Positions 1 through 64,000 of a stretch of 64,000 nucleotides of DNA are shown here, one piece after another. The DNA lies in contig CM059582.1 of assembly GCA_030407085.1 (NCBI GenBank), positions 89,518,001 through 89,582,000 of the forward strand, given 5' to 3'. Origin of the DNA: Trichopria drosophilae. Lineage: Eukaryota; Arthropoda; Insecta; Hymenoptera; Diapriidae. Position 1 is the stretch's first letter. Each line of letters starts with the position of its first letter. The translations under genes and the position numbers were made by a program. Below the pieces are notes generated by a model that was not told the DNA's origin, made no database searches, and was given only the letters and a program-made list of their open reading frames with translations.

Positions 1-285
1 CGTCATTAACATAATCTTCACTGTCAAATGGACGTGAGTAAGTACGAAGAAATCCATTTGCTCTTCTTCGTTTTCAGTCAGAACATTCATCGAGACTTGC
101 ACACGGTCGTCGAAACAGGAATAAGAAATGCGGAAGAAGAAATGTTTTTGGCGAATTGTTTCATTCTTGAATAAAAAACACCCGTTTTATTAAGTTCAGT
201 TGCAATCCATTTACGATTAAATGATTGCAAAGATAATGGATACATAATTTTCACATGATTTGTTGGTAATTGTAATCCGTGAGCA
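1..285 (-). pseudogene. RAG1/Transib-like transposase family, 5' fragment (copy 1)
   Basis: Read on the minus strand, this stretch encodes the N-terminal part of the same protein family as 1366-3333. Both copies share a segment SFNRKWIA followed by a lysine-rich stretch and a basic block (RP..SLDE.SD..KRRR....LR.YSR). The copy has an in-frame stop between the SD and KRRR parts and runs off the left edge. It points away from copy 2, so the two are head to head. The family assignment rests on the better preserved copy 2. Confidence 0.5.
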
Positions 286-983
286 TATACCCTGGTAGAA
301 ATCCAGGCATTTATTGCCTAATATTCTTAGGTAATTTTTGTCTATAAATCTAACATTTTGTTGAATATTTATTGGACACTTTTATTAGACAATTTTTATA
401 CAATTTTATTGCCTGTATATTGTATGAATTTAAAAACATCAAAAAAAATTGTCCATTCCAATGTCCGTTTCGAAGATCTGGGACACCACGTATTACCTAT
501 AAATTATCAGTATACAGACATAGGAATTGTATATGTGTACACAGAAGCTCCAAACTATATATATATATAAATATATATGTACGCAATGGAGAAACGTTCA
601 CTAAGCGCTACGTCGAAGTTGCTTATATACAGAATACCTCGGACTCGAGCACTTGCGAGAAAGGTTTGTAGCTGCAATTTACGGGTGGCCTCGTCCCCAG
701 CTCCGTCAACCAATCACGGCCATGTGCGCAGGAAGCTGCGCACGAAATTCTCCAATATCCCAGGCATCCCAGCCTGCAAAACCGCATGTTAACCCACTGA
801 GAGAACAGCGCTCGGTCGGTAACTTACAGCCGAAAACCAAATAACATTTACCGACGCAAACGCAAATCTATGAAAACTGGACTCGAATATGTTTTTGTCT
901 TTTAATCTAACGAGATATTAGGTAAGGTCGAAGCGACCGACAACGTCGATTTTCGTATTTGATTCATTGTTTTTGTCAGAGAA
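286..983. other. No gene recognised
   Basis: Only short, unconvincing reading frames are present. The stretch lies between the two head-to-head transposase copies and may be an insertion in the left half of a larger inverted repeat, because the right half has no equivalent. A short TA-rich run lies near 556-575. Confidence 0.4.
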
Positions 984-1330
984 TAAAAGTCATTCATATT
1001 AAGAATCATTTTCACATTCACACAAAATTAATTCACACAAAATTAATTTTCAATTATTTCGGATGGCAATTTCACTTTTTGAATGTTACCATAACCCCGC
1101 ATGTAAAAATGTGCACTGTTCGTTGCAAATTTGCACTGATTCGGCGTTCTTCATATGTTTACATTTTGCGGTTATGGTAACACTGAAAAAGTGAAACTGT
1201 TAACCGAATACGCTTTTGCAAATATTAGTTTACGTCAAATCTTAGTGATTTTCTGTAAGTATACAATTGAAAATGAAGTTTCTGTGAATGTGAAAATTAT
1301 TATAAAGACATTTAGAATGACTTTCATAGT
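984..1330. repeat. Imperfect inverted repeat between the two RAG1-like copies
   Basis: The core pairs about 1071-1108 (TTTCACTTTTTGAATG, then TTACCATAACC) with about 1160-1198 (GGTTATGGTAA, then AAAAAGTGAAA). Weaker complementarity continues outward on both sides, for example TTTTCACATTCACA near 1010 against its complement near 1290. The centre is near 1135. It is either a fold-back element or the axis of an inverted duplication that produced the head-to-head genes. Confidence 0.6.
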
Positions 1331-1365
1331 AAGTCAAGAAGTTTTGTGTTCTTGGTTATGGGGGA

Positions 1366-3333
1366 TAACTGACAAATCGATCTCAAAGCTGGACGTTTTG
1401 ATGGAAAACATCAAAGAACGATATGAATACACCGATGACGAATACCAACATATTAAGTCAAAATTACGTACCCATTTTTTGCCATCATTTAATCGTAAAT
1501 GGATTGCTGCTGTTCGTGTTAAAGCGAGATTTTTATCCAAGTCGAAGAAGTTCACGAAAAAAAAATTTTTCTGTTGACTTTGTTAATCTTGTACAGGTGA
1601 CAACTTCGGTAACTACTTCTTCAGCACGTAGAGGACGACCGCGTTCGAGGCTCGACGAATGATCTGACCGAACAAAACGAAGAAGAGTAAATGAAATCCT
1701 TCGTTCTTACTCGCGTGACGTAATAACACGTGCTGGTCAATCATTGCAACATGTTGACGATGATAATAACAATGGTGATGATGATAACGATGAAGATAAC
1801 AGTGGTTTTAACGACGAATGTAACAGTGACGATGATCTTAATGATGATGAGATTAATATCGATTATTTTAATGACGAAGTTGATAATTCAGTATTCGACC
1901 CGAATACTGAAGAAACCCGAAAATTGCACATGTCGCTGGCAATGTACATGGATCTAGACCTTACAAAGGATAAATATGAAAAATTACGGACCTAAAGTGA
2001 ACGTATGTTCGGTGATAAATTATTTCCACCTTACGCAAAAATTGCTCAGGCTAAAAAACAATGCTATCCTGAGTTCGTTACCGTCACGGAAAAAGGCGCA
2101 AGCGTTAAGATGCAGGCACTTTTGGATCACACTGTAACTCGAATATTGACATCTATAAATGTCAATCATGAATTTCCGAGTGATTTAATTTTGGTTGGAA
2201 AATGGGGTATGGATGGTGCGTCCAACCAACAAACCACCAACCAGAAATGGACAATAGAGGTAGAACATTCTAATGGAAGTGCGCGAATTAACGAGGACAG
2301 TTCAGTTTTTAGCATTACATTCGTCCCAATATTGATTAAAGGTCCTAACGAGGAAATATTGTGGACGAGTGAACGCCCGTCGTCACCACGGTTGTGTCGT
2401 CCGATAAAATTTCAATTTCAGAAAGAAACGACAGAAAACACGTTGCTCGAATATGAATCCTGCAAAAAAGAAATTTCAGAACTCAATGCCTTTGATATTA
2501 TAATTAACGAAAGGGTGATGAAAGTACAGTACTCTTTATTCTGTACAATGATTGATGGCAAGACTTGCAATACATTAACCGAACAAAAGTCATCAGCATC
2601 ATGCAACGTGTGTTACGCAAAACCCAGTGAAATGAACGATCTACCACTCCTTGAAAATAAGCCGCCTACCGTAGAAAACTACAAGTTTGGGTTATCGACG
2701 TTGCATTGCCTGATACGATTTATGGAGTGTATATTGCATATATCGTACAATATGGACTTCAAAAAGTTTTGTTGCCCGAAATGATGACAAAATATTGAAA
2801 AATAATAGAAAAAACTGGTTCAGAAAAACGTTAAGGAAAAACTTGGAATTACAGTGGATGTCATCAAACAAGGGTACGGAACAACAAATACGGGGAATGT
2901 TGCTCGAAAATTTTTTTCCAACCCTCAGGCTGCATCAGAAGCAACTGGTATAGATGCAAGATTGATTAATTGATTCCGAAATATTTTACTGGCATTACTT
3001 AGTGGACGTAAAATAGACACGCAAAAATTCAAAATGTACTGTCTGGATACTGCAAAATTGTACGTAAATTTGTACAAGTGGTATACCATGCCTCCTACCC
3101 TACATAAGGTACTCATGCATGGAGCTGCTATTGTTGCAGCGTCACCTGTACCAATAGGTCACTTGTCGGAAGAGGCTCAAGTGGCTACGAATAAAATCTT
3201 CCGTCTTGCACGTGCTCGACATAGCAGAATGAAGTCACGAAAAGACACCAATCAAGATATTCTGCATTATCTTGAAGATAATCAGAAAAAGAAAATACTG
3301 ATCTGCCAGAAGACATTACAGGCCTGCTTTTAA
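1366..3333 (+). pseudogene. RAG1/Transib-like transposase family protein, frameshifted (copy 2)
   Basis: The coding sequence is spread over several frames. An N-terminal part lies at 1366-1577 (SFNRKWIA). A basic GRPRSRLDE...TKRRR block follows at about 1640-1700, then an acidic Asp/Asn-rich run at 1744-1990. A long block at 2005-2784 contains GKWGMDGASNQ, SSPRLCRPIKFQF, TMIDGKTC, a C..C pair (SCNVCYAKP) and STLHCLIRFMECILHISY. After a frameshift, 2834-3333 carries GYGTTNTGNVARKFF, LYVNLYKWYTMPP and IGHLSEEAQ.ATNKIFRLAR. These last blocks resemble the GN.AR and SEG.ES.NK.FRRFR regions of RAG1, and GKWG.DG would be the first catalytic aspartate. The block corresponding to the RAG1 second aspartate (LHCD) reads LHCL here. 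In-frame stops are at 1993-1995 and about 2971. The family is widespread in arthropods and Hydra by my recollection. The RAG1/Transib link is inferred from motifs only. Confidence 0.55.
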
Positions 3334-3984
3334 TATGTTGAAGACCTGCATTAACTCTTTGTTGATTTCTTGTATATGCTCAATTAATATATAAAATTAT
3401 GTTTAACACTTTGTGTGATGAGTTGTTTCTTTTACCTAATTGGCTCCAAATTCGGTATTTGGGACTTTTTGTGGTTCATTATTATGAAACCTTTATTAGA
3501 TTTTCAAAATTCAAAATGACGGGTCCTACAAGAGTTTAATCATATGAAATAATTTGATAATTAGTTACATTAAGAACCGTTTTTCATTAAAAATTTTCCT
3601 TTATCCTTCCATCTAGTGTTTTGAATCTACTTTTATATTTTACTGTGGCTTACGGATCTTAAAAAGTGCGTGTACATACTTCTAACGTTTATTGACATTA
3701 ATATTACGCACGGTGAGCTACAATTGAATTCCACCCAAAGATCCCCCACATTTCCCGTTTTTTTTTCTGATAACATTTCAGCAATACCAAAGGGAAATAT
3801 CCTAAATTTCCAATTTTTTTTTCATATTAATTCCATATTTGGTAGAAGAAAACTAATCCCGGAATGATTAGAATATTTTTTGAAGTTGAGATGTGAAATT
3901 GTCGAAAATAGTCAGAAATGGATAATATTCACAATGATGCTGAAATCGAAGGAACAATAAATCGTATATGTTTATTATATTGTT
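3334..3984. other. No gene recognised; one dispersed-repeat trace
   Basis: AT-rich sequence. The piece near 3500-3530 (TTCAAAATTCAAAATGACGGGTCC) is a diverged copy of the GGCGGATCC-type dispersed repeat. No coding signal. Confidence 0.4.
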
Positions 3985-4421
3985 CACGGAGAGAATATTT
4001 GAATGATTTTACGTCAACTAGTTACAAGGTAAATAGCCCCAATGCCTCTTCGAGGCAAAAGCGTCACCGCGTCGATAGCATATCGAGGCATCAGGCCCCG
4101 ACGATCGACTTCTCACGCCTCGACCGATCAGCGTAAAATCCGCCAAATCGCCGAGGTAGCGCCGCGGAAAGGAGGGGATGGAATGAAAAAAAAAAAAGAA
4201 GGGATGGTGCCATCCCCTCCTTTCCGCGGCGCTACCTCGGCGATTTGGCGGATTTTACGCTGATCGGTCGAGGCGTGAGAAGTCGATCGTCGGGGCCTGA
4301 TGCCTCGATATGCTATCGACGCGGTGCGCCTCGAATATCAACCGCTTTTGCCTCGATGAGGCATTGGGGCTATTTACCTTGTAACTAGTTGACGTAACAT
4401 CATTCAAATATTCTCTCCGTG
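3985..4421. mobile_element. Fold-back element (near-perfect ~200-bp inverted arms)
   Basis: The left arm (about 3985-4184) starts CACGGAGAGAATATTTGAATG and is repeated in reverse complement at about 4200-4421, ending CATTCAAATATTCTCTCCGTG. The arms meet at a short A-rich loop (about 4184-4200). Arm identity is very high, with one extra segment of about 20 bp in the right arm near 4328-4348 (CGCCTCGAATATCAACCGC). The arms are much GC-richer than their surroundings. There is no coding capacity, so it depends on another element for movement. I could not define a convincing target duplication. Confidence 0.85.
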
Positions 4422-4455
4422 TTTAAACTACGCTGGGATTTTTTTTTATTTTTTT

Positions 4456-4535
4456 CTGCACTCGAAACATGATTCCACATACATTAGGATGACCCTGTGA
4501 AAATTTCAGCTCCGGACGCGAATTTGTATTGCCGC
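4456..4535 (+). repeat. 80-bp direct repeat, left copy, flanking the LINE
   Basis: CTGCACTCG...GATTCCACAT...GACCCTGTGAAAATTTCAGC..CCGGACGCGAATTTGTATTGCC recurs at 6569-6648 with about 90% identity. The similarity fades into the next 25 bp. The LINE at 4624-6551 lies between the copies. They are too long and too diverged for a target-site duplication, so the LINE probably landed inside an older tandem pair. Confidence 0.8.
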
Positions 4536-4623
4536 TTTTCGAGTTTATATTCTAACTACACATATACGATTTATTGTATTGTTTATTATATTGTTTATTA
4601 TATTGTTCACACTATGCTGGCAT

Positions 4624-6551
4624 TTTTTTTTATTTATTTATTATATTTATTTACGGGCGAGATCGCCCTCAAATACATTAATGATTACAAATAATAACAT
4701 AAGTAGATAAAATAAAATAAAATATGGCATTAGATTACATTATAAGAATAGCATAAGAAAATAATCACAAATAATATAGAAAACAGTCGAACGGTAAGTC
4801 GCGGGTATTGCTAAAATATAAATAAAATATAAAAAACTGTACAATATAGAACGCAATATATTAAACCTAAATTATGCAGGGTACGGCTGTAATGTTACAG
4901 TTCTACAAGCGGTTATAAAATCGGATATATTTTCAAAACTTGCAGTGGAGAAAGGAAGAGTATTCCAAGTTCTCCTCAGACGATTTAGTGCTGAGTAGTA
5001 AAAGATATTGGACCTGCAATTGGCCTCAAATAAGGTACGAAAAGATCGGTGATCGTGAGTGCGCCTACGGAAGAAAAATAACTGGGAAAGTTCAGGTGAT
5101 TTGATAGAGCCAGATAATATTTTATGAACTTGGATAATGTCATTAAACCGGTGAATGGAGTGAACAGTTGAAAGGTTAAATTGTGTGGGTATACGTGAAA
5201 AATCATGTGAGCATATATGCATAGGATTTTCCGTTTTATAGGATATATATCTTAAGAATTTTCTTTGGACAGATTCGAGAGTTTTTATATCGCAATTTGT
5301 GTAAGGAGACCAAATTACGGAGGCATATGTCAAGTGTGGCAGGACCAGTGTTTTATAGAGATTAATGATAGCAGATGTGTCCATGAAATTTTTAGTCGAA
5401 CGTATAATAAATCCGAGTTGTTTAAATGCCCTATTTGTGACCAAATGCAGGTGTTCAGAGAAGGAACACCGACAGTCCATTGTGACGCCTAGATCTTTAA
5501 TAGCCGTAACGCTTTCTAGTTCATGGTTATCGATTGCAAATTCATAACGCATAGTTAAACGTGATCTTGAAAAGTGCATGACTTTACATTTACGTGCATT
5601 TAGTTGTAAGCGATTTGTATTGCACCACGCATTAATATTTTCAAGGTCCCGTTGAAGTTTAGAGGCATCTAAAGGCGACTTCACTATGTTAAACAATTTC
5701 AGGTCGTCAGCGTAGAGGAGAAAGTGTGAAAAAGATATAGCATTTTGTAAGTCATTTATAAATAAGTTAAATAACAATGGACCTAAGTGGGACCCTTGAG
5801 GTACTCCTGACGGAGTATCGAAATAATTTGAAATGTCTCCCTTTACGCGGACTGCCTGGGTACGACCTGTAATGTAAGAGTGTAACCATTTCAGTAATGA
5901 TCCTCCTAAACCGGAAAAATGCAACTTATTCATTAAAATGCCGTGGTCCACCGAATCAAACGCTTTTGAAAAATCCAAATATATTGAATCAACTTGATGT
6001 GAAGCGTCGAGAGCTTCAGAAACAAATGAAGTAAATATAAGTAAATTGGAAACTACCGATCTTCCCATTACAAACCCGTGCTGTTGGTTGGTTATTAAAG
6101 GAAGTATGTGATCGCTAAGTTTAGATGTTATTATAAAATCAAATAATTTCGCTATAACGTTCAGAATAGAAATCGGACGATAATTTACAATATTTTGTTT
6201 AATGCCTGATTTGAAAATAGGCGTGACAAATGACTTCTTCCAGAATAAAGGGAATATACCGGAGGAAAGTGATGTGTTGAAAATCGACAGCATGGGTTCA
6301 ATCAGGGAAGATAGGCAATTTTTAATTAAAATCGGAGGCAGCATATCTGGACCACAGCTTACATCGTCATTCAATAATTTAGCGGCGGTAATAATATCAT
6401 CACGAGTGACACGAATTTCTCGTAATTTTACATTAGCATTATCAGTCCTTTGAGCAACGGAAGAAGTCGAGTACACAGTACTAAAGTTTTCGGCAAATAA
6501 GTCAGCTATCTCAGAACTATTATGGGCATGCCGATTGCCAAGATACATGTC
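4624..6551 (-). mobile_element. 5'-truncated LINE (CR1/Jockey/I-type superfamily)
   Basis: One long RT frame on the minus strand is followed by a 3' UTR of about 250 bp. The UTR ends in a hairpin, GGGCGATCTCGCCC (plus strand 4655-4668), and a TAAA-rich tail, read on the plus strand as the T/A-rich block at 4624-4650. There is no endonuclease or ORF1, so the copy is 5'-truncated near 6551, as is usual for target-primed reverse transcription. The 3' hairpin is nearly the same as the one ending the SINE at 9687-10061. Confidence 0.85.
4872..6548 (-). CDS. LINE reverse transcriptase (C-terminal part of ORF2)
   Basis: An uninterrupted 558-codon frame carries the canonical non-LTR RT blocks in order: a finger motif in the VNYRPISIL region (about residues 120-130), LDFSKAFDSVDH (about 190), GVPQGSHLGPLLFNLFIND (about 250) and the catalytic YADD in FLLYADDLKLF (about 280). 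A thumb and C-terminal region follows, including TYASVIWSPY. In a full element an AP-type endonuclease domain precedes this; here it is missing because of 5' truncation, so the apparent Met start is an internal residue. The absence of stops over 1.7 kb suggests a fairly recent insertion. The product cannot mobilise itself without the endonuclease. Confidence 0.88.
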   Translation of the reverse strand: MYLGNRHAHNSSEIADLFAENFSTVYSTSSVAQRTDNANVKLREIRVTRDDIITAAKLLNDDVSCGPDMLPPILIKNCLSSLIEPMLSIFNTSLSSGIFPLFWKKSFVTPIFKSGIKQNIVNYRPISILNVIAKLFDFIITSKLSDHILPLITNQQHGFVMGRSVVSNLLIFTSFVSEALDASHQVDSIYLDFSKAFDSVDHGILMNKLHFSGLGGSLLKWLHSYITGRTQAVRVKGDISNYFDTPSGVPQGSHLGPLLFNLFINDLQNAISFSHFLLYADDLKLFNIVKSPLDASKLQRDLENINAWCNTNRLQLNARKCKVMHFSRSRLTMRYEFAIDNHELESVTAIKDLGVTMDCRCSFSEHLHLVTNRAFKQLGFIIRSTKNFMDTSAIINLYKTLVLPHLTYASVIWSPYTNCDIKTLESVQRKFLRYISYKTENPMHICSHDFSRIPTQFNLSTVHSIHRFNDIIQVHKILSGSIKSPELSQLFFFRRRTHDHRSFRTLFEANCRSNIFYYSALNRLRRTWNTLPFSTASFENISDFITACRTVTLQPYPA

Positions 6552-6568
6552 ATTTTAAAATTTTTTTT

Positions 6569-6648
6569 CTGCACTCGGAACAGGATTCCACATATATTAC
6601 CGTGACCCTGTGAAAATTTCAGCCCCGGACGCGAATTTGTATTGCCCC
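6569..6648 (+). repeat. 80-bp direct repeat, right copy, flanking the LINE
   Basis: Partner of 4456-4535. It lies just beyond the 5' truncation point of the LINE. Confidence 0.8.
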
Positions 6649-7739
6649 AATTCGGGTTTTTGTTCTATCTATACCTACATTAATAATTTTTTAATCAATC
6701 TTTATAGGCGATACAATCTTTATTTGCATCCTGAAATTTTTTTTTAATCATTTTTGAACCTGTAAGACAAAATTTCCGTTCGATTAGTCCGTGTATTGTC
6801 TAATTATGTCAACATTTCTCAAATGGTTGAAAATCACTGCTTTTCCGAATCTTACGCTGGGAATCTTACGCTAACATCAGCATCATATATTCACAGCTTT
6901 TCTGCAACTCTCCCTTTTGTCAGATTTTCCACGTTAAAACTACATAGGAATGTATTGAAGCGAACAAAATTATCTACAAAACTAGTCTAAATGATTCGCA
7001 TTATTTTCTATACTAGCCTTATTTCCTTACTCGTTAACGCTCGCTCGGAATGTGAAAATTTTGGTGCGTATTTTATTATAAATGGATGTGAATATTTTTA
7101 AATTGATAAATATAGTTAAAGAATTATTGCCTTATGGATTATTAATTATGGGCATTAATCTACGATGAAGTAATCCAGATTCTCGCACAGTATAGGGTGT
7201 CTCTTATAGGTCGACTTTCGAATTGTAATATGCGCTCATACTTTACGTGAAATTAATACATGCGTTTGTCGGAACACTTCAAATTCAACTTTGTTTTTAA
7301 ATGTAAAATGAAATTAATTTATTAAAAATTAAGCACAGCACAAAACAACAAAAATCAGTACATCAGTGAATTCAAAAAAAATTTTTTTTTCTGAATATTT
7401 TAACTCAATATTTTACATTTTCGTCCACCATATTGGATCAGCCATTTTGATTTTTGTCTAAATTATTTGTGTGAAAATATCCATTTTCCATACTTTTTGT
7501 AGATTTTCTTAAATACATAATATATTTTATACAAAATATTATATTTATATTAAATATAATCATTCACAATATATGTCCGGTCTTTCATTTAATACAGCCA
7601 ATTTTTTCAAATGCAAAATATAAAAAACTGCGACGAGATAAGCGTTTTTCGTTGGGGTCATATGGACATAATCAAAATGTTATTTTATTTCTTTTAATTA
7701 TCATTCTGTCATTTTGAGGAAGTGTACCTTTTAAGGGTT
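6649..7739. other. No gene; degraded satellite unit near 7390-7480
   Basis: AT-rich. Around 7400-7480 the text TTTTCGTCCACCATATTGGATCAGCCATTTTGATTT is an isolated unit of the satellite that becomes tandem from 7740. Confidence 0.5.
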
Positions 7740-8290
7740 AAAAAGACATCGGATTCTTAATCTCAGACCCCCAAAAAAGCCAAGTTGTCAATTTCATGAG
7801 ATTAATTTTTTACACTTTCATCCGCCATATTAGATGAGCCATTATGTATTTTTTTAACTGACATCGGATTCGTAATCAGCGACCCCAAAAACCCCCGAGT
7901 AGTCATTTTCGTGAACTTAACTCAATTTTTAACATTTTGGTCCATCATATTGGATCAGCCATTTTGATTTTTGTTTAAATTGACACCGGATTCATAATGA
8001 GAGACCCCGAAAAACCCTGAGTAGTCATTTTCGTCAACTTAACTCAATATTTTACATTTTCGTCCACCATATTGGATCAGCCATTTTGATTTTTGTCTAA
8101 ATTGACACCGGATTCGTAATGAGCGACCCCGAAAACCCCTGAGTAGTCATTTTCGTGAACTTAACTCAATTTTTTACATTTTCGTCCGCCATATTTGATC
8201 AGCCATTTTGATTTTTTTAAAACTGACATCAGATTCGTAATCTCCGACCCCAAAAAGCCAAAACTGCGCAAGATGTGACAAATTACATTA
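7740..8290. repeat. Tandem satellite, ~122-bp period, 4-5 units
   Basis: The CGGATTCGTAAT-type landmark falls at about 7750, 7865, 7987, 8109 and 8230, giving spacings of 115, 122, 122 and 121 bp. Each unit holds GACCCC.AAAACCCC.GAGTAGTCATTTTCGTGAACTTAACTCAATTTTT and CATATTGGATCAGCCATTTTGATTTT. The same core occurs dispersed elsewhere, in either strand (12.6, 23.6, 43.8, 44.6, 45.5, 47.8 and 59.8 kb). Confidence 0.9.
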
Positions 8291-9686
8291 TATAAAATCT
8301 CAGACGTTAAAATGTTAATCGTTAACCACTTATAATTAACTATACTTTTTCCATTGTTTAGATTCCGCCATATTTTGAACTTTAGGGGTCATTGAAGCAT
8401 GAACATATGCGCAGTGATTCAAATTTTGTCGAAACTTGTGTAAAATTCTGTATTTGATTGGAATATATTTAATCACATTTCGTATGCTACTATTAGGCGC
8501 AACTATTGCACTTTTTTATAGTTTCAAACAAAATTTGTAGTGTACATACCGTGTTGTGAATTCACTCAGCTTTGCAATAAAAAAAGAATCAACTCGATCG
8601 GTTGTGAATTCACGCGTCAATCGATTATTGTCAAACAAAACTTTTCTCATAGACCTGTTCTCCCACTGTGCGACGCTTCGAAAGGCGTGCTGTCGTCTTC
8701 AGGAACTGAAAAATATTTATTACTTTTCATAACGACGAAAAATACAAAAGTAATTTCGTTTTATACAGTTAGATTATACAATTAATTTGTACCATGCCTT
8801 AATAATTAACATTCCGCACGCGTAACATTATTTCGTGGAAAACAATAGCCTCGGGCTATATAAAATAAAAAAACGTTTTGTTCAAATCGAAATTTGTGTT
8901 TATTTCAATAGTAAACGGAATGTTTAAACCACCCTCGGAACTTAAATATCTGTATGCATTTAAGCATTTGAGTCACCGCGTACAAGAACTGGATTACGCA
9001 CGAAATAGTCGTTTGCTTCCCCTCGATACAGATAATTTCGAATGAAATTGATCTGAAACAAAAAAGTCGAGAAAACACAAAACTAAAATTTGTTGATAGA
9101 GCTGGCAGAGAATCATATTTTTTCTAAATACAATTTTTTCATTAACTTATAGTTTTTTAGACAAAAATAAAAAACTGCATTTTTACTGATCTCACAAATA
9201 ATTAAATTTTGACAATCAATTCGTAAGATTTCGAAAACTTAGATCGAAAAGATTTGAAACAAGACATATATACCTACGTAAAAAATCTTGCCGAGTCCAT
9301 TGGAATAATCACAATTTCGAAATAAACGTTAAAGATTAAGAAAAAAAGGTTTTTTACTTTTATATGTCGAGTCGAAAACGATCATTTTGAGCTGAGTTAT
9401 CGTATGTTTTTATACAGAAGTTTTTTTTGTCAAACATTCGGTAATGGAAACAAATATTGTTGAATTTTCCGCTGTAATTTTACATAAAGAAATTAAATAT
9501 TGCTTCGCTATTCAGAGTTGAAATCTGGAGATGATATCAGGTACCAAATATTACTACAACAAATCCTCTTCTTATTTTTTGAGTTCTCTTCTTTTTCCAC
9601 AAGTAAAAGATGATTGAAAATTTTTTTTTCTCTCGAATACAAAATTATGGATACTTTTTTTTAAAATTTCTATGAAAATATTTTTT
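8291..9686. other. No gene recognised
   Basis: AT-rich. The longest frame (8540-8785) has no recognisable motif and I do not support it as a gene. Nothing else stands out. Confidence 0.4.
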
Positions 9687-10061
9687 GTCGAAATCAAAGT
9701 TATCGGCTTCGTGGCTCAGGCGGTTAACGCACTGGACTACGAAGTCGTAGGTCGTGTGTTCGATCCCCGTCTGGTGAACAATTTTTCGATTTCGTTTTCA
9801 AGCAGCAGCTCGCTGTTGGTAAGACGAGCCACATTGTTTGTGTTTACGTTTCGAAAGTATTGTTTATCTGGCGGAAATCGACTATGACCGCTGCTGTACT
9901 TGGTGTAGGTTTCTGCGGTCCTACATTTCATACACAAATGTGAAGTATGGCGCCATCTTTCTAATTCGATCTGCAGCTCTCGCAAAATCATAGTAAATAA
10001 TACGGCAAACAAATAAGTAAAAAGGGCGATTCCGCCCGTTAATTAAAAAAAAAAAAAAAAA
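9687..10061 (+). mobile_element. tRNA-derived SINE with LINE-type 3' hairpin
   Basis: The head (about 9705-9775) resembles a tRNA. It has a box A-like TGGCTCAGGCGG and a box B-like GTTCGATCCC at suitable spacing, an internal RNA polymerase III promoter. The T stem does not pair well, so it is not a functional tRNA. The 3' end is AAAAGGGCGATTCCGCCCGTTAATT followed by about 18 A. The GGGCGA..CCGCCC hairpin matches the LINE tail near 4655-4668, suggesting that this LINE family mobilised the SINE. Candidate target duplications are ATGAAAATATTTTT at 9672-9685 and ATGAAATATTTTTA at 10062-10075, with one base missing. Confidence 0.8.
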
Positions 10062-10689
10062 ATGAAATATTTTTATTTCTGAATTATGATAAGGATAAAT
10101 TATAAAGTGAGAATATGAAGTTGCGCAAAATTCATTGTTAATATTCTAAATTTGATGGCCCTTCTTAATGTATTGTTAATGTATTAGTATTCATTTACCA
10201 TTGTGTTACGAATTATTCCTTTTGTCGAATTGACTTGCTGTCAAATGTTACTCGGGGTTTTTGGTAGATTTTTAAAATTCAAAATGACGGATCCAATATA
10301 TCGAAACAAATCGATTAACATGAAACTCCTATTGACTAATCCATTAACACATTGTAGACATTGAAAATGGCAAATCCAGTTTGACGAACCAAAGGTCGAA
10401 AATATTTCAATGTTTTTCGTCAGCTTTTTGTTTCATGCAACAAGTAAGGAAAATGAAATTATACCCAATTTTTAAGACTAACAAAGGTTTATTCCGAGCT
10501 GAACATATTTACAATATTACAAAAACTATACTTATAACTTATTTTCTTGTGTTCCTTTTCGGTTGTTTCTTCGAAGATGCATTTTTCTGGTCAAAGGAAC
10601 GTTTTCTAGTGGTAATTTTTTTATTAGATTTCTTCGTTATTTACAAGTTTGAATTCTCCTAAATGATAAGGCACGCAATTTTGAATAAT

Positions 10690-12330
10690 TTTACATTCGT
10701 AACAGCTCATTTCGTTGAATGGACATGTTTATCAAATGTGGTCCCCTTAAATTGATGCACATGTATTGTTCCATTGAATGACAGAAGATTTTTGGGTAAC
10801 TTTTCATCGATGACATTAATATCAACTTCACTAATTTTGGTCATAAAAATATTCCTACATCTTTGATGGAGTGTAGTTACGAGTATTTCCAAAGTTAGTG
10901 ATATCGGGGCCATGAAAAACTAATGGGTTGGCGGGTCGTTTTGTGAAACCCCCATTTCCATCCGCTGGTCCTTTTCCGTGACCTGCCTCAGAATAATTGT
11001 AAATGATGTTGTGAAAATTAATATGCGCAGAACCGTCACTTTGGAAATGACTAGTTTTCAATTTAGGAAATTTTGTTAGAACATTATCGATGACGGGTTT
11101 TAAGAAAGCTGTAATAGATGCAGAATCGAGTCATAAACTTTTTGAAAAAAGCCTTGCAAATAATCTTTCAAATATAGCATTCCTGCATATATGGATTCCT
11201 GTTTCTTGGATGCACCAAGGCGTACCGAATACGGTTCATGTGCATATTTATATTGGTAGTTTTCACTCCAATCCATTAGATTAAACACGTCAGTGTCGGA
11301 AAGCGTATTTGTTTATAGATTTTATCACACGATATTCTTGAGTTATTCGTTGCGTTTGCGCCATAAATGGAATGAACAACTTGCATTCAAAAGTATCTTC
11401 AATAATCCCTACCGTAGTTTTAATTACTTAATTTAAAGTTAATTGTGCAATTATTTCTTTTTTTGTTTTTGCAGAAATTCTCGGCAGGGGAACTAAGTTC
11501 CGAAAATCAACATACCGAAAGGCTAGAATTTCGATATAACATGGCTCCAGGATGATTTTCTTCATTTTCGGAGCTTTGTTCCCCGGCCAAATTCTCTTTT
11601 CTTTTTTCATTACCCATTGCTGGTAACGTAATGCATCATTTTTTTATTGTCATCATCTTCTATTTTCTTATGTTGACATTTAACACATTTTCGTAGCATA
11701 CACGTTTTGGAATTTGATTGACAGACAATAGAATCGACCACTTTTGACAAATTTGTTTCCGCGATAACGTTATTACTTACTAAGAAGTGTATGATTAATT
11801 TGATGTTATCATGTTTTAATGTCGTTTTAATTAATGCGTTTAAATAAGACATATGCATTTTCAGTTTTAGCGTTATGCCATCTTTCTTACCTAGTCTAGT
11901 ACGGCTATTTTCAAGATTTTTAAACAATTTTTTCGACATTTTTTTTTCTGGTTTCTTTCATGTTTGATGTCGGTTTTGGTTTATAAGGTACGACTTTATT
12001 GTCTCCTAGAATGCATCTAATAGTTTTTTGTTTTTAATTGTGGTTGTTTTAACTTTTAACGATTCGAATTTTTAAAGCTTTTTGGCAGAGTTTGATCTTA
12101 CTCTTACTAATTTTCGGTCGACTGCTTTTAGTTTTTGTTGCAATACTTTTTTATTTCTATATTTTCTTTATAAAATTTTGAATCTTTACTTTTTCTTATT
12201 TTTTCTGCCTCTCCGTGATTTAATTTTTTTGTACATCACTTTTCAAAGATTCGATTTCTTTGCGCATCTCGATGTTTTTTATTATGCTCCTTGATTTCAT
12301 CTTTTGTCATGTTGATTAAATTTTACCAGA
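10690..12330 (-). pseudogene. Mobile-element-type gene of the 'SDG...HGKGP.DG.GG..KR' family, decayed (copy 1)
   Basis: On the minus strand the pieces follow the order of a protein family I recognise from many arthropod and cnidarian repeats but cannot name. A charged N-terminus begins near 12309 (MTKDEIKEHNKKHRDAQRN). A Lys-rich region precedes NSRTRLGKKDG near 11900. A Cys pair block (SKTCMLRKCVKCQHKK) lies at about 11660-11710 and DWSENYQYKYAHEPYSV near 11250. GHGKGPADGNGGFTKRPAN at about 10925-10985 is followed by a C-terminal part to about 10700. Multiple frameshifts and stops separate them. A second, more conserved fragment of the family lies at 37335-37745. Role unknown; a DDE/RNase H-fold transposase is a guess. 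Confidence 0.55.
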
Positions 12331-12529
12331 ATTAATTCAACGTGCAAATCGGTCTCTCTCTCGTTGTTTGCTAAGCTCGTATTTTCTGGATTATTCTTTA
12401 CTTTTGTCTTCTTTATATTTGTGATTCGTTCCATTTATTTAATCTATCTTCAGATTTCTTAATTCTTTTACCCTATTAACAATGAAGTATTTATGATCAT
12501 ATAGTTGATAAATAAAAAATATGGTACGA

Positions 12530-12820
12530 TTATTGAGACTAATCAACGACCCTGAAAATCACAGAGTAACAAATATCAAACTAAACAAGCAAAGTTTTGC
12601 ATTTTGTTCCGCCGTAATGGATCCTTCACTTTCAATTTCAAAAATCTGACAACGGATTTGTATTCCGCGACCTCTGCGTAACAAAAATCAAATTAAGCAA
12701 GAAAAGTTTCGGATTTTGTTCCGTCTTATGGATCCGCCATTTTTGAATTTCGAAATGCTGACAACGGATTTGAAATCAGCCAAAACTGCCGAGTCACAAA
12801 TTTCGAGTTAATCTACTGGT
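12530..12820. repeat. Two tandem units of the dispersed repeat, diverged
   Basis: Two units of about 115 bp share AGTAACAAA..TCAAA.TAA.CAAG.AAAGTTT...ATTTTGTTCCG..TATGGATCC and GACAACGGATTTG. They are related to the 7.7-8.3 kb satellite through the GGATCCGCCAT core. No coding function. The next 760 bp, to about 13585, hold nothing recognised. Confidence 0.65.
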
Positions 12821-13584
12821 AGATTAGTGTTAAAAGAAATGGGTATTTACGTGGCATATTTTTGTGTATAATTAAATATTTACCATAAATAATATATGTT
12901 TACAAAATGAAAATTATTGCTGGAAACGTTTGTTGTTTGAAAACGAAAACACAATGCAAATTTCATCAAAAACTCTTATATGCGTCAAAAGCTTATAGTT
13001 CCAAGAATATTATAAATATATTTACCTGACTTGGTTCTTCGAAAAATGTTGTAAGAATGACCAAAACACTAAATGAAAAATAACTTTACAAACATCAAAA
13101 TTTTGTTTTATACGATAGCGAGGTAACAATTCGTCAAAATAAGTCAAATGCTTAATAGAAAATGAGATTCCAACAATACCCCGTGTCCAATAATACCCCG
13201 ACCTCCCCTACTGTTTTCGTAATTTACAACGAAGGTATTCATTAAAATGCAATTTTTTTGGAAATCTGATAATCTTGCAGCGCTCGTTTATAAATGAAAA
13301 ACATAAATTAAATTTCTCATATATACCTAAAATCTTACCTAATATATAATAATTTAAGAATTAATTTAGAGAAAATTACAAAAGAAAACGCGTTATAGTA
13401 GAATTTCATTGCAAAACTCGGAATTAACGTTGGCGACACATTTTGATTTCCACTCTTGCCCTTCCCAATTATCCAACCACGAAGAACACCGGTGTTCTTT
13501 ATTATTTATTTTTTATACCTAATCGATTTACATTGGTGGATTAAAATGTACCTTATTTGTAAACGAAGGCATATTTATCTCGAC

Positions 13585-14175
13585 TTCAATGTAATTCGAA
13601 TGAAACCATCTTTACTTTGGCAACCAACTTTTCCCGTTGCTTCTCTCACTAACTTAACGCAATGCTCAACCGATTGGGCGTGACAGGGGAATTTGTGACA
13701 TCCCAATCTGGAACAGAACCAGCTGCTGTTAAATGTACGCTGTGTTTATTTGGGACCTTACGTAAAATTATCGGTGATAACAGTTTAACGGATTTCCAGT
13801 GGATAATTTCTAAATAATCAGTCGCAGAAAAATTAATTTTTTTTAACTAAGAAATTACGCACTGTGGATTTTGTATCTAAAGCAAGTTTTCTTACGTCAA
13901 GTATGGCTTTTAGCCCGCGTTCTCTAATTTTACGGATTTCGTCCATTGCAATTGTCAATATCAAATTTTCTGGATGAGTAAAGAATACGTTAATTATAAA
14001 AAGCTTTTATTTTCTTCACAATGAGTCGTAAAATCTCACATTTTACAGATGAATCATAGATTTTATTATACTCATCCGTAAATCGCCCTTCGAAACAATT
14101 TCTGATAACATCCTTGTATGTAGGAAGGCGAGTGAAGAAACTAGTGGGTCCTTCAGATAACCAAATATTGGACAC
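13585..14175 (-). pseudogene. Mobile-element-type protein fragment ('PCHAQSVE.CVKLV.EA' family)
   Basis: On the minus strand an opening part (14175-13990, IWLSEGPTSFFTRLPTYKDVI ... IYDSSVKCEILRL) continues in shifted frames through HPENLILTIAMDEIRKIRERG. It then reaches FPCHAQSVEHCVKLVREAT and SKDGFIRITLKSR at about 13590-13700. I recognise this C-terminal signature from repetitive proteins in arthropod and Hydra genomes, but I do not know its biochemical role. Stops and frameshifts make it non-functional. It sits just left of the mariner-like element and shows no relation to it. Confidence 0.5.
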
Positions 14176-14436
14176 GAAAATGTGTACCGGTTGACGATTT
14201 TTCGTGAATTATTCATTTTTTAATCGCAAGAAACTTTTATATGAAATTCTGTATAAGTAAAATAAAATCCTAATATATTATGCAATAAAAATCATACATA
14301 ATGCGTATTTTTTAGACATCGATTTTCGATGACAACGGAAGTGAAAAGAAAATTAAATAAATTTATAGTATCAAGAGGGGCGGTCGCTCCTCGCGCCAAG
14401 TTCTTATCAAGCAACGTCGTATACATCATATATATA

Positions 14437-14930
14437 CAGGGTGGCCGATTTATCTGAAGACATCGAAATATCTCGAGAACTATGCACAGAATCAAAAAAG
14501 TTGTCGGATGAAAGTTGTTCGACACGAAGGGGGGCATCCAGTGATAATTAAATTTACCCCCTCCCCCATCCCCTGGAGGTGGAGTTGGGGCAAAAACAAT
14601 AAAACTTAAATAGGAACCCCCATTTCTTATTGCAGATTTGGATTCTCCGGAAAAAAGTACACGAATTTAACCTAGGAGGTATTGCATTTTGGTTCACAGG
14701 TGGCGCTGTAATCGATAAAAATCCAAATTTATCCGAAGACATTGAAATACCTCGAGAACTATGCACAGAATCAAAAAAGTTGTCTGATGAAAGTTGTTCG
14801 ACACGAAGGGGGGCATCCAGTGATAATGAAATTTACCCCCTCCCCCATCCCCTGGGGGTGGAGTGGGGGCAAAAACAATAAAACTTAAATAGGAACCCCC
14901 AGTTTTTATTGCAGATTTGGATTCTCCAAT
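14437..14930 (+). repeat. Left terminal arm of mariner-like element: two sub-repeats ~279 bp apart
   Basis: CTCGAGAACTATGCACAGAATC, AAGTTGTTCGACACGAAGG and a poly-C block (TACCCCCTCCCCCATCCCC) occur at about 14472-14580 and again about 279 bp later (14751-14860). The outer copy begins with the transposon terminus. The inner copy is preceded by a unique stretch with GGTGGCGCTGTAATCG. Confidence 0.9.
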
Positions 14931-15095
14931 ATTGACAATTTTCGCCCGCGTAGCAGATATGGAATACGGTCATTCTAACAAAGCCGGGAAAAAATACATT
15001 TAGCATTACCCAGGAACAACGACGAGGACGTAGTATTTTTCTGTTCCCTTTGGGGTGCTTGTTTTACGTGAGTCCCCTTGCCTCTCACTGTTCAC

Positions 15096-16186
15096 TTACT
15101 TGAGTAAGTGTTCGAAATGTTGACCTTCCACTTCAATGCATTTATTTATTCTTTCTTCAAATGACTTTATACATGATAGAATCATATCTGCAGAAATTTC
15201 TGCGCAAGCAGTTCTTATGCGTTCCACCATGTTTTCACGAGTCGTTGGTACTTGTTCATAAAACTTACCTTTTAGGTAACCCCATAGGAAGAAATCCAGA
15301 GATGTTAGATCAGGTGACCTCGCAGGCCAATTAATGGGGCCACCTCTACCAATCCACCTACCATTGTAATCACGGTCTCGTATTTCCCTTGCTACTCTTG
15401 AAAAATGTGCTGGGCAACCATCATGCTGAAACCACATTGTCCGTCGGACGTCCATAGCAACATCCTCAAGTAGTAATGGTACTTCTTGTTCTAGGAAATC
15501 TCGATATTTTGTTCCATTCAAATTACCTTCAATGAAATAAGGACCAATGAGTTTATTTCCTATGATTCCACACCAAACGTTCACCGACCAAGGACGTTGA
15601 TGATTAACTTGTCGTAACCAATGGGGATTTTCTACGCTCCAATAATGCATATTATGCCTATTGACGCCACCATGGTTCGTGAATGTAGATTCATCTGAAA
15701 ATAATACATTAGCAAAGAAATTGTGGTTCGTTTGCATTTTTTGAAATGCCCATTCACAAAACACCACGCGGTTATGAAAATCATCGCCATCTAGTTCCTG
15801 GTGCAGTGAAATGTGATATGGGTGAAACTTATGACGATACAATATTCTTTGAAATTGTCTCTGGAAATGCCGGAATCGCGATGTAATTGTCGTGTGCTTA
15901 CATGTGGATTTTGGTGAATAGCTGCTAGTACAGCTACTTCGTTAGCTTCTCCTGTAACTGTTAATCTTCGCTTCCTTTTTTTCATTTGTACGCTGCCATC
16001 AGAGTGAAAGGCATTCACAACTTTGTAAAAAAAAGAACGCGAGCGAGCATTATCTGGAAAACGCTCAGCATACAACGCAACAGCATCGTCAATATTCCTC
16101 TTACATTCACCATAAATAAGAATCATTTCGATTTTTTCGGGAACTGTAGCAGGATTCATTTTTAACTTGCAATTCGATTTAAGCAA
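15096..16186 (-). pseudogene. Mariner-like transposase (DD41D), one frameshift
   Basis: The N-terminal part (16186-15791; start most likely the Met at 16159, MNPATVPEKIEM) is a helix-turn-helix domain of about 110 residues with a basic linker (MKKRKRRLT) and STRQLHRDSGIS. The catalytic part (15842-15096) has FSDESTF (first Asp), WFQHDGCPAHFS (second Asp) and WPARSPDLTSLDFFLWG (third Asp), with 41 residues between the second and third. The two parts overlap in different frames near 15840-15860, so a single one-base indel separates them. The protein would cut and join at TA in the nucleus as a dimer. Order, spacing and the termini agree, and apart from the shift all key residues are present. 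Confidence 0.88.
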
Positions 16187-16950
16187 TGAAGGGTAGACAA
16201 AAAATAGTCACGTAAACGGAAAGTTGTTATTCTAAAAGCAAAGTGACCTCCGACCGAATTACTACCAATACAACGGACTTCAAAAACAGTCTTACACTGA
16301 GAGACCGTGAATACTAAATTTTAATATGGGGATTAGAAAGTCGCGATATCCATTTACTTCCCTTCAGGAAAGTAGAGAAAAATGTAGGTGAACTAGTTAC
16401 GTGTGACTCAACTTATGTATAAAATGATATGCTACTTTATTTTCGAGTTATGTCGCCCTCTAGCGTTATGTAACAGAACCGGCGCCGGTGATGGCCGAAA
16501 TGCAAGCGATGTACATGTATGAAACCACGTGAGTTCTCTCGGGGTCCGGTAGATGGCGACGAAATCCCCAAATGAAGTAAGAGTTTCGTTTTGTTTAATA
16601 GAAGCTGGTTTGACCGTCAATGCTCAGCTTATTTATTCTCATTTCGGAAAAAACATACAGAGAGAGAATGAATGAGCTGAGTGAAGGGACATGACGCGTT
16701 TTTTAATGGATTGCGTGATCTCCTCTTTTTGTTTATTAAATAATAAATTTAAAACCTAAAATGTAATTTTATTGAAGGTAGAAAACTTATTTATAAAATT
16801 GCTTCCATATTGTATGCACAATTTTTATGTAATCAGTTTTGATTTTTAATATGAAGAATATCAATTATTCATAATCTTAATTTTTCGAATGGACATTATT
16901 AAAATTTTATATTCAGAATAACAATTTTCGCAATTGATATTACTAAATTC

Positions 16951-16988
16951 TAATATTAAAAATTCTAATATTAGAATTTTTAATATTA
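16951..16988. repeat. Perfect 38-bp AT palindrome inside the mariner-like element
   Basis: TAATATTAAAAATTCTAATA followed by its exact reverse complement, without a loop. It lies between the transposase 5' end and the right arm. It could extrude a cruciform, but chance in A/T-rich DNA cannot be excluded. The region 16200-16950 around it holds no other feature. Confidence 0.85.
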
Positions 16989-17019
16989 AATTTTCATAAA
17001 GGGATCAAATTGTCCCTAT

Positions 17020-17410
17020 TTGCCCCCTGGATGCCCCCCTTCGTGTCGAACAACTTTCATCCGACAACTTTTTTGACTCTGTGCATAGTTCTCGAGGTAT
17101 TTCAATATCTTCAGATAAATTTGGATTTTTATCGATTACAGCGCCACCTGTGAACCAAAATGCAATAGCTCCTAGGTCAAATTGGTGTATTTTTTTCCGG
17201 AGAATCCAAATCTGCAATAAAAACTGGGGGTTCCGATTTAAGTTTTATTGTTTTTGCCCCCACTTCACCCCCAGGGGATGGGGGAGGGGGTAAATTTCAT
17301 TATCACTGGATGCCCCCCTTCGTGTCGAACAACTTTCATCCGACAACTTTTTTGATTCTGTGCATAGTTCTCGAGATATTTCTATGTCTTCAGATAAATC
17401 GGCCACCCTG
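17020..17410 (-). repeat. Right terminal arm of mariner-like element: two sub-repeats
   Basis: Reverse complement of the left arm. The outer copy is at about 17245-17410 and the inner at 17020-17220, with the same GGTGGCGCTGTAATCG stretch between. The inner copy ends early in a truncated poly-C block (CCAGGGGGCAAAT on the minus strand). Confidence 0.9.
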
Positions 17411-17491
17411 TATATATACATTCTCATATAGAGAACATATTATAAAATTTCTTTGCCGCTTGTTTAATAAAATAAAAATAAACAAGTAATT

Positions 17492-17808
17492 TCTCGGTTA
17501 GACGGCATTGTACTTAATGTAAATAAAAGAAAAAAGGAAATATAAATATGCGTCGTTCTAATATGAACGCAACGCGAATGTTTACATTTATAACGGAAGC
17601 ATATATGGCCAGAAAAATGTATTTAACTATTGAATAAGAGAAAACAAAACCCCACCTGTTATTTATTTTGCAAAATTATTATGTTAAAAAAGGCGTTTCG
17701 CACTCGTTATAAATGTAAACATTCGCGTTGCGTTCGTATTAGAACGACGCATATTTATATTTCCTTTTTTCCTTTATTTACATTAAGTACAATGCCGTCT
17801 AACCGAGA
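17492..17808. mobile_element. MITE with ~104-bp terminal inverted repeats
   Basis: The left arm starts TCTCGGTTAGACGGCATTG and runs to about 17596. The right arm (about 17706-17808) is its near-perfect reverse complement and ends CAATGCCGTCTAACCGAGA. The unique centre of about 110 bp is non-coding. It lies 81 bp to the right of the mariner-like element. A TA microsatellite follows at 17814-17842. Confidence 0.87.
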
Positions 17809-17879
17809 CATCATATATATAGATATATATATATATATATATGTGTCAAACGGCAGTTGCCAAGGACATTTTCTCGTAT

Positions 17880-18150
17880 CTATTGGCAGGTTCCGGGACA
17901 TTTGTTGGTTTCCAGGAATGGCTGGAAACTGCCAATACACATGGAAAGGCGTATTCCAGGTATATAAAATAATACATATATTAAATATAAATTATTACAT
18001 CCGGATGTACAATATATATTGAAGTGTCCCGGTAACTGCCGCTAGGTACATAACATTTTAGTATCCTGGTAACTGCCAATAGACATATAAATTACACATT
18101 TCTTTATGGACGTATAATATACATTTAAGAGCCCCGGTAACTGCCGATCG
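17880..18150. repeat. Degenerate repeat motif C(C/T)GGTAACTGCC
   Basis: The motif recurs at about 17924 (CTGGAAACTGCCAATA), 18029, 18066 (CCTGGTAACTGCCAATAGACATATAAAT) and 18135, plus an opposite-strand GGCAGGTTCC near 17886. Spacing is irregular (about 37-105 bp). A second cluster of the same motif is at 38505-38660. Function unknown. Confidence 0.5.
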
Positions 18151-18316
18151 ACCCAAAAATTATACATGAATTATGTCTTATGGGCTCATAATTCAGGCAA
18201 ATCTCATCGAAAAAGAGTTCATAAATATGCGTTTTGAAAACGTCTCGACATTATCTACAAGAATCTGTAATAAAGAATATGGGGTTCCTTTTAAAAAAAT
18301 GAAGTTGATCTCGACC

Positions 18317-18343
18317 TGACCTTGACAAGGTCATCCAAGGTCA
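18317..18343 (+). promoter_or_regulatory. Cluster of three FTZ-F1/ERR-like half-sites
   Basis: TGACCTTGA, ACAAGGTCA and CCAAGGTCA lie within 27 bp, matching the extended nuclear-receptor half-site YCAAGGYCR well. No gene is adjacent and such runs can be part of a repeat, so function is doubtful. Confidence 0.25.
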
Positions 18344-19113
18344 AATGACTAGTAGCGTTAAATGCGTCTTTTTAAGTCTTATAACTTTTAACCAAAACAT
18401 TTTTTTCTAAAATGCATTGTTTTCGAGATATTTAGGTGTTGGTACATCAGTATATAAATATATACAGGTTACACCATTTTAAAACCACCACTCGAAAATC
18501 TCAGAGCTGTTTATAGAAAAACTTTGAATACAAAACTTTTTTTGAGTCTGAGAGGTATATCCAATTATTATTGACGGATATCCGTTGATCACTTACTATA
18601 ATCAAAGTAACTTTTCTCCACGGCCGAACCCATCATTTTCACTTCGGGAGATTATAGTATATAGGTACAGCTTCATTTTAAGCCTAATGAAAAAAAAACG
18701 CATCTTGATAAACATCGAATATTATACCTTTATTGAGAAAACGGCTGTTAAATTTTCTAAATTGTTAAAAATAAAATTCACCGTTAATTAGATCACGAAA
18801 AAAGCTTTAAGAATCCATGGTCAAACATTTTTCTATCTGCTTTGAAAGAAAAGATACATGCATTACAAAACTATCTAAAAGCGCCATAATTCGGGGTGGT
18901 ATCAGTTGACGTGGAACGGCTTATATAGAACCGCGTGGCACATAGTTGACTTCTTCAGCTGAGGGTGTCGTTTCTTTTATTCGATGATCTTTACATTCCG
19001 TAACAGAAATCGATCCTTTTTTAGTACATTAGGCGAGGGACGGTGCGACACATTGTATTTGCTACTGTGATTTTACTGAATTTTACGAATGTGAATGTAG
19101 ATTCATATACTTT

Positions 19114-21304
19114 GTGTTTATTGGTAAAGCTGAGTGCAGGTTTATATTTAGTATTTTGCGGAGTTATATCCCTGTGATTCTGGAGAATTGTACTTGTTTA
19201 CATATCTTACATTCTTATTTTTTCATAAGTTTGAAGCTGAATAAGACCGTGTTGGTGAGACAAAAGTGCCCTGATTGCAATTGTTATGTAATAAATGCTA
19301 CAGGCCAAAAAAAGATAATAAGAAATAAACAGGAAGCGAATAATTATTCCACTTCTTTGCACCAAGCAATAAATGTTAATAACATTATTTGTAAAAAATG
19401 TAGAACGTTTCTTTATAGAAAAAAAATATCGGAAGAGAAATCTGAAGTAAACGTAAATGACGTTGTGCCTGATTGCGTAGGTAATGATCCCACGTTTGAA
19501 ATAGTTGAATCAAAAGCATCAGTTTCTGAGGTTGAATGTATGGAAGTTTTTATTCGGAGAACTATTGCAACACATAAATCTTGCTGCATTTGTGGCGGCA
19601 CAAAAGATTTTCTTGTCATTCCTGAGGAAACCCGAATAAAATCCCTATATGAAAACTCAAATCTACATTCCATCTGGGAATCGATGTTGTCGTATGCACT
19701 TGATCAACAACAGAATATACGAAGAAGATCTTATCCGTTTGAAAGCCTATTCTAATACTACAAGCCTTACGGCATTTGAATTATCAAAACTAATGGAAAC
19801 TCGTTCTATTAGAACTGACTCGATATTGTTTGATAAAATAGGCGAATACAATATTTCTGAGAAACAACTCAAAATTCGTACGAGCTTAACTTGGGAACAA
19901 TTAAATAAACTGAAAGACATGTCAACCTCATTGCGAAGTAGTCATTCCCGTTCTGGCATTCAAGCCATTGTTGTCTTATTGTTCAAATTGCGGTCACGAA
20001 ATTCGAATGCAATGATCGCGTCTGTTTTGCAATTGCAAAATGAACATGATGTCTCTGATTATTCGGCCTGTGTAATAAAATCATTTAAAAATGATGTTTT
20101 GCCATTTCATTTTGGAGTGAATGCATGTAGTCGTAATGAACTCATTCTAAATCATATCACTAAAATGGCAAGACATTTATTCAATTCTAAAGATAAACTG
20201 TTTTTGATATGCGACGACACATACGCTAGACATCAAAAAAGTTCTAAAAATGAATACCAAAGGAAATCATACTCTGGCCAAAAGAAAGTTCCCCTTTGTA
20301 AACCGTTTACCATTTGCACAACTGACGGATATGTTGTAGACATGGCTGGACCTTTTCTTGCAAATCAAAATGATGCTCAGATTTTGGAAACAATTCTCGA
20401 AAATCCTGAAGGTTTATCTAAGCTGATTAATGAAGGCGATGTTTTTGTTCTTGATCGTAGTTTTCGTGACGTAAAAGAAAAGTTGGAAGAAAAAAAATTT
20501 CGAGTTTTGATGCCTGCCTTAAAAGGGAATAGGAAACAATTAACTGCAGAAGAATCGAATAATTCTCGGTTTGTTACAAAAATTCGGTGGGCTGTAGAAT
20601 CAGTTCACGGTGTCATTATGCAAAAATATCTTCTTCTTAATCATAAAATCGATAATAAGTTATTACCAAAAGTTGGCTCATACTTCAAAATTGAATGTTT
20701 TCTTAATAATATTTTCGGAAAAAGATTACATTCTGATGTAGATAACTTCGATGATATTCTTCAAAAGATGCAATATCAGAAAACTGTAAAGTTTTCTTTG
20801 GCTGATAAAGTCGGAGTAATATGATGGCTACGTCGAAAACTGCAGTTTGGAAATATCTCCTCAAATATGATCTGAAAGATTTTCCGGAATTAACAAAAAA
20901 TGATTTGAAAATTTTATTCACTGGCACCTATCAACTTGCTCAGCCTACTTCCTATTTAGAAGAAATGCTTGACAAAGATGGTAATCTAAAAATAGAATGT
21001 TAAAGATGATTCCACTATTTTAAAAATTAGAGTTGCATCCCGTCACATTTCTCGACAAACGTATAGATATTTTATTAAATACGAACCTGACACAAATGCA
21101 GTTTCTGGAATTACGGAATACACATGTGAGTGTGCTAATGGAAAAAGAACTGTTGGCTGTTGTTCACACATTGCGGCTGTTATATATTATTTATCACATG
21201 CGCGTTATTTGTAAAGAATTTTCAAACCAGCTGAGATTTTAACTGACATATTCACCACAACTAAAATTGTACCAGTAATCGAATCGGATAGCGATGAAGA
21301 CTGA
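19114..21304 (+). pseudogene. DDE transposase with N-terminal Cys clusters and C-terminal SWIM zinc finger
   Basis: The N-terminal part (19114-19668) has CPDCNC, CKKC and CCICGG clusters, likely zinc binding. After a frameshift near 19668, the frame to 20825 carries the nuclease core: LICDDTYARHQ (Asp), VFVLDRSFRD (Asp) and KIRWAVESVHG (Glu). Another shift at 20821 (TGA overlapping ATGATG) leads into a segment to 21003. A further shift leads to the stretch ending in TCECANGKRTVGCCSHIAAV at about 21120-21180, a C-x-C...C-x-H SWIM finger. A TAA follows the finger, after which the frame runs on through an acidic tail ending in Asp/Glu at 21304. Three shifts and a stop make it inactive. The DDE_Tnp_4-plus-SWIM architecture is known from repetitive proteins of insects and Hydra. 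Confidence 0.72.
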
Positions 21305-21345
21305 ACAATTGTAGCATTAGTAAGCGAGAGACAAGATAATATATG

Positions 21346-21491
21346 TTGCCTTAACTGGCTGGGTAATTCCTTTATCTTGCCTTAACTGGCTGGGTTACTC
21401 ATCTATCTTGCCTTAACTAGTGAGATGATTCCTTTATCTTGCCTTAACTGGCTGGGTGACTCCTCTATCTTGTCTTAACTGGCTGGGTGCC
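21346..21491. repeat. 31-bp minisatellite, ~4.7 units, in the transposon 3' region
   Basis: Units of TTGCCTTAACTGGCTGGGT followed by a variable ACTCCTCTATC-type end repeat without spacers. It lies between the transposase stop and the right terminal repeat. Confidence 0.88.
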
Positions 21492-21739
21492 CTAATTTGT
21501 CCACCTTCTCGTGGTGGGGGTGTTGTGGCTAACGATCCGCTCGGGCTATATCACCTCAGGTTCAACCATGCTGAATGCTGGCCGACGGGGAGGTCCAAAC
21601 TAATGAACATAAACCACAAACAATTATAAAACCTCACAATGGGACCTGGGTCGTAAAAACAGTATTCAAAATTTTTCTCTAAACAACTCGGAGCTCTGAG
21701 ATTTTCGGGTGGTAGTTTTAAAATGGTGTAACCTGTATA

Positions 21740-22782
21740 CATTTATATATGTATATATAAATTTATGCACGCCTACACGCTCGCGCGTGTGTTTGGTCGT
21801 GAATGCGTGCGTATGTGCGTCAAGTAGGACGACCATGATTTACAATTTTTTATTCAAAACTGTATTTTTTAAAAATTTGAAAAATATATATATTAAAGGG
21901 GAAATTTTAAAGTACTTCATAAAAAAATAAAAATGGCCACATAAAAAATTGTACCCCAAAAAATTTTCAAAACGGTTTTTTTCTTACTAAAAAAAAACAA
22001 AAAAAAATTTAATTTCATTTCTCGGCACGTCTTATCTACATTTTCAACATATTTCAAGCTTATTAAAATCGATCCAGTAGTTTTCGAGAAACATGAGTTT
22101 CTTGATTTTTTTCCCCCTCCATAACTTTTTCAAAAAAGTGAATATTGGGTTCATACTTCCAGAAATTTGGGCGACAAAGCTGCGGGGCATTTTTTGTATA
22201 CTTAACCACCTATGCCCTTTCTTTGAACATTCGTTCAGATATCGTCGAGATAAGCATTTTTCTTCTCTTGACATTTTCGCGAATCTCGTCACGGTCTTCC
22301 TATATTTAACGTAAAAGTGTTTGTGGTGGCACACACGTGGTTTTTTCGAGAGGGACCCAGTTTTCTAGGAAAATCCTGAAGACGAGGGAGAGATAAGACT
22401 CTAAAAGTAAGCTAGAAATCGTAGTATAAAATACATATTTTATATTATTTTAATTTTTTGAGTTTAACAAAGTTACGAACAGTCGAATTATACCTTGTAT
22501 GATGAAATTTCAAAATTTCAACCCCCTCTACGTCCTGCAATTTTTTATAAAAATTGCTAATATTTGATATTTAACATTGTATCCAATAGGACTATAGTTT
22601 GTGCAAATTTTAGCCGGATCCCACATGTTTCAAATTCTGGCATGGATCACTTGACACGAAATCCGTCATATAGAGGTTGTACATATTTATAATCTCTAAA
22701 ATATTCCTATACCACAATATATAAATACTCCAACCACATATTGTATATTATACGAATGATGAAAAAAAGAAAAAATTAGAAA
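21740..22782. other. No gene recognised
   Basis: A/T-rich sequence with short overlapping frames on both strands (22044-22334) that carry no motif I know. Confidence 0.4.
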
Positions 22783-22909
22783 GAAACGGGCTTATCTAAA
22801 ACAGTGTATGTTTTTCGATTTCCTTTTTCAAGAGGTTTGTTTTTATAAATTAGCAGAAGTTACTTCACGACGTTAGTTTCGGGGTGCAGGGCGGCTTTAT
22901 TCAAATTTT
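22783..22909 (+). repeat. Direct repeat, left copy (partner 26496-26622)
   Basis: GAAAC.G.CTTAT, TTTTTCGATT, AGCAGA.GTTACTTCACG.CGTTAGTTT and TTTATTCAAATTTT are shared over 127 bp in the same orientation. Similarity is about 75-80% by eye. The pair brackets the inverted repeats at 22979 and 25754. Confidence 0.65.
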
Positions 22910-22978
22910 ATTATACAATACCGTAAAACGTACAAAAAATGTATCATTTTTAGTATTTCTAGAATATTAATTTTTACT

Positions 22979-23271
22979 AAAAAATTGATCGTGCCACTTG
23001 CCCACAACATAATCGTTGTTTTCTCTATTATCATTACAGAAATTCAGGTGAAAATCATATAAACTATAATCGTTAGGCATAGTATGTAAAAACATAAGGC
23101 AATATTGACCGCACACAAAAAAGTAACGCTCTGATGATATTTGTCGACCCAACGGATTGCCTTGCGATTGCGTCGGAGGCGACGAATGTGATGCGTGATT
23201 AATGGTGGCGATCCATAGATGTCAAAGAAGATTCCATTAGAAAATTCGTCAACATAGAATGCTAACCAGTG
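22979..23271 (-). repeat. 293-bp inverted-repeat arm, left
   Basis: This is the reverse complement of 25754-26046 at about 90% identity, with equal arm length. Both arms hold an open frame (SSERYFFVCGQY..MFLHTMP ... KWH.QFF) without stops over about 60 codons, but I know no such protein. The two arms enclose 2.5 kb with the packaging-ATPase-like remnant. Confidence 0.85.
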
Positions 23272-23599
23272 CGTGCGTGAACCTGGTTTTATCGGCCGTG
23301 TTAGCGATCAGTACCACAGGTTTCGTCTACACCACAGGAATCGGATCTGCCGTATTTAACGCTTTGAAACATACATTTTTCTTAACGCGGAAAATGGCTG
23401 AAAATCTTTACTCGGTGGTTTTCGGGGTCACTGATTACGAATCTGACGTCCGATTTTCAAAATACAATATGAGGGATCCATAATGGCGAACCAATAATAA
23501 CGTTATTTATTTTCAACAAACAATGTAGAGCTAAACGACAAATACCTGTGAGTTTTACACCCTCGAATTGTACAATTTTAAAATTCCGGTTAATAATAT

Positions 23600-23730
23600 G
23601 AGGTCAGTATCGCAATCCGCGACATTTGGATCCGCCATTTCGGATCCACCGTATTGCATTTCGAAAATATGAGTTCAGATCAGCAGCCCCTGAAAACGGC
23701 TGAAGTACCCAATTTTGTCGTGTTTGAGTA
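23600..23730. repeat. Dispersed GGATCCGCCAT repeat copy
   Basis: ATTTGGATCCGCCATTTCGGATCCACCGTATTGCATTT with flanking CAGCCCCTGAAAACGGCTGAAGTA belongs to the same family as the 122-bp satellite. A further partial copy lies at 23390-23485. Confidence 0.7.
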
Positions 23731-24389
23731 GCGAAAAAATCCACCAAATTTACAATTTGTTTATTATTTTAAACAATATGACATAATAATTAATGATAAA
23801 TATTGATTTATTTATGTTTCTAGCATGTCCTCAAACTTAATGAGCAAAAAATTTCAAAAAATTAATGAATTATGACCTGAAATATGTAAAAACTCCATTA
23901 CAAAAACGATGGATCGACACCGTGGTTGTAAGGGTTAAGGAACATAGGCTCGAGATCGTTTTCCGTTACAGCTGTCCTGTTTTCGTTGTTGCGTTTTTAC
24001 TTTTTCTCTCTCACTGCCACTGTCCTCTGCGACGACGATACTTTTTGATAAGTTTTTTCATAAACTTGGAGCTTTTAAAATATCTCGGAATTTTTACCAA
24101 ATCAAGGAGTACCGGCGAGATTCCACAAAGATTTGTTGACGATGGAATGTGATGGGATACGTTCCGCACGAAGACTACGGATAAATTCTTCGCGTTCAAC
24201 TGGTTAACAATCGGATTTTCAGTGAAATTATGTCCTTCTCCTTGAATGTTACTTCATTTCAAGCTCCGTCCCGGATGTTTGCACCGTTCTCTTATCATCA
24301 CTCGCCCTGTGTACTTCACTTTCTGGAACTAGTATCATTTTCTTTGCATACACTATAAGGCCAATGTTTTTTAATCACCGTTGTTGCTG

Positions 24390-25330
24390 ATTAATTTCGA
24401 GAAAATGGCGCTGATAATCGGTGCCAGAAGAATCGGTATTCACCACCACCGCTGTCTAAACCTCGTAACATTTTTTGCTTTCGAAGTAAACTCTTCTACC
24501 GCGATTTTAAAGAAACGACAACCCACGCAATACATTGAGCGCACACACGCAGATATATTTGACGAGTTTTCTGTCTTCGGTTTTCAGCCGAGCTGTACGT
24601 TGTCGTTTATCCGCAGGACACAGAGCGTTCAATAAAGTGAGATATTTTTTCCAGAGAATGAAAAACACGAAATACTGTCGTATCCTTTTTATGCACGATT
24701 TATGTCTTTACGATTTCTTGCGATGAGACGACTTTTGTTATTTTTATGTTTTTCAACAGTCGATGCCATAATCGCGATTTACTGGATACTAAAAATGATA
24801 AATATCTGTACGTTTTTTTCAAAACTTGTTAGCTTTCGTCTACGTACACCCGCGTATGCTACGTGAGGTTGTTCGTTAGGAAATATGCATGGGCAAAATC
24901 TGAAATCATCCGGTATGGTTTGCTGAAGATCTAAGAGAAGATAACCGTGTGGGTGACAAGTAGCATCTCTATAAGCTTCTTGGAAAAACTTTGAATTTTC
25001 CGAACATACTTGACGTGCGATCTGTTGAATTTGAACCCTATCTCGATGATTTTAAAATAAAAGCAGCTAATCGGTATTAAGTGAAATGCCGCGCCGTTCA
25101 CGACCCTGCCCAAAAATATTTTGCGTATTGAAAATTACACTCATATTTTTACGATGACTGTCTTTAGTAAAGAGATCCATACTGGTATTATTCGATGATT
25201 CGCTCAAAAGATCGTCGATTATAATTAATTTTTGCTATTGTTGTCCTTTTAAAAAATCATCGGGGTTCGGTAGACCTTCTAGAAATTCGAATCCACGTTG
25301 CGTTACAGGTGATTTGTCACATAAAAACAT
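24390..25330 (-). pseudogene. Polinton/adintovirus-like remnant: A32-type packaging ATPase C-terminal part and downstream small gene
   Basis: On the minus strand about 25325-24850 reads, with two stops, as the C-terminal half of an A32-type ATPase. It includes EFLEGLPNPDDFLKGQQ, a Walker B-like LIIIDDLLSE, DLFTKDSHRKNMSVIFNTQN, LFKNHRD-like and IARQVCSENSKFFQEAYRDAT, then HGYLLLDLQQTIPDDFRF and IFPNE. The Walker A part is missing. Downstream, about 24600-24390 reads DKRQRTARLKTEDRKLVKYI and, further on, a Gly-rich stretch. That resembles the small basic protein with a glycine-rich hydrophobic tail that follows the ATPase in related insect elements. The remnant lies between 293-bp inverted arms, as expected for long terminal repeats of such elements. 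The family call is by recollection of motifs. Confidence 0.45.
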
Positions 25331-25753
25331 TTTTTACGATACTCATGTTACCATTAGGCTTAAAAAAAAATCATCCGATCGAAGGAAACGTCCGCTAATA
25401 ATGACAAATTTATTAACAATTTTGTCACATATCATACACGTACACAGATGTACTTAAAGACTTTTGTTTCAGAGCAACCGTACACTATACTTCGTTTTAG
25501 ACAAGTGAATGTTAAAATAAAATAAAATAATAATAACAATAACAACTAATTGTATACTAATAAATATACATCGCGCGAACACAGTCTTACAACCGGGGCT
25601 TCGCGTCAAGGGCACGAAGCGCGCGGCTCTCGCAAGCTCATTTATTGCCAGTAGCTCCTAAACCTCCTGGGGGTTTTCGCAAGCTTGACAATCGCGAATT
25701 TCGAATAGGGGACCGCGCTCAATAATCTTATCAGGGTCCTCATCTTCCTCACG

Positions 25754-26046
25754 CACCGGTTAGCATTCTATGTTGACTAATTTTCTAATGGAATCTTCTT
25801 TGACATCTATGGATCGCCACCATTGATTACGCATCACATTCGCCGCCTCCGACGCAAATGCAGGACAATCCGATGGGTCGACAAATGTCTTCAGAGCGTT
25901 ACTTTTTTGTGTGCGGTCAATATTACCTTATGTTTTTACATACTATGCCTAACGATTACAGTTTATATGATTTTCACCAGAATTTCTGTAATGATAATAG
26001 AAAAAACAACGATTATGTTGTGAGCAAGTGGCACGGTCAATTTTTT
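25754..26046 (+). repeat. 293-bp inverted-repeat arm, right
   Basis: Partner of 22979-23271. It starts CACCGGTTAGCATTCTATG and ends GCACGGTCAATTTTTT. Confidence 0.85.
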
Positions 26047-26495
26047 AACATAATATGTTCCGAATAAGCTGTAATTTTTTAATGAAATCACTGATGTAGG
26101 CAAAAGTTATATATCTTCTAATATCTAAAAATTCTCCATTTAACATTTTCGATTAGGAGGGCAACTTTTGACTGACATTCGGATACGTTTCTTGTTTTAC
26201 TGTTATTAATTTTTTCAACTTTCTGTTTCATATTGGAGTAACTGCAGTGGTCTAACTTTCAGACAATGAAAACGTCTTGTAAATTTGATGAAAAAAACAT
26301 TTCGTTTTAAAAATTAAAAACATGTTTTTTCTAATGTTTCTCGAAAATGTTGAGGTTATGTGAAAAATGATACGAAATTTGTATATGTTTTTAATATCCG
26401 AAACATCTTTATACACCATCAGTATACATTTAACAAAACTGCACCTACAAATGGTATATATAATACGGGTATTGAAAAAGAAAACAAAATGGAAC

Positions 26496-26622
26496 GAAAC
26501 AGACTTATACAAAATGTATCTTTTTCGATTGTCTATTTAATGGGGATTGTTATTACACCTTAGCAGACGTTACTTCACGTCGTTAGTTTTTGTATGTGCA
26601 AAGCTGGTTTATTCAAATTTTT
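26496..26622 (+). repeat. Direct repeat, right copy (partner 22783-22909)
   Basis: See the left copy. It lies 450 bp outside the right inverted arm, whereas the left copy lies only 70 bp outside the left arm. Confidence 0.65.
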
Positions 26623-26758
26623 TAAGATCACCGTGCGTTTAAAATCTGCTATGTTTGAATAAAACGTGTTTTTAATAAATCGAATCTTTCCTTATTTTAC
26701 CTTTATCATATCTCCCCTGCGTATTTTCCGGGGATTTCCAAGAAACTATTACGATTAA

Positions 26759-27388
26759 CCCTTATGTGCACAACCGGGTACCCGGGTATCCACCGCGCCA
26801 TACTTTTGCGTATATCTTCATGAAAAATTGAAATATCGACTTTTCCCTCCAGGAATGCCTCGTTGAACTCTTTTTGAATATGAAGCCACTGGAAAAAAAA
26901 TTTTTTTCGAAAATTTGTAACCTAAATTACATGGTTTTATGACACATACACGTTGGGCACACCCGGGTACCCTGGTATCCACTTGGTGTGAAATTATGTT
27001 TTCGCTCAGAAATTAATAAATAACATTGATAAATATTTTATTTAGGTAATAGTAGTTTATAAATAAACAATAAATATAATTTTCAAGTACTGCAAACCTT
27101 TATTGAACGCAAACAAGATCTTTGCTGTTGACCGGCCGCGCGGTCCCCTTAGTACCTGCGCAACGCTGCGACACGCTATTGTTATATTTATTTTAGGAAT
27201 GCTGTGGCGGGCTCAGGGTCTCTAATATGACTTGAATACTTTCTATTAACGTCTATTTAATGAAATAAATTTATTTCAAACGATTTCATTCGTTTAAACT
27301 GTCAAAAATTAAGATAAACTCGCAGTGGATACACCCGGGTACCCCGGTTGTGCAACAACGTGGAAAAAGTTGGTTGTGCACATAAGGG
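26759..27388. mobile_element. piggyBac-type MITE, 630 bp, TTAA flanks
   Basis: TTAA at 26755-26758 and 27389-27392 flank termini CCCTTATGTGCACAACC and its reverse complement. Inner repeats with GGGTACCCGGGT..ATCCAC follow. On the left the inner repeat is directly next to the terminus. On the right it is separated by about 26 bp, an asymmetry like that of piggyBac ends. A third GGGTACC..GGTATCCAC copy lies at about 26960-26985. No transposase is present. Confidence 0.87.
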
Positions 27389-27520
27389 TTAAGTAGTTGT
27401 CTATACGGCTTCCAGATTACAAAATCGGACATTTTCGACATTAATTATCCTAGTTTATACGTGTATATTATTATATGTATTATTTTGTATACTACGATTG
27501 CTAGCTTATTTTTAGAGTCT

Positions 27521-28012
27521 TGTTACGTACCGCTTTAATTGTAAGATATAATATATTCGGTCCGTTTAAAAGTTAATGCTATGTCTGTGTATTTGGAGAG
27601 TAGTAAGCGAGCGTTGTATAAGTGTATGAGTTTAGGCTTAGTTGTATTGATATCGTATAATAATTGATATTCGAACGAGCTGTCACCGTTGACATTTAGT
27701 AATGTTTCGTGGTATGTCAAATTCGGTTGTTCGCGAACGTTCTAGAAGTTGAAAAGACACAACGACCTTTTTCGTCAACTGGTCACTTGTGTCCGGGAAG
27801 CGACTTGAGCCGGAGCTCGTCACTAAGGATTTTTATAATAAAGATACATTTCTATAATATTAATTAAAACGTAGTGTTTTATTTCATCTTGAAATACCAT
27901 AAGGAGTGAGCTATTGGAATATATACAGATAAATATAAAACAGTGTATAACCTGATTAAAGATAATTATTAATAAGAAATATAAAAATTAATCGAAGTCG
28001 ATCCACGTAACA
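27521..28012 (+). repeat. 5' LTR of Gypsy-A (492 bp)
   Basis: It begins TGTTACGT and ends ACGTAACA, an 8-bp inverted terminal pair with the usual TG...CA. AATAAAG (27837) and a TATAATATAT run near the start are plausible polyadenylation and promoter signals. A primer-binding site follows 4 bp later. I found no second copy downstream of pol, so the 3' LTR is lost or beyond recognition. Confidence 0.87.
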
Positions 28013-28016
28013 AAAT

Positions 28017-28034
28017 TGGTGTCAGAAGTGGGAT
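28017..28034 (+). other. Primer-binding site, tRNA-Leu type
   Basis: TGGTGTCAGAAGTGGGAT is complementary to the 3' end of a tRNA-Leu (…CCCACTTCTGACACCA), as used by mdg3/micropia-type elements. Confidence 0.82.
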
Positions 28035-28338
28035 CTTGATTTCGATTAATTGGAAGTTAATTTAAATTAATTATTCAATTTTATGTTTTATTTTATTTTA
28101 ATTGTGTATTAGAAAAGATAATTTTTTAGTTTGATTAAACTTTTGTTAAATTTTAACGGAAAATTAGAAATCCAAAATTTATTTCAGTTTTAAATATACG
28201 TATGATTATTAGAATTATTCTTAGATTAAGAATATATTTTATTTTTATGTGTACTAATTAAATTTTATTTCAGGTTTTGTGTTATTAATTCATAAAATTA
28301 GTAACTAAATTTATTAAAATTTTATTATTGGAAAAGAA

Positions 28339-28391
28339 ACGTGGTTAAACAATATATTATTATATGGCTATGTCCCATTGTTAAACCACGT
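28339..28391 (+). promoter_or_regulatory. Leader hairpin 1
   Basis: 15-nt arms ACGTGGTTAAACAAT and ATTGTTAAACCACGT pair with one mismatch around a 23-nt loop. The loop contains TGGCTATGTCCC. The second hairpin has a matching loop motif. Confidence 0.7.
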
Positions 28392-28538
28392 AACAGTTAT
28401 ATTTTGAATGATACTTATTTTATCAATTTTTAAGAAAAGAAAATAAGTGAAGTGTTTTAGTGTGTTGATAGTGGTTTAATTAAAATAATCATTTAATTCA
28501 AATTTTATAAATTATTATATTGTAATTTTTCTCGAACA

Positions 28539-28590
28539 CGTTATTCAGCAATATTCTATTATCTGGATATGCCCCATTGCTGAATCACGT
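28539..28590 (+). promoter_or_regulatory. Leader hairpin 2
   Basis: ACGTTATTCAGCAAT pairs with ATTGCTGAATCACGT (one mismatch) around a 22-nt loop with TGGATATGCCCC. The stem sequence differs from hairpin 1 at several paired positions while the fold and loop motif are kept. Confidence 0.7.
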
Positions 28591-29909
28591 TGTTTTATAA
28601 TTAAACAAAGATATTTTAAATTGATCAAGTCATATAAATCTTATTGGTATAAAATTAAAAAAAGGTAAAAATTATTATAGTGTTAAGGTTTGTGTAAATT
28701 AATAAAACTTAATTCAATTAAAATTTTGAAAATTTGATAACAAAAATGTTAAAGTATCGAATTGTTATTTCTAATTAATTTTAAATACAATTTATTTTAT
28801 TTTATTTTTTTTATTTAGTGAAATTTCTTTTAATTGATTTTATTGGTTATAATTAAACGTAGTTAAAAGTCATAAAATGCAAAATTGATTTTTAATTAAG
28901 AAAGTCTATTATAATTTAATATTATACCATTTAAAATTCTGGGAATTGAATGAAACGTTTAAAGGGACAAATAATTTATTATTTCGGTATTACTTTATTT
29001 AAGTGAATAAAATTAATTCTCGTTTTGAATCATAATTTGTAGTGTTATTTTATTAGATATTTGTTTTAAATTACAGTGCTAAAATATTATTAAAACATTG
29101 CTCACAAAAAAAAAACTCACAAATAGAAGAATAATTTCGTAATTTCATGAAATTAATTTGAAAGCATTATTTTATATTACATTCAAACATTCAAAGGCTT
29201 ACCAAATTATTTGTTTTGATTCTCGGAAAGGTCTTTGAACGCTATGCATTTTCGTAGAATAAAATAATATAGTCGGTATTTAAATTTAATAATAAGGAAT
29301 TTGATTTATTAAAGTAATTTATTTCATAATTTTTAATAGGAGATTATATTCTGTGTAAATTGGAATATTTGATTTTACAATTTGCATTAGGTTAATATTA
29401 AATTTTGTTGAGTTTTTATTTTGTTGCATTTGGTTGAAATTGAAAGTTATTTTGGTTTTACACGATAACCTGCTGTGTGAATCATATTGTGATTATTTTC
29501 CCCGTAGTGTTATTATTTAAATTAATGCATTTACTTAAATGATTGATAACATTTAAAGATTTTTATTGTATATGAAGTTTGAACATCAATAAATTTTTAT
29601 CAAATCAATGTTAATTATTATTTTTCATCGTGTTCGGTTATAGTCCAATTATTTAAAGGCATTTACAAATTATTTGTTTTGATTCTTGAAAAGGTTTTTG
29701 AATGTTATGCAATTTCATAGAAACGAATTACAATAATTGAACTTATAAATTATTTTTAATTTTTATTTAACATTTCAGTTTAAAAATAATTTACTATAAA
29801 ATTATTCATAATAATTAATTATATTTTTATAATTTATAGTAGAATATTTTTGTTTTGTGTTATTTATATATTTATTTTATTTTATTTTTTTTTTTTTTTA
29901 AATCGCAAA

Positions 29910-30071
29910 ATGGACGAAACGACTAAATTAATAACTACTATGTCAGAGTGCATGATATTACAAAATGCCATGTCAAGCATTCCTTATTTTGATGGGAAAA
30001 ATTTGCCCCTTAAGAATTTTTTGTCAGATGTTCAAAATGCATCTGCAAACGTACATCAGAAAAATCTCTAA
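29910..30071 (+). pseudogene. Gag N-terminus of Gypsy-A
   Basis: The frame starts at ATG 29910 (MDETTKLITTMSECM) and includes SSIPYFDGKNLPLKNFL, the region typical of Gypsy/Ty3 Gag (capsid). It ends at a stop at 30071. A one-base indel near 30050-30060 shifts the rest of gag into the frame that continues to 32680. Confidence 0.75.
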
Positions 30072-30226
30072 TTAATAGCATTATTGGGAAATTACAAGGT
30101 ACAGCTCGTGATAGTATTTTTAGAAAGACTTTTGTAAAAGTAGATGATTTACTTAGGCATTTAAAGAATAGATTCGCGTCTGCAAAAAATTATCCATTTT
30201 ATATACATGAAATACAACAAATTCAG

Positions 30227-32680
30227 ATGAAACGAGGAGAGACAGTATCTGATTTTTATGATCGTTTAAATATGTTGCTGTCAGGAGCAACTTCTGTTTT
30301 AAAAGATACATATGGCGTTGGCACCTCTGAAATGGTGAAGCCTCTAAGTGATTGTGCGTTAGAGTCATTTTTAAGGGGTCTACCGGACGAGATTTCGGGT
30401 TTAGTTGACGCGTGTGATCCTAAAAATCTAGATGAAGCTTTGCGTTGTGCCGAAAGATTGGAACTGAGAATAAAACCCAAAAGTACAGGATTTCAATCCT
30501 TCTATCATGTGCATAGTGATAATGAAAGTACAGAAGATGAAATTTGGCATAATTATCCTATTATGAAAACTCCTAATTGTCCTGTATCTCGTTCATGGTT
30601 AGGAGAGAGAAATGAACGAAAATCGGGAGATATAACATCGCGAAATGTAGAAAATTTCCCTGCACGATATAATGGGGTAATGGAACCTATGTGGCCATAT
30701 TACCCTCCTTATTTACCTTATCCTCCCATGTATCCTTATCCTCCTTATCCTCCGTATTATGGAAACCCTCCATTCTCTGTACCATTATCGAATTATGGTA
30801 ATAAGTCCTTTAAACTGGAGGGAGACTCGTCTTACAGACGCGCGGACGAGTCTAAGCAGCGATATTCAGCGTCATCCGAAAGTCAAGTTTGTGGAGGAAC
30901 CAGAAATATTAAAATAGTAAATATGGCTACGAATGCGTTGAAAGTAGCTGTTGAGAGTGTCGATTTTAGGAAAAATCCAGGAATCTTTTTAGTTGATACA
31001 GGAGCGGAAGTATCTGTTATTAAATTAAAATCATTAAATTTAGAATCAGAAATGAATATTGATGATAAAATATTTTTAAAGGGAATAACAGATTATAAAA
31101 TTCAGACATTGGGTTCTATAAGAACAACAATTTTTGGAAATAGTAATATAAAGCTTTATGTAGTTCCATCAGCTATACCATTAGATTGCGATGGGATACT
31201 AGGTAAAGATTATTTGGATAAGGAATTAGCAATTATTTCATTATATTACAATACCTTAATATTAGCTTCTAATCCAATAACTCCGATTCAATTTTTGAAA
31301 AATCCAATAGGAAATAATCGTAACGGAGGAGTAACAAATTCTGTTGATAATCATGTACGAAATTATGTATTAAAAAAAAGAACTAAAACTATGGTTAGTA
31401 TAAATGTACTGAATCGCGATCTAAATGAGGGATATTTGCCTAACTTAAAAACAATAGAAGGTATTTACATAGGGGAATCAATAGTATCTGTAAATAACGG
31501 AACTTGCAAAGATTTTGCAATTAACACCTTAGATAAAGACGTAAAAATAGAAATACCTAGTCAGGAATTAATTCCGTTTGAATATTACGATATAGTTGGA
31601 GAACATGAATACTTTAGTGACGAATGTTATGATGAAGTAAATAGTAAACCAATTACATCTTTGGCGGATAAAGTAGAGTATTTAATGAGTAATCTAAGAT
31701 TAAATCATTTAAATACTGAAGAAAGGAAACATATAAAGGATTTAGTTCGAAAATTTCCTGATGTATTTCATATACCAGGTGAAGAATTAATGTGTACTCC
31801 ATATGTTCGTCATTCAATTTCATTAACCGATAAAGTACCTATTAATACTAAACAGTATAGATTTCCTCCGATCCATAAAAAGGAAATTGAAAAACAGATC
31901 GCGGATAAATTGACTAAAGGAATTATTACACCGTCTAGCTCTCCATATAATTCGCCTATTTGGATAGTACCCAAAAAACCGGATAGTAAAGGTAATCCTA
32001 GATGGAGATTAGTAATAGACTTTAGAAAATTAAATGAAAAGACTGTTAATGATTCATATCCTTTACCAAATATAACAGACATTATGGATAAATTAGGTAA
32101 TGCTGTTTATTTTAGTATACTCGATTTAAATTCTGGATTTCAACAAATAGAATTATCGGAAGAAGATAGGTATAAGACAGCATTTACAACACCTAATGGA
32201 CATATTAAATATGTTAGTATGCCTGAGGGTCTTAAAAACGCACCCATGACATTTCAACGTTTAATGGATAATGTTTTAAGGGGACTAACTGGAGCGGAAC
32301 TTTTTGTATATATGGATGATATTGTTGTTTTTGCCAAGGATTTAGAGGAACATCAAAGAAAAATGAAAAGATTATTTAAAAGACTTAGAGATGCTAATTT
32401 ATCATTGCAAGTAGATAAATGTGAATTTTTACAAAAAGAAGTTAAATTTTTAGGTCATATTATTAGTAGTGATGGTTTAAAACCCAATCCAGAAAAAATA
32501 GAAGCAGTAAAATGTTTTCCAATACCTAAAAATCAAAAGAATATTAAAGAATTTTTGGGATTAACAGGATATTATAGGAAATTTATAAAAGATTATGCTA
32601 AGATTGCTAAACCTTTGACAGAACTTTTAAGGAAAAACGTTAGATTCAATTGGGGTAATGAAGAAACTATTAGTTTTTAA
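30227..32680 (+). CDS. gag-pol: Gypsy-A Gag C-terminus, protease and reverse transcriptase
   Basis: The open frame really enters at about 30060; the Met at 30227 is internal. Order: the C-terminal half of Gag (RGETVSDFYDRLN, then SFLRGLPDEIS), a Pro/Tyr-rich stretch (PYYPPYLPYPPMYPYPPYPP) in place of a zinc knuckle, aspartic protease with LVDTGAEVSVIKL, and GILGKDYL. RT follows with WRLVIDFRKLNEKT, SILDLNSGFQQI and the catalytic FVYMDDIVVFA. The thumb and connection region includes FLGHIIS and FLGLTGYYRKFI. The frame ends at a TAA (32678-32680) at the start of the RNase H region. One long translated polyprotein without a gag stop is implied. Apart from the gag shift and the terminal stop it is intact. 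Confidence 0.88.
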   Translation: MKRGETVSDFYDRLNMLLSGATSVLKDTYGVGTSEMVKPLSDCALESFLRGLPDEISGLVDACDPKNLDEALRCAERLELRIKPKSTGFQSFYHVHSDNESTEDEIWHNYPIMKTPNCPVSRSWLGERNERKSGDITSRNVENFPARYNGVMEPMWPYYPPYLPYPPMYPYPPYPPYYGNPPFSVPLSNYGNKSFKLEGDSSYRRADESKQRYSASSESQVCGGTRNIKIVNMATNALKVAVESVDFRKNPGIFLVDTGAEVSVIKLKSLNLESEMNIDDKIFLKGITDYKIQTLGSIRTTIFGNSNIKLYVVPSAIPLDCDGILGKDYLDKELAIISLYYNTLILASNPITPIQFLKNPIGNNRNGGVTNSVDNHVRNYVLKKRTKTMVSINVLNRDLNEGYLPNLKTIEGIYIGESIVSVNNGTCKDFAINTLDKDVKIEIPSQELIPFEYYDIVGEHEYFSDECYDEVNSKPITSLADKVEYLMSNLRLNHLNTEERKHIKDLVRKFPDVFHIPGEELMCTPYVRHSISLTDKVPINTKQYRFPPIHKKEIEKQIADKLTKGIITPSSSPYNSPIWIVPKKPDSKGNPRWRLVIDFRKLNEKTVNDSYPLPNITDIMDKLGNAVYFSILDLNSGFQQIELSEEDRYKTAFTTPNGHIKYVSMPEGLKNAPMTFQRLMDNVLRGLTGAELFVYMDDIVVFAKDLEEHQRKMKRLFKRLRDANLSLQVDKCEFLQKEVKFLGHIISSDGLKPNPEKIEAVKCFPIPKNQKNIKEFLGLTGYYRKFIKDYAKIAKPLTELLRKNVRFNWGNEETISF

Positions 32681-32689
32681 ATTCTAAAA

Positions 32690-33123
32690 AAAAAGATTAT
32701 GTAATCCTCCTGTGTTACAATATCCTGTGTTACAGATTTTCATAAGTCTTTCAAGCTAACTACAGACGCTTCAAATCATGCTGTAGGTGCAGTATTAAGT
32801 CAAGATGTTAATGGAGTGGATCTCCCTGTATCGTATTTTTCAAAAAGTTTATCTAGGCCCGAGATAAATTATTCGACAACTGAAAAAGAATGTTTGGCTG
32901 TATTATATACAGTTTTGCATTATCGGCCTTATTTATACGGGGTTAGATTTAAATTAGTTAGTGATCATCAACCTTTAAAATGGATTGATTTAGTCAAAGA
33001 TCCTGGACAACGGTTAATAAGATAGAGATTAAAATTACAAGATTATGATTTTGAATTTGAATATAAACCTGGATCATTGAAAACTAATGCCGATGCTTTG
33101 TCAAAAAACCCAGTTGAGAAATG
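32690..33123 (+). pseudogene. Gypsy-A RNase H, with stops and a small duplication
   Basis: LTTDASNHAVGAVLSQD (catalytic Asp), STTEKECLAVLYTV (Glu) and LVSDHQPLKWI (Asp) are present. A direct duplication of a CCTGTGTTACA unit lies at 32708-32735 and breaks the frame after RT. In-frame stops follow RLIR (33023-33025) and occur at about 33122. The tail YKPGSLKTNADALSKNP is typical for the RNase H end in Gypsy elements. Confidence 0.8.
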
Positions 33124-33136
33124 AGATAAAATTCTA

Positions 33137-35722
33137 GTGCCGTTGACTAAAGATTGTAAATCACCTCCAGACAGTCAAAATAAAGATGATAGTCATGACA
33201 AGGAATTAATTAAGAGAAAACCTGGTAGACCGTTAGGTTCTAAAACTAATAAGATCCCTGCTCCAATAGACGTTAATGCCATTGCTAGTAGAACAAGATC
33301 AAATGATAACAAAATTAGACAATCAATTCAGACAACATCAAATAATAATAAAATTGATTCAGATTCAGATATAGTAGAATCAGAATCAAATGATGAACTA
33401 GAGAAACCTCCAATTCTTCAGAAACGGAAAAGTGCTTTTCCTAATCTAGAATCAAATGCTCATCAAGAGGTTATGTGTAAAACCCCGATTCAAGAGGAAA
33501 ATTGTACTACTGTTTTTGGGGAAATGTCAAGTGACATAGATATTGAGGAAAACTCGCCTATCTCTATTAATTTGACTGATAACGAAAATGACAATGAAAG
33601 TGATTATTCCGATAACGATAAAACAGTTTCTAAAAATACGGATTCAATTTCGTTAAATCTCCGAGAATTGCGAGAGTTTTTTGATCTTTTGGATGATTCG
33701 ATTCGCGGTCGAGGATATGTCCCTATATCGGACATAGAAAAGAATATTTTAAAATCTAGGGGAATGCAGTCATTACCCACAACTAAAAAAACAAGTGAAA
33801 ACCAAAATTTTAAAATTATTCAAGGCAATGAAATTCTTTTAGAAGGAAAGAATACAGGAAAATCGATTCAATACCCCGAAACGAACTTTAATCCTGATTT
33901 AAACGTTATCGATGAAAATTGCGAAACGGAATTTTTAACTGGATACCGACCTTTGATAATAGATGATCGTATTTTAAACAACCCTATTCCATATACGTCC
34001 ATAATGATGCCGCAACATACGCCAAAACCTATAGCTTTATCTACTCCTTTAGATGAAAATAATTGCAGAACTATGCAAGATGAGAAAAATCTTAAGAAGG
34101 GAGGAACTGAGGAGTTTAAAGACGTTATGCGTCCTAGGATTTTAATTCCTTCTAATTTTGTCGATAATTCTAGTAAGTTACAAATACATGAATGCATCGA
34201 TAATGATCATAAGTTACTAAACGAAGGGGTAGATAGTATTAATGAAAATTTAAACTATGTAAAAGAAAATCTTACTTTTAGTAAGGATAATTATGTACAT
34301 TTTATCTCAGGAGACTGTGAATTGGTAACACCAATTTCGAAACTTTTATCAGATTTAGGTATTTTGAATGCAGATGAATTTAAAACATTAAAACCAAAAG
34401 TAGGTCAAGTATTAATTACTCCTTTTAGACAATATAAAGTTTTTAGTGTAGTTATTAAAAGAAATCATTATGATAATATCTTAAAGGAAAATTTAAGAAT
34501 AGGATTGCAAAATTTAAAAGAAGTATTCTGTAGATTAAACATACAATCGTTTAGAATATCGGAAATTGGAGATTTTTTAGAAGTAAATTCAAATGAAAGT
34601 CTATTTAAATTATTATATGAATATTTTTATTCGATAAAAATTAAAATCATAATATGTAGAGGTAGTATACAAATTCCTCCTGAAAATATGCTAATGGAAA
34701 TAATTTCAGAAAACCATGACAATTTAATTGGAGGACATAAAGGAGTCACTAAAACATACCGGAGAATTAGAGAAAAATGTTATTGGCCCGGATTACGAAA
34801 TGATGTCCAAAATTATATTAGAACATGTAAGAGTTGTCAAAATATGAAATTAGTTAAATCGAAAGTGAAAGAGCACATGATTATTACAGACACTCCGATA
34901 AATGCGTTTGAAAAAATTTCATTAGATGCTGTCGGTCCCTTACCTATAACACCCACCGGTACCAAATATATCATAACAATTCAGGACAATCTGACCAAAT
35001 ATTGTGTTGCAGTACCGGTCCCTAATATAAAAGCAGAGACAATTGCACATGCTTTAGTAACTAGATTTATACTTTTATATGGAGTTCCTAGAGTTACACT
35101 AACAGATAGAGGTGCTAGTTTTATTGGAAAGTTGATGAAAGCCTTAATGCGAATTTTTAAAATAACACCTCTTACGACATCAGGATATCGAGCTCAAACC
35201 AACGGAAGTTTAGAAAGAAGTCATATTGTTTTAACTGAATATATTAGTCATTACCTTGATAAATATACGGACTGGGACATGCTCGTACCATTTGCTATGT
35301 TTTCTTATAATACATCAGTTCACGAAGCTACAAACTTTACACCGTTTGAGTTAGTATTCGGGAGAGTGGCCAGATGCCCAAGTTCATTCCCTGATAATGA
35401 CGGATTTATAACTTATAATACTTATTTGTCTGATTTAATTTCACGATTGACCGAAATGCAGATTTTAGCAGGCAAAAACTTAATTTTAGCAAAAAACAAA
35501 TCTAAAATGAGGTATGATCTCAAATGTAACAGTTTTAAAGGAAAAATAGGAGATAATGTTCGAATTATGATAGAGCCTAAACCAGGCAAATTTCAACCAA
35601 AATATAAGGGAAATTATAAAATTGTTGACGTTTTAGAAAAAAATAATTTAATCTTGCAAGATGAAAATGGAAAAAGATTTATCAAACACGTTGATAAAGT
35701 TAAGTTAACTTCTAACGATTAA
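33137..35722 (+). CDS. Gypsy-A pol C-terminal ORF: AT-hook-like linker, macro-like domain, integrase
   Basis: 861 codons without a stop. Residues about 26-40 hold RKPGRPLGSK, an AT-hook-like motif, followed by a long acidic, probably disordered linker to about 380. Residues about 386-508 (34290-34660) read like a TARG1/OARD1-type macrodomain: VHFISGDCELVTPISKLLSD (compare the usual h.h.SaD...g.gIA), GQVLITPFRQYKVFSVVIKR, ENLRIGLQNLKEVF, IQSFRISEIGDF and KIIICRG. Integrase follows: an HHCC finger (H..NLIGGHKG ... CKSCQNMK), then the core with LDAVGPLP, LTDRGASF and NGSLERSH as D, D and E, and a C-terminal domain ending 35722. The macro segment lacks the full G-x-G loop, so ADP-ribose binding is uncertain. 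Confidence 0.85.
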   Translation: MPLTKDCKSPPDSQNKDDSHDKELIKRKPGRPLGSKTNKIPAPIDVNAIASRTRSNDNKIRQSIQTTSNNNKIDSDSDIVESESNDELEKPPILQKRKSAFPNLESNAHQEVMCKTPIQEENCTTVFGEMSSDIDIEENSPISINLTDNENDNESDYSDNDKTVSKNTDSISLNLRELREFFDLLDDSIRGRGYVPISDIEKNILKSRGMQSLPTTKKTSENQNFKIIQGNEILLEGKNTGKSIQYPETNFNPDLNVIDENCETEFLTGYRPLIIDDRILNNPIPYTSIMMPQHTPKPIALSTPLDENNCRTMQDEKNLKKGGTEEFKDVMRPRILIPSNFVDNSSKLQIHECIDNDHKLLNEGVDSINENLNYVKENLTFSKDNYVHFISGDCELVTPISKLLSDLGILNADEFKTLKPKVGQVLITPFRQYKVFSVVIKRNHYDNILKENLRIGLQNLKEVFCRLNIQSFRISEIGDFLEVNSNESLFKLLYEYFYSIKIKIIICRGSIQIPPENMLMEIISENHDNLIGGHKGVTKTYRRIREKCYWPGLRNDVQNYIRTCKSCQNMKLVKSKVKEHMIITDTPINAFEKISLDAVGPLPITPTGTKYIITIQDNLTKYCVAVPVPNIKAETIAHALVTRFILLYGVPRVTLTDRGASFIGKLMKALMRIFKITPLTTSGYRAQTNGSLERSHIVLTEYISHYLDKYTDWDMLVPFAMFSYNTSVHEATNFTPFELVFGRVARCPSSFPDNDGFITYNTYLSDLISRLTEMQILAGKNLILAKNKSKMRYDLKCNSFKGKIGDNVRIMIEPKPGKFQPKYKGNYKIVDVLEKNNLILQDENGKRFIKHVDKVKLTSND

Positions 35723-35787
35723 AATGATGTGTTGAAAAATAATTTATTTATTTATATTTTTTTTGTTTTGTTCCTTTTCTTTAATAG

Positions 35788-37329
35788 ATGGATACGTCAC
35801 GGATTAATCGATTATTTCTATCCCGATTGGCACCTCATACGACGAGTAAATATCTTATTTCTCAATTTAAGGATGAGTGAGTTGTAAATGCTTACGTACA
35901 TAAGCGAGCTACTGGCAATATAGCGTTTATAACTTTTGCTACTCCTGAACAGGCCCTTCGAGTCCTGGAAAGGAGTAATCAATGTCCATATATCCTTCAT
36001 AAACGTAAACTCGTCATTAAACCCGCTGATTCTTGGAATCTTCGTGGTTCTTTAAGAAAAGCCCCAGCTCGCATCGAAGATGAAATACAAGAAGAACTCG
36101 CTAGTATTCTACCTGTAGAATGCATAGCTATGATAGCTTCATATCTTTCATTTCCGGATCGAGCTTGTCTTGAAAGAGTGTCAAGAAGGTGGCGAGACGG
36201 GGCTATCGCGTCATATAGGTGGGTAACAACATTGTCAGATTCATCGGAAATGTGGAACAGGTCTTGGGACAATTCTCCAATAACGATTGATGGGGTATAT
36301 TGGTTTGTTCGGAAAGCCGGGCGGTATCTGCGGGCTTTGCAGCTTCGTCATGAACTTCCGTCACAAGTAGGTTCCATCATAGCTACACATTGCCCTATAC
36401 TTGAACATCTTGATCTGGCCGGAGTAGTTATTCGACCCACTACATTTATAATTTTGGGTGAGAGAGCAAAGCAGTTGCGAAGTCTTGTTTTGGGTAAGAC
36501 AATCGGACCCATCGAAAACGATCTGCACCGGATATTTTGTGAAAACAAGCAGATAAAGAGTGTCACTTTTTCGGCTTCACAAGTAACCGGAAAATGTTTT
36601 AATGGATCAAATCTCCAGTTAACACAGTTGCAGATCGATAACTGTGATCGATTGATTTCCTCAGAGCTGACTTTATTTCTGAAAACTCATGAACATTTAG
36701 AGGAGTTAATAATAGTTAAAGGAAGAACTTTGAATGGTCCTAATGTTCTTGAAGCTCTAGCGAATTGTAATAACCCAGGAGCTTTACGCTCTCTCAAAGT
36801 ACCAGGATTAGGGATAAATAATGGGATGAATGAAGAGGAAAGGAATGGCGAAGAGGCGGATTCGGCCGATGCTGTCGCGTTTTTTGAGCTTCCCAATGTC
36901 CTATTAGGAATCGAAGGACCGAAGATGAATTTAAGTTGTACAAATTTACAAATTCTGGAGCTCAGATTTTGTCCTTTGGTGGATGATATTTTCGTTAGCG
37001 GAGTTGGTCGAAATTTATCCATGCTTAAGATCTTGGACATCGCGGGATGTTCAAATATTCGCGATGATTTTGCGCTAGAGCCGCTCTCGAATTTAAATAA
37101 ATTGGAAATACTTAGGATGTCGATGCTTCGACCTAATATCGCTGCCACCATCTTATACTCCTCCTTGACATTGTGCACTTTCGAAGCCCGCGATTGTTAT
37201 GGTAGTAGTGGGGAAGAAATTTGTGGGTTATTAAGACGATCACCGCATTTATGTCACCTGGATATTGAAGGATGTATTAATGTTGGTAGGGAAGTTGTGA
37301 ACTGTGGACTGCTGTCCTGGCCGCCATAA
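35788..37329 (+). pseudogene. RRM / F-box / leucine-rich-repeat protein, one in-frame stop
   Basis: From ATG 35788 one frame runs 513 codons with a single TGA at 35878-35880. It has an N-terminal RRM fold (RNP2-like LFLSRL and RNP1-like GNIAFITFA, residues about 8-82). An F-box (ASILPVECIAMIASYLSFPDRACLERVSRRW) lies at about residues 105-140. Leucine-rich repeats run to the end (for example LEHLDLAG, LQILELRFCPLVDD, LKILDIAGCSNIRDD). It begins 65 bp after the Gypsy-A pol stop, behind a T-rich tract ending TTCTTTAATAG, which looks like a splice acceptor. It is clearly GC-richer than Gypsy-A. The 3' end abuts another element near 37330, so the C-terminus may be cut. Possible roles, substrate selection for an SCF ubiquitin ligase plus RNA binding, are inferred from domains. 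Confidence 0.75.
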
Positions 37330-37334
37330 CGCAG

Positions 37335-37745
37335 TGGTAAGTCAATGTACCTTTTACGGTTTTTGCCTTTTGAAAATGCGAAATTAATTTAGTTTCTTCG
37401 CTGTCGTACTGCTCGTTCGTAAAATACTCACAATGGATATTTGGTAATTCCTGCTTAGCCCAATCAAACAATTCTTTGGGTGTGTGAATGGGGTTATTAA
37501 ATCTCTGAAGACTTGCTCGGGCAGCAAGCCTTTTCAGAGTTCCGCCTAATCCATCGCAGGGTCCTTTCCCATGCGAGGTTGGAAAGAAATGCAACTCCGC
37601 TGCTATTTTGAAATCTTCGATATGATGACTGACGTTGATGAAATTTTTCCTATTTTTGTACTGGGCACTCGCTCCATCCGAAAAATAAATAATTTTTTTC
37701 ACAGCCGGCAAATTTATTTTTAAAAATTTTACAAGTTCAAAATGA
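37335..37745 (-). pseudogene. Mobile-element-type gene of the 'SDGA.AQYKN...HGKGPCDG.GG' family (copy 2, fragment)
   Basis: The minus-strand frame contains KKIIYFSDGASAQYKNRKNF, HFFPTSHGKGPCDGLGGTLK and KELFDWAKQELPNIHCEYFT. It ends near KTVKGTLTYH, where the F-box frame begins on the other strand. It corresponds to the middle and C-terminal part of the family of 10690-12330. The Asp after Ser and the invariant HGKG..DG suggest a nuclease core, but I know no proven function. It is truncated at both ends. Confidence 0.65.
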
Positions 37746-38388
37746 AAAAGATGTATATATATATATATGTCATGATGTATATGTACAATGCATGTTGTGT
37801 ACGTACGCACATTACTTAGTGTGGCGGATGATACAGACGGGTGCTGCGGAAGCACGCGCGCCGCGAAGGCAGGAGAGCCGCGGGAGAATTAATTTTTTTC
37901 GAATACAGGACTTAAAGATACCATTCCAGAAAAATATGTTTTTTTTAGGAGATTTGACGAGGAATTCAATAGTACTATTTTTAATTTCCCAAACCTGGTT
38001 CATCAATGTAAAAATTAATTTTGAAATATTAATTTGTTATTTACAACGCTGTGTTTGTAAATTTACTAATTGAAAAAATATGCATTAGAAAGCTGAGATT
38101 TTCAGCTTCAAAATGAAAAAAAAATTTGTTTCATTTCGATTAAAAATACCGAAGATACGAAGGTTTGAATGAAGGCATAAAACGCATCACGTCAAAAATT
38201 AATATCCCGGTATCTCAGAAAAAAAAAATTTTTAATAACAATTTCCGTGACACGTGTCCACTTTTTTTTATCCCTAGAACACGTAAAAAAAGTTTCAAGC
38301 GATTTAAAAAACAGTCGTCTAAAAAGTGTTCGATTTGTAATGGAATGTCTCATGTGCAAGAAATCAAAAAACCTTCTACCACATCTTT

Positions 38389-38494
38389 TGTAATAGGTTT
38401 AAGTTTATTTTGAATAAATCGAGTATTAGTATTTACTTGATGAGTCTCATTTATTTTAAACTACGGAATTCCTCCTAGCCTCATATTTCGCTTA
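38389..38494 (+). repeat. 106-bp inverted repeat, left (partner 40893-40998)
   Basis: TGTAATAGGTTTAAGTTTATTTTGAATAAATCGAGTATTAG through GGAATTCCTCCTAGCCTCATATTTCGCTTA matches the reverse complement of 40893-40998 almost exactly. It may be LTR-end material of Gypsy-C. Confidence 0.85.
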
Positions 38495-38504
38495 GACAAT
38501 AGAA

Positions 38505-38660
38505 GAATGTCCAGGAAACTGTCAATATTTAAGTGTCCGATAAACTGCCATTACATGAATGTCCTGGAACGCAACAACTGTCCTGGAATATGCAGCTAGT
38601 CAGATGTCCTGGAATCTGTTATGTCCCGGAAGACACTATCCTGGAACACACTATTTCGCC
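38505..38660. repeat. Cluster of TGTCC(T/G)GGAA.CTG motifs
   Basis: Several short units (GTCCAGGAAACTGTC, GTCCTGGAACGC, GTCCTGGAATATGC, GTCCTGGAATCTG, TCCCGGAAGACAC) at 20-35 bp spacing. Two more weak units follow near 38764 and 38795. They are related to 17880-18150. Confidence 0.5.
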
Positions 38661-39660
38661 ATATCTTCGCCAATTATCATGCTATTAAGATGTATGTTGG
38701 TTTAAATGTCAAGACTATCCATTATTTAAAGAATAAAAGCGTTTAATGCATTGATTGAAATCTATCCTGGCAACTGCTACATATATATAGCGCGGCGACT
38801 GCTACTCGTTTACCGCTAACATAGTTCAAATGTCACAACATGGAACAAATATGTTACGTCTACGGTTCTCCTACAAAGATTTCCTCATTCAGGCTATGCT
38901 CAATATTTTTTATTTTTTTTTATCTTCAATTTAAGCCTAGTTTGATTAAAATCGGCTCAGCAGATCGTGAGATATGGATAATTAATTTGATCGGCTTTCA
39001 AGATTCACGATCGAAATTTTTTTCCTTCTTTTCATTTCGTTCGGATGTTTTGGACACTGAGATAGAAGAGATGTTTAGCATGAGTGTGACAAGGATTGAC
39101 AGCTCCGTTAGTGAGCGGTAGGATATAGAGATAGGATGCTGTCGTTCAAAATAAGTGCAACAAGGACAACCGTCGGGACTTTGCGACCGTGTTTCGATAT
39201 CTGTATAGAAACAGATCTTGCAATATGGCGGCCTGCACTCAGCTGACCAGCGCATTACGAACCGTATTGACGTTTTGAGGTTTGTGGAATAGAAGAAGAA
39301 GACAACTTTGTGGAAAAGTTATTGAAGTTGACCTGTGAGATGACACAATAGAGATCCTCCTGAAAAGTGGCTTGCAGCACCTTTTTGAAATTTTGACAGC
39401 GGTCTGTGGTTTTATAGCATCCTTGCCAATGAAAAAATAAGAAAACGTTGCAGCTCTAGAAATTCTACAAAAACGTAAGTGAACTTTTCTCAATGTAATG
39501 TTGAAATGATCTTGTAAATGTAGTTTATAATTTACAAAAGAATCTTCGTAGTTGATTGCTGGACAGAAATTGAAAATGATTATAAAAAAGTTTAAACTAA
39601 GGTATTAAGAATTTAAATAATTTGTCGTAATGTCGTGTATCATGTACAAACAGCAGAAAA

Positions 39661-39914
39661 TACTAGTGGTTTGTCTTTCCGACACAACTGGCTTGTGTCT
39701 AATAATGTTTTGTTTTTAAAGACAAGTAGTTAAATAGACAAGTAGTTCGTCTGTATACATTAGTGAGTTGTCCTCCAACACGAGCCAGTCCTCTTTAGAC
39801 ATTAACCGCTCGTGTCGGAAGACGACTCACTAACGCTTAGAGACGAACTACTTGCTTTGAAAACAAAATATTATTAGACACGAGCCAGTCGTGTTGGAAA
39901 GACAAACTATTAGT
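39661..39914. mobile_element. Fold-back MITE (~254 bp)
   Basis: The left arm ACTAGTGGTTTGTCTTTCC, ACTGGCTTGTGTCTAATAAT, CAAGTAGTTCGTCT and AGTGAGTTGTCCTCC..ACACGAGC pairs with a right arm that is its reverse complement with some mismatches and a 12-bp insertion. The whole sequence folds on itself and has no coding capacity. The flanks 38850-39660 and 39915-40500 hold no recognised gene. Confidence 0.8.
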
Positions 39915-40512
39915 ATCATTAGTATCCAGCTTCTATGTTTATACATTTTTAAGCATTTCTGGGCATTTTGAGTATGAAATGCGATGTATGATAATTAATA
40001 AAGAAAGTATCTAATAATATACTTGATTGTTACAGTCGATTGTCGATGATATGAAACAATTTAGATACAAAACAGTCCCGCTTGTTGGCTTCAATGCTCT
40101 TTACCACGAATAAGTATTAAAGTGTAGCTGGGAACAGCTTGACGCGATTAGTGTGTTGACATCGGTTTTCTGACATCCTGGCTGTTGAAAAAGTAGAAAT
40201 TTTGTAGCTTCTTAAAATTTAAGTAAACATTTCTGAAATATAATCTTCCCGTGATCTTGGGAGTACATTAATTCTTTTAGAAAGGAATCTCCGTAATTGA
40301 CTTATAGGAGAAAGGAGAAAACAATTAGAAGCATGTGTTACTTCTAATTATCGTATTAAGAATTTAAGTCTTTTCACGTAATGATATATTCTGCTGTTAT
40401 TTCAAGCTCCGAAGTTTTTCCATCATCGTCTATTTGCATTTTTTAAAAATATTTTCAAGCATTAAGTGCGCTCGCGATAAAACTGTAATACGCAACTCTT
40501 CATAATGAAAGT

Positions 40513-40889
40513 GTTGTCACGTGATGTCTTTTTCGCCGCTGGATCAGCTCTGGTATGCCAGTTTTCTTTTTTCTGGTATGGCACTTTTATTTTGATATAG
40601 CAGCAGCATCCACGGCACCGAATTACAAGCTTTTCTCGACCGGGAATTACCGCTCTTGGAGACCGTACGAGGACCACCGACTCTAGCCACTCACATCATA
40701 CGGGTAAAACCTGGGATTACACCAATCAAACAACGGTACCGATCCCGGAACCCGGCCATGCAGAATGTAATTGACAACGCAGTTACCGAGATGGAAGCGG
40801 CCTGTGTCATCGAACCATGCACTAGTCGTTGTCACGTTGTCACGTGATGTCTTTTTCGCCGCTGGATCAGCTCTGGTATGCCAGTTTTC
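40513..40889 (+). other. Inverted Gypsy-C pol fragment between 54-bp direct repeats
   Basis: GTTGTCACGTGATGTC...GGTATGCCAGTTTTC (54 bp) occurs at 40513-40566 and again at 40836-40889. Between them 40600-40825 encodes a plus-strand piece of RT upstream sequence (HIIRVKPGITPIKQRYRSRN). The minus-strand Gypsy-C at 43390-43595 has the same piece almost unchanged. The arrangement suggests a rearranged duplication. Confidence 0.8.
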
Positions 40890-40892
40890 AAA

Positions 40893-40998
40893 TAAGCGAA
40901 ATATGAGGCTAGGAGGAATTCCGTAGTTTAAAGTAAATGAGACTCGTCAAATAAAAACTAATACTCGATTTATTCAAAATAAACTTAAACCTATTACA
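40893..40998 (-). repeat. 106-bp inverted repeat, right (partner 38389-38494)
   Basis: Reverse complement of the left copy. It lies directly beyond the 54-bp repeat. Together they suggest that the 38.4-41 kb interval was produced by an inversion or a fold-back duplication. Confidence 0.85.
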
Positions 40999-41159
40999 AG
41001 AGATTGTAGTTAAGCGCTAGCAAACTGCGCTGTAAAAAATAACCCGCAAATAGTACGCTAGATGAAAAGCTATGAAAAATCAATACGCTTGATCGGAGAG
41101 GACAAGCTGCGTACCTAATGAATGATTCTGCCCGGTGCGTCAGTTCGGTTCGGTTTTCT

Positions 41160-41463
41160 GTTCGGAATGCCGGCAGATCTCGGCCAAGCGAAAGGTTTAG
41201 GTTGCGGATCGGAATGCCGGCGGATCTCAGCCGAGTGAAAGGTTTCGGTTGCGGATCGGGATGCCGGCGGATCTGAGCCGAGCGGAAGTATTCGATTAGG
41301 ATCGGAATGCCGGCGGATCTCAACCGAGCGGAAGGTTTCGGTTGCGGATCGGAATGCCGGAGTATCTCAGCCGAGCGGAAGGTTTCGGTTGCGGATCGGA
41401 ATTTCGGCGGATCTCAGCCAAGCTGACGGTTTCTGTTAGGATCGGAATGCCGGCGGATCTCAG
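41160..41463. repeat. 46-47-bp minisatellite, ~7 units
   Basis: GGATCGGAATGCCGGCGGATCTCAGCCGAGCGGAAGGTTTCGGTTGC-type units start at about 41164, 41211, 41258, 41304, 41351, 41398 and 41444. It is GC-rich and lies downstream of the Gypsy-C coding remnant on the minus strand, so it may be part of its 3' UTR. Confidence 0.9.
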
Positions 41464-41571
41464 GTTCGGATGATGGTAGCGGAGATCTGGAGATTCATGG
41501 CACCGATGCGGATGCTTTGTGACCCGTCGGTGTTCTTAGTGCAAGGTGGCGCCGTGACTTTCGGTACCAAT

Positions 41572-43540
41572 TCACTGGGTTGCCCTTTTTGCCGGAAGCA
41601 TGACGTTCACCGCCTCCACACTGCGGATCTGGGGCTTGGTTGCTGGTGGTATAGTCGGCTCGTTTAGGTCCACGTCTGGCGTCCTAAAGAGGACCGTGAT
41701 GGCGCTGGACAAGGGTCTTACTTCCTGCGTGTCGGTGGCGGCAGTTGTGATCTTCGGCTTTTTGGGTAAGGTGACGGGCAGTATGGTTTCCAGGGCATGG
41801 AGCTGGTAGGCATAGCTGTTCTCCGTGGCAAACTCCATTACGGGGTCGTTGGCTAGGGTGCCGTCGGCGTATCGCAGCGATCGTCGAACTTCCTTGGGAG
41901 GGATTGGCGCGGTCGTCGATACTCCTGCCGGACGTGTTGGCTTCCGGGTGAAAACCTCGTGCAGCGGATCGTCTCGGCACTTCTCCCCGATTTCGTCCCA
42001 GAGCTCCTCGAAACCGTTCATGACGCTGGCTAGGCATCGACTGAGTGGGCTGAAGCGGTGCGACGTAGTCTACAGCCACGGGGGGCGGTCTCTCTTCGGA
42101 CGGGATGGTAGGAGTAGAATCGGTCTACGCTGTCTGGAGAGGGGCGGCGTGTTACCCAGTATGGTCCACTGTAGCGGGGAAGTAGTTTCGCTGCGGTAAA
42201 AATCTCTTTATTGGAGAGATGCCGTTATCGCTTCCAGACTGTGTCCGCGCCACCTGTAAACTTTTAGTTAATTGATTTAAGCGTTCCTGCAGCGTGGATT
42301 GCTGTGCAAAAGGATTGGCGGTTTTCCACCCGGGGGTCCGGATTTCTCGTCCGGTGTTCAAAAATGCAGGCGTGTAACCGGTTGCCTCGTGGACTTCAGT
42401 ATTGTAGACCAGTTACAGTTCTGCCAGTTTCTCATCCCAGCGACGGTGTGTCCTTTCGACGTACTGCGATATCATGGTCTTTACCACCCGGTTGGTGCGC
42501 TCGATGGGGTTGGACTGCGGTGAGTATGGCGGTGTGGAGCGGTGTTCAACGTCGCATTGCCGCAGTAGCTACTGCAGTTCGTTGCTGCTGAACTGCCGGC
42601 CGTTGTCGGTGATGATGCATTTCGGGGCCCCATGTAGGAGAAAGAACCCATGAATAGCGCTGGTAACGGCTGGGGCCGTGGCGTGCGTGAGGGGTTGCAT
42701 CTCGAGCCATTGGAATGGTAACCCTCCAGGTAAGGTCGCATTTTCCGGACGGCCCAAACGACAGCGACGCATTCCTTCTCTATAGCGCTGTAATGATACT
42801 CGACGCCTTGGCGAGTACGGGAGCCGTAGGCAATGACTCGTTCACCTTCGGGGTGCTGTTGCGTCAGGACACATCCTAGACCTTCATTGGAGACGTCGGT
42901 TTGCAGCGAGAACATCCTAGTGAAGTCCGGACAGGCTAGAACAGGAGATTCGGTAAGCTTCTGTTTCATTTTCTGGAAAGCTTGTTCCGTCTCGGGGGTC
43001 CAAACCCAAACGGATTTTTTTCGGAGTAATTTTGTCAATGGGCGAGAAATAGCTGCGAAGTATGAAATAAAACGACAGTATCAGAAAGATAACCCTAGGA
43101 ATTTTCTTACCTCGCGAACGTTGCGAGGTGGAAGCATACTCGCTACTGCAGAGAGTGATACCTGGCAATATGCATCCTTAAGGTCAAGAGTAGAGAAAAA
43201 TTGTGCTCCACGTAATTTGTCTAGGGTTGCGTGGATATCGGGGAAAGGATATGCGTCCTTTTCGGTTACCTCGTTCACCTTACGAAAATCAATACAGAAC
43301 CTTAAATCTCTTCGGATTTCTTTTTCACCAGGACAACGGGAGAACTCCAAGGGCTAGTGGATGGTTCGATTGCGATGACACCGGCCGCTTCCATCTCGGT
43401 AACTGTGTTGTCAATTACATTCTGCATGGCCGGGTTCCTGGATCGGTACCGTTGTTTGATTGGTGTAATCCCAGGTTTTACCCGTATGATGTGAGTGGCT
43501 AGAGTCGGTGGTCCTCGTACGGTCTCCAAGAGCGGTAGTT
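41572..43540 (-). pseudogene. Gypsy-C pol remnant (RT, RNase H, integrase pieces), internally deleted
   Basis: On the minus strand, 43529-43302 gives the pre-RT region (VKPGITPIKQRYRSRNPAMQ, then SPWSSPVVLVKKK). The frame shifts to 43300-43081 with FCIDFRKVNEVTEKDAYPFP and STLDLKDAYCQVSL, which jumps directly to NVREVRKFLGLS. The YxDD block is therefore deleted. 43038-42720 has RNase H pieces (QTDVSNEGLGCVLTQQH, IEKECVAVVWAVRK). It then jumps to the integrase core (HGAPKCIITDNGRQFSSNEL) at about 42570-42660. 42361-41572 holds further frames probably belonging to the C-terminal end. The GC content is distinctly higher than in Gypsy-A. It is non-functional because of the deletions. It differs in sequence from Gypsy-A and Gypsy-B. 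Confidence 0.82.
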
Positions 43541-43723
43541 CCCGGTCGAGAAAAGCTTGTAATTCGGTGCCGTGGATGCTGCTGCTGTATCGAAATAAAA
43601 GTGCCTAAAAAAATTATATCAAATTGAATAATCGACTTGATAGTCATTTGGAATACAAATATCGAATTTCATTAGTTTCATTCAAATTTAGGGTCCAGGT
43701 AATATAGACAACATATTATCAAT

Positions 43724-44100
43724 TTAACCCTTTGCGGCAGACATTTTTCTGATGAACCATTTTTCATGGAACTGGGTACTCGGGGGTATTTGAGGTCGCT
43801 GATTACGGATCTGAACTCCGATTTTGAAAACTCAAAATGGCGGATCCAATATGGCCGACCGAAATGCAAAAAATTCCTCAATCCAGATGAAACTGTATAC
43901 TCGGGGATATTTCAAGTCGCTGATTACAAATCTGAACTCAGATTTTGGAAATTCAAAATGGCGGATACAATATGGCCGACCAAAATGCAAAATGTTCCTT
44001 GATCCAGGTAAAACTGAGTACTCGGGGGTTTTTGAAGTCGCTGATTACGAATCTGAACTCAGATATAAAAATTTTAGTTTTCAGATTTTGAATTTCCAAA
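43724..44100. repeat. Three tandem units of the dispersed repeat, TTAA-initiated
   Basis: The run starts TTAACCCTTTGCGGCAG. Each unit of about 125 bp then has ACTCGGGGGTATTTGA.GTCGCTGATTACG, ATCTGAACTC.GATTTT and TCAAAATGGCGGATCCAATATGG. The TTAACCC start resembles a piggyBac-type terminus. Confidence 0.8.
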
Positions 44101-44499
44101 ATTATTGAATTTCCACAATATAGAATGAAAATTCAATCTATAGACCTGCTTCTGCATACGTTGGACTTCATTTCTAAAAAAAAAATCTTTCAAATCGATA
44201 AAGAATTGTAGGCTGTAGACGATTAAAAACATCAAAATCTCTAATCGACATAGTGTGCGTCGTCCCACTTACATTTACATAGATTTTATTGTTTTTCTCG
44301 TGAAATCTAAGACCCATTTTTATCAAATCTTTTTCTGTTAGTTACAAAGACCCTAATAATGAGTAAAAAAAATTGTTTCCCCTTTATTGCTAATAATATA
44401 ATTGTTATTAACAAAAAAAGTTAATAAAATGAGTTTGATCACGAATAAATGCAGTTTTAAGAAAACCTCCCATTATTTTTTTCTGAACATTTTTTCACA

Positions 44500-44720
44500 G
44501 AGATTTTTGGTATCGCTGATTACGAATACGGGGTTAGTTTTTTGAAATTCAAAATGGCTGATCTAAAATGGCGGACAAAAATTTTAAATATAATTCTATT
44601 TGGACAATATTTGTTATTTGGTGGTTTCTCAGATCGCTGATCACAAATCCTAGGTTTGTTTTGCGAAATTCAAAATGGCGGATCCAATATGGCGGCAAAA
44701 ATGTTAAATGTAACTCTAGA
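44500..44720. repeat. Two more units of the dispersed repeat
   Basis: TTCAAAATGGC.GATC.AA.ATGGCGG.CAAAAAT.TTAAAT occurs twice about 120 bp apart, each preceded by a CGCTGAT.AC.AAT stretch. Confidence 0.75.
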
Positions 44721-46037
44721 CAAAATTTATTAAATATTTAATTCGAATTACACATTGGAAAAGAGTAGCCTCTCTAGGGCTGGGATTCCTTACTTCATAG
44801 AAGCTTCCAGGGCATCCGGGACTCACTACGTGGAAGTTCCTCAGTCCGATTTTAAGTCCCCTTTTTATTTTTTTTATTTTTTTAGTTTTACAATTTTTAA
44901 ATTTTAATAATTTATTTTTTAATTTTTAATATTTAAATATAGAATACTAATAGGGGAGAGTGGTGTAAGTTGGTAGTGGTGTAATTTGGCACAGTCCAAT
45001 TTTTAAGCGCTACAGTGTTGCCAGACTTACCGGAACTATACTATAAACTAACTTTAATACACGGCAACTTTTAATGGTATGTAGTCGTTGTTACTTGTTT
45101 CTTTCGAAGCAATACGACATACAAACAATATTTGATAGTTCGAAAGTGTCAATTTGTGTCGTCGAATGCATGTAAAAGAATATTTTGCTTTCAAAATTTA
45201 ATTAAGGTAAGTGTGTGTTTTACGTTATTTTTAAAACCGTTTTTATCGGTATTTGTTATATTACGAAAAATGATCGGGTAAATAATTTATTACACAATTT
45301 ATAAAAAATATACGTGCGGTGTAAGTTGGCATGTATGATTTATTAATATTATATATATATTATATATATATATATATGGGACATTCCATGTCAACCGGGA
45401 CAGTGCTCCCAACAAAATTCATCTGCACTATACGCATGCTGCTTGGGCTTAAAATTTAGTTCAAAGTGTCTACTTTCGAATGCTGAGTGGCCCAACGCAT
45501 AATTTCAAAATGGCGGACTCAAAATGGCGCCCGGAACATGAACAAATTTAAACAAACGTTACATTTACTGTTAAAAAGGCATAATGACGTACAAAAAAAA
45601 ATTTGTTTGAGGCGCATATTATGACTCAATATACGTACTTTCCGTTGGTTATGTTGTATTTCGAAAAATTCAAAATGGCGGAGCCAATATGGCGGATGAA
45701 AAATAAAATTAAAAAAATATAATCGTCTACTACATTAAATTCTAAACACAAATGTCCCCTTGGGATTTTTTGATACAACCCATCGTTTTCAAGATAAAAA
45801 TTCAGGAACATTGGAATGAAATTATGGATAAAACGGGATGATTTTTGGGTGGCTGTTTACGAATGCGGCGTCAGTTTGCGTATTTAATGAAATGAAAAAG
45901 AAGTTGGAAATCTATACAATACAGGCACAATAATGCCACTTCAAAACAAGACAGCCTACAAGAGCTTGCTTGGCTTTGTTTGAGGTGAAGGCTTTGTTTC
46001 GGTACATGGAGAGAATGAGATGTTGACGTTGGGTGAC
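44721..46037. other. No gene; simple and dispersed repeats
   Basis: GGTGTAAGTTGG recurs at about 44962 and 45320 (GGTGTAATTTGG at 44976). A TA microsatellite lies at 45349-45377. Two copies of AAAATGGCGGA.... lie near 45509-45525 and 45669-45690. No coding frame is supported. Confidence 0.5.
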
Positions 46038-46691
46038 TGTTACGATCCGTCGATCGTAGATCATCTACATTCTAATAATAATTATACGTATATCTTATAG
46101 CTACTAATAATGTCTACGTATCACATTAAAGTAAGGTAACGCCGCGCATCCGGTCTCATGTGACGACATGGGATCCTTCCCGAACAATTCGGTTAAATGC
46201 ATTTCGGGAAGCAGTCAGCATTTTTCGGCTGGGAACCTGCAGAGATCGGCAATTCGCAGGACTCGACGACGGTCGCCTGCTCACGGAAACTACAAGTTCA
46301 GCATGGTCCCAGGCCAGGAAATGCTGACGGTGTGTGAGAACGACGTCGATCCGTCAACGGACACGTTGACGGATCTCGAGAAAGTGAGTTCTCAAGACAG
46401 ACAGTTTTTAGCTGCGGAACGAGTAACTTCGTCGGCTCGTGTCCGAAAAGCTCGTAGTAACCAACTTCGAGCGGAACGCCGGAAATTATAAGTGCGCGCT
46501 CCGGTGTTCGACTTCGCGCGCCATTAGAATAACAACAAGTCCGCGTTTGTAATCGAGTTAACGCGAGATCGCGAAGGGACGCGGGTGCTGGACCGTCTAA
46601 TAAAACATATACTATTTGGACATCTTTTGTGTCATTCACACCCCCTTCTTCCCCTTCGCGCCTGTTACGCACGACCGCTCCGTACGTAACA
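46038..46691 (+). repeat. Solo LTR of a Gypsy-B-related element, 654 bp
   Basis: It starts TGTTACG and ends CGTAACA, with GTGAC immediately on both sides (46033-46037 and 46692-46696), a 5-bp target duplication. AATAAAACATATAC near 46601 is a polyadenylation-type signal. An open frame of 107 codons (46168-46491) lies inside. The part around GGGAACCTGCAGAGATCGG and GCATGGTCCCAGGCC resembles the Gypsy-B 3' LTR. Recombination between two LTRs explains the lack of an internal region. Confidence 0.87.
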
Positions 46692-46693
46692 GT

Positions 46694-47190
46694 GACCATT
46701 CCAAAGTCACCCCAAAGACACCCCGAAGACACCCCAAAGTCACCCCAAAGTCACCCCAAAGTCTCACCAAAGTCTAACCAAAGTCACCCAATGTCATCCT
46801 AGGTTATCCCAAAGACACCCCAAAGTCACCCCAATGACGCCCCAAAGTCATCCCAAAGACACCCCAAAGCCACCCCAATGTCACCTCAAAGTCACCCCAA
46901 TGTCACCCCAAAGACACCCCAAAGACACCCCATAGTCACCGCAAAGTCACCCCAATGTCACCTCAAAGTCACCCCAAAGTCACCGCAGTCACCCCAAAGA
47001 CACCACAAAGTCACCCCAAAGTCACCCCAAAGACACCCCAAAGACACACCAAAGACACCCCGAAGACACCCCAAAGTCACCCCAAAGTCCGTCCACGACA
47101 TCCCAACGTCACCCAAACGTCACCCCAAAACCACCAACGTCACCATGGCATCTTCATCATCATCATCGTCGTCGTCGTCGTCGTCGTCGA
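46694..47190. repeat. Short tandem repeat CACCCCAAAG(T/A) and (TCG)n
   Basis: About 440 bp of 10-11-bp units CACCCCAAAGT or CACCCCAAAGA is followed by CATCATCATCATCG and a (TCG)n run at about 47150-47190. All frames are open because of the repeat, which creates spurious proteins rich in PQ, HPK and TPK. Confidence 0.92.
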
Positions 47191-47199
47191 GCAAAACGG

Positions 47200-49134
47200 A
47201 AAATTGAAAACTTTGCATTAATATATTGTGTTCTATATTCATTAATTTTAGTGCTACATCGAGTACATCTCCTTCGCCTTTTATTCGGTCACATTATAGA
47301 TAATCTGCATTTGAGTGTCGTTTTTCTAGCGAAACTTTAGGTTTCCGACAACTCATTCCTCTGCTTAAAGGTTTTCGACATTTTTGTATGCATACAGCAT
47401 TTGCTAATAATTTATTTGTGGCCATTAATCTAAATTGTTTCAATTTCCTGTGTTTTTCCTTATAATAAATACTTATATACAATCGGCAAATGATGACATA
47501 TTAGAATTATTCATTACATATATGTGGCATACAATTAGCTTCAATTTTTACATAATCCTTCACACATATCTTTTTCCACGAGGGTAACATCGCATTTACG
47601 ATCAGCTACCTGAGAATTGCCGGATTACCGGATATCGTTCAAATAGAGTAATATTTTACAATGTGCATATATTATATGAGATTTGAAATTTTTAAAACTA
47701 ATACGGATACTTAATCGGCCGCAATAAAAATCTCCGAGTAAGAAATTTTGTCCAAATAGAATGACTTCTTAAATTTGTATCTGCCATCTTGAATTTCGTA
47801 AAACTAACCTTGGATTCGTAATCAGCGACCTCAAAAAAACCCGAGTAACAATTTTCAGCTAAATTGGACAAAAGGAAAAATGCGTGACTCAATAGGTTAA
47901 TTTATTTCTGCAAAATATTTCTAGTACATTTCATACTCAAAATGCCAGGAAATGCTTCAGAAATTCTAAACATGCACGAAGCTGGATGAACTTTAGAGTT
48001 GAAAATAATAACAACATATGACATTATGAGAAATGATTAAAAGTCTTAATACGGTTGTTCTAGTAAATCTGTTTATAAATAAATTTGCATATTATTTTAT
48101 TTCAAATTTGTACACTAATTTGAAATATATGGAATGAATATATGTTTTTATCTAAATAGTCTTTATTTATGATAAACATTTCCTTATGTTTTCTTAAACA
48201 GCCCTTTTTACTTAATTTAAAACTGTATCCAAAACAATTACATATGTCAGTTTTATCAACAACATTTCAAGAATTGAAAATTCTTTTCTTTATTATACGA
48301 TCAGCTAAAATAGGTTGACCAGTCGTTAACGATCGCGAATTAGGGGGTCCAGGTATCGCGCTCTGTAATTTTTCATTTTATCAGTTAAAATATCTGTGCC
48401 GGGTCTTAAAAGGGTAGTTGCGAATACTAAGTTCAGAAATCCTGGTGAAAAGGATCACTGATGTCGAGGTACATGTATTCAGCTCCATAGTTTATCTCAT
48501 TAGCCCAAATATCTCCACAAGCCATTTAAGGTCTCCGTCCTTGCGGTCACACTTGGACGTAATTTCAAGGTTAAAAAATCTACTCGGATTTGTATATGTA
48601 TTGGAGATAACTGTAAACAAGGGCACTACATGAGTATGTTACTCAATAGTAAGTCTAGGAATCATATAAACGGCAACATTATAACAAAAAAACATGTTCA
48701 AGAAATTCTAGGGATTTATGCGTTCTTAATTTACATGAAGTTTACATTTTCAAAAATACAATATTACACATAGTATTTTTGATCAACTATTGTATATTAG
48801 CAAAACTGAGTAAAATCCCGAATAAAAAAAAAACACTTCTTGTAAAAGAACTCGTCATGTTCTTATTAGTAAAACATAATTACCACAAAAAATGCTATCG
48901 GAATTAAACTGTGTGCTATTATATGGCTATATATTTTTATTCTACAAAAAGCATTGAAATCACGTAATAAGGCCAAGTTCTTTCTAAAGAATGAAACTAT
49001 TCATTAATGCAATATACAATAATTTGGATTCAATATCATCAATAATATACACATTGGCCCTTATTCCAAGCATTCCACAACTGCCTTGTCAAAAACTTGG
49101 CTGCCCTTTTAGTCAAGTTTTTCGGAAAATAGAT
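47200..49134. other. No gene; one dispersed-repeat copy
   Basis: 47720-47890 contains a reverse copy of the dispersed repeat (CCGAGTAA..AATTTTGTCCAAATAGAATGACTT, ATCTGCCATCTTGAATTTCG, TTCGTAATCAGCGACCTCAAAAAAACCCGAGTAACAATTTTCAGC). The rest is AT-rich without signal. Confidence 0.5.
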
Positions 49135-49694
49135 TAGAATAGAATAGAATAGAATACCATTTATTTAGCCCGAGGGGTGACCTCTTAAGCTAACCATACA
49201 TAGAAATTACAATTATGTGTTGAAAAAAGAAATATAAAAAGTACAAAGTACTATTATAATTAGATACGTAATAGCTATAATGACGTGAGAACCGAATAGA
49301 AAATTGTTTAGAACTATAGGGAGGAATCGAACCGAAATAATAAACAATTAATAATAGTAACATTAAGCAAAAGTTTTCTTAAAAGTAAAAAAATATAAAA
49401 TCTAGAAAAAAAATAGAAAGATTATTTAGTCAGCCTATTATCTTTCTACCCGAAATTTCGCAGTCACGTAGAAAGCGGTGGAGTTTGGATTTAAAACTGT
49501 CAGCTGTTAGGCTGCCGTTAATACTGTTAGGTAGAGCAATCCAAAGCCTGGTGGATGTAATGAGGAACGATTTGGAGTAGGCCTCAGAACGATGACTGGG
49601 TACTCTTAGCTTACTTCTGGTCGAACGAAGAGTGCGATCAGTGACGTCATTACGCGATACATATTTTTCATAGAGGTATAGCGGAATCTTATTT

Positions 49695-52070
49695 TTAAAT
49701 ATAGGTATGTAATAATACCAATAAAATAGAGTCGTGGTCGTCGCGTCGAAGGTGAAAGATGAAGCGGATGACAGAATTTAGCATTCTCTCCAGCTTCATC
49801 CTTAATGTCCAGTCAAGGTCATTGTAGACTGCGCAGCAATAGTCGAAGTGTAAGCCGAGATTTCGGACTGTCTTGGCCCATGGAATGATATTATTCTGTA
49901 CTCTTATAGGTGGTAAATTGGTAAGTTCCAATAGATTAATAAAGTATGAACTTCCAATCATAATTGCTTGCGTTTTAGAAAAATTTATAGTGAGATCATT
50001 TGCGAGCGCCCTTTCGACGTCACTGGTTAATCGCGCACAAACTTCCTTTATTTCTTGTGGAGAGCAGCTCAGAAAGATTTGTGAATCATCGGCAAAGATC
50101 ACATGCATGGTGTGTCGCAAAACAGATGGAAGGTCGTTTATGAATATGGAGAAAAGTAGCGGGCCTAGAACAGAGCTCTGAGGCACATCAGCATTGATAG
50201 GTAGCACCATTGTCGACAAAAATGGCCTGCGACCTGTTTGTTAGATAGGAAGCAAACCATGCGAGAGCTGGATTAGAGCAGTGGGCGGCTTAAAGTTTCT
50301 CCAAGAGAATGGTATGGTTCACTGTGTCGAAGGCTTTACTAAAGTCGAACTATAAAAGGATAACAACATTACGATTTTCTATAGCCTCACGACAAAAATC
50401 ATTGACTAGAAGTAGTACCGTTTGGGTATTAAAGCCCCCGCGAAAACCAGACCGATACGGTTCGAACCAATTTGGTTCATTTAGAAAGGTGACAATCTGA
50501 TCATAATTGGTTTATACCAATCTCTCTAGAATTGTCGATGGTGTACATAAGATGGAGACGAGACGGTAGTCAGAAATACAAGACGGCAATTTCTTTTTAT
50601 TTATTGGCACTACCAAAGCCTTTTTCCATTCGGCTGGAAAGGTGGACGAATTAAGTGAAAGATTGAAGAGATAGATTAAATGAGTGGCGATGATGGGAAA
50701 GGTTTTCAAATAAAAACTAATCCGTGTTTGATCTACACCTTTTGCCTCAAACCTTCGTCGCGTGACACATGTCAATAGATTGTCTAATGTAATATTCGAG
50801 AAATAAAACATGGTATCCTGAGAGTTCTGAGTCGTCGAAAGGAGAAGTACGAACGATGGAGATAAGGCTGGTACTCTATTGGCAAAAGAAACAAAATGAA
50901 AATTTAGTTCTTCAGGGGTGCAGCAAAGTGGACGAGATTTTACCGCAGAATTAGCCAACCCAAGTCTACGAAGTTTAGCCCAAGTGCTTTTTGGATATCG
51001 AGAGCTGCGTGTGATTACACTTTTCACGTGACAATCGCCAAGCTGTTCTGTTAGTTTTGTTGAGAGATATTAATTTGAGTTTCGCGTCCGGATCGCGTGT
51101 GCGACGAAAAGCACGCAGAGTAGAGTCACGTTCGCGCTTTAGTGAGCGCAGCACCACAGTAACCCAGGGTAATGCTTTACTCTTCGGTATGGTGGTTCTT
51201 AGAGGAGCAAATTTATCAAAAGATGATATTATTCTATGCGAGAGGGTCGAACAAAGGAAGTCAATAGACTGATGAGTGCCAGTAGCACATCTAAACATAC
51301 TCCAATCGCATTTCTCAAAGTCATCCAGCAACACTTCCAAACAAAAATTGCAGTAGTCGCGGCAAGTAATAGCAGTCGTATTATCCGTATAAATGTTTAA
51401 ATCGTATTCAATTGATATCAAATCATGTCCATATACGAATGGTAAGCTAATTTGTGAAACAGACTTAACATTATCCAGGCTATCAACTATACAATGGTCA
51501 ATCCACGAGTCTGCGGTGGCACTATGAAAAGTAGGGGAGTAGTCAACAATCTGTAAGCTGTTTTCAAGAGCAAACTGCTTCAGATAGGTAGCAGCATGCG
51601 AATGTTTTTGCAAATCGATATTAAGTCACCCATTATTATAATGTTATTATAGTTGCAGCTTAGAGATATTGCAGAGCAGCCCCGAAGTTTTCTGGCATCG
51701 GTTTATTAGGCGGGCGTTAAATGACGGAGACAAGCACAGGAGAGCATGCGTGGCCAGATATTTCAGCAATCATAAACTCATTTTAGGTGTCCGAAATATC
51801 TGATAGAGCTAATAATTTACAGGCAAGTTGCTTATGAATATACATAGCTACACCCCCACCGCTTAAGCCCCCCGGTCATGGCGAACGAGATAATATTTAT
51901 CGAGTTGAAAAAATTTGTCCGGAGATTGATCCGTGAGCCAAGTTTCTGTTAAGAGTATAATATCAAAAAGATTAGTTCAAAGTAGTCGCAAAATCCAGGA
52001 AATTTATTTTTGGACTTTATAGACTGAATATTTAAATGACAAAATTTTCAAACTCGATAATTTGATAACT
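49695..52070 (-). pseudogene. LINE ORF2: AP-endonuclease and reverse transcriptase
   Basis: The endonuclease begins near 51960 with ILLTETWLTDQS and ends in SWIDHCIVDSLDNVKS and FVYGHDLISIEYDL (about 51540-51400), the D-H region. RT follows: FPAEWKKALVVPI and ISDYRLVSILCTPS at about 50650-50540, a damaged palm start near 50350, SSVLGPLLFSIFINDLPS at about 50170, and FADDSQIFL at about 50090. The C-terminal part ends at 49695. Shifts lie near 51000, 50500 and 50220, and the IDHC region shows several substitutions. The protein would nick target DNA and prime reverse transcription there. This copy cannot do so. Confidence 0.78.
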
Positions 52071-52138
52071 TTAGACGTGGATAATGCTGGAATAGCAGCA
52101 GCGTTGACAGCATCCATAGAGATGACAGATGTAAATCT

Positions 52139-53145
52139 CTATAACATTTGCCCCTCTTGCTGATCTATAATGGACGATGCCCTTGTAGAAGTAGACGGAA
52201 TCTCAGGGTGTTCTTTTAAGATTGCACGAGCCTTTTTCAGTAAATTGCGCGTCTCTATTGACAGAGATTCGTTTATATTTACACGAGACATCGGGAGCTC
52301 TGGAAAGATGAGATTAGACGTAAGACCTTTGTTGAGTCTCATTGCCTGTATAAATTTTGTCCTTTGCGCGGATTGGACAGCTTGGCAATGATTACTTGAG
52401 ATTGACCGTGAGTGGACGCCACTGTAGATGTCGTTGAAGTCGATGCAAAGGTTGATAGATCATTGCCAGATGTGTGACTAGCGTTGGGATCATTTAATAA
52501 ATTTGTACCAAGACGTTCAATGGATAGCAGATCGCGTGCCTTCATTGTAACTTCTAAGACTTCCACTATTTTGAGGAAAATTACATCCAGATCCTCATTA
52601 AACGTTTCGGGAAGCCCAGTAATGACTAAGTCGCTACATCGTAGCTCATATGCATTAGTAGCTTTACGTTTTAGGACCGTGCACGTATGATTTTGTAGGA
52701 TAGCTACTGATTGTTTCATTTCCTGGACAGTAGAATTGAGGTTCAACACTGAATCGAGTTTAGCGCATAGCTCTGCATGTTGCTTGTCATGTCTGGTTTA
52801 GAAATCCCGAAATTCGTGCGATGGTAAGATCGCATTATCAATGGCCTCGGAGGTAGTAGTCTCCACTGACAAAGCACTATTTGAGCGCGTGATAAGTTTC
52901 GGGGCAGCCAAAATATTATCTGCAGCTCGTTTTCTGCCACGCTTAGGTGCAGGAACTAAGCAACAGGTTGGTCCGTTATCTGTCAAAGTACTGGCTACTG
53001 GTACACAAGTGGTGTGATAGAGTGAGGCACAGACGAAACATTTGACGCTATCTTTTTCTTCACCAAGATTAAGGCATGCCATGCAAGTAGCCATAAATAA
53101 AAAATGAAAAGAATTCAGCTGTGAATTAAATGTATTTATACACAC
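52139..53145 (-). pseudogene. LINE ORF1 with PHD-like zinc finger
   Basis: The first part (53145-52798) begins MATC near 53094 and carries CMACLNLGEEKDSVKCFVC....YHTTCV, a Cys4-His-Cys pattern like PHD fingers known from ORF1 of CR1-type LINEs. A basic PAPKRGRKRAAD follows. After a shift, 52749-52339 carries a predicted coiled coil (VQEMKQSVAILQNH), then LRCSDLVITGLPETFNEDL. After a further shift, 52342-52139 has LIFPELPMSRVNINESLSIET and TRNLLKKARAILKEHPE. The protein would coat the LINE RNA. At least two frameshifts are present. Confidence 0.7.
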
Positions 53146-54420
53146 ATCTACTATAAACCATACATACGTCAGTGCAAATGCTCAATCGAGCGGCACGAAA
53201 AAGCTCGCTTAGCACGGATTGAGAGTCCCGTGTCAACTGGATCCGCGATGAATCGGTGATCGATGAGTCAAATGCTTCTTCCCACCAGTCTCAAGCGCTC
53301 GAAGAAGGGATAGCTCAGTATTCAAGACTATAGCGCGAGATCCAGCGAAGAGATTGGGATCTATATATGTCGAGAAGTAGAGGCACTATGCTCGAGCAAT
53401 CGATATAGTGTTATTGGCTCCTATTAATAGATTTCCAGCGGAGCATTAACTGATCATCTGTTAAGCACAATAACAAATAGCTAACCAACTAATGCGAGAT
53501 CCACTTAATCATACGAAAATGACACAAGAAATTATTATTTCCTCAAGTTCCTCTTAACAAGTATTGTCCTCAAAGCACGTTCCCTTTAGGTTATGATGCA
53601 CAGTAGTCCAATTTGTCACCAATATAATTCTTTGATGCATCCTCACATAAAAACTATAAATCCAGTTTCGCAAAGTCTTCAATTAGCTGCACAGTGCACA
53701 GATCACCACACTATAAATACGTAGGAGAAGACGCGTAAAAGTACTTTATTAAGAGCGAGCAAATTTAAGCACGTTTCAAGCTCGGTCTGCTCGGGAAGTC
53801 CTGGAAGTTCCGGAGAATCTTGATCCCCGAAGAATGGTCCCCATTTCGAAGTGTCATGCAATTTTCAGAATACATGCATTAGTTTGTCAGTCAATATATT
53901 ATTGTATTATTTGCAATTCCTTACATTTCGTTACGCACATATGCCAGTTAATTTATCATCACAGCATTTACATTCATTTTCACAACAAAATATTCATCTT
54001 TACAATATTTGATACGACAAAGAATTCTAGTATTATATAACTCTATTAGTAAACAAAACTAATATAAAAAATGGGGTAAATAATAAATTAAGTAAAAACA
54101 TTTAGTTTTGAGGCTATAATGGTAACACCCGACAGCCAACGGAGGGGCATATATCGTAGATTTGTAAGATGAACCATTCTTTCTTTACAATTCAAGGTAT
54201 TGCTTGTCAATAATATCATATCATAATTGCTGTTTTACTTCCTATACATTTCTGCAATGTCATCTATTTAATAGGTAATATGGACGATGTTGAAGTTTGC
54301 AACGTTCGAGGCGATCGAAAAAAATTTCCTTTTTTTTGTCGAACGTATTTTTCCTATCCTTGTCATATACGAACCTCATAAATGACAAAAATAAAATTTT
54401 CGAAAATTTGGGTGCTGGTG
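53146..54420. other. No gene; probable LINE 5' region then AT-rich DNA
   Basis: 53146-53820 is of balanced composition and may be the LINE 5' UTR or older sequence. 53830-54250 is AT-rich. No coding signal. Confidence 0.35.
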
Positions 54421-54424
54421 AAGA

Positions 54425-54650
54425 GCGCAAAACACACCCAAAAACCCGAAAAAACGCTCTGAAATTGCCATTTTGTCTTGAAGGTCTGTTTTTATTTTTT
54501 AAATATTCATTAATACTCGTAACGAACATAATGTAAGTTTTTCGAAATTTTTCTATGCCAGGATCATCTCGAAAGTGGGGGTAAGACACCCCAAAAACCC
54601 GAAATATCGCTCTGAAATCGCGATTTTATCTTAGGGGTCTGCTACGAATT
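54425..54650. repeat. Direct duplication of ~70 bp
   Basis: CA.ACACCC.AAAAACCCGAAA.A.CGCTCTGAAAT.GC.ATTTT.TCTT..GGTCTG occurs at about 54430-54489 and about 54584-54644. The second copy touches the presumed outer end of the Gypsy-B LTR. Confidence 0.75.
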
Positions 54651-54699
54651 CGATTTTTGGTATCAGGCAGGATTCTGACATCAGAGAACTTTCGAAGTC

Positions 54700-55312
54700 C
54701 TCAGTTACAAGGTAATAGGATCGGGAAAATCAAACACAGATATATAAGTAGACGTGTTTAATCCACTGACGAATATTACTCCCGAACCAGCACTCGCGAT
54801 TTATATCGGCGCGCTGTATTGAACCACGGGCGCGCACGTTGAATTTACCGTGATTCCGCTTCCCCGAGTGTCGACTCTCGGAGGGAAGGATAATTCTCTT
54901 GAGGCTTCCGAGTCCGCGCGGGAAATCGAAGTGTCTCTCGTCGAAGTCCGTCGCGACCAAATCGCTACTCGCCTGGTCGCTATCACGCATCGTTTGCACT
55001 TTTTGGGCTTGGGACCCTGCTGATTTCAGCATTTTGAAAGTTAAGGCCACTCGTGTGGCTTTTCGATATTTGCAGGTTCCCACGTAAAGTGCTTACTTAT
55101 TGTAAAAATTGATATTGCTTATGCCCCTTGTGTGTCCATCCGGTCTCGCGTTTACGACTCTACACCGGATGGAATAAATATCGTATGTCGTTTATACGAT
55201 ATTTATTCATACAAATAAAATATAACTTAATCCCCAATATGCGCGATATAAAGAGTTAACTATTATAGATAATTAAGAAAACTCGGCGGTGTACGACCCG
55301 GCGTTCGTAACA
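54700..55312 (-). repeat. 3' LTR of Gypsy-B (outer boundary uncertain)
   Basis: On the minus strand the LTR starts TGTTACGAACGCC at 55312, directly after a polypurine tract. It contains TGAATAAATATCG and a VGTCKYRKATR... frame, with stretches related to the solo LTR at 46038 (GGGAACCTGCAAATATCG, AGGGTCCCAAGCCC). I could not find a CGTAACA end; around 54705 (CCTTGTAAC) is a guess. Confidence 0.6.
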
Positions 55313-55323
55313 CCTCCCCCTTC
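55313..55323 (-). other. Polypurine tract of Gypsy-B
   Basis: GAAGGGGGAGG on the minus strand immediately precedes the LTR start TGTTACG. It is the usual plus-strand primer site. Confidence 0.78.
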
Positions 55324-55585
55324 GAAAAAAACGGCGTTCCATCGCCGAAGACCCACCGGGAGAGTGCGTCTGGTGATCGCGCTTATGTGTTCACTTATCA
55401 CATAGTTACATGTACATTCTTAACATTTTTAAATTAATGCGAAGTAGTGCTGGCTCGGAACTATTACATTATTTATTAAATTATTACAATTTTCGATCCA
55501 CGCCTTGCATCACGGTTTACTTAAACTTAGATTTCGGTTCGAGGGAATTTTCTTTCCACCCTCTGACGATTCTCCGCGGTCCTCA

Positions 55586-57150
55586 TCAGATTCCGATGAA
55601 ATTTCCCTCGCCGTAGTTTGTTGTGCCTATTTTCACTGTATTAGCGTCTCTAGAGAATCGCACTGTCGGTGATTCTGTATAACGGCGTTGTTTGTTTCCT
55701 CTTCGTTGATTGGAGTGAAAATGGATCAGTCTTTTTCCCCGAATGCATTGCCAATAGAGAACTATACCTGCTGCCACTAGGATTATTGCGGGTGCACCGT
55801 AAAAGGTGGTTCCTTCCACGATCTTTATGCGGCTATGAATCTCTATAGCCTTAGTGATGGCTCGCGCTCTATTCACAAGTTCGTGAATTAATGTGATTAT
55901 TCCTGTCCCATTCAGCACCGGAGTGGAAACTGTGGTGATCCCGCAGTTGATGCGTATAGTTTCCGCCACTGCCGCAGAGTACAGCCAAGAATTAGCGGCG
56001 CGGAGTTAAATCCAAAATGTGCCTTTATGGGCGATGAGTCGCATGTCGCAGTTGTCGAAACTTCGAAACTTCATTTCAGTTAACATTCGCACTTCGCAAT
56101 CAGTGTCCTGGTTCACAGTGTATATCGGTGACTCACCATGACATACGTAGGTGTCGCCACTCCTTTTGCACTGGCGATACATTTCCGTCGATAATCGGAT
56201 ATACTTATCCCTCCCGTTCGTTATCCCCGAGTATGGAGTTGATGGTATCACTAATACCGATTTGGATTGGTTTCCCAATTTCTGGGGCACGGGAACTGAT
56301 CGATGTTCATAGATGACGAACCTCGTGTGAGACACCAGCGGTAAATATAGCGCATACATGAGTGTATCGTTCATGAATGCGATTTTCAGCCCAGATACAT
56401 CTAGTAATCGTCCAGGGTTATCTGCGTAAGCTGAATTGGGTGAATCTGCGATACGAATTCTGGATGAATCTGCCCAGCCTTTGCAAAAAGGACAGCGTTC
56501 ATCAGCTGGTCTGCCTCAGAGGCGTATCGTTGTATCTCCGCCTCGATAATAGTCATCACATGAGTCAGCTTTTCGGTGGCCGCTCTTTGTTCGACCTGTG
56601 ACTCGATTAATGCGCGGTCCATCCAGAGTTTGCTTAGCGACTCGTTGATATTTTGCATTTCCTTATGCAGGCCCGAAAATTCGACGGCGATCATCTGGGT
56701 ATGCTCTGCAAGAAGCGTCGCCTTATCCGACACTCTTTCGTTCGTCGTTTCGATCTGGTGCCGGAGTGTCTCCACTTCCTCCTCTTCTGCCGTTCCAAAT
56801 AGTATTTTGCTTATCCTTCCAACCCATCAGAGGACGGCGCGCTTCCTCCGACCTTCGGATCCCGATAAGATTTCCATGAGATTTGCATTCTTTCTATTAA
56901 TTTCGCGCAACAGTACGCGGGATTCGCGTGTTCGATCATGTAGATGACAGCTGTGTATTTCAACGCAGCGTTGCTCCAGAATTTTGAGATTGGCTTGTAA
57001 TTCGTCTTGTTTGTGGAAATAGCCGTTCAAGGGTACCTTGGACACCAACTTCCACTCCGTGTGGGTCAAGCACATCTGCCCGATTTTCTCAGAGAAAATT
57101 TGCAGCGTTTCTGCGATCGGTAACAATTGATACCCCGCGCTGGATTTCCT
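55586..57150 (-). pseudogene. Envelope-like (F-type fusion protein) remnant of Gypsy-B
   Basis: Pieces on the minus strand keep the layout of insect errantivirus/baculovirus F-like envelopes. The N-terminal subunit part (57126-56827) ends in a furin-type basic site, GRRKRAVL. A stop lies directly after it, then a fusion-peptide-like segment and a helical region to 56401. A Cys-containing ectodomain part (56374-56006) follows. A C-terminal part (55969-55586) has a transmembrane segment (APAIILVAAGIVLYW) and a basic tail. At least one stop and two shifts make it non-functional. The presence of env marks Gypsy-B as an endogenous-retrovirus-type element. Assignment is by layout, not by alignment. 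Confidence 0.6.
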
Positions 57151-57557
57151 AAAACAAAGGTCCTCACTTTTTAGGTCCTTTTAGTCTCTATTTAGCCCCT
57201 GTTGGTCGCGACTAGTGGTCGCGCCATTTTCCCTCCAATCTTGCGGGTTAGGATCCACTTATTTTTCCAAAATTTAAATTCTATTTTTAATGGGCTATAA
57301 ATTCAATTCAAGTTCAAGGATAATTTGATATATATATATATATATATATCTACGCGGGAAGAGTATCGTTTATGCCCTGGATATGTGTTTTGTGAGTCGG
57401 ATAGTAGCATAAGTTATAGTATGAATTGTATATATTTTTTTTTCTTTATCGCGAAAAGTGGCTTTTTACCACGGTAACGTACTAGGTTTCGCGGGTAACT
57501 TGATTCTGCCATCGTAGGCGTTCCTCGAATTCTGATTGCTTTTCTTTCGTTGGTCTC

Positions 57558-58640
57558 CTACGAGCCGGCCGATACGTCGGAATATCGTTCCTCGTCTTCA
57601 TCGAAGATCGAAGGATCGTATCCTTTCCGGATTTTATCCATATGGAAGATTTTTGTCCGCATTTCGTCAATATGTAATCGCGCATTTCTTGGCCCTAAGA
57701 TTTCAATAATTTCATAGGGGCCTACGTACGTGTCGTCAAGTTTCCCGTGTCGCGGTTCCTTGACGAGCATGACCTTCTCCCCGACCCTGAAGTGTTTGAT
57801 ATTTTGTTTCCGGTCGTAATATCCCTTAGAGCGGAATTTCGCCTGATTCAAATTTAGACCTGCGAAGGTCTGTATTTCCCTCAGGTTTCGGGCAAGCTCC
57901 TCTACGTATTCAGGATACGTCGGTATACCTTCTTTTGGAGGAACGCTGGACGGTAGGCGCGCGTTTTCACCGAACACTAGCTCGTGTGGAGCGTATTTCG
58001 TACCCTCATGAACACTAGTGTTGTGTGACAACATGGCATAAGGGATCCACGTATCACATTTTTCGCGACGTTAACCTACGAAGCACCTCAGATATTCAAT
58101 CAGAACGTTATGGCTCCGTTCTATATTGCCGTTGGATTGCGGATGGTAAGCGGTGGTTAAAAATTTCTTTATTTTAAATAATCGAGCCAGCGCTTCGAAG
58201 ACTTCAGACACGAAATTCCTACCCAAGTCCGTTAGCAATGTCCGAGGTGCGCCAAATTTACAGATAAAGTGAATAGCGAACGCTTCGGCTACAGTCTCCG
58301 CCGTGCCGTCGATCATTGGTACTGCCACCGAATATTTCGTTAACAAATCCTGCATCGTGAGTACAAATTTATTTCCGTCATTTCACTAGGTTGTCGGTCC
58401 CATAAATCCATTAAGATCTTATCGAATGCCGTTGCAGGTAAGTCAGTGATCATCATGGGTAGTCTCGTTTTGCTTCGGACTGTTTTCCCGTGTTGGCATT
58501 CGTAGCATCGCCCGATCACTTCAGACACGTCCTTCTTCATGTTTTTCCAATAGTAATTTCGTATTAACCGGTCCTACGTTTTCTTGATCCCCTTGTGACC
58601 CCCCGACCCAGAGTAATGGTGCTCTCGTATGATCATATAC
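57558..58640 (-). pseudogene. Gypsy-B integrase
   Basis: The HHCC finger lies at about 58625-58490: EHHYSGSGGHKGIKKT, a stop, then C-Y-E-C in GRCYECQHGK. The core reads MQDLLTKYSVAVP, PRTLLTDLGRNFVSEVF (second catalytic Asp) and YHPQSNGNIERSHNVL (Glu). The first Asp region near 58400 is disturbed by a shift. The C-terminal domain (58034-57558) is open from LSHNTSVHEGTKYAPHELVF to the end, including GEKVMLVKEPRHGKLDDTYV. Two to three lesions are present. Confidence 0.82.
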
Positions 58641-59030
58641 CTTAGGTACTGCGAGAGAGTTCTTGAACATTACTATCGTTACCTGGTATTTTACATGGGT
58701 ACGGAGAATTTCGGGAATCGTCCACCACATCGGTGACGAGAGCATTTCATAATCATGCCCCGTGTGAATGGTATCGACGACGGTTTCTACTATTGCTCTG
58801 TTGAGTTGTTTGATACAGGATGTTATCGTTGCCTTCGATGCTCTTTCGTGGACAGTCCTTTTGACTACCATTGCGAATAGCCAATGATTTCCTGACTTGG
58901 TCGTCACGACCTTCCGTACAGTCAGGTTCTCCTGTTTTAATTTCATGAGTGTAATTAAAAATTTTTCACGGAAAAGTTGATCTACTTCGCTATTCAGTTC
59001 ACCGTCGGCCGTGGTGAAGTATGGGATATG
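58641..59030 (-). pseudogene. Macro-like domain in Gypsy-B pol, ahead of integrase
   Basis: The open frame 59510-58521 contains, at about residues 161-290, a segment with the order of a TARG1/OARD1-type macrodomain. It reads HIPYFTTADGELNSEVDQLF, then LTVRKVVTTKSGNHWLFAMV, VKRTVHERASKATITSCIKQ and IVETVVDTIHTGHDYEM, then IPEILRTHVKYQVTIVMF. It lines up position by position with 34290-34660 in Gypsy-A, and each lies directly before the integrase zinc finger. The H-T-G-H-D part may stand for the G-x-G loop. No stop lies inside it, but the frame shifts before integrase. Function inferred: ADP-ribose binding or removal, not shown. Confidence 0.6.
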
Positions 59031-59244
59031 TCCTTTCTCACTTGTCACATGACGATTCGAGAATATTATCGTAGGTTCGCCCTTTTCTGGGTGATTTCGG
59101 TCACGTTCTCCGGATTCCTTCTCGCTTTCAGTGGAGGATGATGGTAGAGGTTTGTTTTGCGGATCCGATGACCTTTCTGCAGGGTCCCCGTCATGATCAG
59201 GTAAGGAATGCATATCAGAGTTTGGTGACTTTACCTCTTTCCTG

Positions 59245-59575
59245 CACGGCGTATAATGGATATTCCTCAGATGTGAGTGAAGCCATTTGTATGTGGTTTT
59301 GATACTAATATGGAAATATTGCGTCATTACAGGATCCGAATCGTAATGAACGCAAACGTTTACACTGAAATGCGCCGCAAACAACCGTACGTGATTGTCA
59401 TTTCCGAACTCGTTTGGGGAAAGCAGTATATTTCGAATCTCCTCTGGTTCAGCGCATTTCGTAAAATCCCCCAAATCAAGTAGAGTATTCCGGAGCTCCT
59501 TCGGTGTCATTTTAATCGATGCGCTTTGATGAGCGCATCAAACAAACAGTTCACGTCCGTAACCGTTTCTTCGTC
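59245..59575 (-). pseudogene. OTU-like cysteine protease domain in Gypsy-B pol
   Basis: DVNCLFDALIKA (Cys codon at 59546-59548) resembles the OTU catalytic box D-G-N-C-L-F-R-A, with the Gly replaced by Val. After a one-base shift near 59510-59525, TPKELRNTLLDL, FGNDNHVRLFAAHFSVNVCV and an HYT pair near 59252-59260 follow. These match the order of OTU helices, the W/G-N..H..LFA.....V strand and the C-terminal His. A macro-like segment lies about 215 bp downstream. The family would cleave ubiquitin or ubiquitin-like conjugates. Similarity is short and by eye, so this is tentative. Confidence 0.45.
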
Positions 59576-59584
59576 GTTTATTAA

Positions 59585-60128
59585 CCACTTCAGTGGTAGC
59601 AGTTTAAAAAAAAAGTGCCAGAAGTGGTACACCCTGTACTTAAGATATCGAAAAACGGTGAAACACGGGTTCCATATTTTCCTAAAATATATCATTTAAT
59701 ATAAATATTAATAAAATCATTTAACATTTAATTAATCATTTAAAAAAATCAAGTAATATTTCACATTAATGTCCGCCATCTTGGATCCACCATTTTGAAT
59801 TTACAAAATCTAACTTCAGATTCGTAATCAGCGACCCCGAAAACCCCCGAGTAACAATTTTCTGCTGTTTTCCGTATAAAGAAAAATGTGCACCGCACAT
59901 TTTAATAAATTTAGCAAATTTACAGCCGCCATATTGGATCCGCCATTTTGAATTTTCCCATTTTGACGACAGATTCGGATTCAGCGACACAAAATATCTC
60001 GGTATACGAAGTTTCATGCAAATTCATTAAGAATTGTAAAAGTTATTGCAAAATGTACACATATGATCCATTACCACGTTTGTCAATAATTTTTTTTGTA
60101 CATATATGATCCATTACCATTGAAGTGG
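59585..60128. mobile_element. TTAA-flanked MITE inserted in Gypsy-B pol (544 bp)
   Basis: TTAA at 59581-59584 and 60129-60132 flank termini CCACTTCAGTGG and CCATTGAAGTGG. The inside holds two units of the dispersed GGCGGATCC repeat (59770-59990). The Gypsy-B frame on the minus strand is in phase across the insertion if one TTAA copy and the MITE are ignored. This shows the exact insertion and that it postdates Gypsy-B. Confidence 0.85.
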
Positions 60129-60640
60129 TTAAGATCGCGAACAGTTCGGCGCATTTCGTATGTGCCTCATAGTTAAAGAGAGGTGATCTGCTTGCAGGAG
60201 TATCTGCAGGCGATGACGTATCACCGTGGTGTACGTCATTCACCTTCGGGCTTGAGGGAGATCTCGACATCAGCCGTGTCTGTCATTTCCAACTCGTCAT
60301 CTCGTGAACGAATATCAACGACTTCGTCGCTAGAGTACTCCCTCTCCTCGTCGACGGGAGAGGGGGCGACTTGCCGCTTAGTCCTTCTCGGTCGGCCCTC
60401 GGACGCACTTGCATCCATTGAAGTAAATATTCTCTCGCTACTTGACGCGTATGTGGCCGCAGTAGTGCTCTCTCCTTTCCGCGCGTATTTACTATCTCTT
60501 TCCACGCTGCGCGGCGAGGGGGTACCCAATTCATCGGTATGACTTGGGCAGTGAGGCGAAACGTTTTCGCTGCATGCTATGTGTTCGCCTGGCTCATCCG
60601 CGCTACTCGTTGCGGACCGAAATTCTTTCCTCTGGATTCG

Positions 60641-62990
60641 TTACCTGCGGCTAACCCGTCTCGCAACGTTTGTGACGGACCCTATGGAATCGCGGCGCTC
60701 TTCGTGCCGGTGACGATCTCTCTTTCTACCGTCATCCAGCGCGGGGTTTTCCTCTTTGTCACGCTCCTTGCGCCTCTGATCCGGTGTGCGCGATTTCTTC
60801 TTGCGCCGCCTCTTCCAAATGTCGCTCGTTTTGGAGCTCTCGCTATTTCCCTCGTCCTCCTCCAAGGGTTTAATGGCTATTTTTCCCCAAATACGGTGGC
60901 TATAATTTTCGCGTGGGGGCTTTGCCTCTATTTTCTGAGGCGATACGCCGATGAAATGGGGTTCCTTAAGTGAACGTAGAGTCTTTTCCTCCTTTTCATC
61001 GGCCTCAACTTTCGCGAACGTTGCTTCGTCCGTTTCCGCAGCGATAATTTCATACGGCCAATGCCCCAGTCGGTCTTCCCATCTGACCATGTAATCCTTA
61101 TCTCGATTTGTCACGAAATTATTAACATCCATAATTATACCCGGTGAAACGTCGGAACTTCCATTTTCTGAATCGGTATCCATTATTACCGTTGAGGCCA
61201 AGTGTGGTTCTTCCACCTGTATTGGCGGGGATAGGTTTCGTATTTTTAAATCTTCCGCGTCATTTTGCGCGTCTCGTCGATTCTCTTGCGACGTCGGCGA
61301 ATTTTGGGGCCGATACGGCCTCCCTGATCGCGTCTTCCCGGGATTTGTAAGTTTCATCGGGGTTTCCTGAGCGTCAGGTTCAACCATTACATATTTCCAA
61401 TATTTACTGACTGAGGAACCCTTTGGTTTCCTTGGTTGCTTAATAGTTCCTTTGGACGTTTCCCTTTCCTTATTTAGTCGTTTCGTGGCGTCGGCGCAAT
61501 CATTTGGTCGTTTTACCTTACGGTCAGCTGGGTTACCTGAGCTTGACTCCGAGCATTGATGAGTCTGGTATTGGTGGAATTCTTTCGGTCTTTTGGAACC
61601 TCGTTCGATGGGTCTCTTTTTCCGGAGCGGTAATACGCTCTCCACGACTGGGGGTTCGAATTCTCCTCCCTGATCGTCGCCGCTTTCTATCGGCCAAAAG
61701 GTGTTTGATAGATTTATTTCGCCGTGGCTGTTGCTGTTAGGTCTCTCGACCTCGTCTACTGGATTTCGTGACAGCGCATCAGCATTTGCGTTATTCGAGC
61801 CCGGTTTATATTTTACCTCGTAGTCGTAATCCTCAAGCTTCGTTCGAAAACGGTACAGGCGGATAGTCAGGTTTTTCATGGTCTTTAGATATTTAAGGGG
61901 CTGATGATCAGTATAAATGGTGAACTTTCGGCCGTATAAATATGGCCGAAATTGTTCAACCGCGAAAACTGCAGCGAGCATTTCCTTGTCACTCGTATGG
62001 TATCGCGTTTCAGCTCCCCTTAGACTCCTAGAGGCATATCCTGACGCATCAGTCGTCACGAGGAAAGGTCTCGAGAAATCGGGCAATTGTAACACTGGCG
62101 CAGAACACAATTTTTTCTTTAATGTTTCAAACGCTTCAGTTTGTTCCACTCCCCACTCAAATGGGACAGTTTTTCGTAATAATGATGTCTTCGGATAGGC
62201 TATTTTCGAAAAATGTTCGATGAAGCGCCTGTAGTATCCGGCTAGCCCCAAGAATTGTTTAATTCGCTTGGGATCGGTGGGTTGCGGAAAATCCCTCGCG
62301 GCTTGGATCTTGCGTGGATCAGGTTGCGCTTTATTCTCGGAAATCACGTGACCTAGATAACAGGCCTCTCTTTGCAGAAAATTACATTTTTGTGGTTCCA
62401 GAAAGAGATTTGCTTTGGCTAATCGTGCCATTAGCATGTCGAACTTCTTCTGATGCTCTGCTAAATTTTTTGCATACACCACGATATCGTCTAAATACAC
62501 GAGTAGTTCGATGCCTTGCAATCCGAGTAGTGCAAGCTCCATTAGACACTGGAAGGAACCTGGCCCATTCTTTATACCCATAGGCATACGAGTGTATTCG
62601 TAATGCCCGCGAATCGTCGAGAATGCCGTCTAGTGGGCATCCCGTTCGTCCATTTGTATCTGGTAGAACCCTGACTTTAAATCGAGCGTCGTAAAATACT
62701 TTGCTTGGCTGAGCACATCGAATATGTCAGCTATGTTGGGGATCGGGTAGGCATCGCCAATCGTTTTCTCGTTCAGGTCTCCAAAATCAGTGACGAGCCT
62801 CCATTTTTTTTCCTCATTTGGGCCTCCCTTTTTTGGTACTACCCAAGCCGGTGAATCGTATGGCGTTGCTTCGCCACGAGCCGCTCCATCTCTTGTTTTA
62901 TTATGGGCGGGTGGCGAAAGCGTTTCGTCTGACGGGTACGTCGTCGATCGTATGTATCCTATGTGCGAAGACTGACGTCGCGCCGAGGTT
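60641..62990 (-). pseudogene. Gypsy-B reverse transcriptase, RNase H and linker
   Basis: RT N-terminal blocks lie at about 62990-62590, with a TAG near 62631 in the DERDAH..TAFST region. The 648-codon frame 62587-60641 continues with LVYLDDIVVYA (catalytic YLDD), CYLGHVIS and FLGLAGYYRRFIEHF. RNase H has LVTTDASGYA, joined directly to SRSLRGAETRYHTSDKEMLA and IYTDHQPLKYL. About 15-20 residues are missing between the first two, so RNase H is probably dead. After VKYKPGSNNANADALSRNP a linker of several hundred residues, rich in Lys, Glu, Pro and Arg, runs on (60641 and further 60529-60140). It leads to the OTU-like and macro-like segments. Confidence 0.85.
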
Positions 62991-63180
62991 CTCTCCCGTT
63001 AGGTGGAATCTCTCGGCATGCTTGGCGACGAGCTCGCGCACGTGCTTCCGTTCTTCCTCCGTTCTTTCAAGTCCGTCAATTCTAACACCCTTTCGGCTCG
63101 ACTCTTACTCGCCTTTGTGACGTGGACCTTCGAGCGATGCGCCGTATCTTCCGTTTCCTGAAATCTTGAGCAGTCCTCAT

Positions 63181-63702
63181 TCATGACGTCACACGCTTCG
63201 AGATTTCATCGTATCCGTTGAAATTTCGCACGAGCGCATTTCCTAAATATACTCCGTCGACCCTTTTGGTTCTAGGTAATATTCCCAATTTTACATCATT
63301 CTTCACTTTCACGCGAATCACTTTTCTGGTTCGCGGAGGAAGATCGACGAATTGAGTATCCGCGAAAAGGCATGGAAATGGATCGCCAAGTATGCCATCT
63401 TCCGAGAAGGGAAAATCATCCTCAACGATTTGCGCTTCGATAATTATATCGTTAAACTTCAATTTCGCGCATCCGATCGTACGCGTGATCCCGTCTCGTA
63501 TCCCGCTGAGGTCATAATTTATCGTCACATCGGGATACATGTCCCGGCGTAATTTTGTTAATTTAACGATATTTATTTCTGCGCCTCGGTCCACCAGGAA
63601 ATTGGCGCTGGGGAGATACAAGTCCGGGCTAATGATCTTTAGCCGCGGGCATTGCGCGTAGTCAGCAGTCCCGAGACGGACGGCTGCGCGCCTGCTCTCC
63701 AC
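63181..63702 (-). pseudogene. Gypsy-B protease region, catalytic DTG changed to DRG
   Basis: NFLVDRGAEINIVKL stands where Gypsy-A has LVDTGAEVSVIKL. The catalytic Asp-Thr-Gly is Asp-Arg-Gly here. SEDGILGDPF and LPPRTRKVIRVKVKND, then VYLGNALVRNFNG, match the Gypsy protease and the following spacer. The frame ends at 63181 and the spacer continues in another frame at 63184-62999. An Arg in the active site should abolish proteolysis. Confidence 0.8.
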
Positions 63703-64000
63703 AACCTCACCTGTTGAGGATTCTGAGACTGTGTTTGGGGAACGCTCGGTATCCCAGTCGCGACCCGAGCGCTTTCCGAGTTTAAAGGTTGCTGGGATTG
63801 TGACTGCCCCCTTCCTTTCGCCTGTGATGGGCCCGATTTTCCTCGGTATCCCGGCCGATCGAAACTTCTCCCACCATTCTGAGGTGCGTTTTCTCTCCTA
63901 TCTCGATAGTTACCATAGTGACGGTTATTTAGATCCATTTGCCGATTATTGAAACGCGTCCGTTCGTTGTCGAAAGGTCGATCTCCCGTATATGGCCGAT
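63639..64000 (-). pseudogene. Gypsy-B Gag C-terminal tail (runs off the window)
   Basis: The minus-strand frame, with MDLNNRHYGNYRDRREN at 63938, is rich in Arg, Gly, Gln and Ser (PGYRGKSGPSQAKGRGQ). It looks like the nucleic-acid-binding end of Gag. It overlaps the protease frame by 64 bp in another phase, suggesting programmed or accidental frameshifting. The element continues beyond 64000. Confidence 0.6.

What the first reader, a model, noticed from the sequence alone, without database searches (positions are those of the whole stretch)
58641..59575. OTU-like plus macro-like pair in an envelope-bearing Gypsy (Gypsy-B)
A D-x-NCLF-x-AL box with downstream OTU-like order lies directly before a macro-like segment. 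The pair sits between RNase H and integrase of an errantivirus-like element. OTU and macro domains together are hallmarks of RNA-virus polyproteins that strip ubiquitin and ADP-ribose. Two accessory domains at one insertion point would be an undescribed counter-defence module of an insect retroelement.
Basis: partly seen in the sequence, partly recalled or inferred. Interest (0 to 1): 0.88.

Follow-up and report, generated by a model that had tools for sequence, protein, structure and literature searches.

The report
Ubiquitin and ADP-ribose eraser-like retrotransposon domains
A virus-like jumping gene in what is probably an insect genome carries, next to its integration enzyme, one domain built like a ubiquitin-removing enzyme and another related to an ADP-ribose-removing enzyme, which suggests that such elements may edit two important cell signals.

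Summary
The Gypsy element on the minus strand has an OTU domain and then a macro domain between RNase H and integrase; a Baculo_F envelope follows. The window copy is dead: a 552-bp insert and a frameshift split the OTU. Many relatives in the genome keep the interval open. In 63 copies the OTU Cys is kept in 58 of 61 covered and the His in 62 of 62. Between families, selection is purifying in OTU and macro and weaker in the linker.
The macro domain is the larger find. By sequence profile and predicted fold its nearest solved relative is TARG1/OARD1. It also occurs without OTU in a second Gypsy in the window (34226-34690) and in database proteins of three bees. It lies just before the integrase zinc finger. 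So this is not one two-domain cassette: the macro domain is wider in range and the OTU looks like a later gain. The TARG1 Lys/acid pair is kept in most rows and lost together in one group of four. The ADP-ribose-binding loop is rewritten, so activity is unproven. Counter-defence is possible, not shown.

The parts
60133..60192 (-). OTU N-terminal piece (approximate), cut off by the insert
   Evidence: frame 60046-60282, OTU profile E 3.9e-6
59581..60132 (.). 552-bp insert with 18-bp terminal inverted repeats and TTAA at both ends (MITE-like, name from recall), splitting the OTU
59510..59580 (-). OTU catalytic-Cys box (DVNCLFDAL), own frame
   Evidence: E 1.8e-8
59220..59516 (-). OTU remainder up to the His motif (NIHYTP), other frame
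59106..59219 (-). acidic/Ser-rich linker, weakly constrained
58632..59105 (-). TARG1-like macro domain; Lys84 and residue-125 equivalents K and E present
57558..58382 (-). integrase core and C-terminal SH3-like part, in two frames
   Evidence: rve E 3e-8; SH3_Tf2-1 5.8e-6, under its cut-off
60641..62998 (-). reverse transcriptase and RNase H, in two frames
56006..56826 (-). Baculo_F-type envelope, in two overlapping frames
   Evidence: E 5.2e-20; second frame 0.0049, under the cut-off
34226..34690 (+). macro domain of the second Gypsy element (Gypsy-A), without OTU, before the integrase zinc finger
33125..35722 (+). 865-aa open frame of Gypsy-A holding linker, macro and integrase

Best explanation
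A lineage of insect-type Gypsy elements carries a domain descended from a TARG1/OARD1-type macrodomain as an N-terminal extension of its integrase. One sub-lineage later placed an OTU cysteine-protease domain in front of it. Shown: sequence relation, predicted fold, position, conservation, purifying selection, many copies. Inferred: that it stays joined to integrase; that the OTU removes ubiquitin from the element's own proteins or their surroundings (integrase or Gag kept from the proteasome); that the macro domain works at the integration complex on ADP-ribose-type marks (on cDNA ends, integrase or chromatin) through the Lys/acid pair, with a binding pocket remodelled from TARG1. The pair would keep the complex usable in a cell that tags it.
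Confidence: 0.45

Rival explanations
1. One reading: OTU plus macro is one counter-defence module that strips ubiquitin and ADP-ribose from host immune proteins, as in RNA-virus polyproteins.
For: Both domain types are supported and under purifying selection. Of 72 listed Baculo_F envelope places 34 have an OTU/macro match upstream on the same strand within 8 kb, 32 of them at 1.5-2.4 kb. The host has PARP-type sequence to act against (3 places with Pfam PARP, best 5.6e-63).
Against: The macro domain exists without OTU in the same place; sequence points to TARG1, not alphavirus types; altered ADP-ribose loop and loss of the dyad in one group.
Confidence: 0.2
2. The macro domain is a catalytically weak binding module: an integrase-borne tether that reads chromatin (ADP-ribose, nucleic acid or a protein) and steers integration, as chromodomains are thought to do for other Gypsy integrases (recalled); the OTU is a polyprotein-processing protease.
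For: It lies just before the integrase zinc finger in 9 of 9 rows and 8 of 9 database proteins; the dyad is lost in P0009-P0012 while the domain stays; loss of macrodomain activity with retention of the domain is known in viruses (passages of PMC10221186); a plant virus protease/deubiquitinase (TYMV) is among the OTU fold matches.
Against: Lys and acid are kept together in 34 of 35 Gypsy-B rows (one has Arg for Lys) and in 6 of 10 others, more than a pure scaffold needs.
Confidence: 0.28
3. Ordinary variable RNase H-integrase linker without function; the likeness is chance.
For: Single window sequences from Gypsy-B score no OTU or Macro in Pfam.
Against: Two profiles from different elements both find only TARG1 in 177,635 PDB sequences; decoy frames score no better than 0.003 (OTU) and 0.086 (macro); purifying selection.
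Confidence: 0.03

Closest known systems
TARG1/OARD1/C6orf130 (ALC1-like macrodomain class)
   Same: only PDB family found by profile; best fold match; Lys84 and acidic 125 equivalents kept in most rows
   Different: part of a retroelement pol before integrase; Gly-x-Gly of loop 1 and adenine Asp replaced; about 20% identity
DarG macrodomain
   Different: bacterial antitoxin; no sequence match
OTU deubiquitinases (OTUD3, OTUD1; nairovirus and tymovirus OTUs)
   Same: Cys box, His motif, predicted fold
   Different: weak sequence score; inside Gypsy pol
Ginger1 transposases with C-terminal OTU or Ulp1
   Same: Gypsy-type integrase with OTU (passages of PMC2836005)
   Different: DNA transposons; OTU after, not before, the integrase; no macro domain in the passages seen
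Fish epsilon-like ERVs with macro domain proteins
   Same: retroelement with macro domain (one sentence in PMC4977317 citing Basta 2009)
   Different: described there as additional open reading frames; kind of macro domain not given there
Dual-RNase H Athila/Tat elements and retroviruses
   Same: Ty3/Gypsy elements and retroviruses that gained an extra pol domain (abstract and passages of PMC9040795)
   Different: the gained domain is RNase H

Membership tests
OTU cysteine protease | catalytic Cys in D-G-N-C-L-F box | tested here: met
   Cys in 58 of 61 covered copies (2 Phe, 1 gap; 2 of 63 not covered); window copy has it in a separate frame
OTU cysteine protease | C-terminal catalytic His | tested here: met
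   62 of 62 covered copies of 63
OTU cysteine protease | OTU fold | tested here: met
OTU cysteine protease | sequence score over the family cut-off | tested here: inconclusive
   Pfam OTU matches 13 of 20 copies, best E 0.01, but 16.5 bits against 23.3 for the first member; PDB profile best E 0.2 and 0.063
OTU cysteine protease | ubiquitin cleavage | not testable with these tools
   needs protein
TARG1 / ALC1-like macrodomain | macro fold nearest TARG1 | tested here: met
TARG1 / ALC1-like macrodomain | sequence homology | tested here: met
   best E 1.5e-13, 5.8e-4, 0.0091, 0.0019 in four queries; single L005 piece found nothing; no Pfam Macro hit
TARG1 / ALC1-like macrodomain | Lys84 and acidic 125 dyad | tested here: met
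   Gypsy-B rows: K 34 of 35 (R once), acid 35 of 35; other-element rows: both in 6 of 10, neither in 4 of 10
TARG1 / ALC1-like macrodomain | Gly-rich ADP-ribose loop and adenine-binding Asp | tested here: not met
   0 of 45 rows with Asp at the aligned place; 0 of 45 with Gly-x-Gly in loop 1; so filed as a TARG1 descendant, not as an active TARG1
TARG1 / ALC1-like macrodomain | ADP-ribosyl hydrolase activity | not testable with these tools
   needs protein
Errantivirus-like Gypsy (Metaviridae) | pol plus F-type envelope | tested here: met
Errantivirus-like Gypsy (Metaviridae) | flanking LTRs, Gag | not tested
   the frames run to the end of the window; the other flank was not fetched
Errantivirus-like Gypsy (Metaviridae) | insect host | tested here: inconclusive
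   genome unnamed; the named database relatives of the Gypsy-A macro domain are Anthophora, Osmia and Lasioglossum (Anthophora placed, the other two as bees from recall)

The most novel reading that the evidence does not exclude
A Gypsy integrase lineage captured a cellular TARG1-type ADP-ribosyl hydrolase as an integrase extension, and an envelope-bearing branch then added an OTU. One polyprotein would thus hold erasers for both parts of the hybrid ADP-ribosyl-ubiquitin mark made by DELTEX-type ligases, and would clean cDNA ends and integrase during integration.
Probability: 0.12. Interest if true: 0.92.

Novelty: new variant of a known kind. Interest (0 to 1): 0.74.

Why it matters
Extra domains in Gypsy pol are known, but a TARG1-type macro domain next to integrase, alone or with an OTU, was not found in the ten paper searches made. 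If true it points to ADP-ribose and ubiquitin signalling as something insect retroelements meet during integration. It gives two small domains that can be tested alone.

Tried and rejected
Single-sequence searches of the window piece: no Pfam hit at E 1 for the 338-aa frame or its OTU part, two unrelated weak ones for the macro part, no relevant PDB hit, no protein relative at 0.01 among 565 candidates. PDB searches with single L005 pieces: OTU piece best 0.3 (EschOTU), macro piece nothing relevant. Pfam on 20 macro members: no Macro hit; on ten macro members of other elements: none. Pfam Macro over the genome: 3 places, two close together on C3 and one on C2, none among the listed element copies. 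PHROGs: only families of unknown function, best 0.0017 for the OTU piece. Viral contigs: no relative for either query. Combined-profile protein search: one outside relative among 7529 candidates, P0004, with OTU; no macro hit in it up to E 1, but it comes from a 2.8-kb contig and may be cut.

True dN/dS between families could not be computed because synonymous sites are saturated (pS 0.77-0.89); I give pN/pS, which then overstates it. The first script stopped on a division by zero before the macro part; it was redone. Host TARG1 was not sought by sequence. The host species was not determined. The linker of Drosophila errantiviruses was not compared.

Dropped or uncovered rows: alignments use open frames only: A1 and A2 20 each, A3 35, A4 36, out of 70 loci that are 63 distinct copies (7 repeats removed); one search counts all 63, broken copies included; these 63 are mostly the best-scoring matches, not a random sample, and the background figure includes the family queries matching themselves. 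Env co-location used 115 OTU/macro entries typed from the lists (lists that are themselves cut; at least one place is entered twice) against all 72 envelope places; for Gypsy-A-type macros 113 of 150 places were used, and 1 of the remaining 38 envelopes was linked. The integrase tree holds 16 rows: families A, B, C and six others; D-G and P0006-P0008 and P0011 are not in it. P0005 begins about 100 residues before the macro domain, so its lack of OTU is not shown.

Full report
What is there. The finding lies on the minus strand of a Gypsy-type element whose frames run from the window's end at 64 kb to about 55.6 kb. In order: RT and RNase H (60641-62998), OTU, linker, macro domain, integrase (57558-58382), envelope of Baculo_F type. 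The Cys box DVNCLFDAL starts at 59557 and reads down. The copy is broken: a 552-bp insert with 18-bp inverted repeats sits at 59581-60132, the Cys box and the His half lie in different frames, and a further frame change follows the macro domain. A 36-copy OTU profile finds the three OTU pieces; the only other hit is a reversed decoy frame at 0.0031.

Relatives. The window belongs to a 936-Mb genome. The 338-aa piece has at least 205 matches there, many in open frames of 500-1990 aa; a diverged relative gives at least 163. I sort them into about seven families by identity (my labels A-G), roughly 40-60% identical to each other. In 20 open copies each, the OTU residues D33, N35-F38 and H133-P136 are invariant, as are macro D50 and K98. 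Over 63 distinct copies, broken ones included, Cys is kept in 58 of 61 covered, His in 62 of 62, the Lys in 59 of 63, and an acid at the 125 place in 60 of 61; mean identity to the best-matching family query is 0.95 in both domains, self-matches included, so Cys and Lys are kept about as often as the average residue and His and acid slightly more. The stronger sign of constraint is between families: pN/pS 0.28 for OTU, 0.35 for macro and 0.65 for the linker over 105 pairs of 16 copies, with synonymous sites saturated; within families, over 15 pairs, it is 0.30, 0.54 and 0.87.

A second element bears on the order of events. Gypsy-A, on the plus strand of the same window (frame 33125-35722), has no OTU profile hit but has the same macro domain at 34226-34690. 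It matches the Gypsy-B macro profile (7.2e-12), and alone it finds only TARG1 in the PDB (5 of 5, best 0.0091). It has at least 150 matches in the genome. Nine database proteins share it, among them proteins of Anthophora retusa, Osmia lignaria and Lasioglossum baleicum; the precomputed Pfam domains are RT, RNase H, H2C2 and rve in various sets, PF07727 (an RVT_2 domain, name from recall) in P0006, none in P0008, and Macro in none of the nine. The OTU profile finds nothing better than 0.14 in them, though some are fragments. The profile of Gypsy-A plus these nine finds only the five TARG1 sequences, best 1.5e-13. P0013, the most distant, alone finds TARG1 at 0.0019, with one unrelated row at 0.025. 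The domain is followed within about 20-25 residues by the integrase zinc-finger motif in 9 of 9 rows and in 8 of 9 database proteins; the exception is P0008, whose model jumps to a later part of integrase. In an integrase tree of 16 rows the ten OTU-bearing rows (families A, B, C) are one side of a branch (100/99) against six others. The tree is unrooted, so a later gain of OTU is the likely but not the only reading.

Active sites. TARG1 uses Lys84 with an acidic residue 125 (the review writes Glu125, the PDB chain printed reads Asp; passages of PMC7050489). At the aligned places, Gypsy-B rows have Lys in 34 of 35 (Arg once) and acid in 35 of 35; of the ten other-element rows six have both and four, P0009-P0012, have neither (the alignment is gapped near residue 125 there). 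P0009, P0010 and P0012 group together at 92/91, under the tool's mark of 95/80, and P0011 is not in the tree, so this is best counted as one loss. The adenine-binding Asp (label from recall) is absent in 45 of 45 rows and Gly-x-Gly in loop 1 in 45 of 45. So the pocket is conserved within the lineage but is not TARG1's; ADP-ribose binding cannot be assumed, and loss of activity with a kept domain is known among viral macrodomains (passages of PMC10221186).

Envelope. Of 72 Baculo_F places listed in the genome, 34 have an OTU/macro match upstream on the same strand within 8 kb, 32 of them at 1.5-2.4 kb, so envelope-bearing copies are not confined to the window. One further envelope follows a Gypsy-A-type macro domain. 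For the other 37 no such match was found in the partial lists used.

How it may work. Shown: sequence relation, position, conservation. Inferred: the OTU as deubiquitinase acting near the element's own proteins; the macro domain as integrase extension that meets ADP-ribose-type marks at cDNA ends or chromatin. TARG1 removes ADP-ribose from proteins and nucleic-acid ends, which would suit an integrase; the host has Pfam PARP matches at 3 places. A binding-only tether is the main rival. The most novel reading, erasure of hybrid ADP-ribosyl-ubiquitin marks, rests only on the pairing and on titles and abstract openings in a listing (PMC7615817, PMC12583694).

Literature. Ten searches were made. 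Known: OTU or Ulp1 in Ginger1 transposases and OTU in Helitrons (passages of PMC2836005; passages of PMC6431247); a sentence on macro domain proteins in fish ERVs (PMC4977317). Main texts searched for OTU and macro terms without a relevant hit: PMC6338049, PMC12440569, PMC13172572, PMC12992720, PMC9040795, and PMC2774666 for the phrases used. PMC11071296 has one OTU mention, in adintovirus polymerases. Most subscription journals and Repbase notes were not available, so prior description cannot be excluded.

Noticed in passing
window 33125-35722 (+) and 30014-32680 (+): Second Gypsy element (Gypsy-A) with large open frames and its own TARG1-like macro domain but no OTU.
   Followed up: yes
window 59581-60132: 552-bp insert with 18-bp inverted repeats starting in TTAA, inside the OTU region.
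   Followed up: partly
L076-L093 (genome contigs C1-C4, C8, C11, C12, C231, C295): Other open frames with OTU domains over the Pfam cut-off, some repeated on small contigs. Ten frames of nine of these loci were scanned: OTU in eight, no Gypsy pol domain at E 0.1 in any. Kind of element unknown.
   Followed up: partly
P0009-P0012 (database proteins, Osmia and Lasioglossum among them): Macro domain kept while the TARG1 Lys and acid are both lost.
   Followed up: partly
window 15096-15941 (-): Frame that looks like a DDE transposase by eye.
   Followed up: no
window 35881-37329 (+): F-box/leucine-rich-repeat-like frame directly after Gypsy-A, possibly a host gene, by eye only.
   Followed up: no
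window 4872-6554 (-) and 49695-53181 (-): LINE-like reverse transcriptase frames, by eye only.
   Followed up: no
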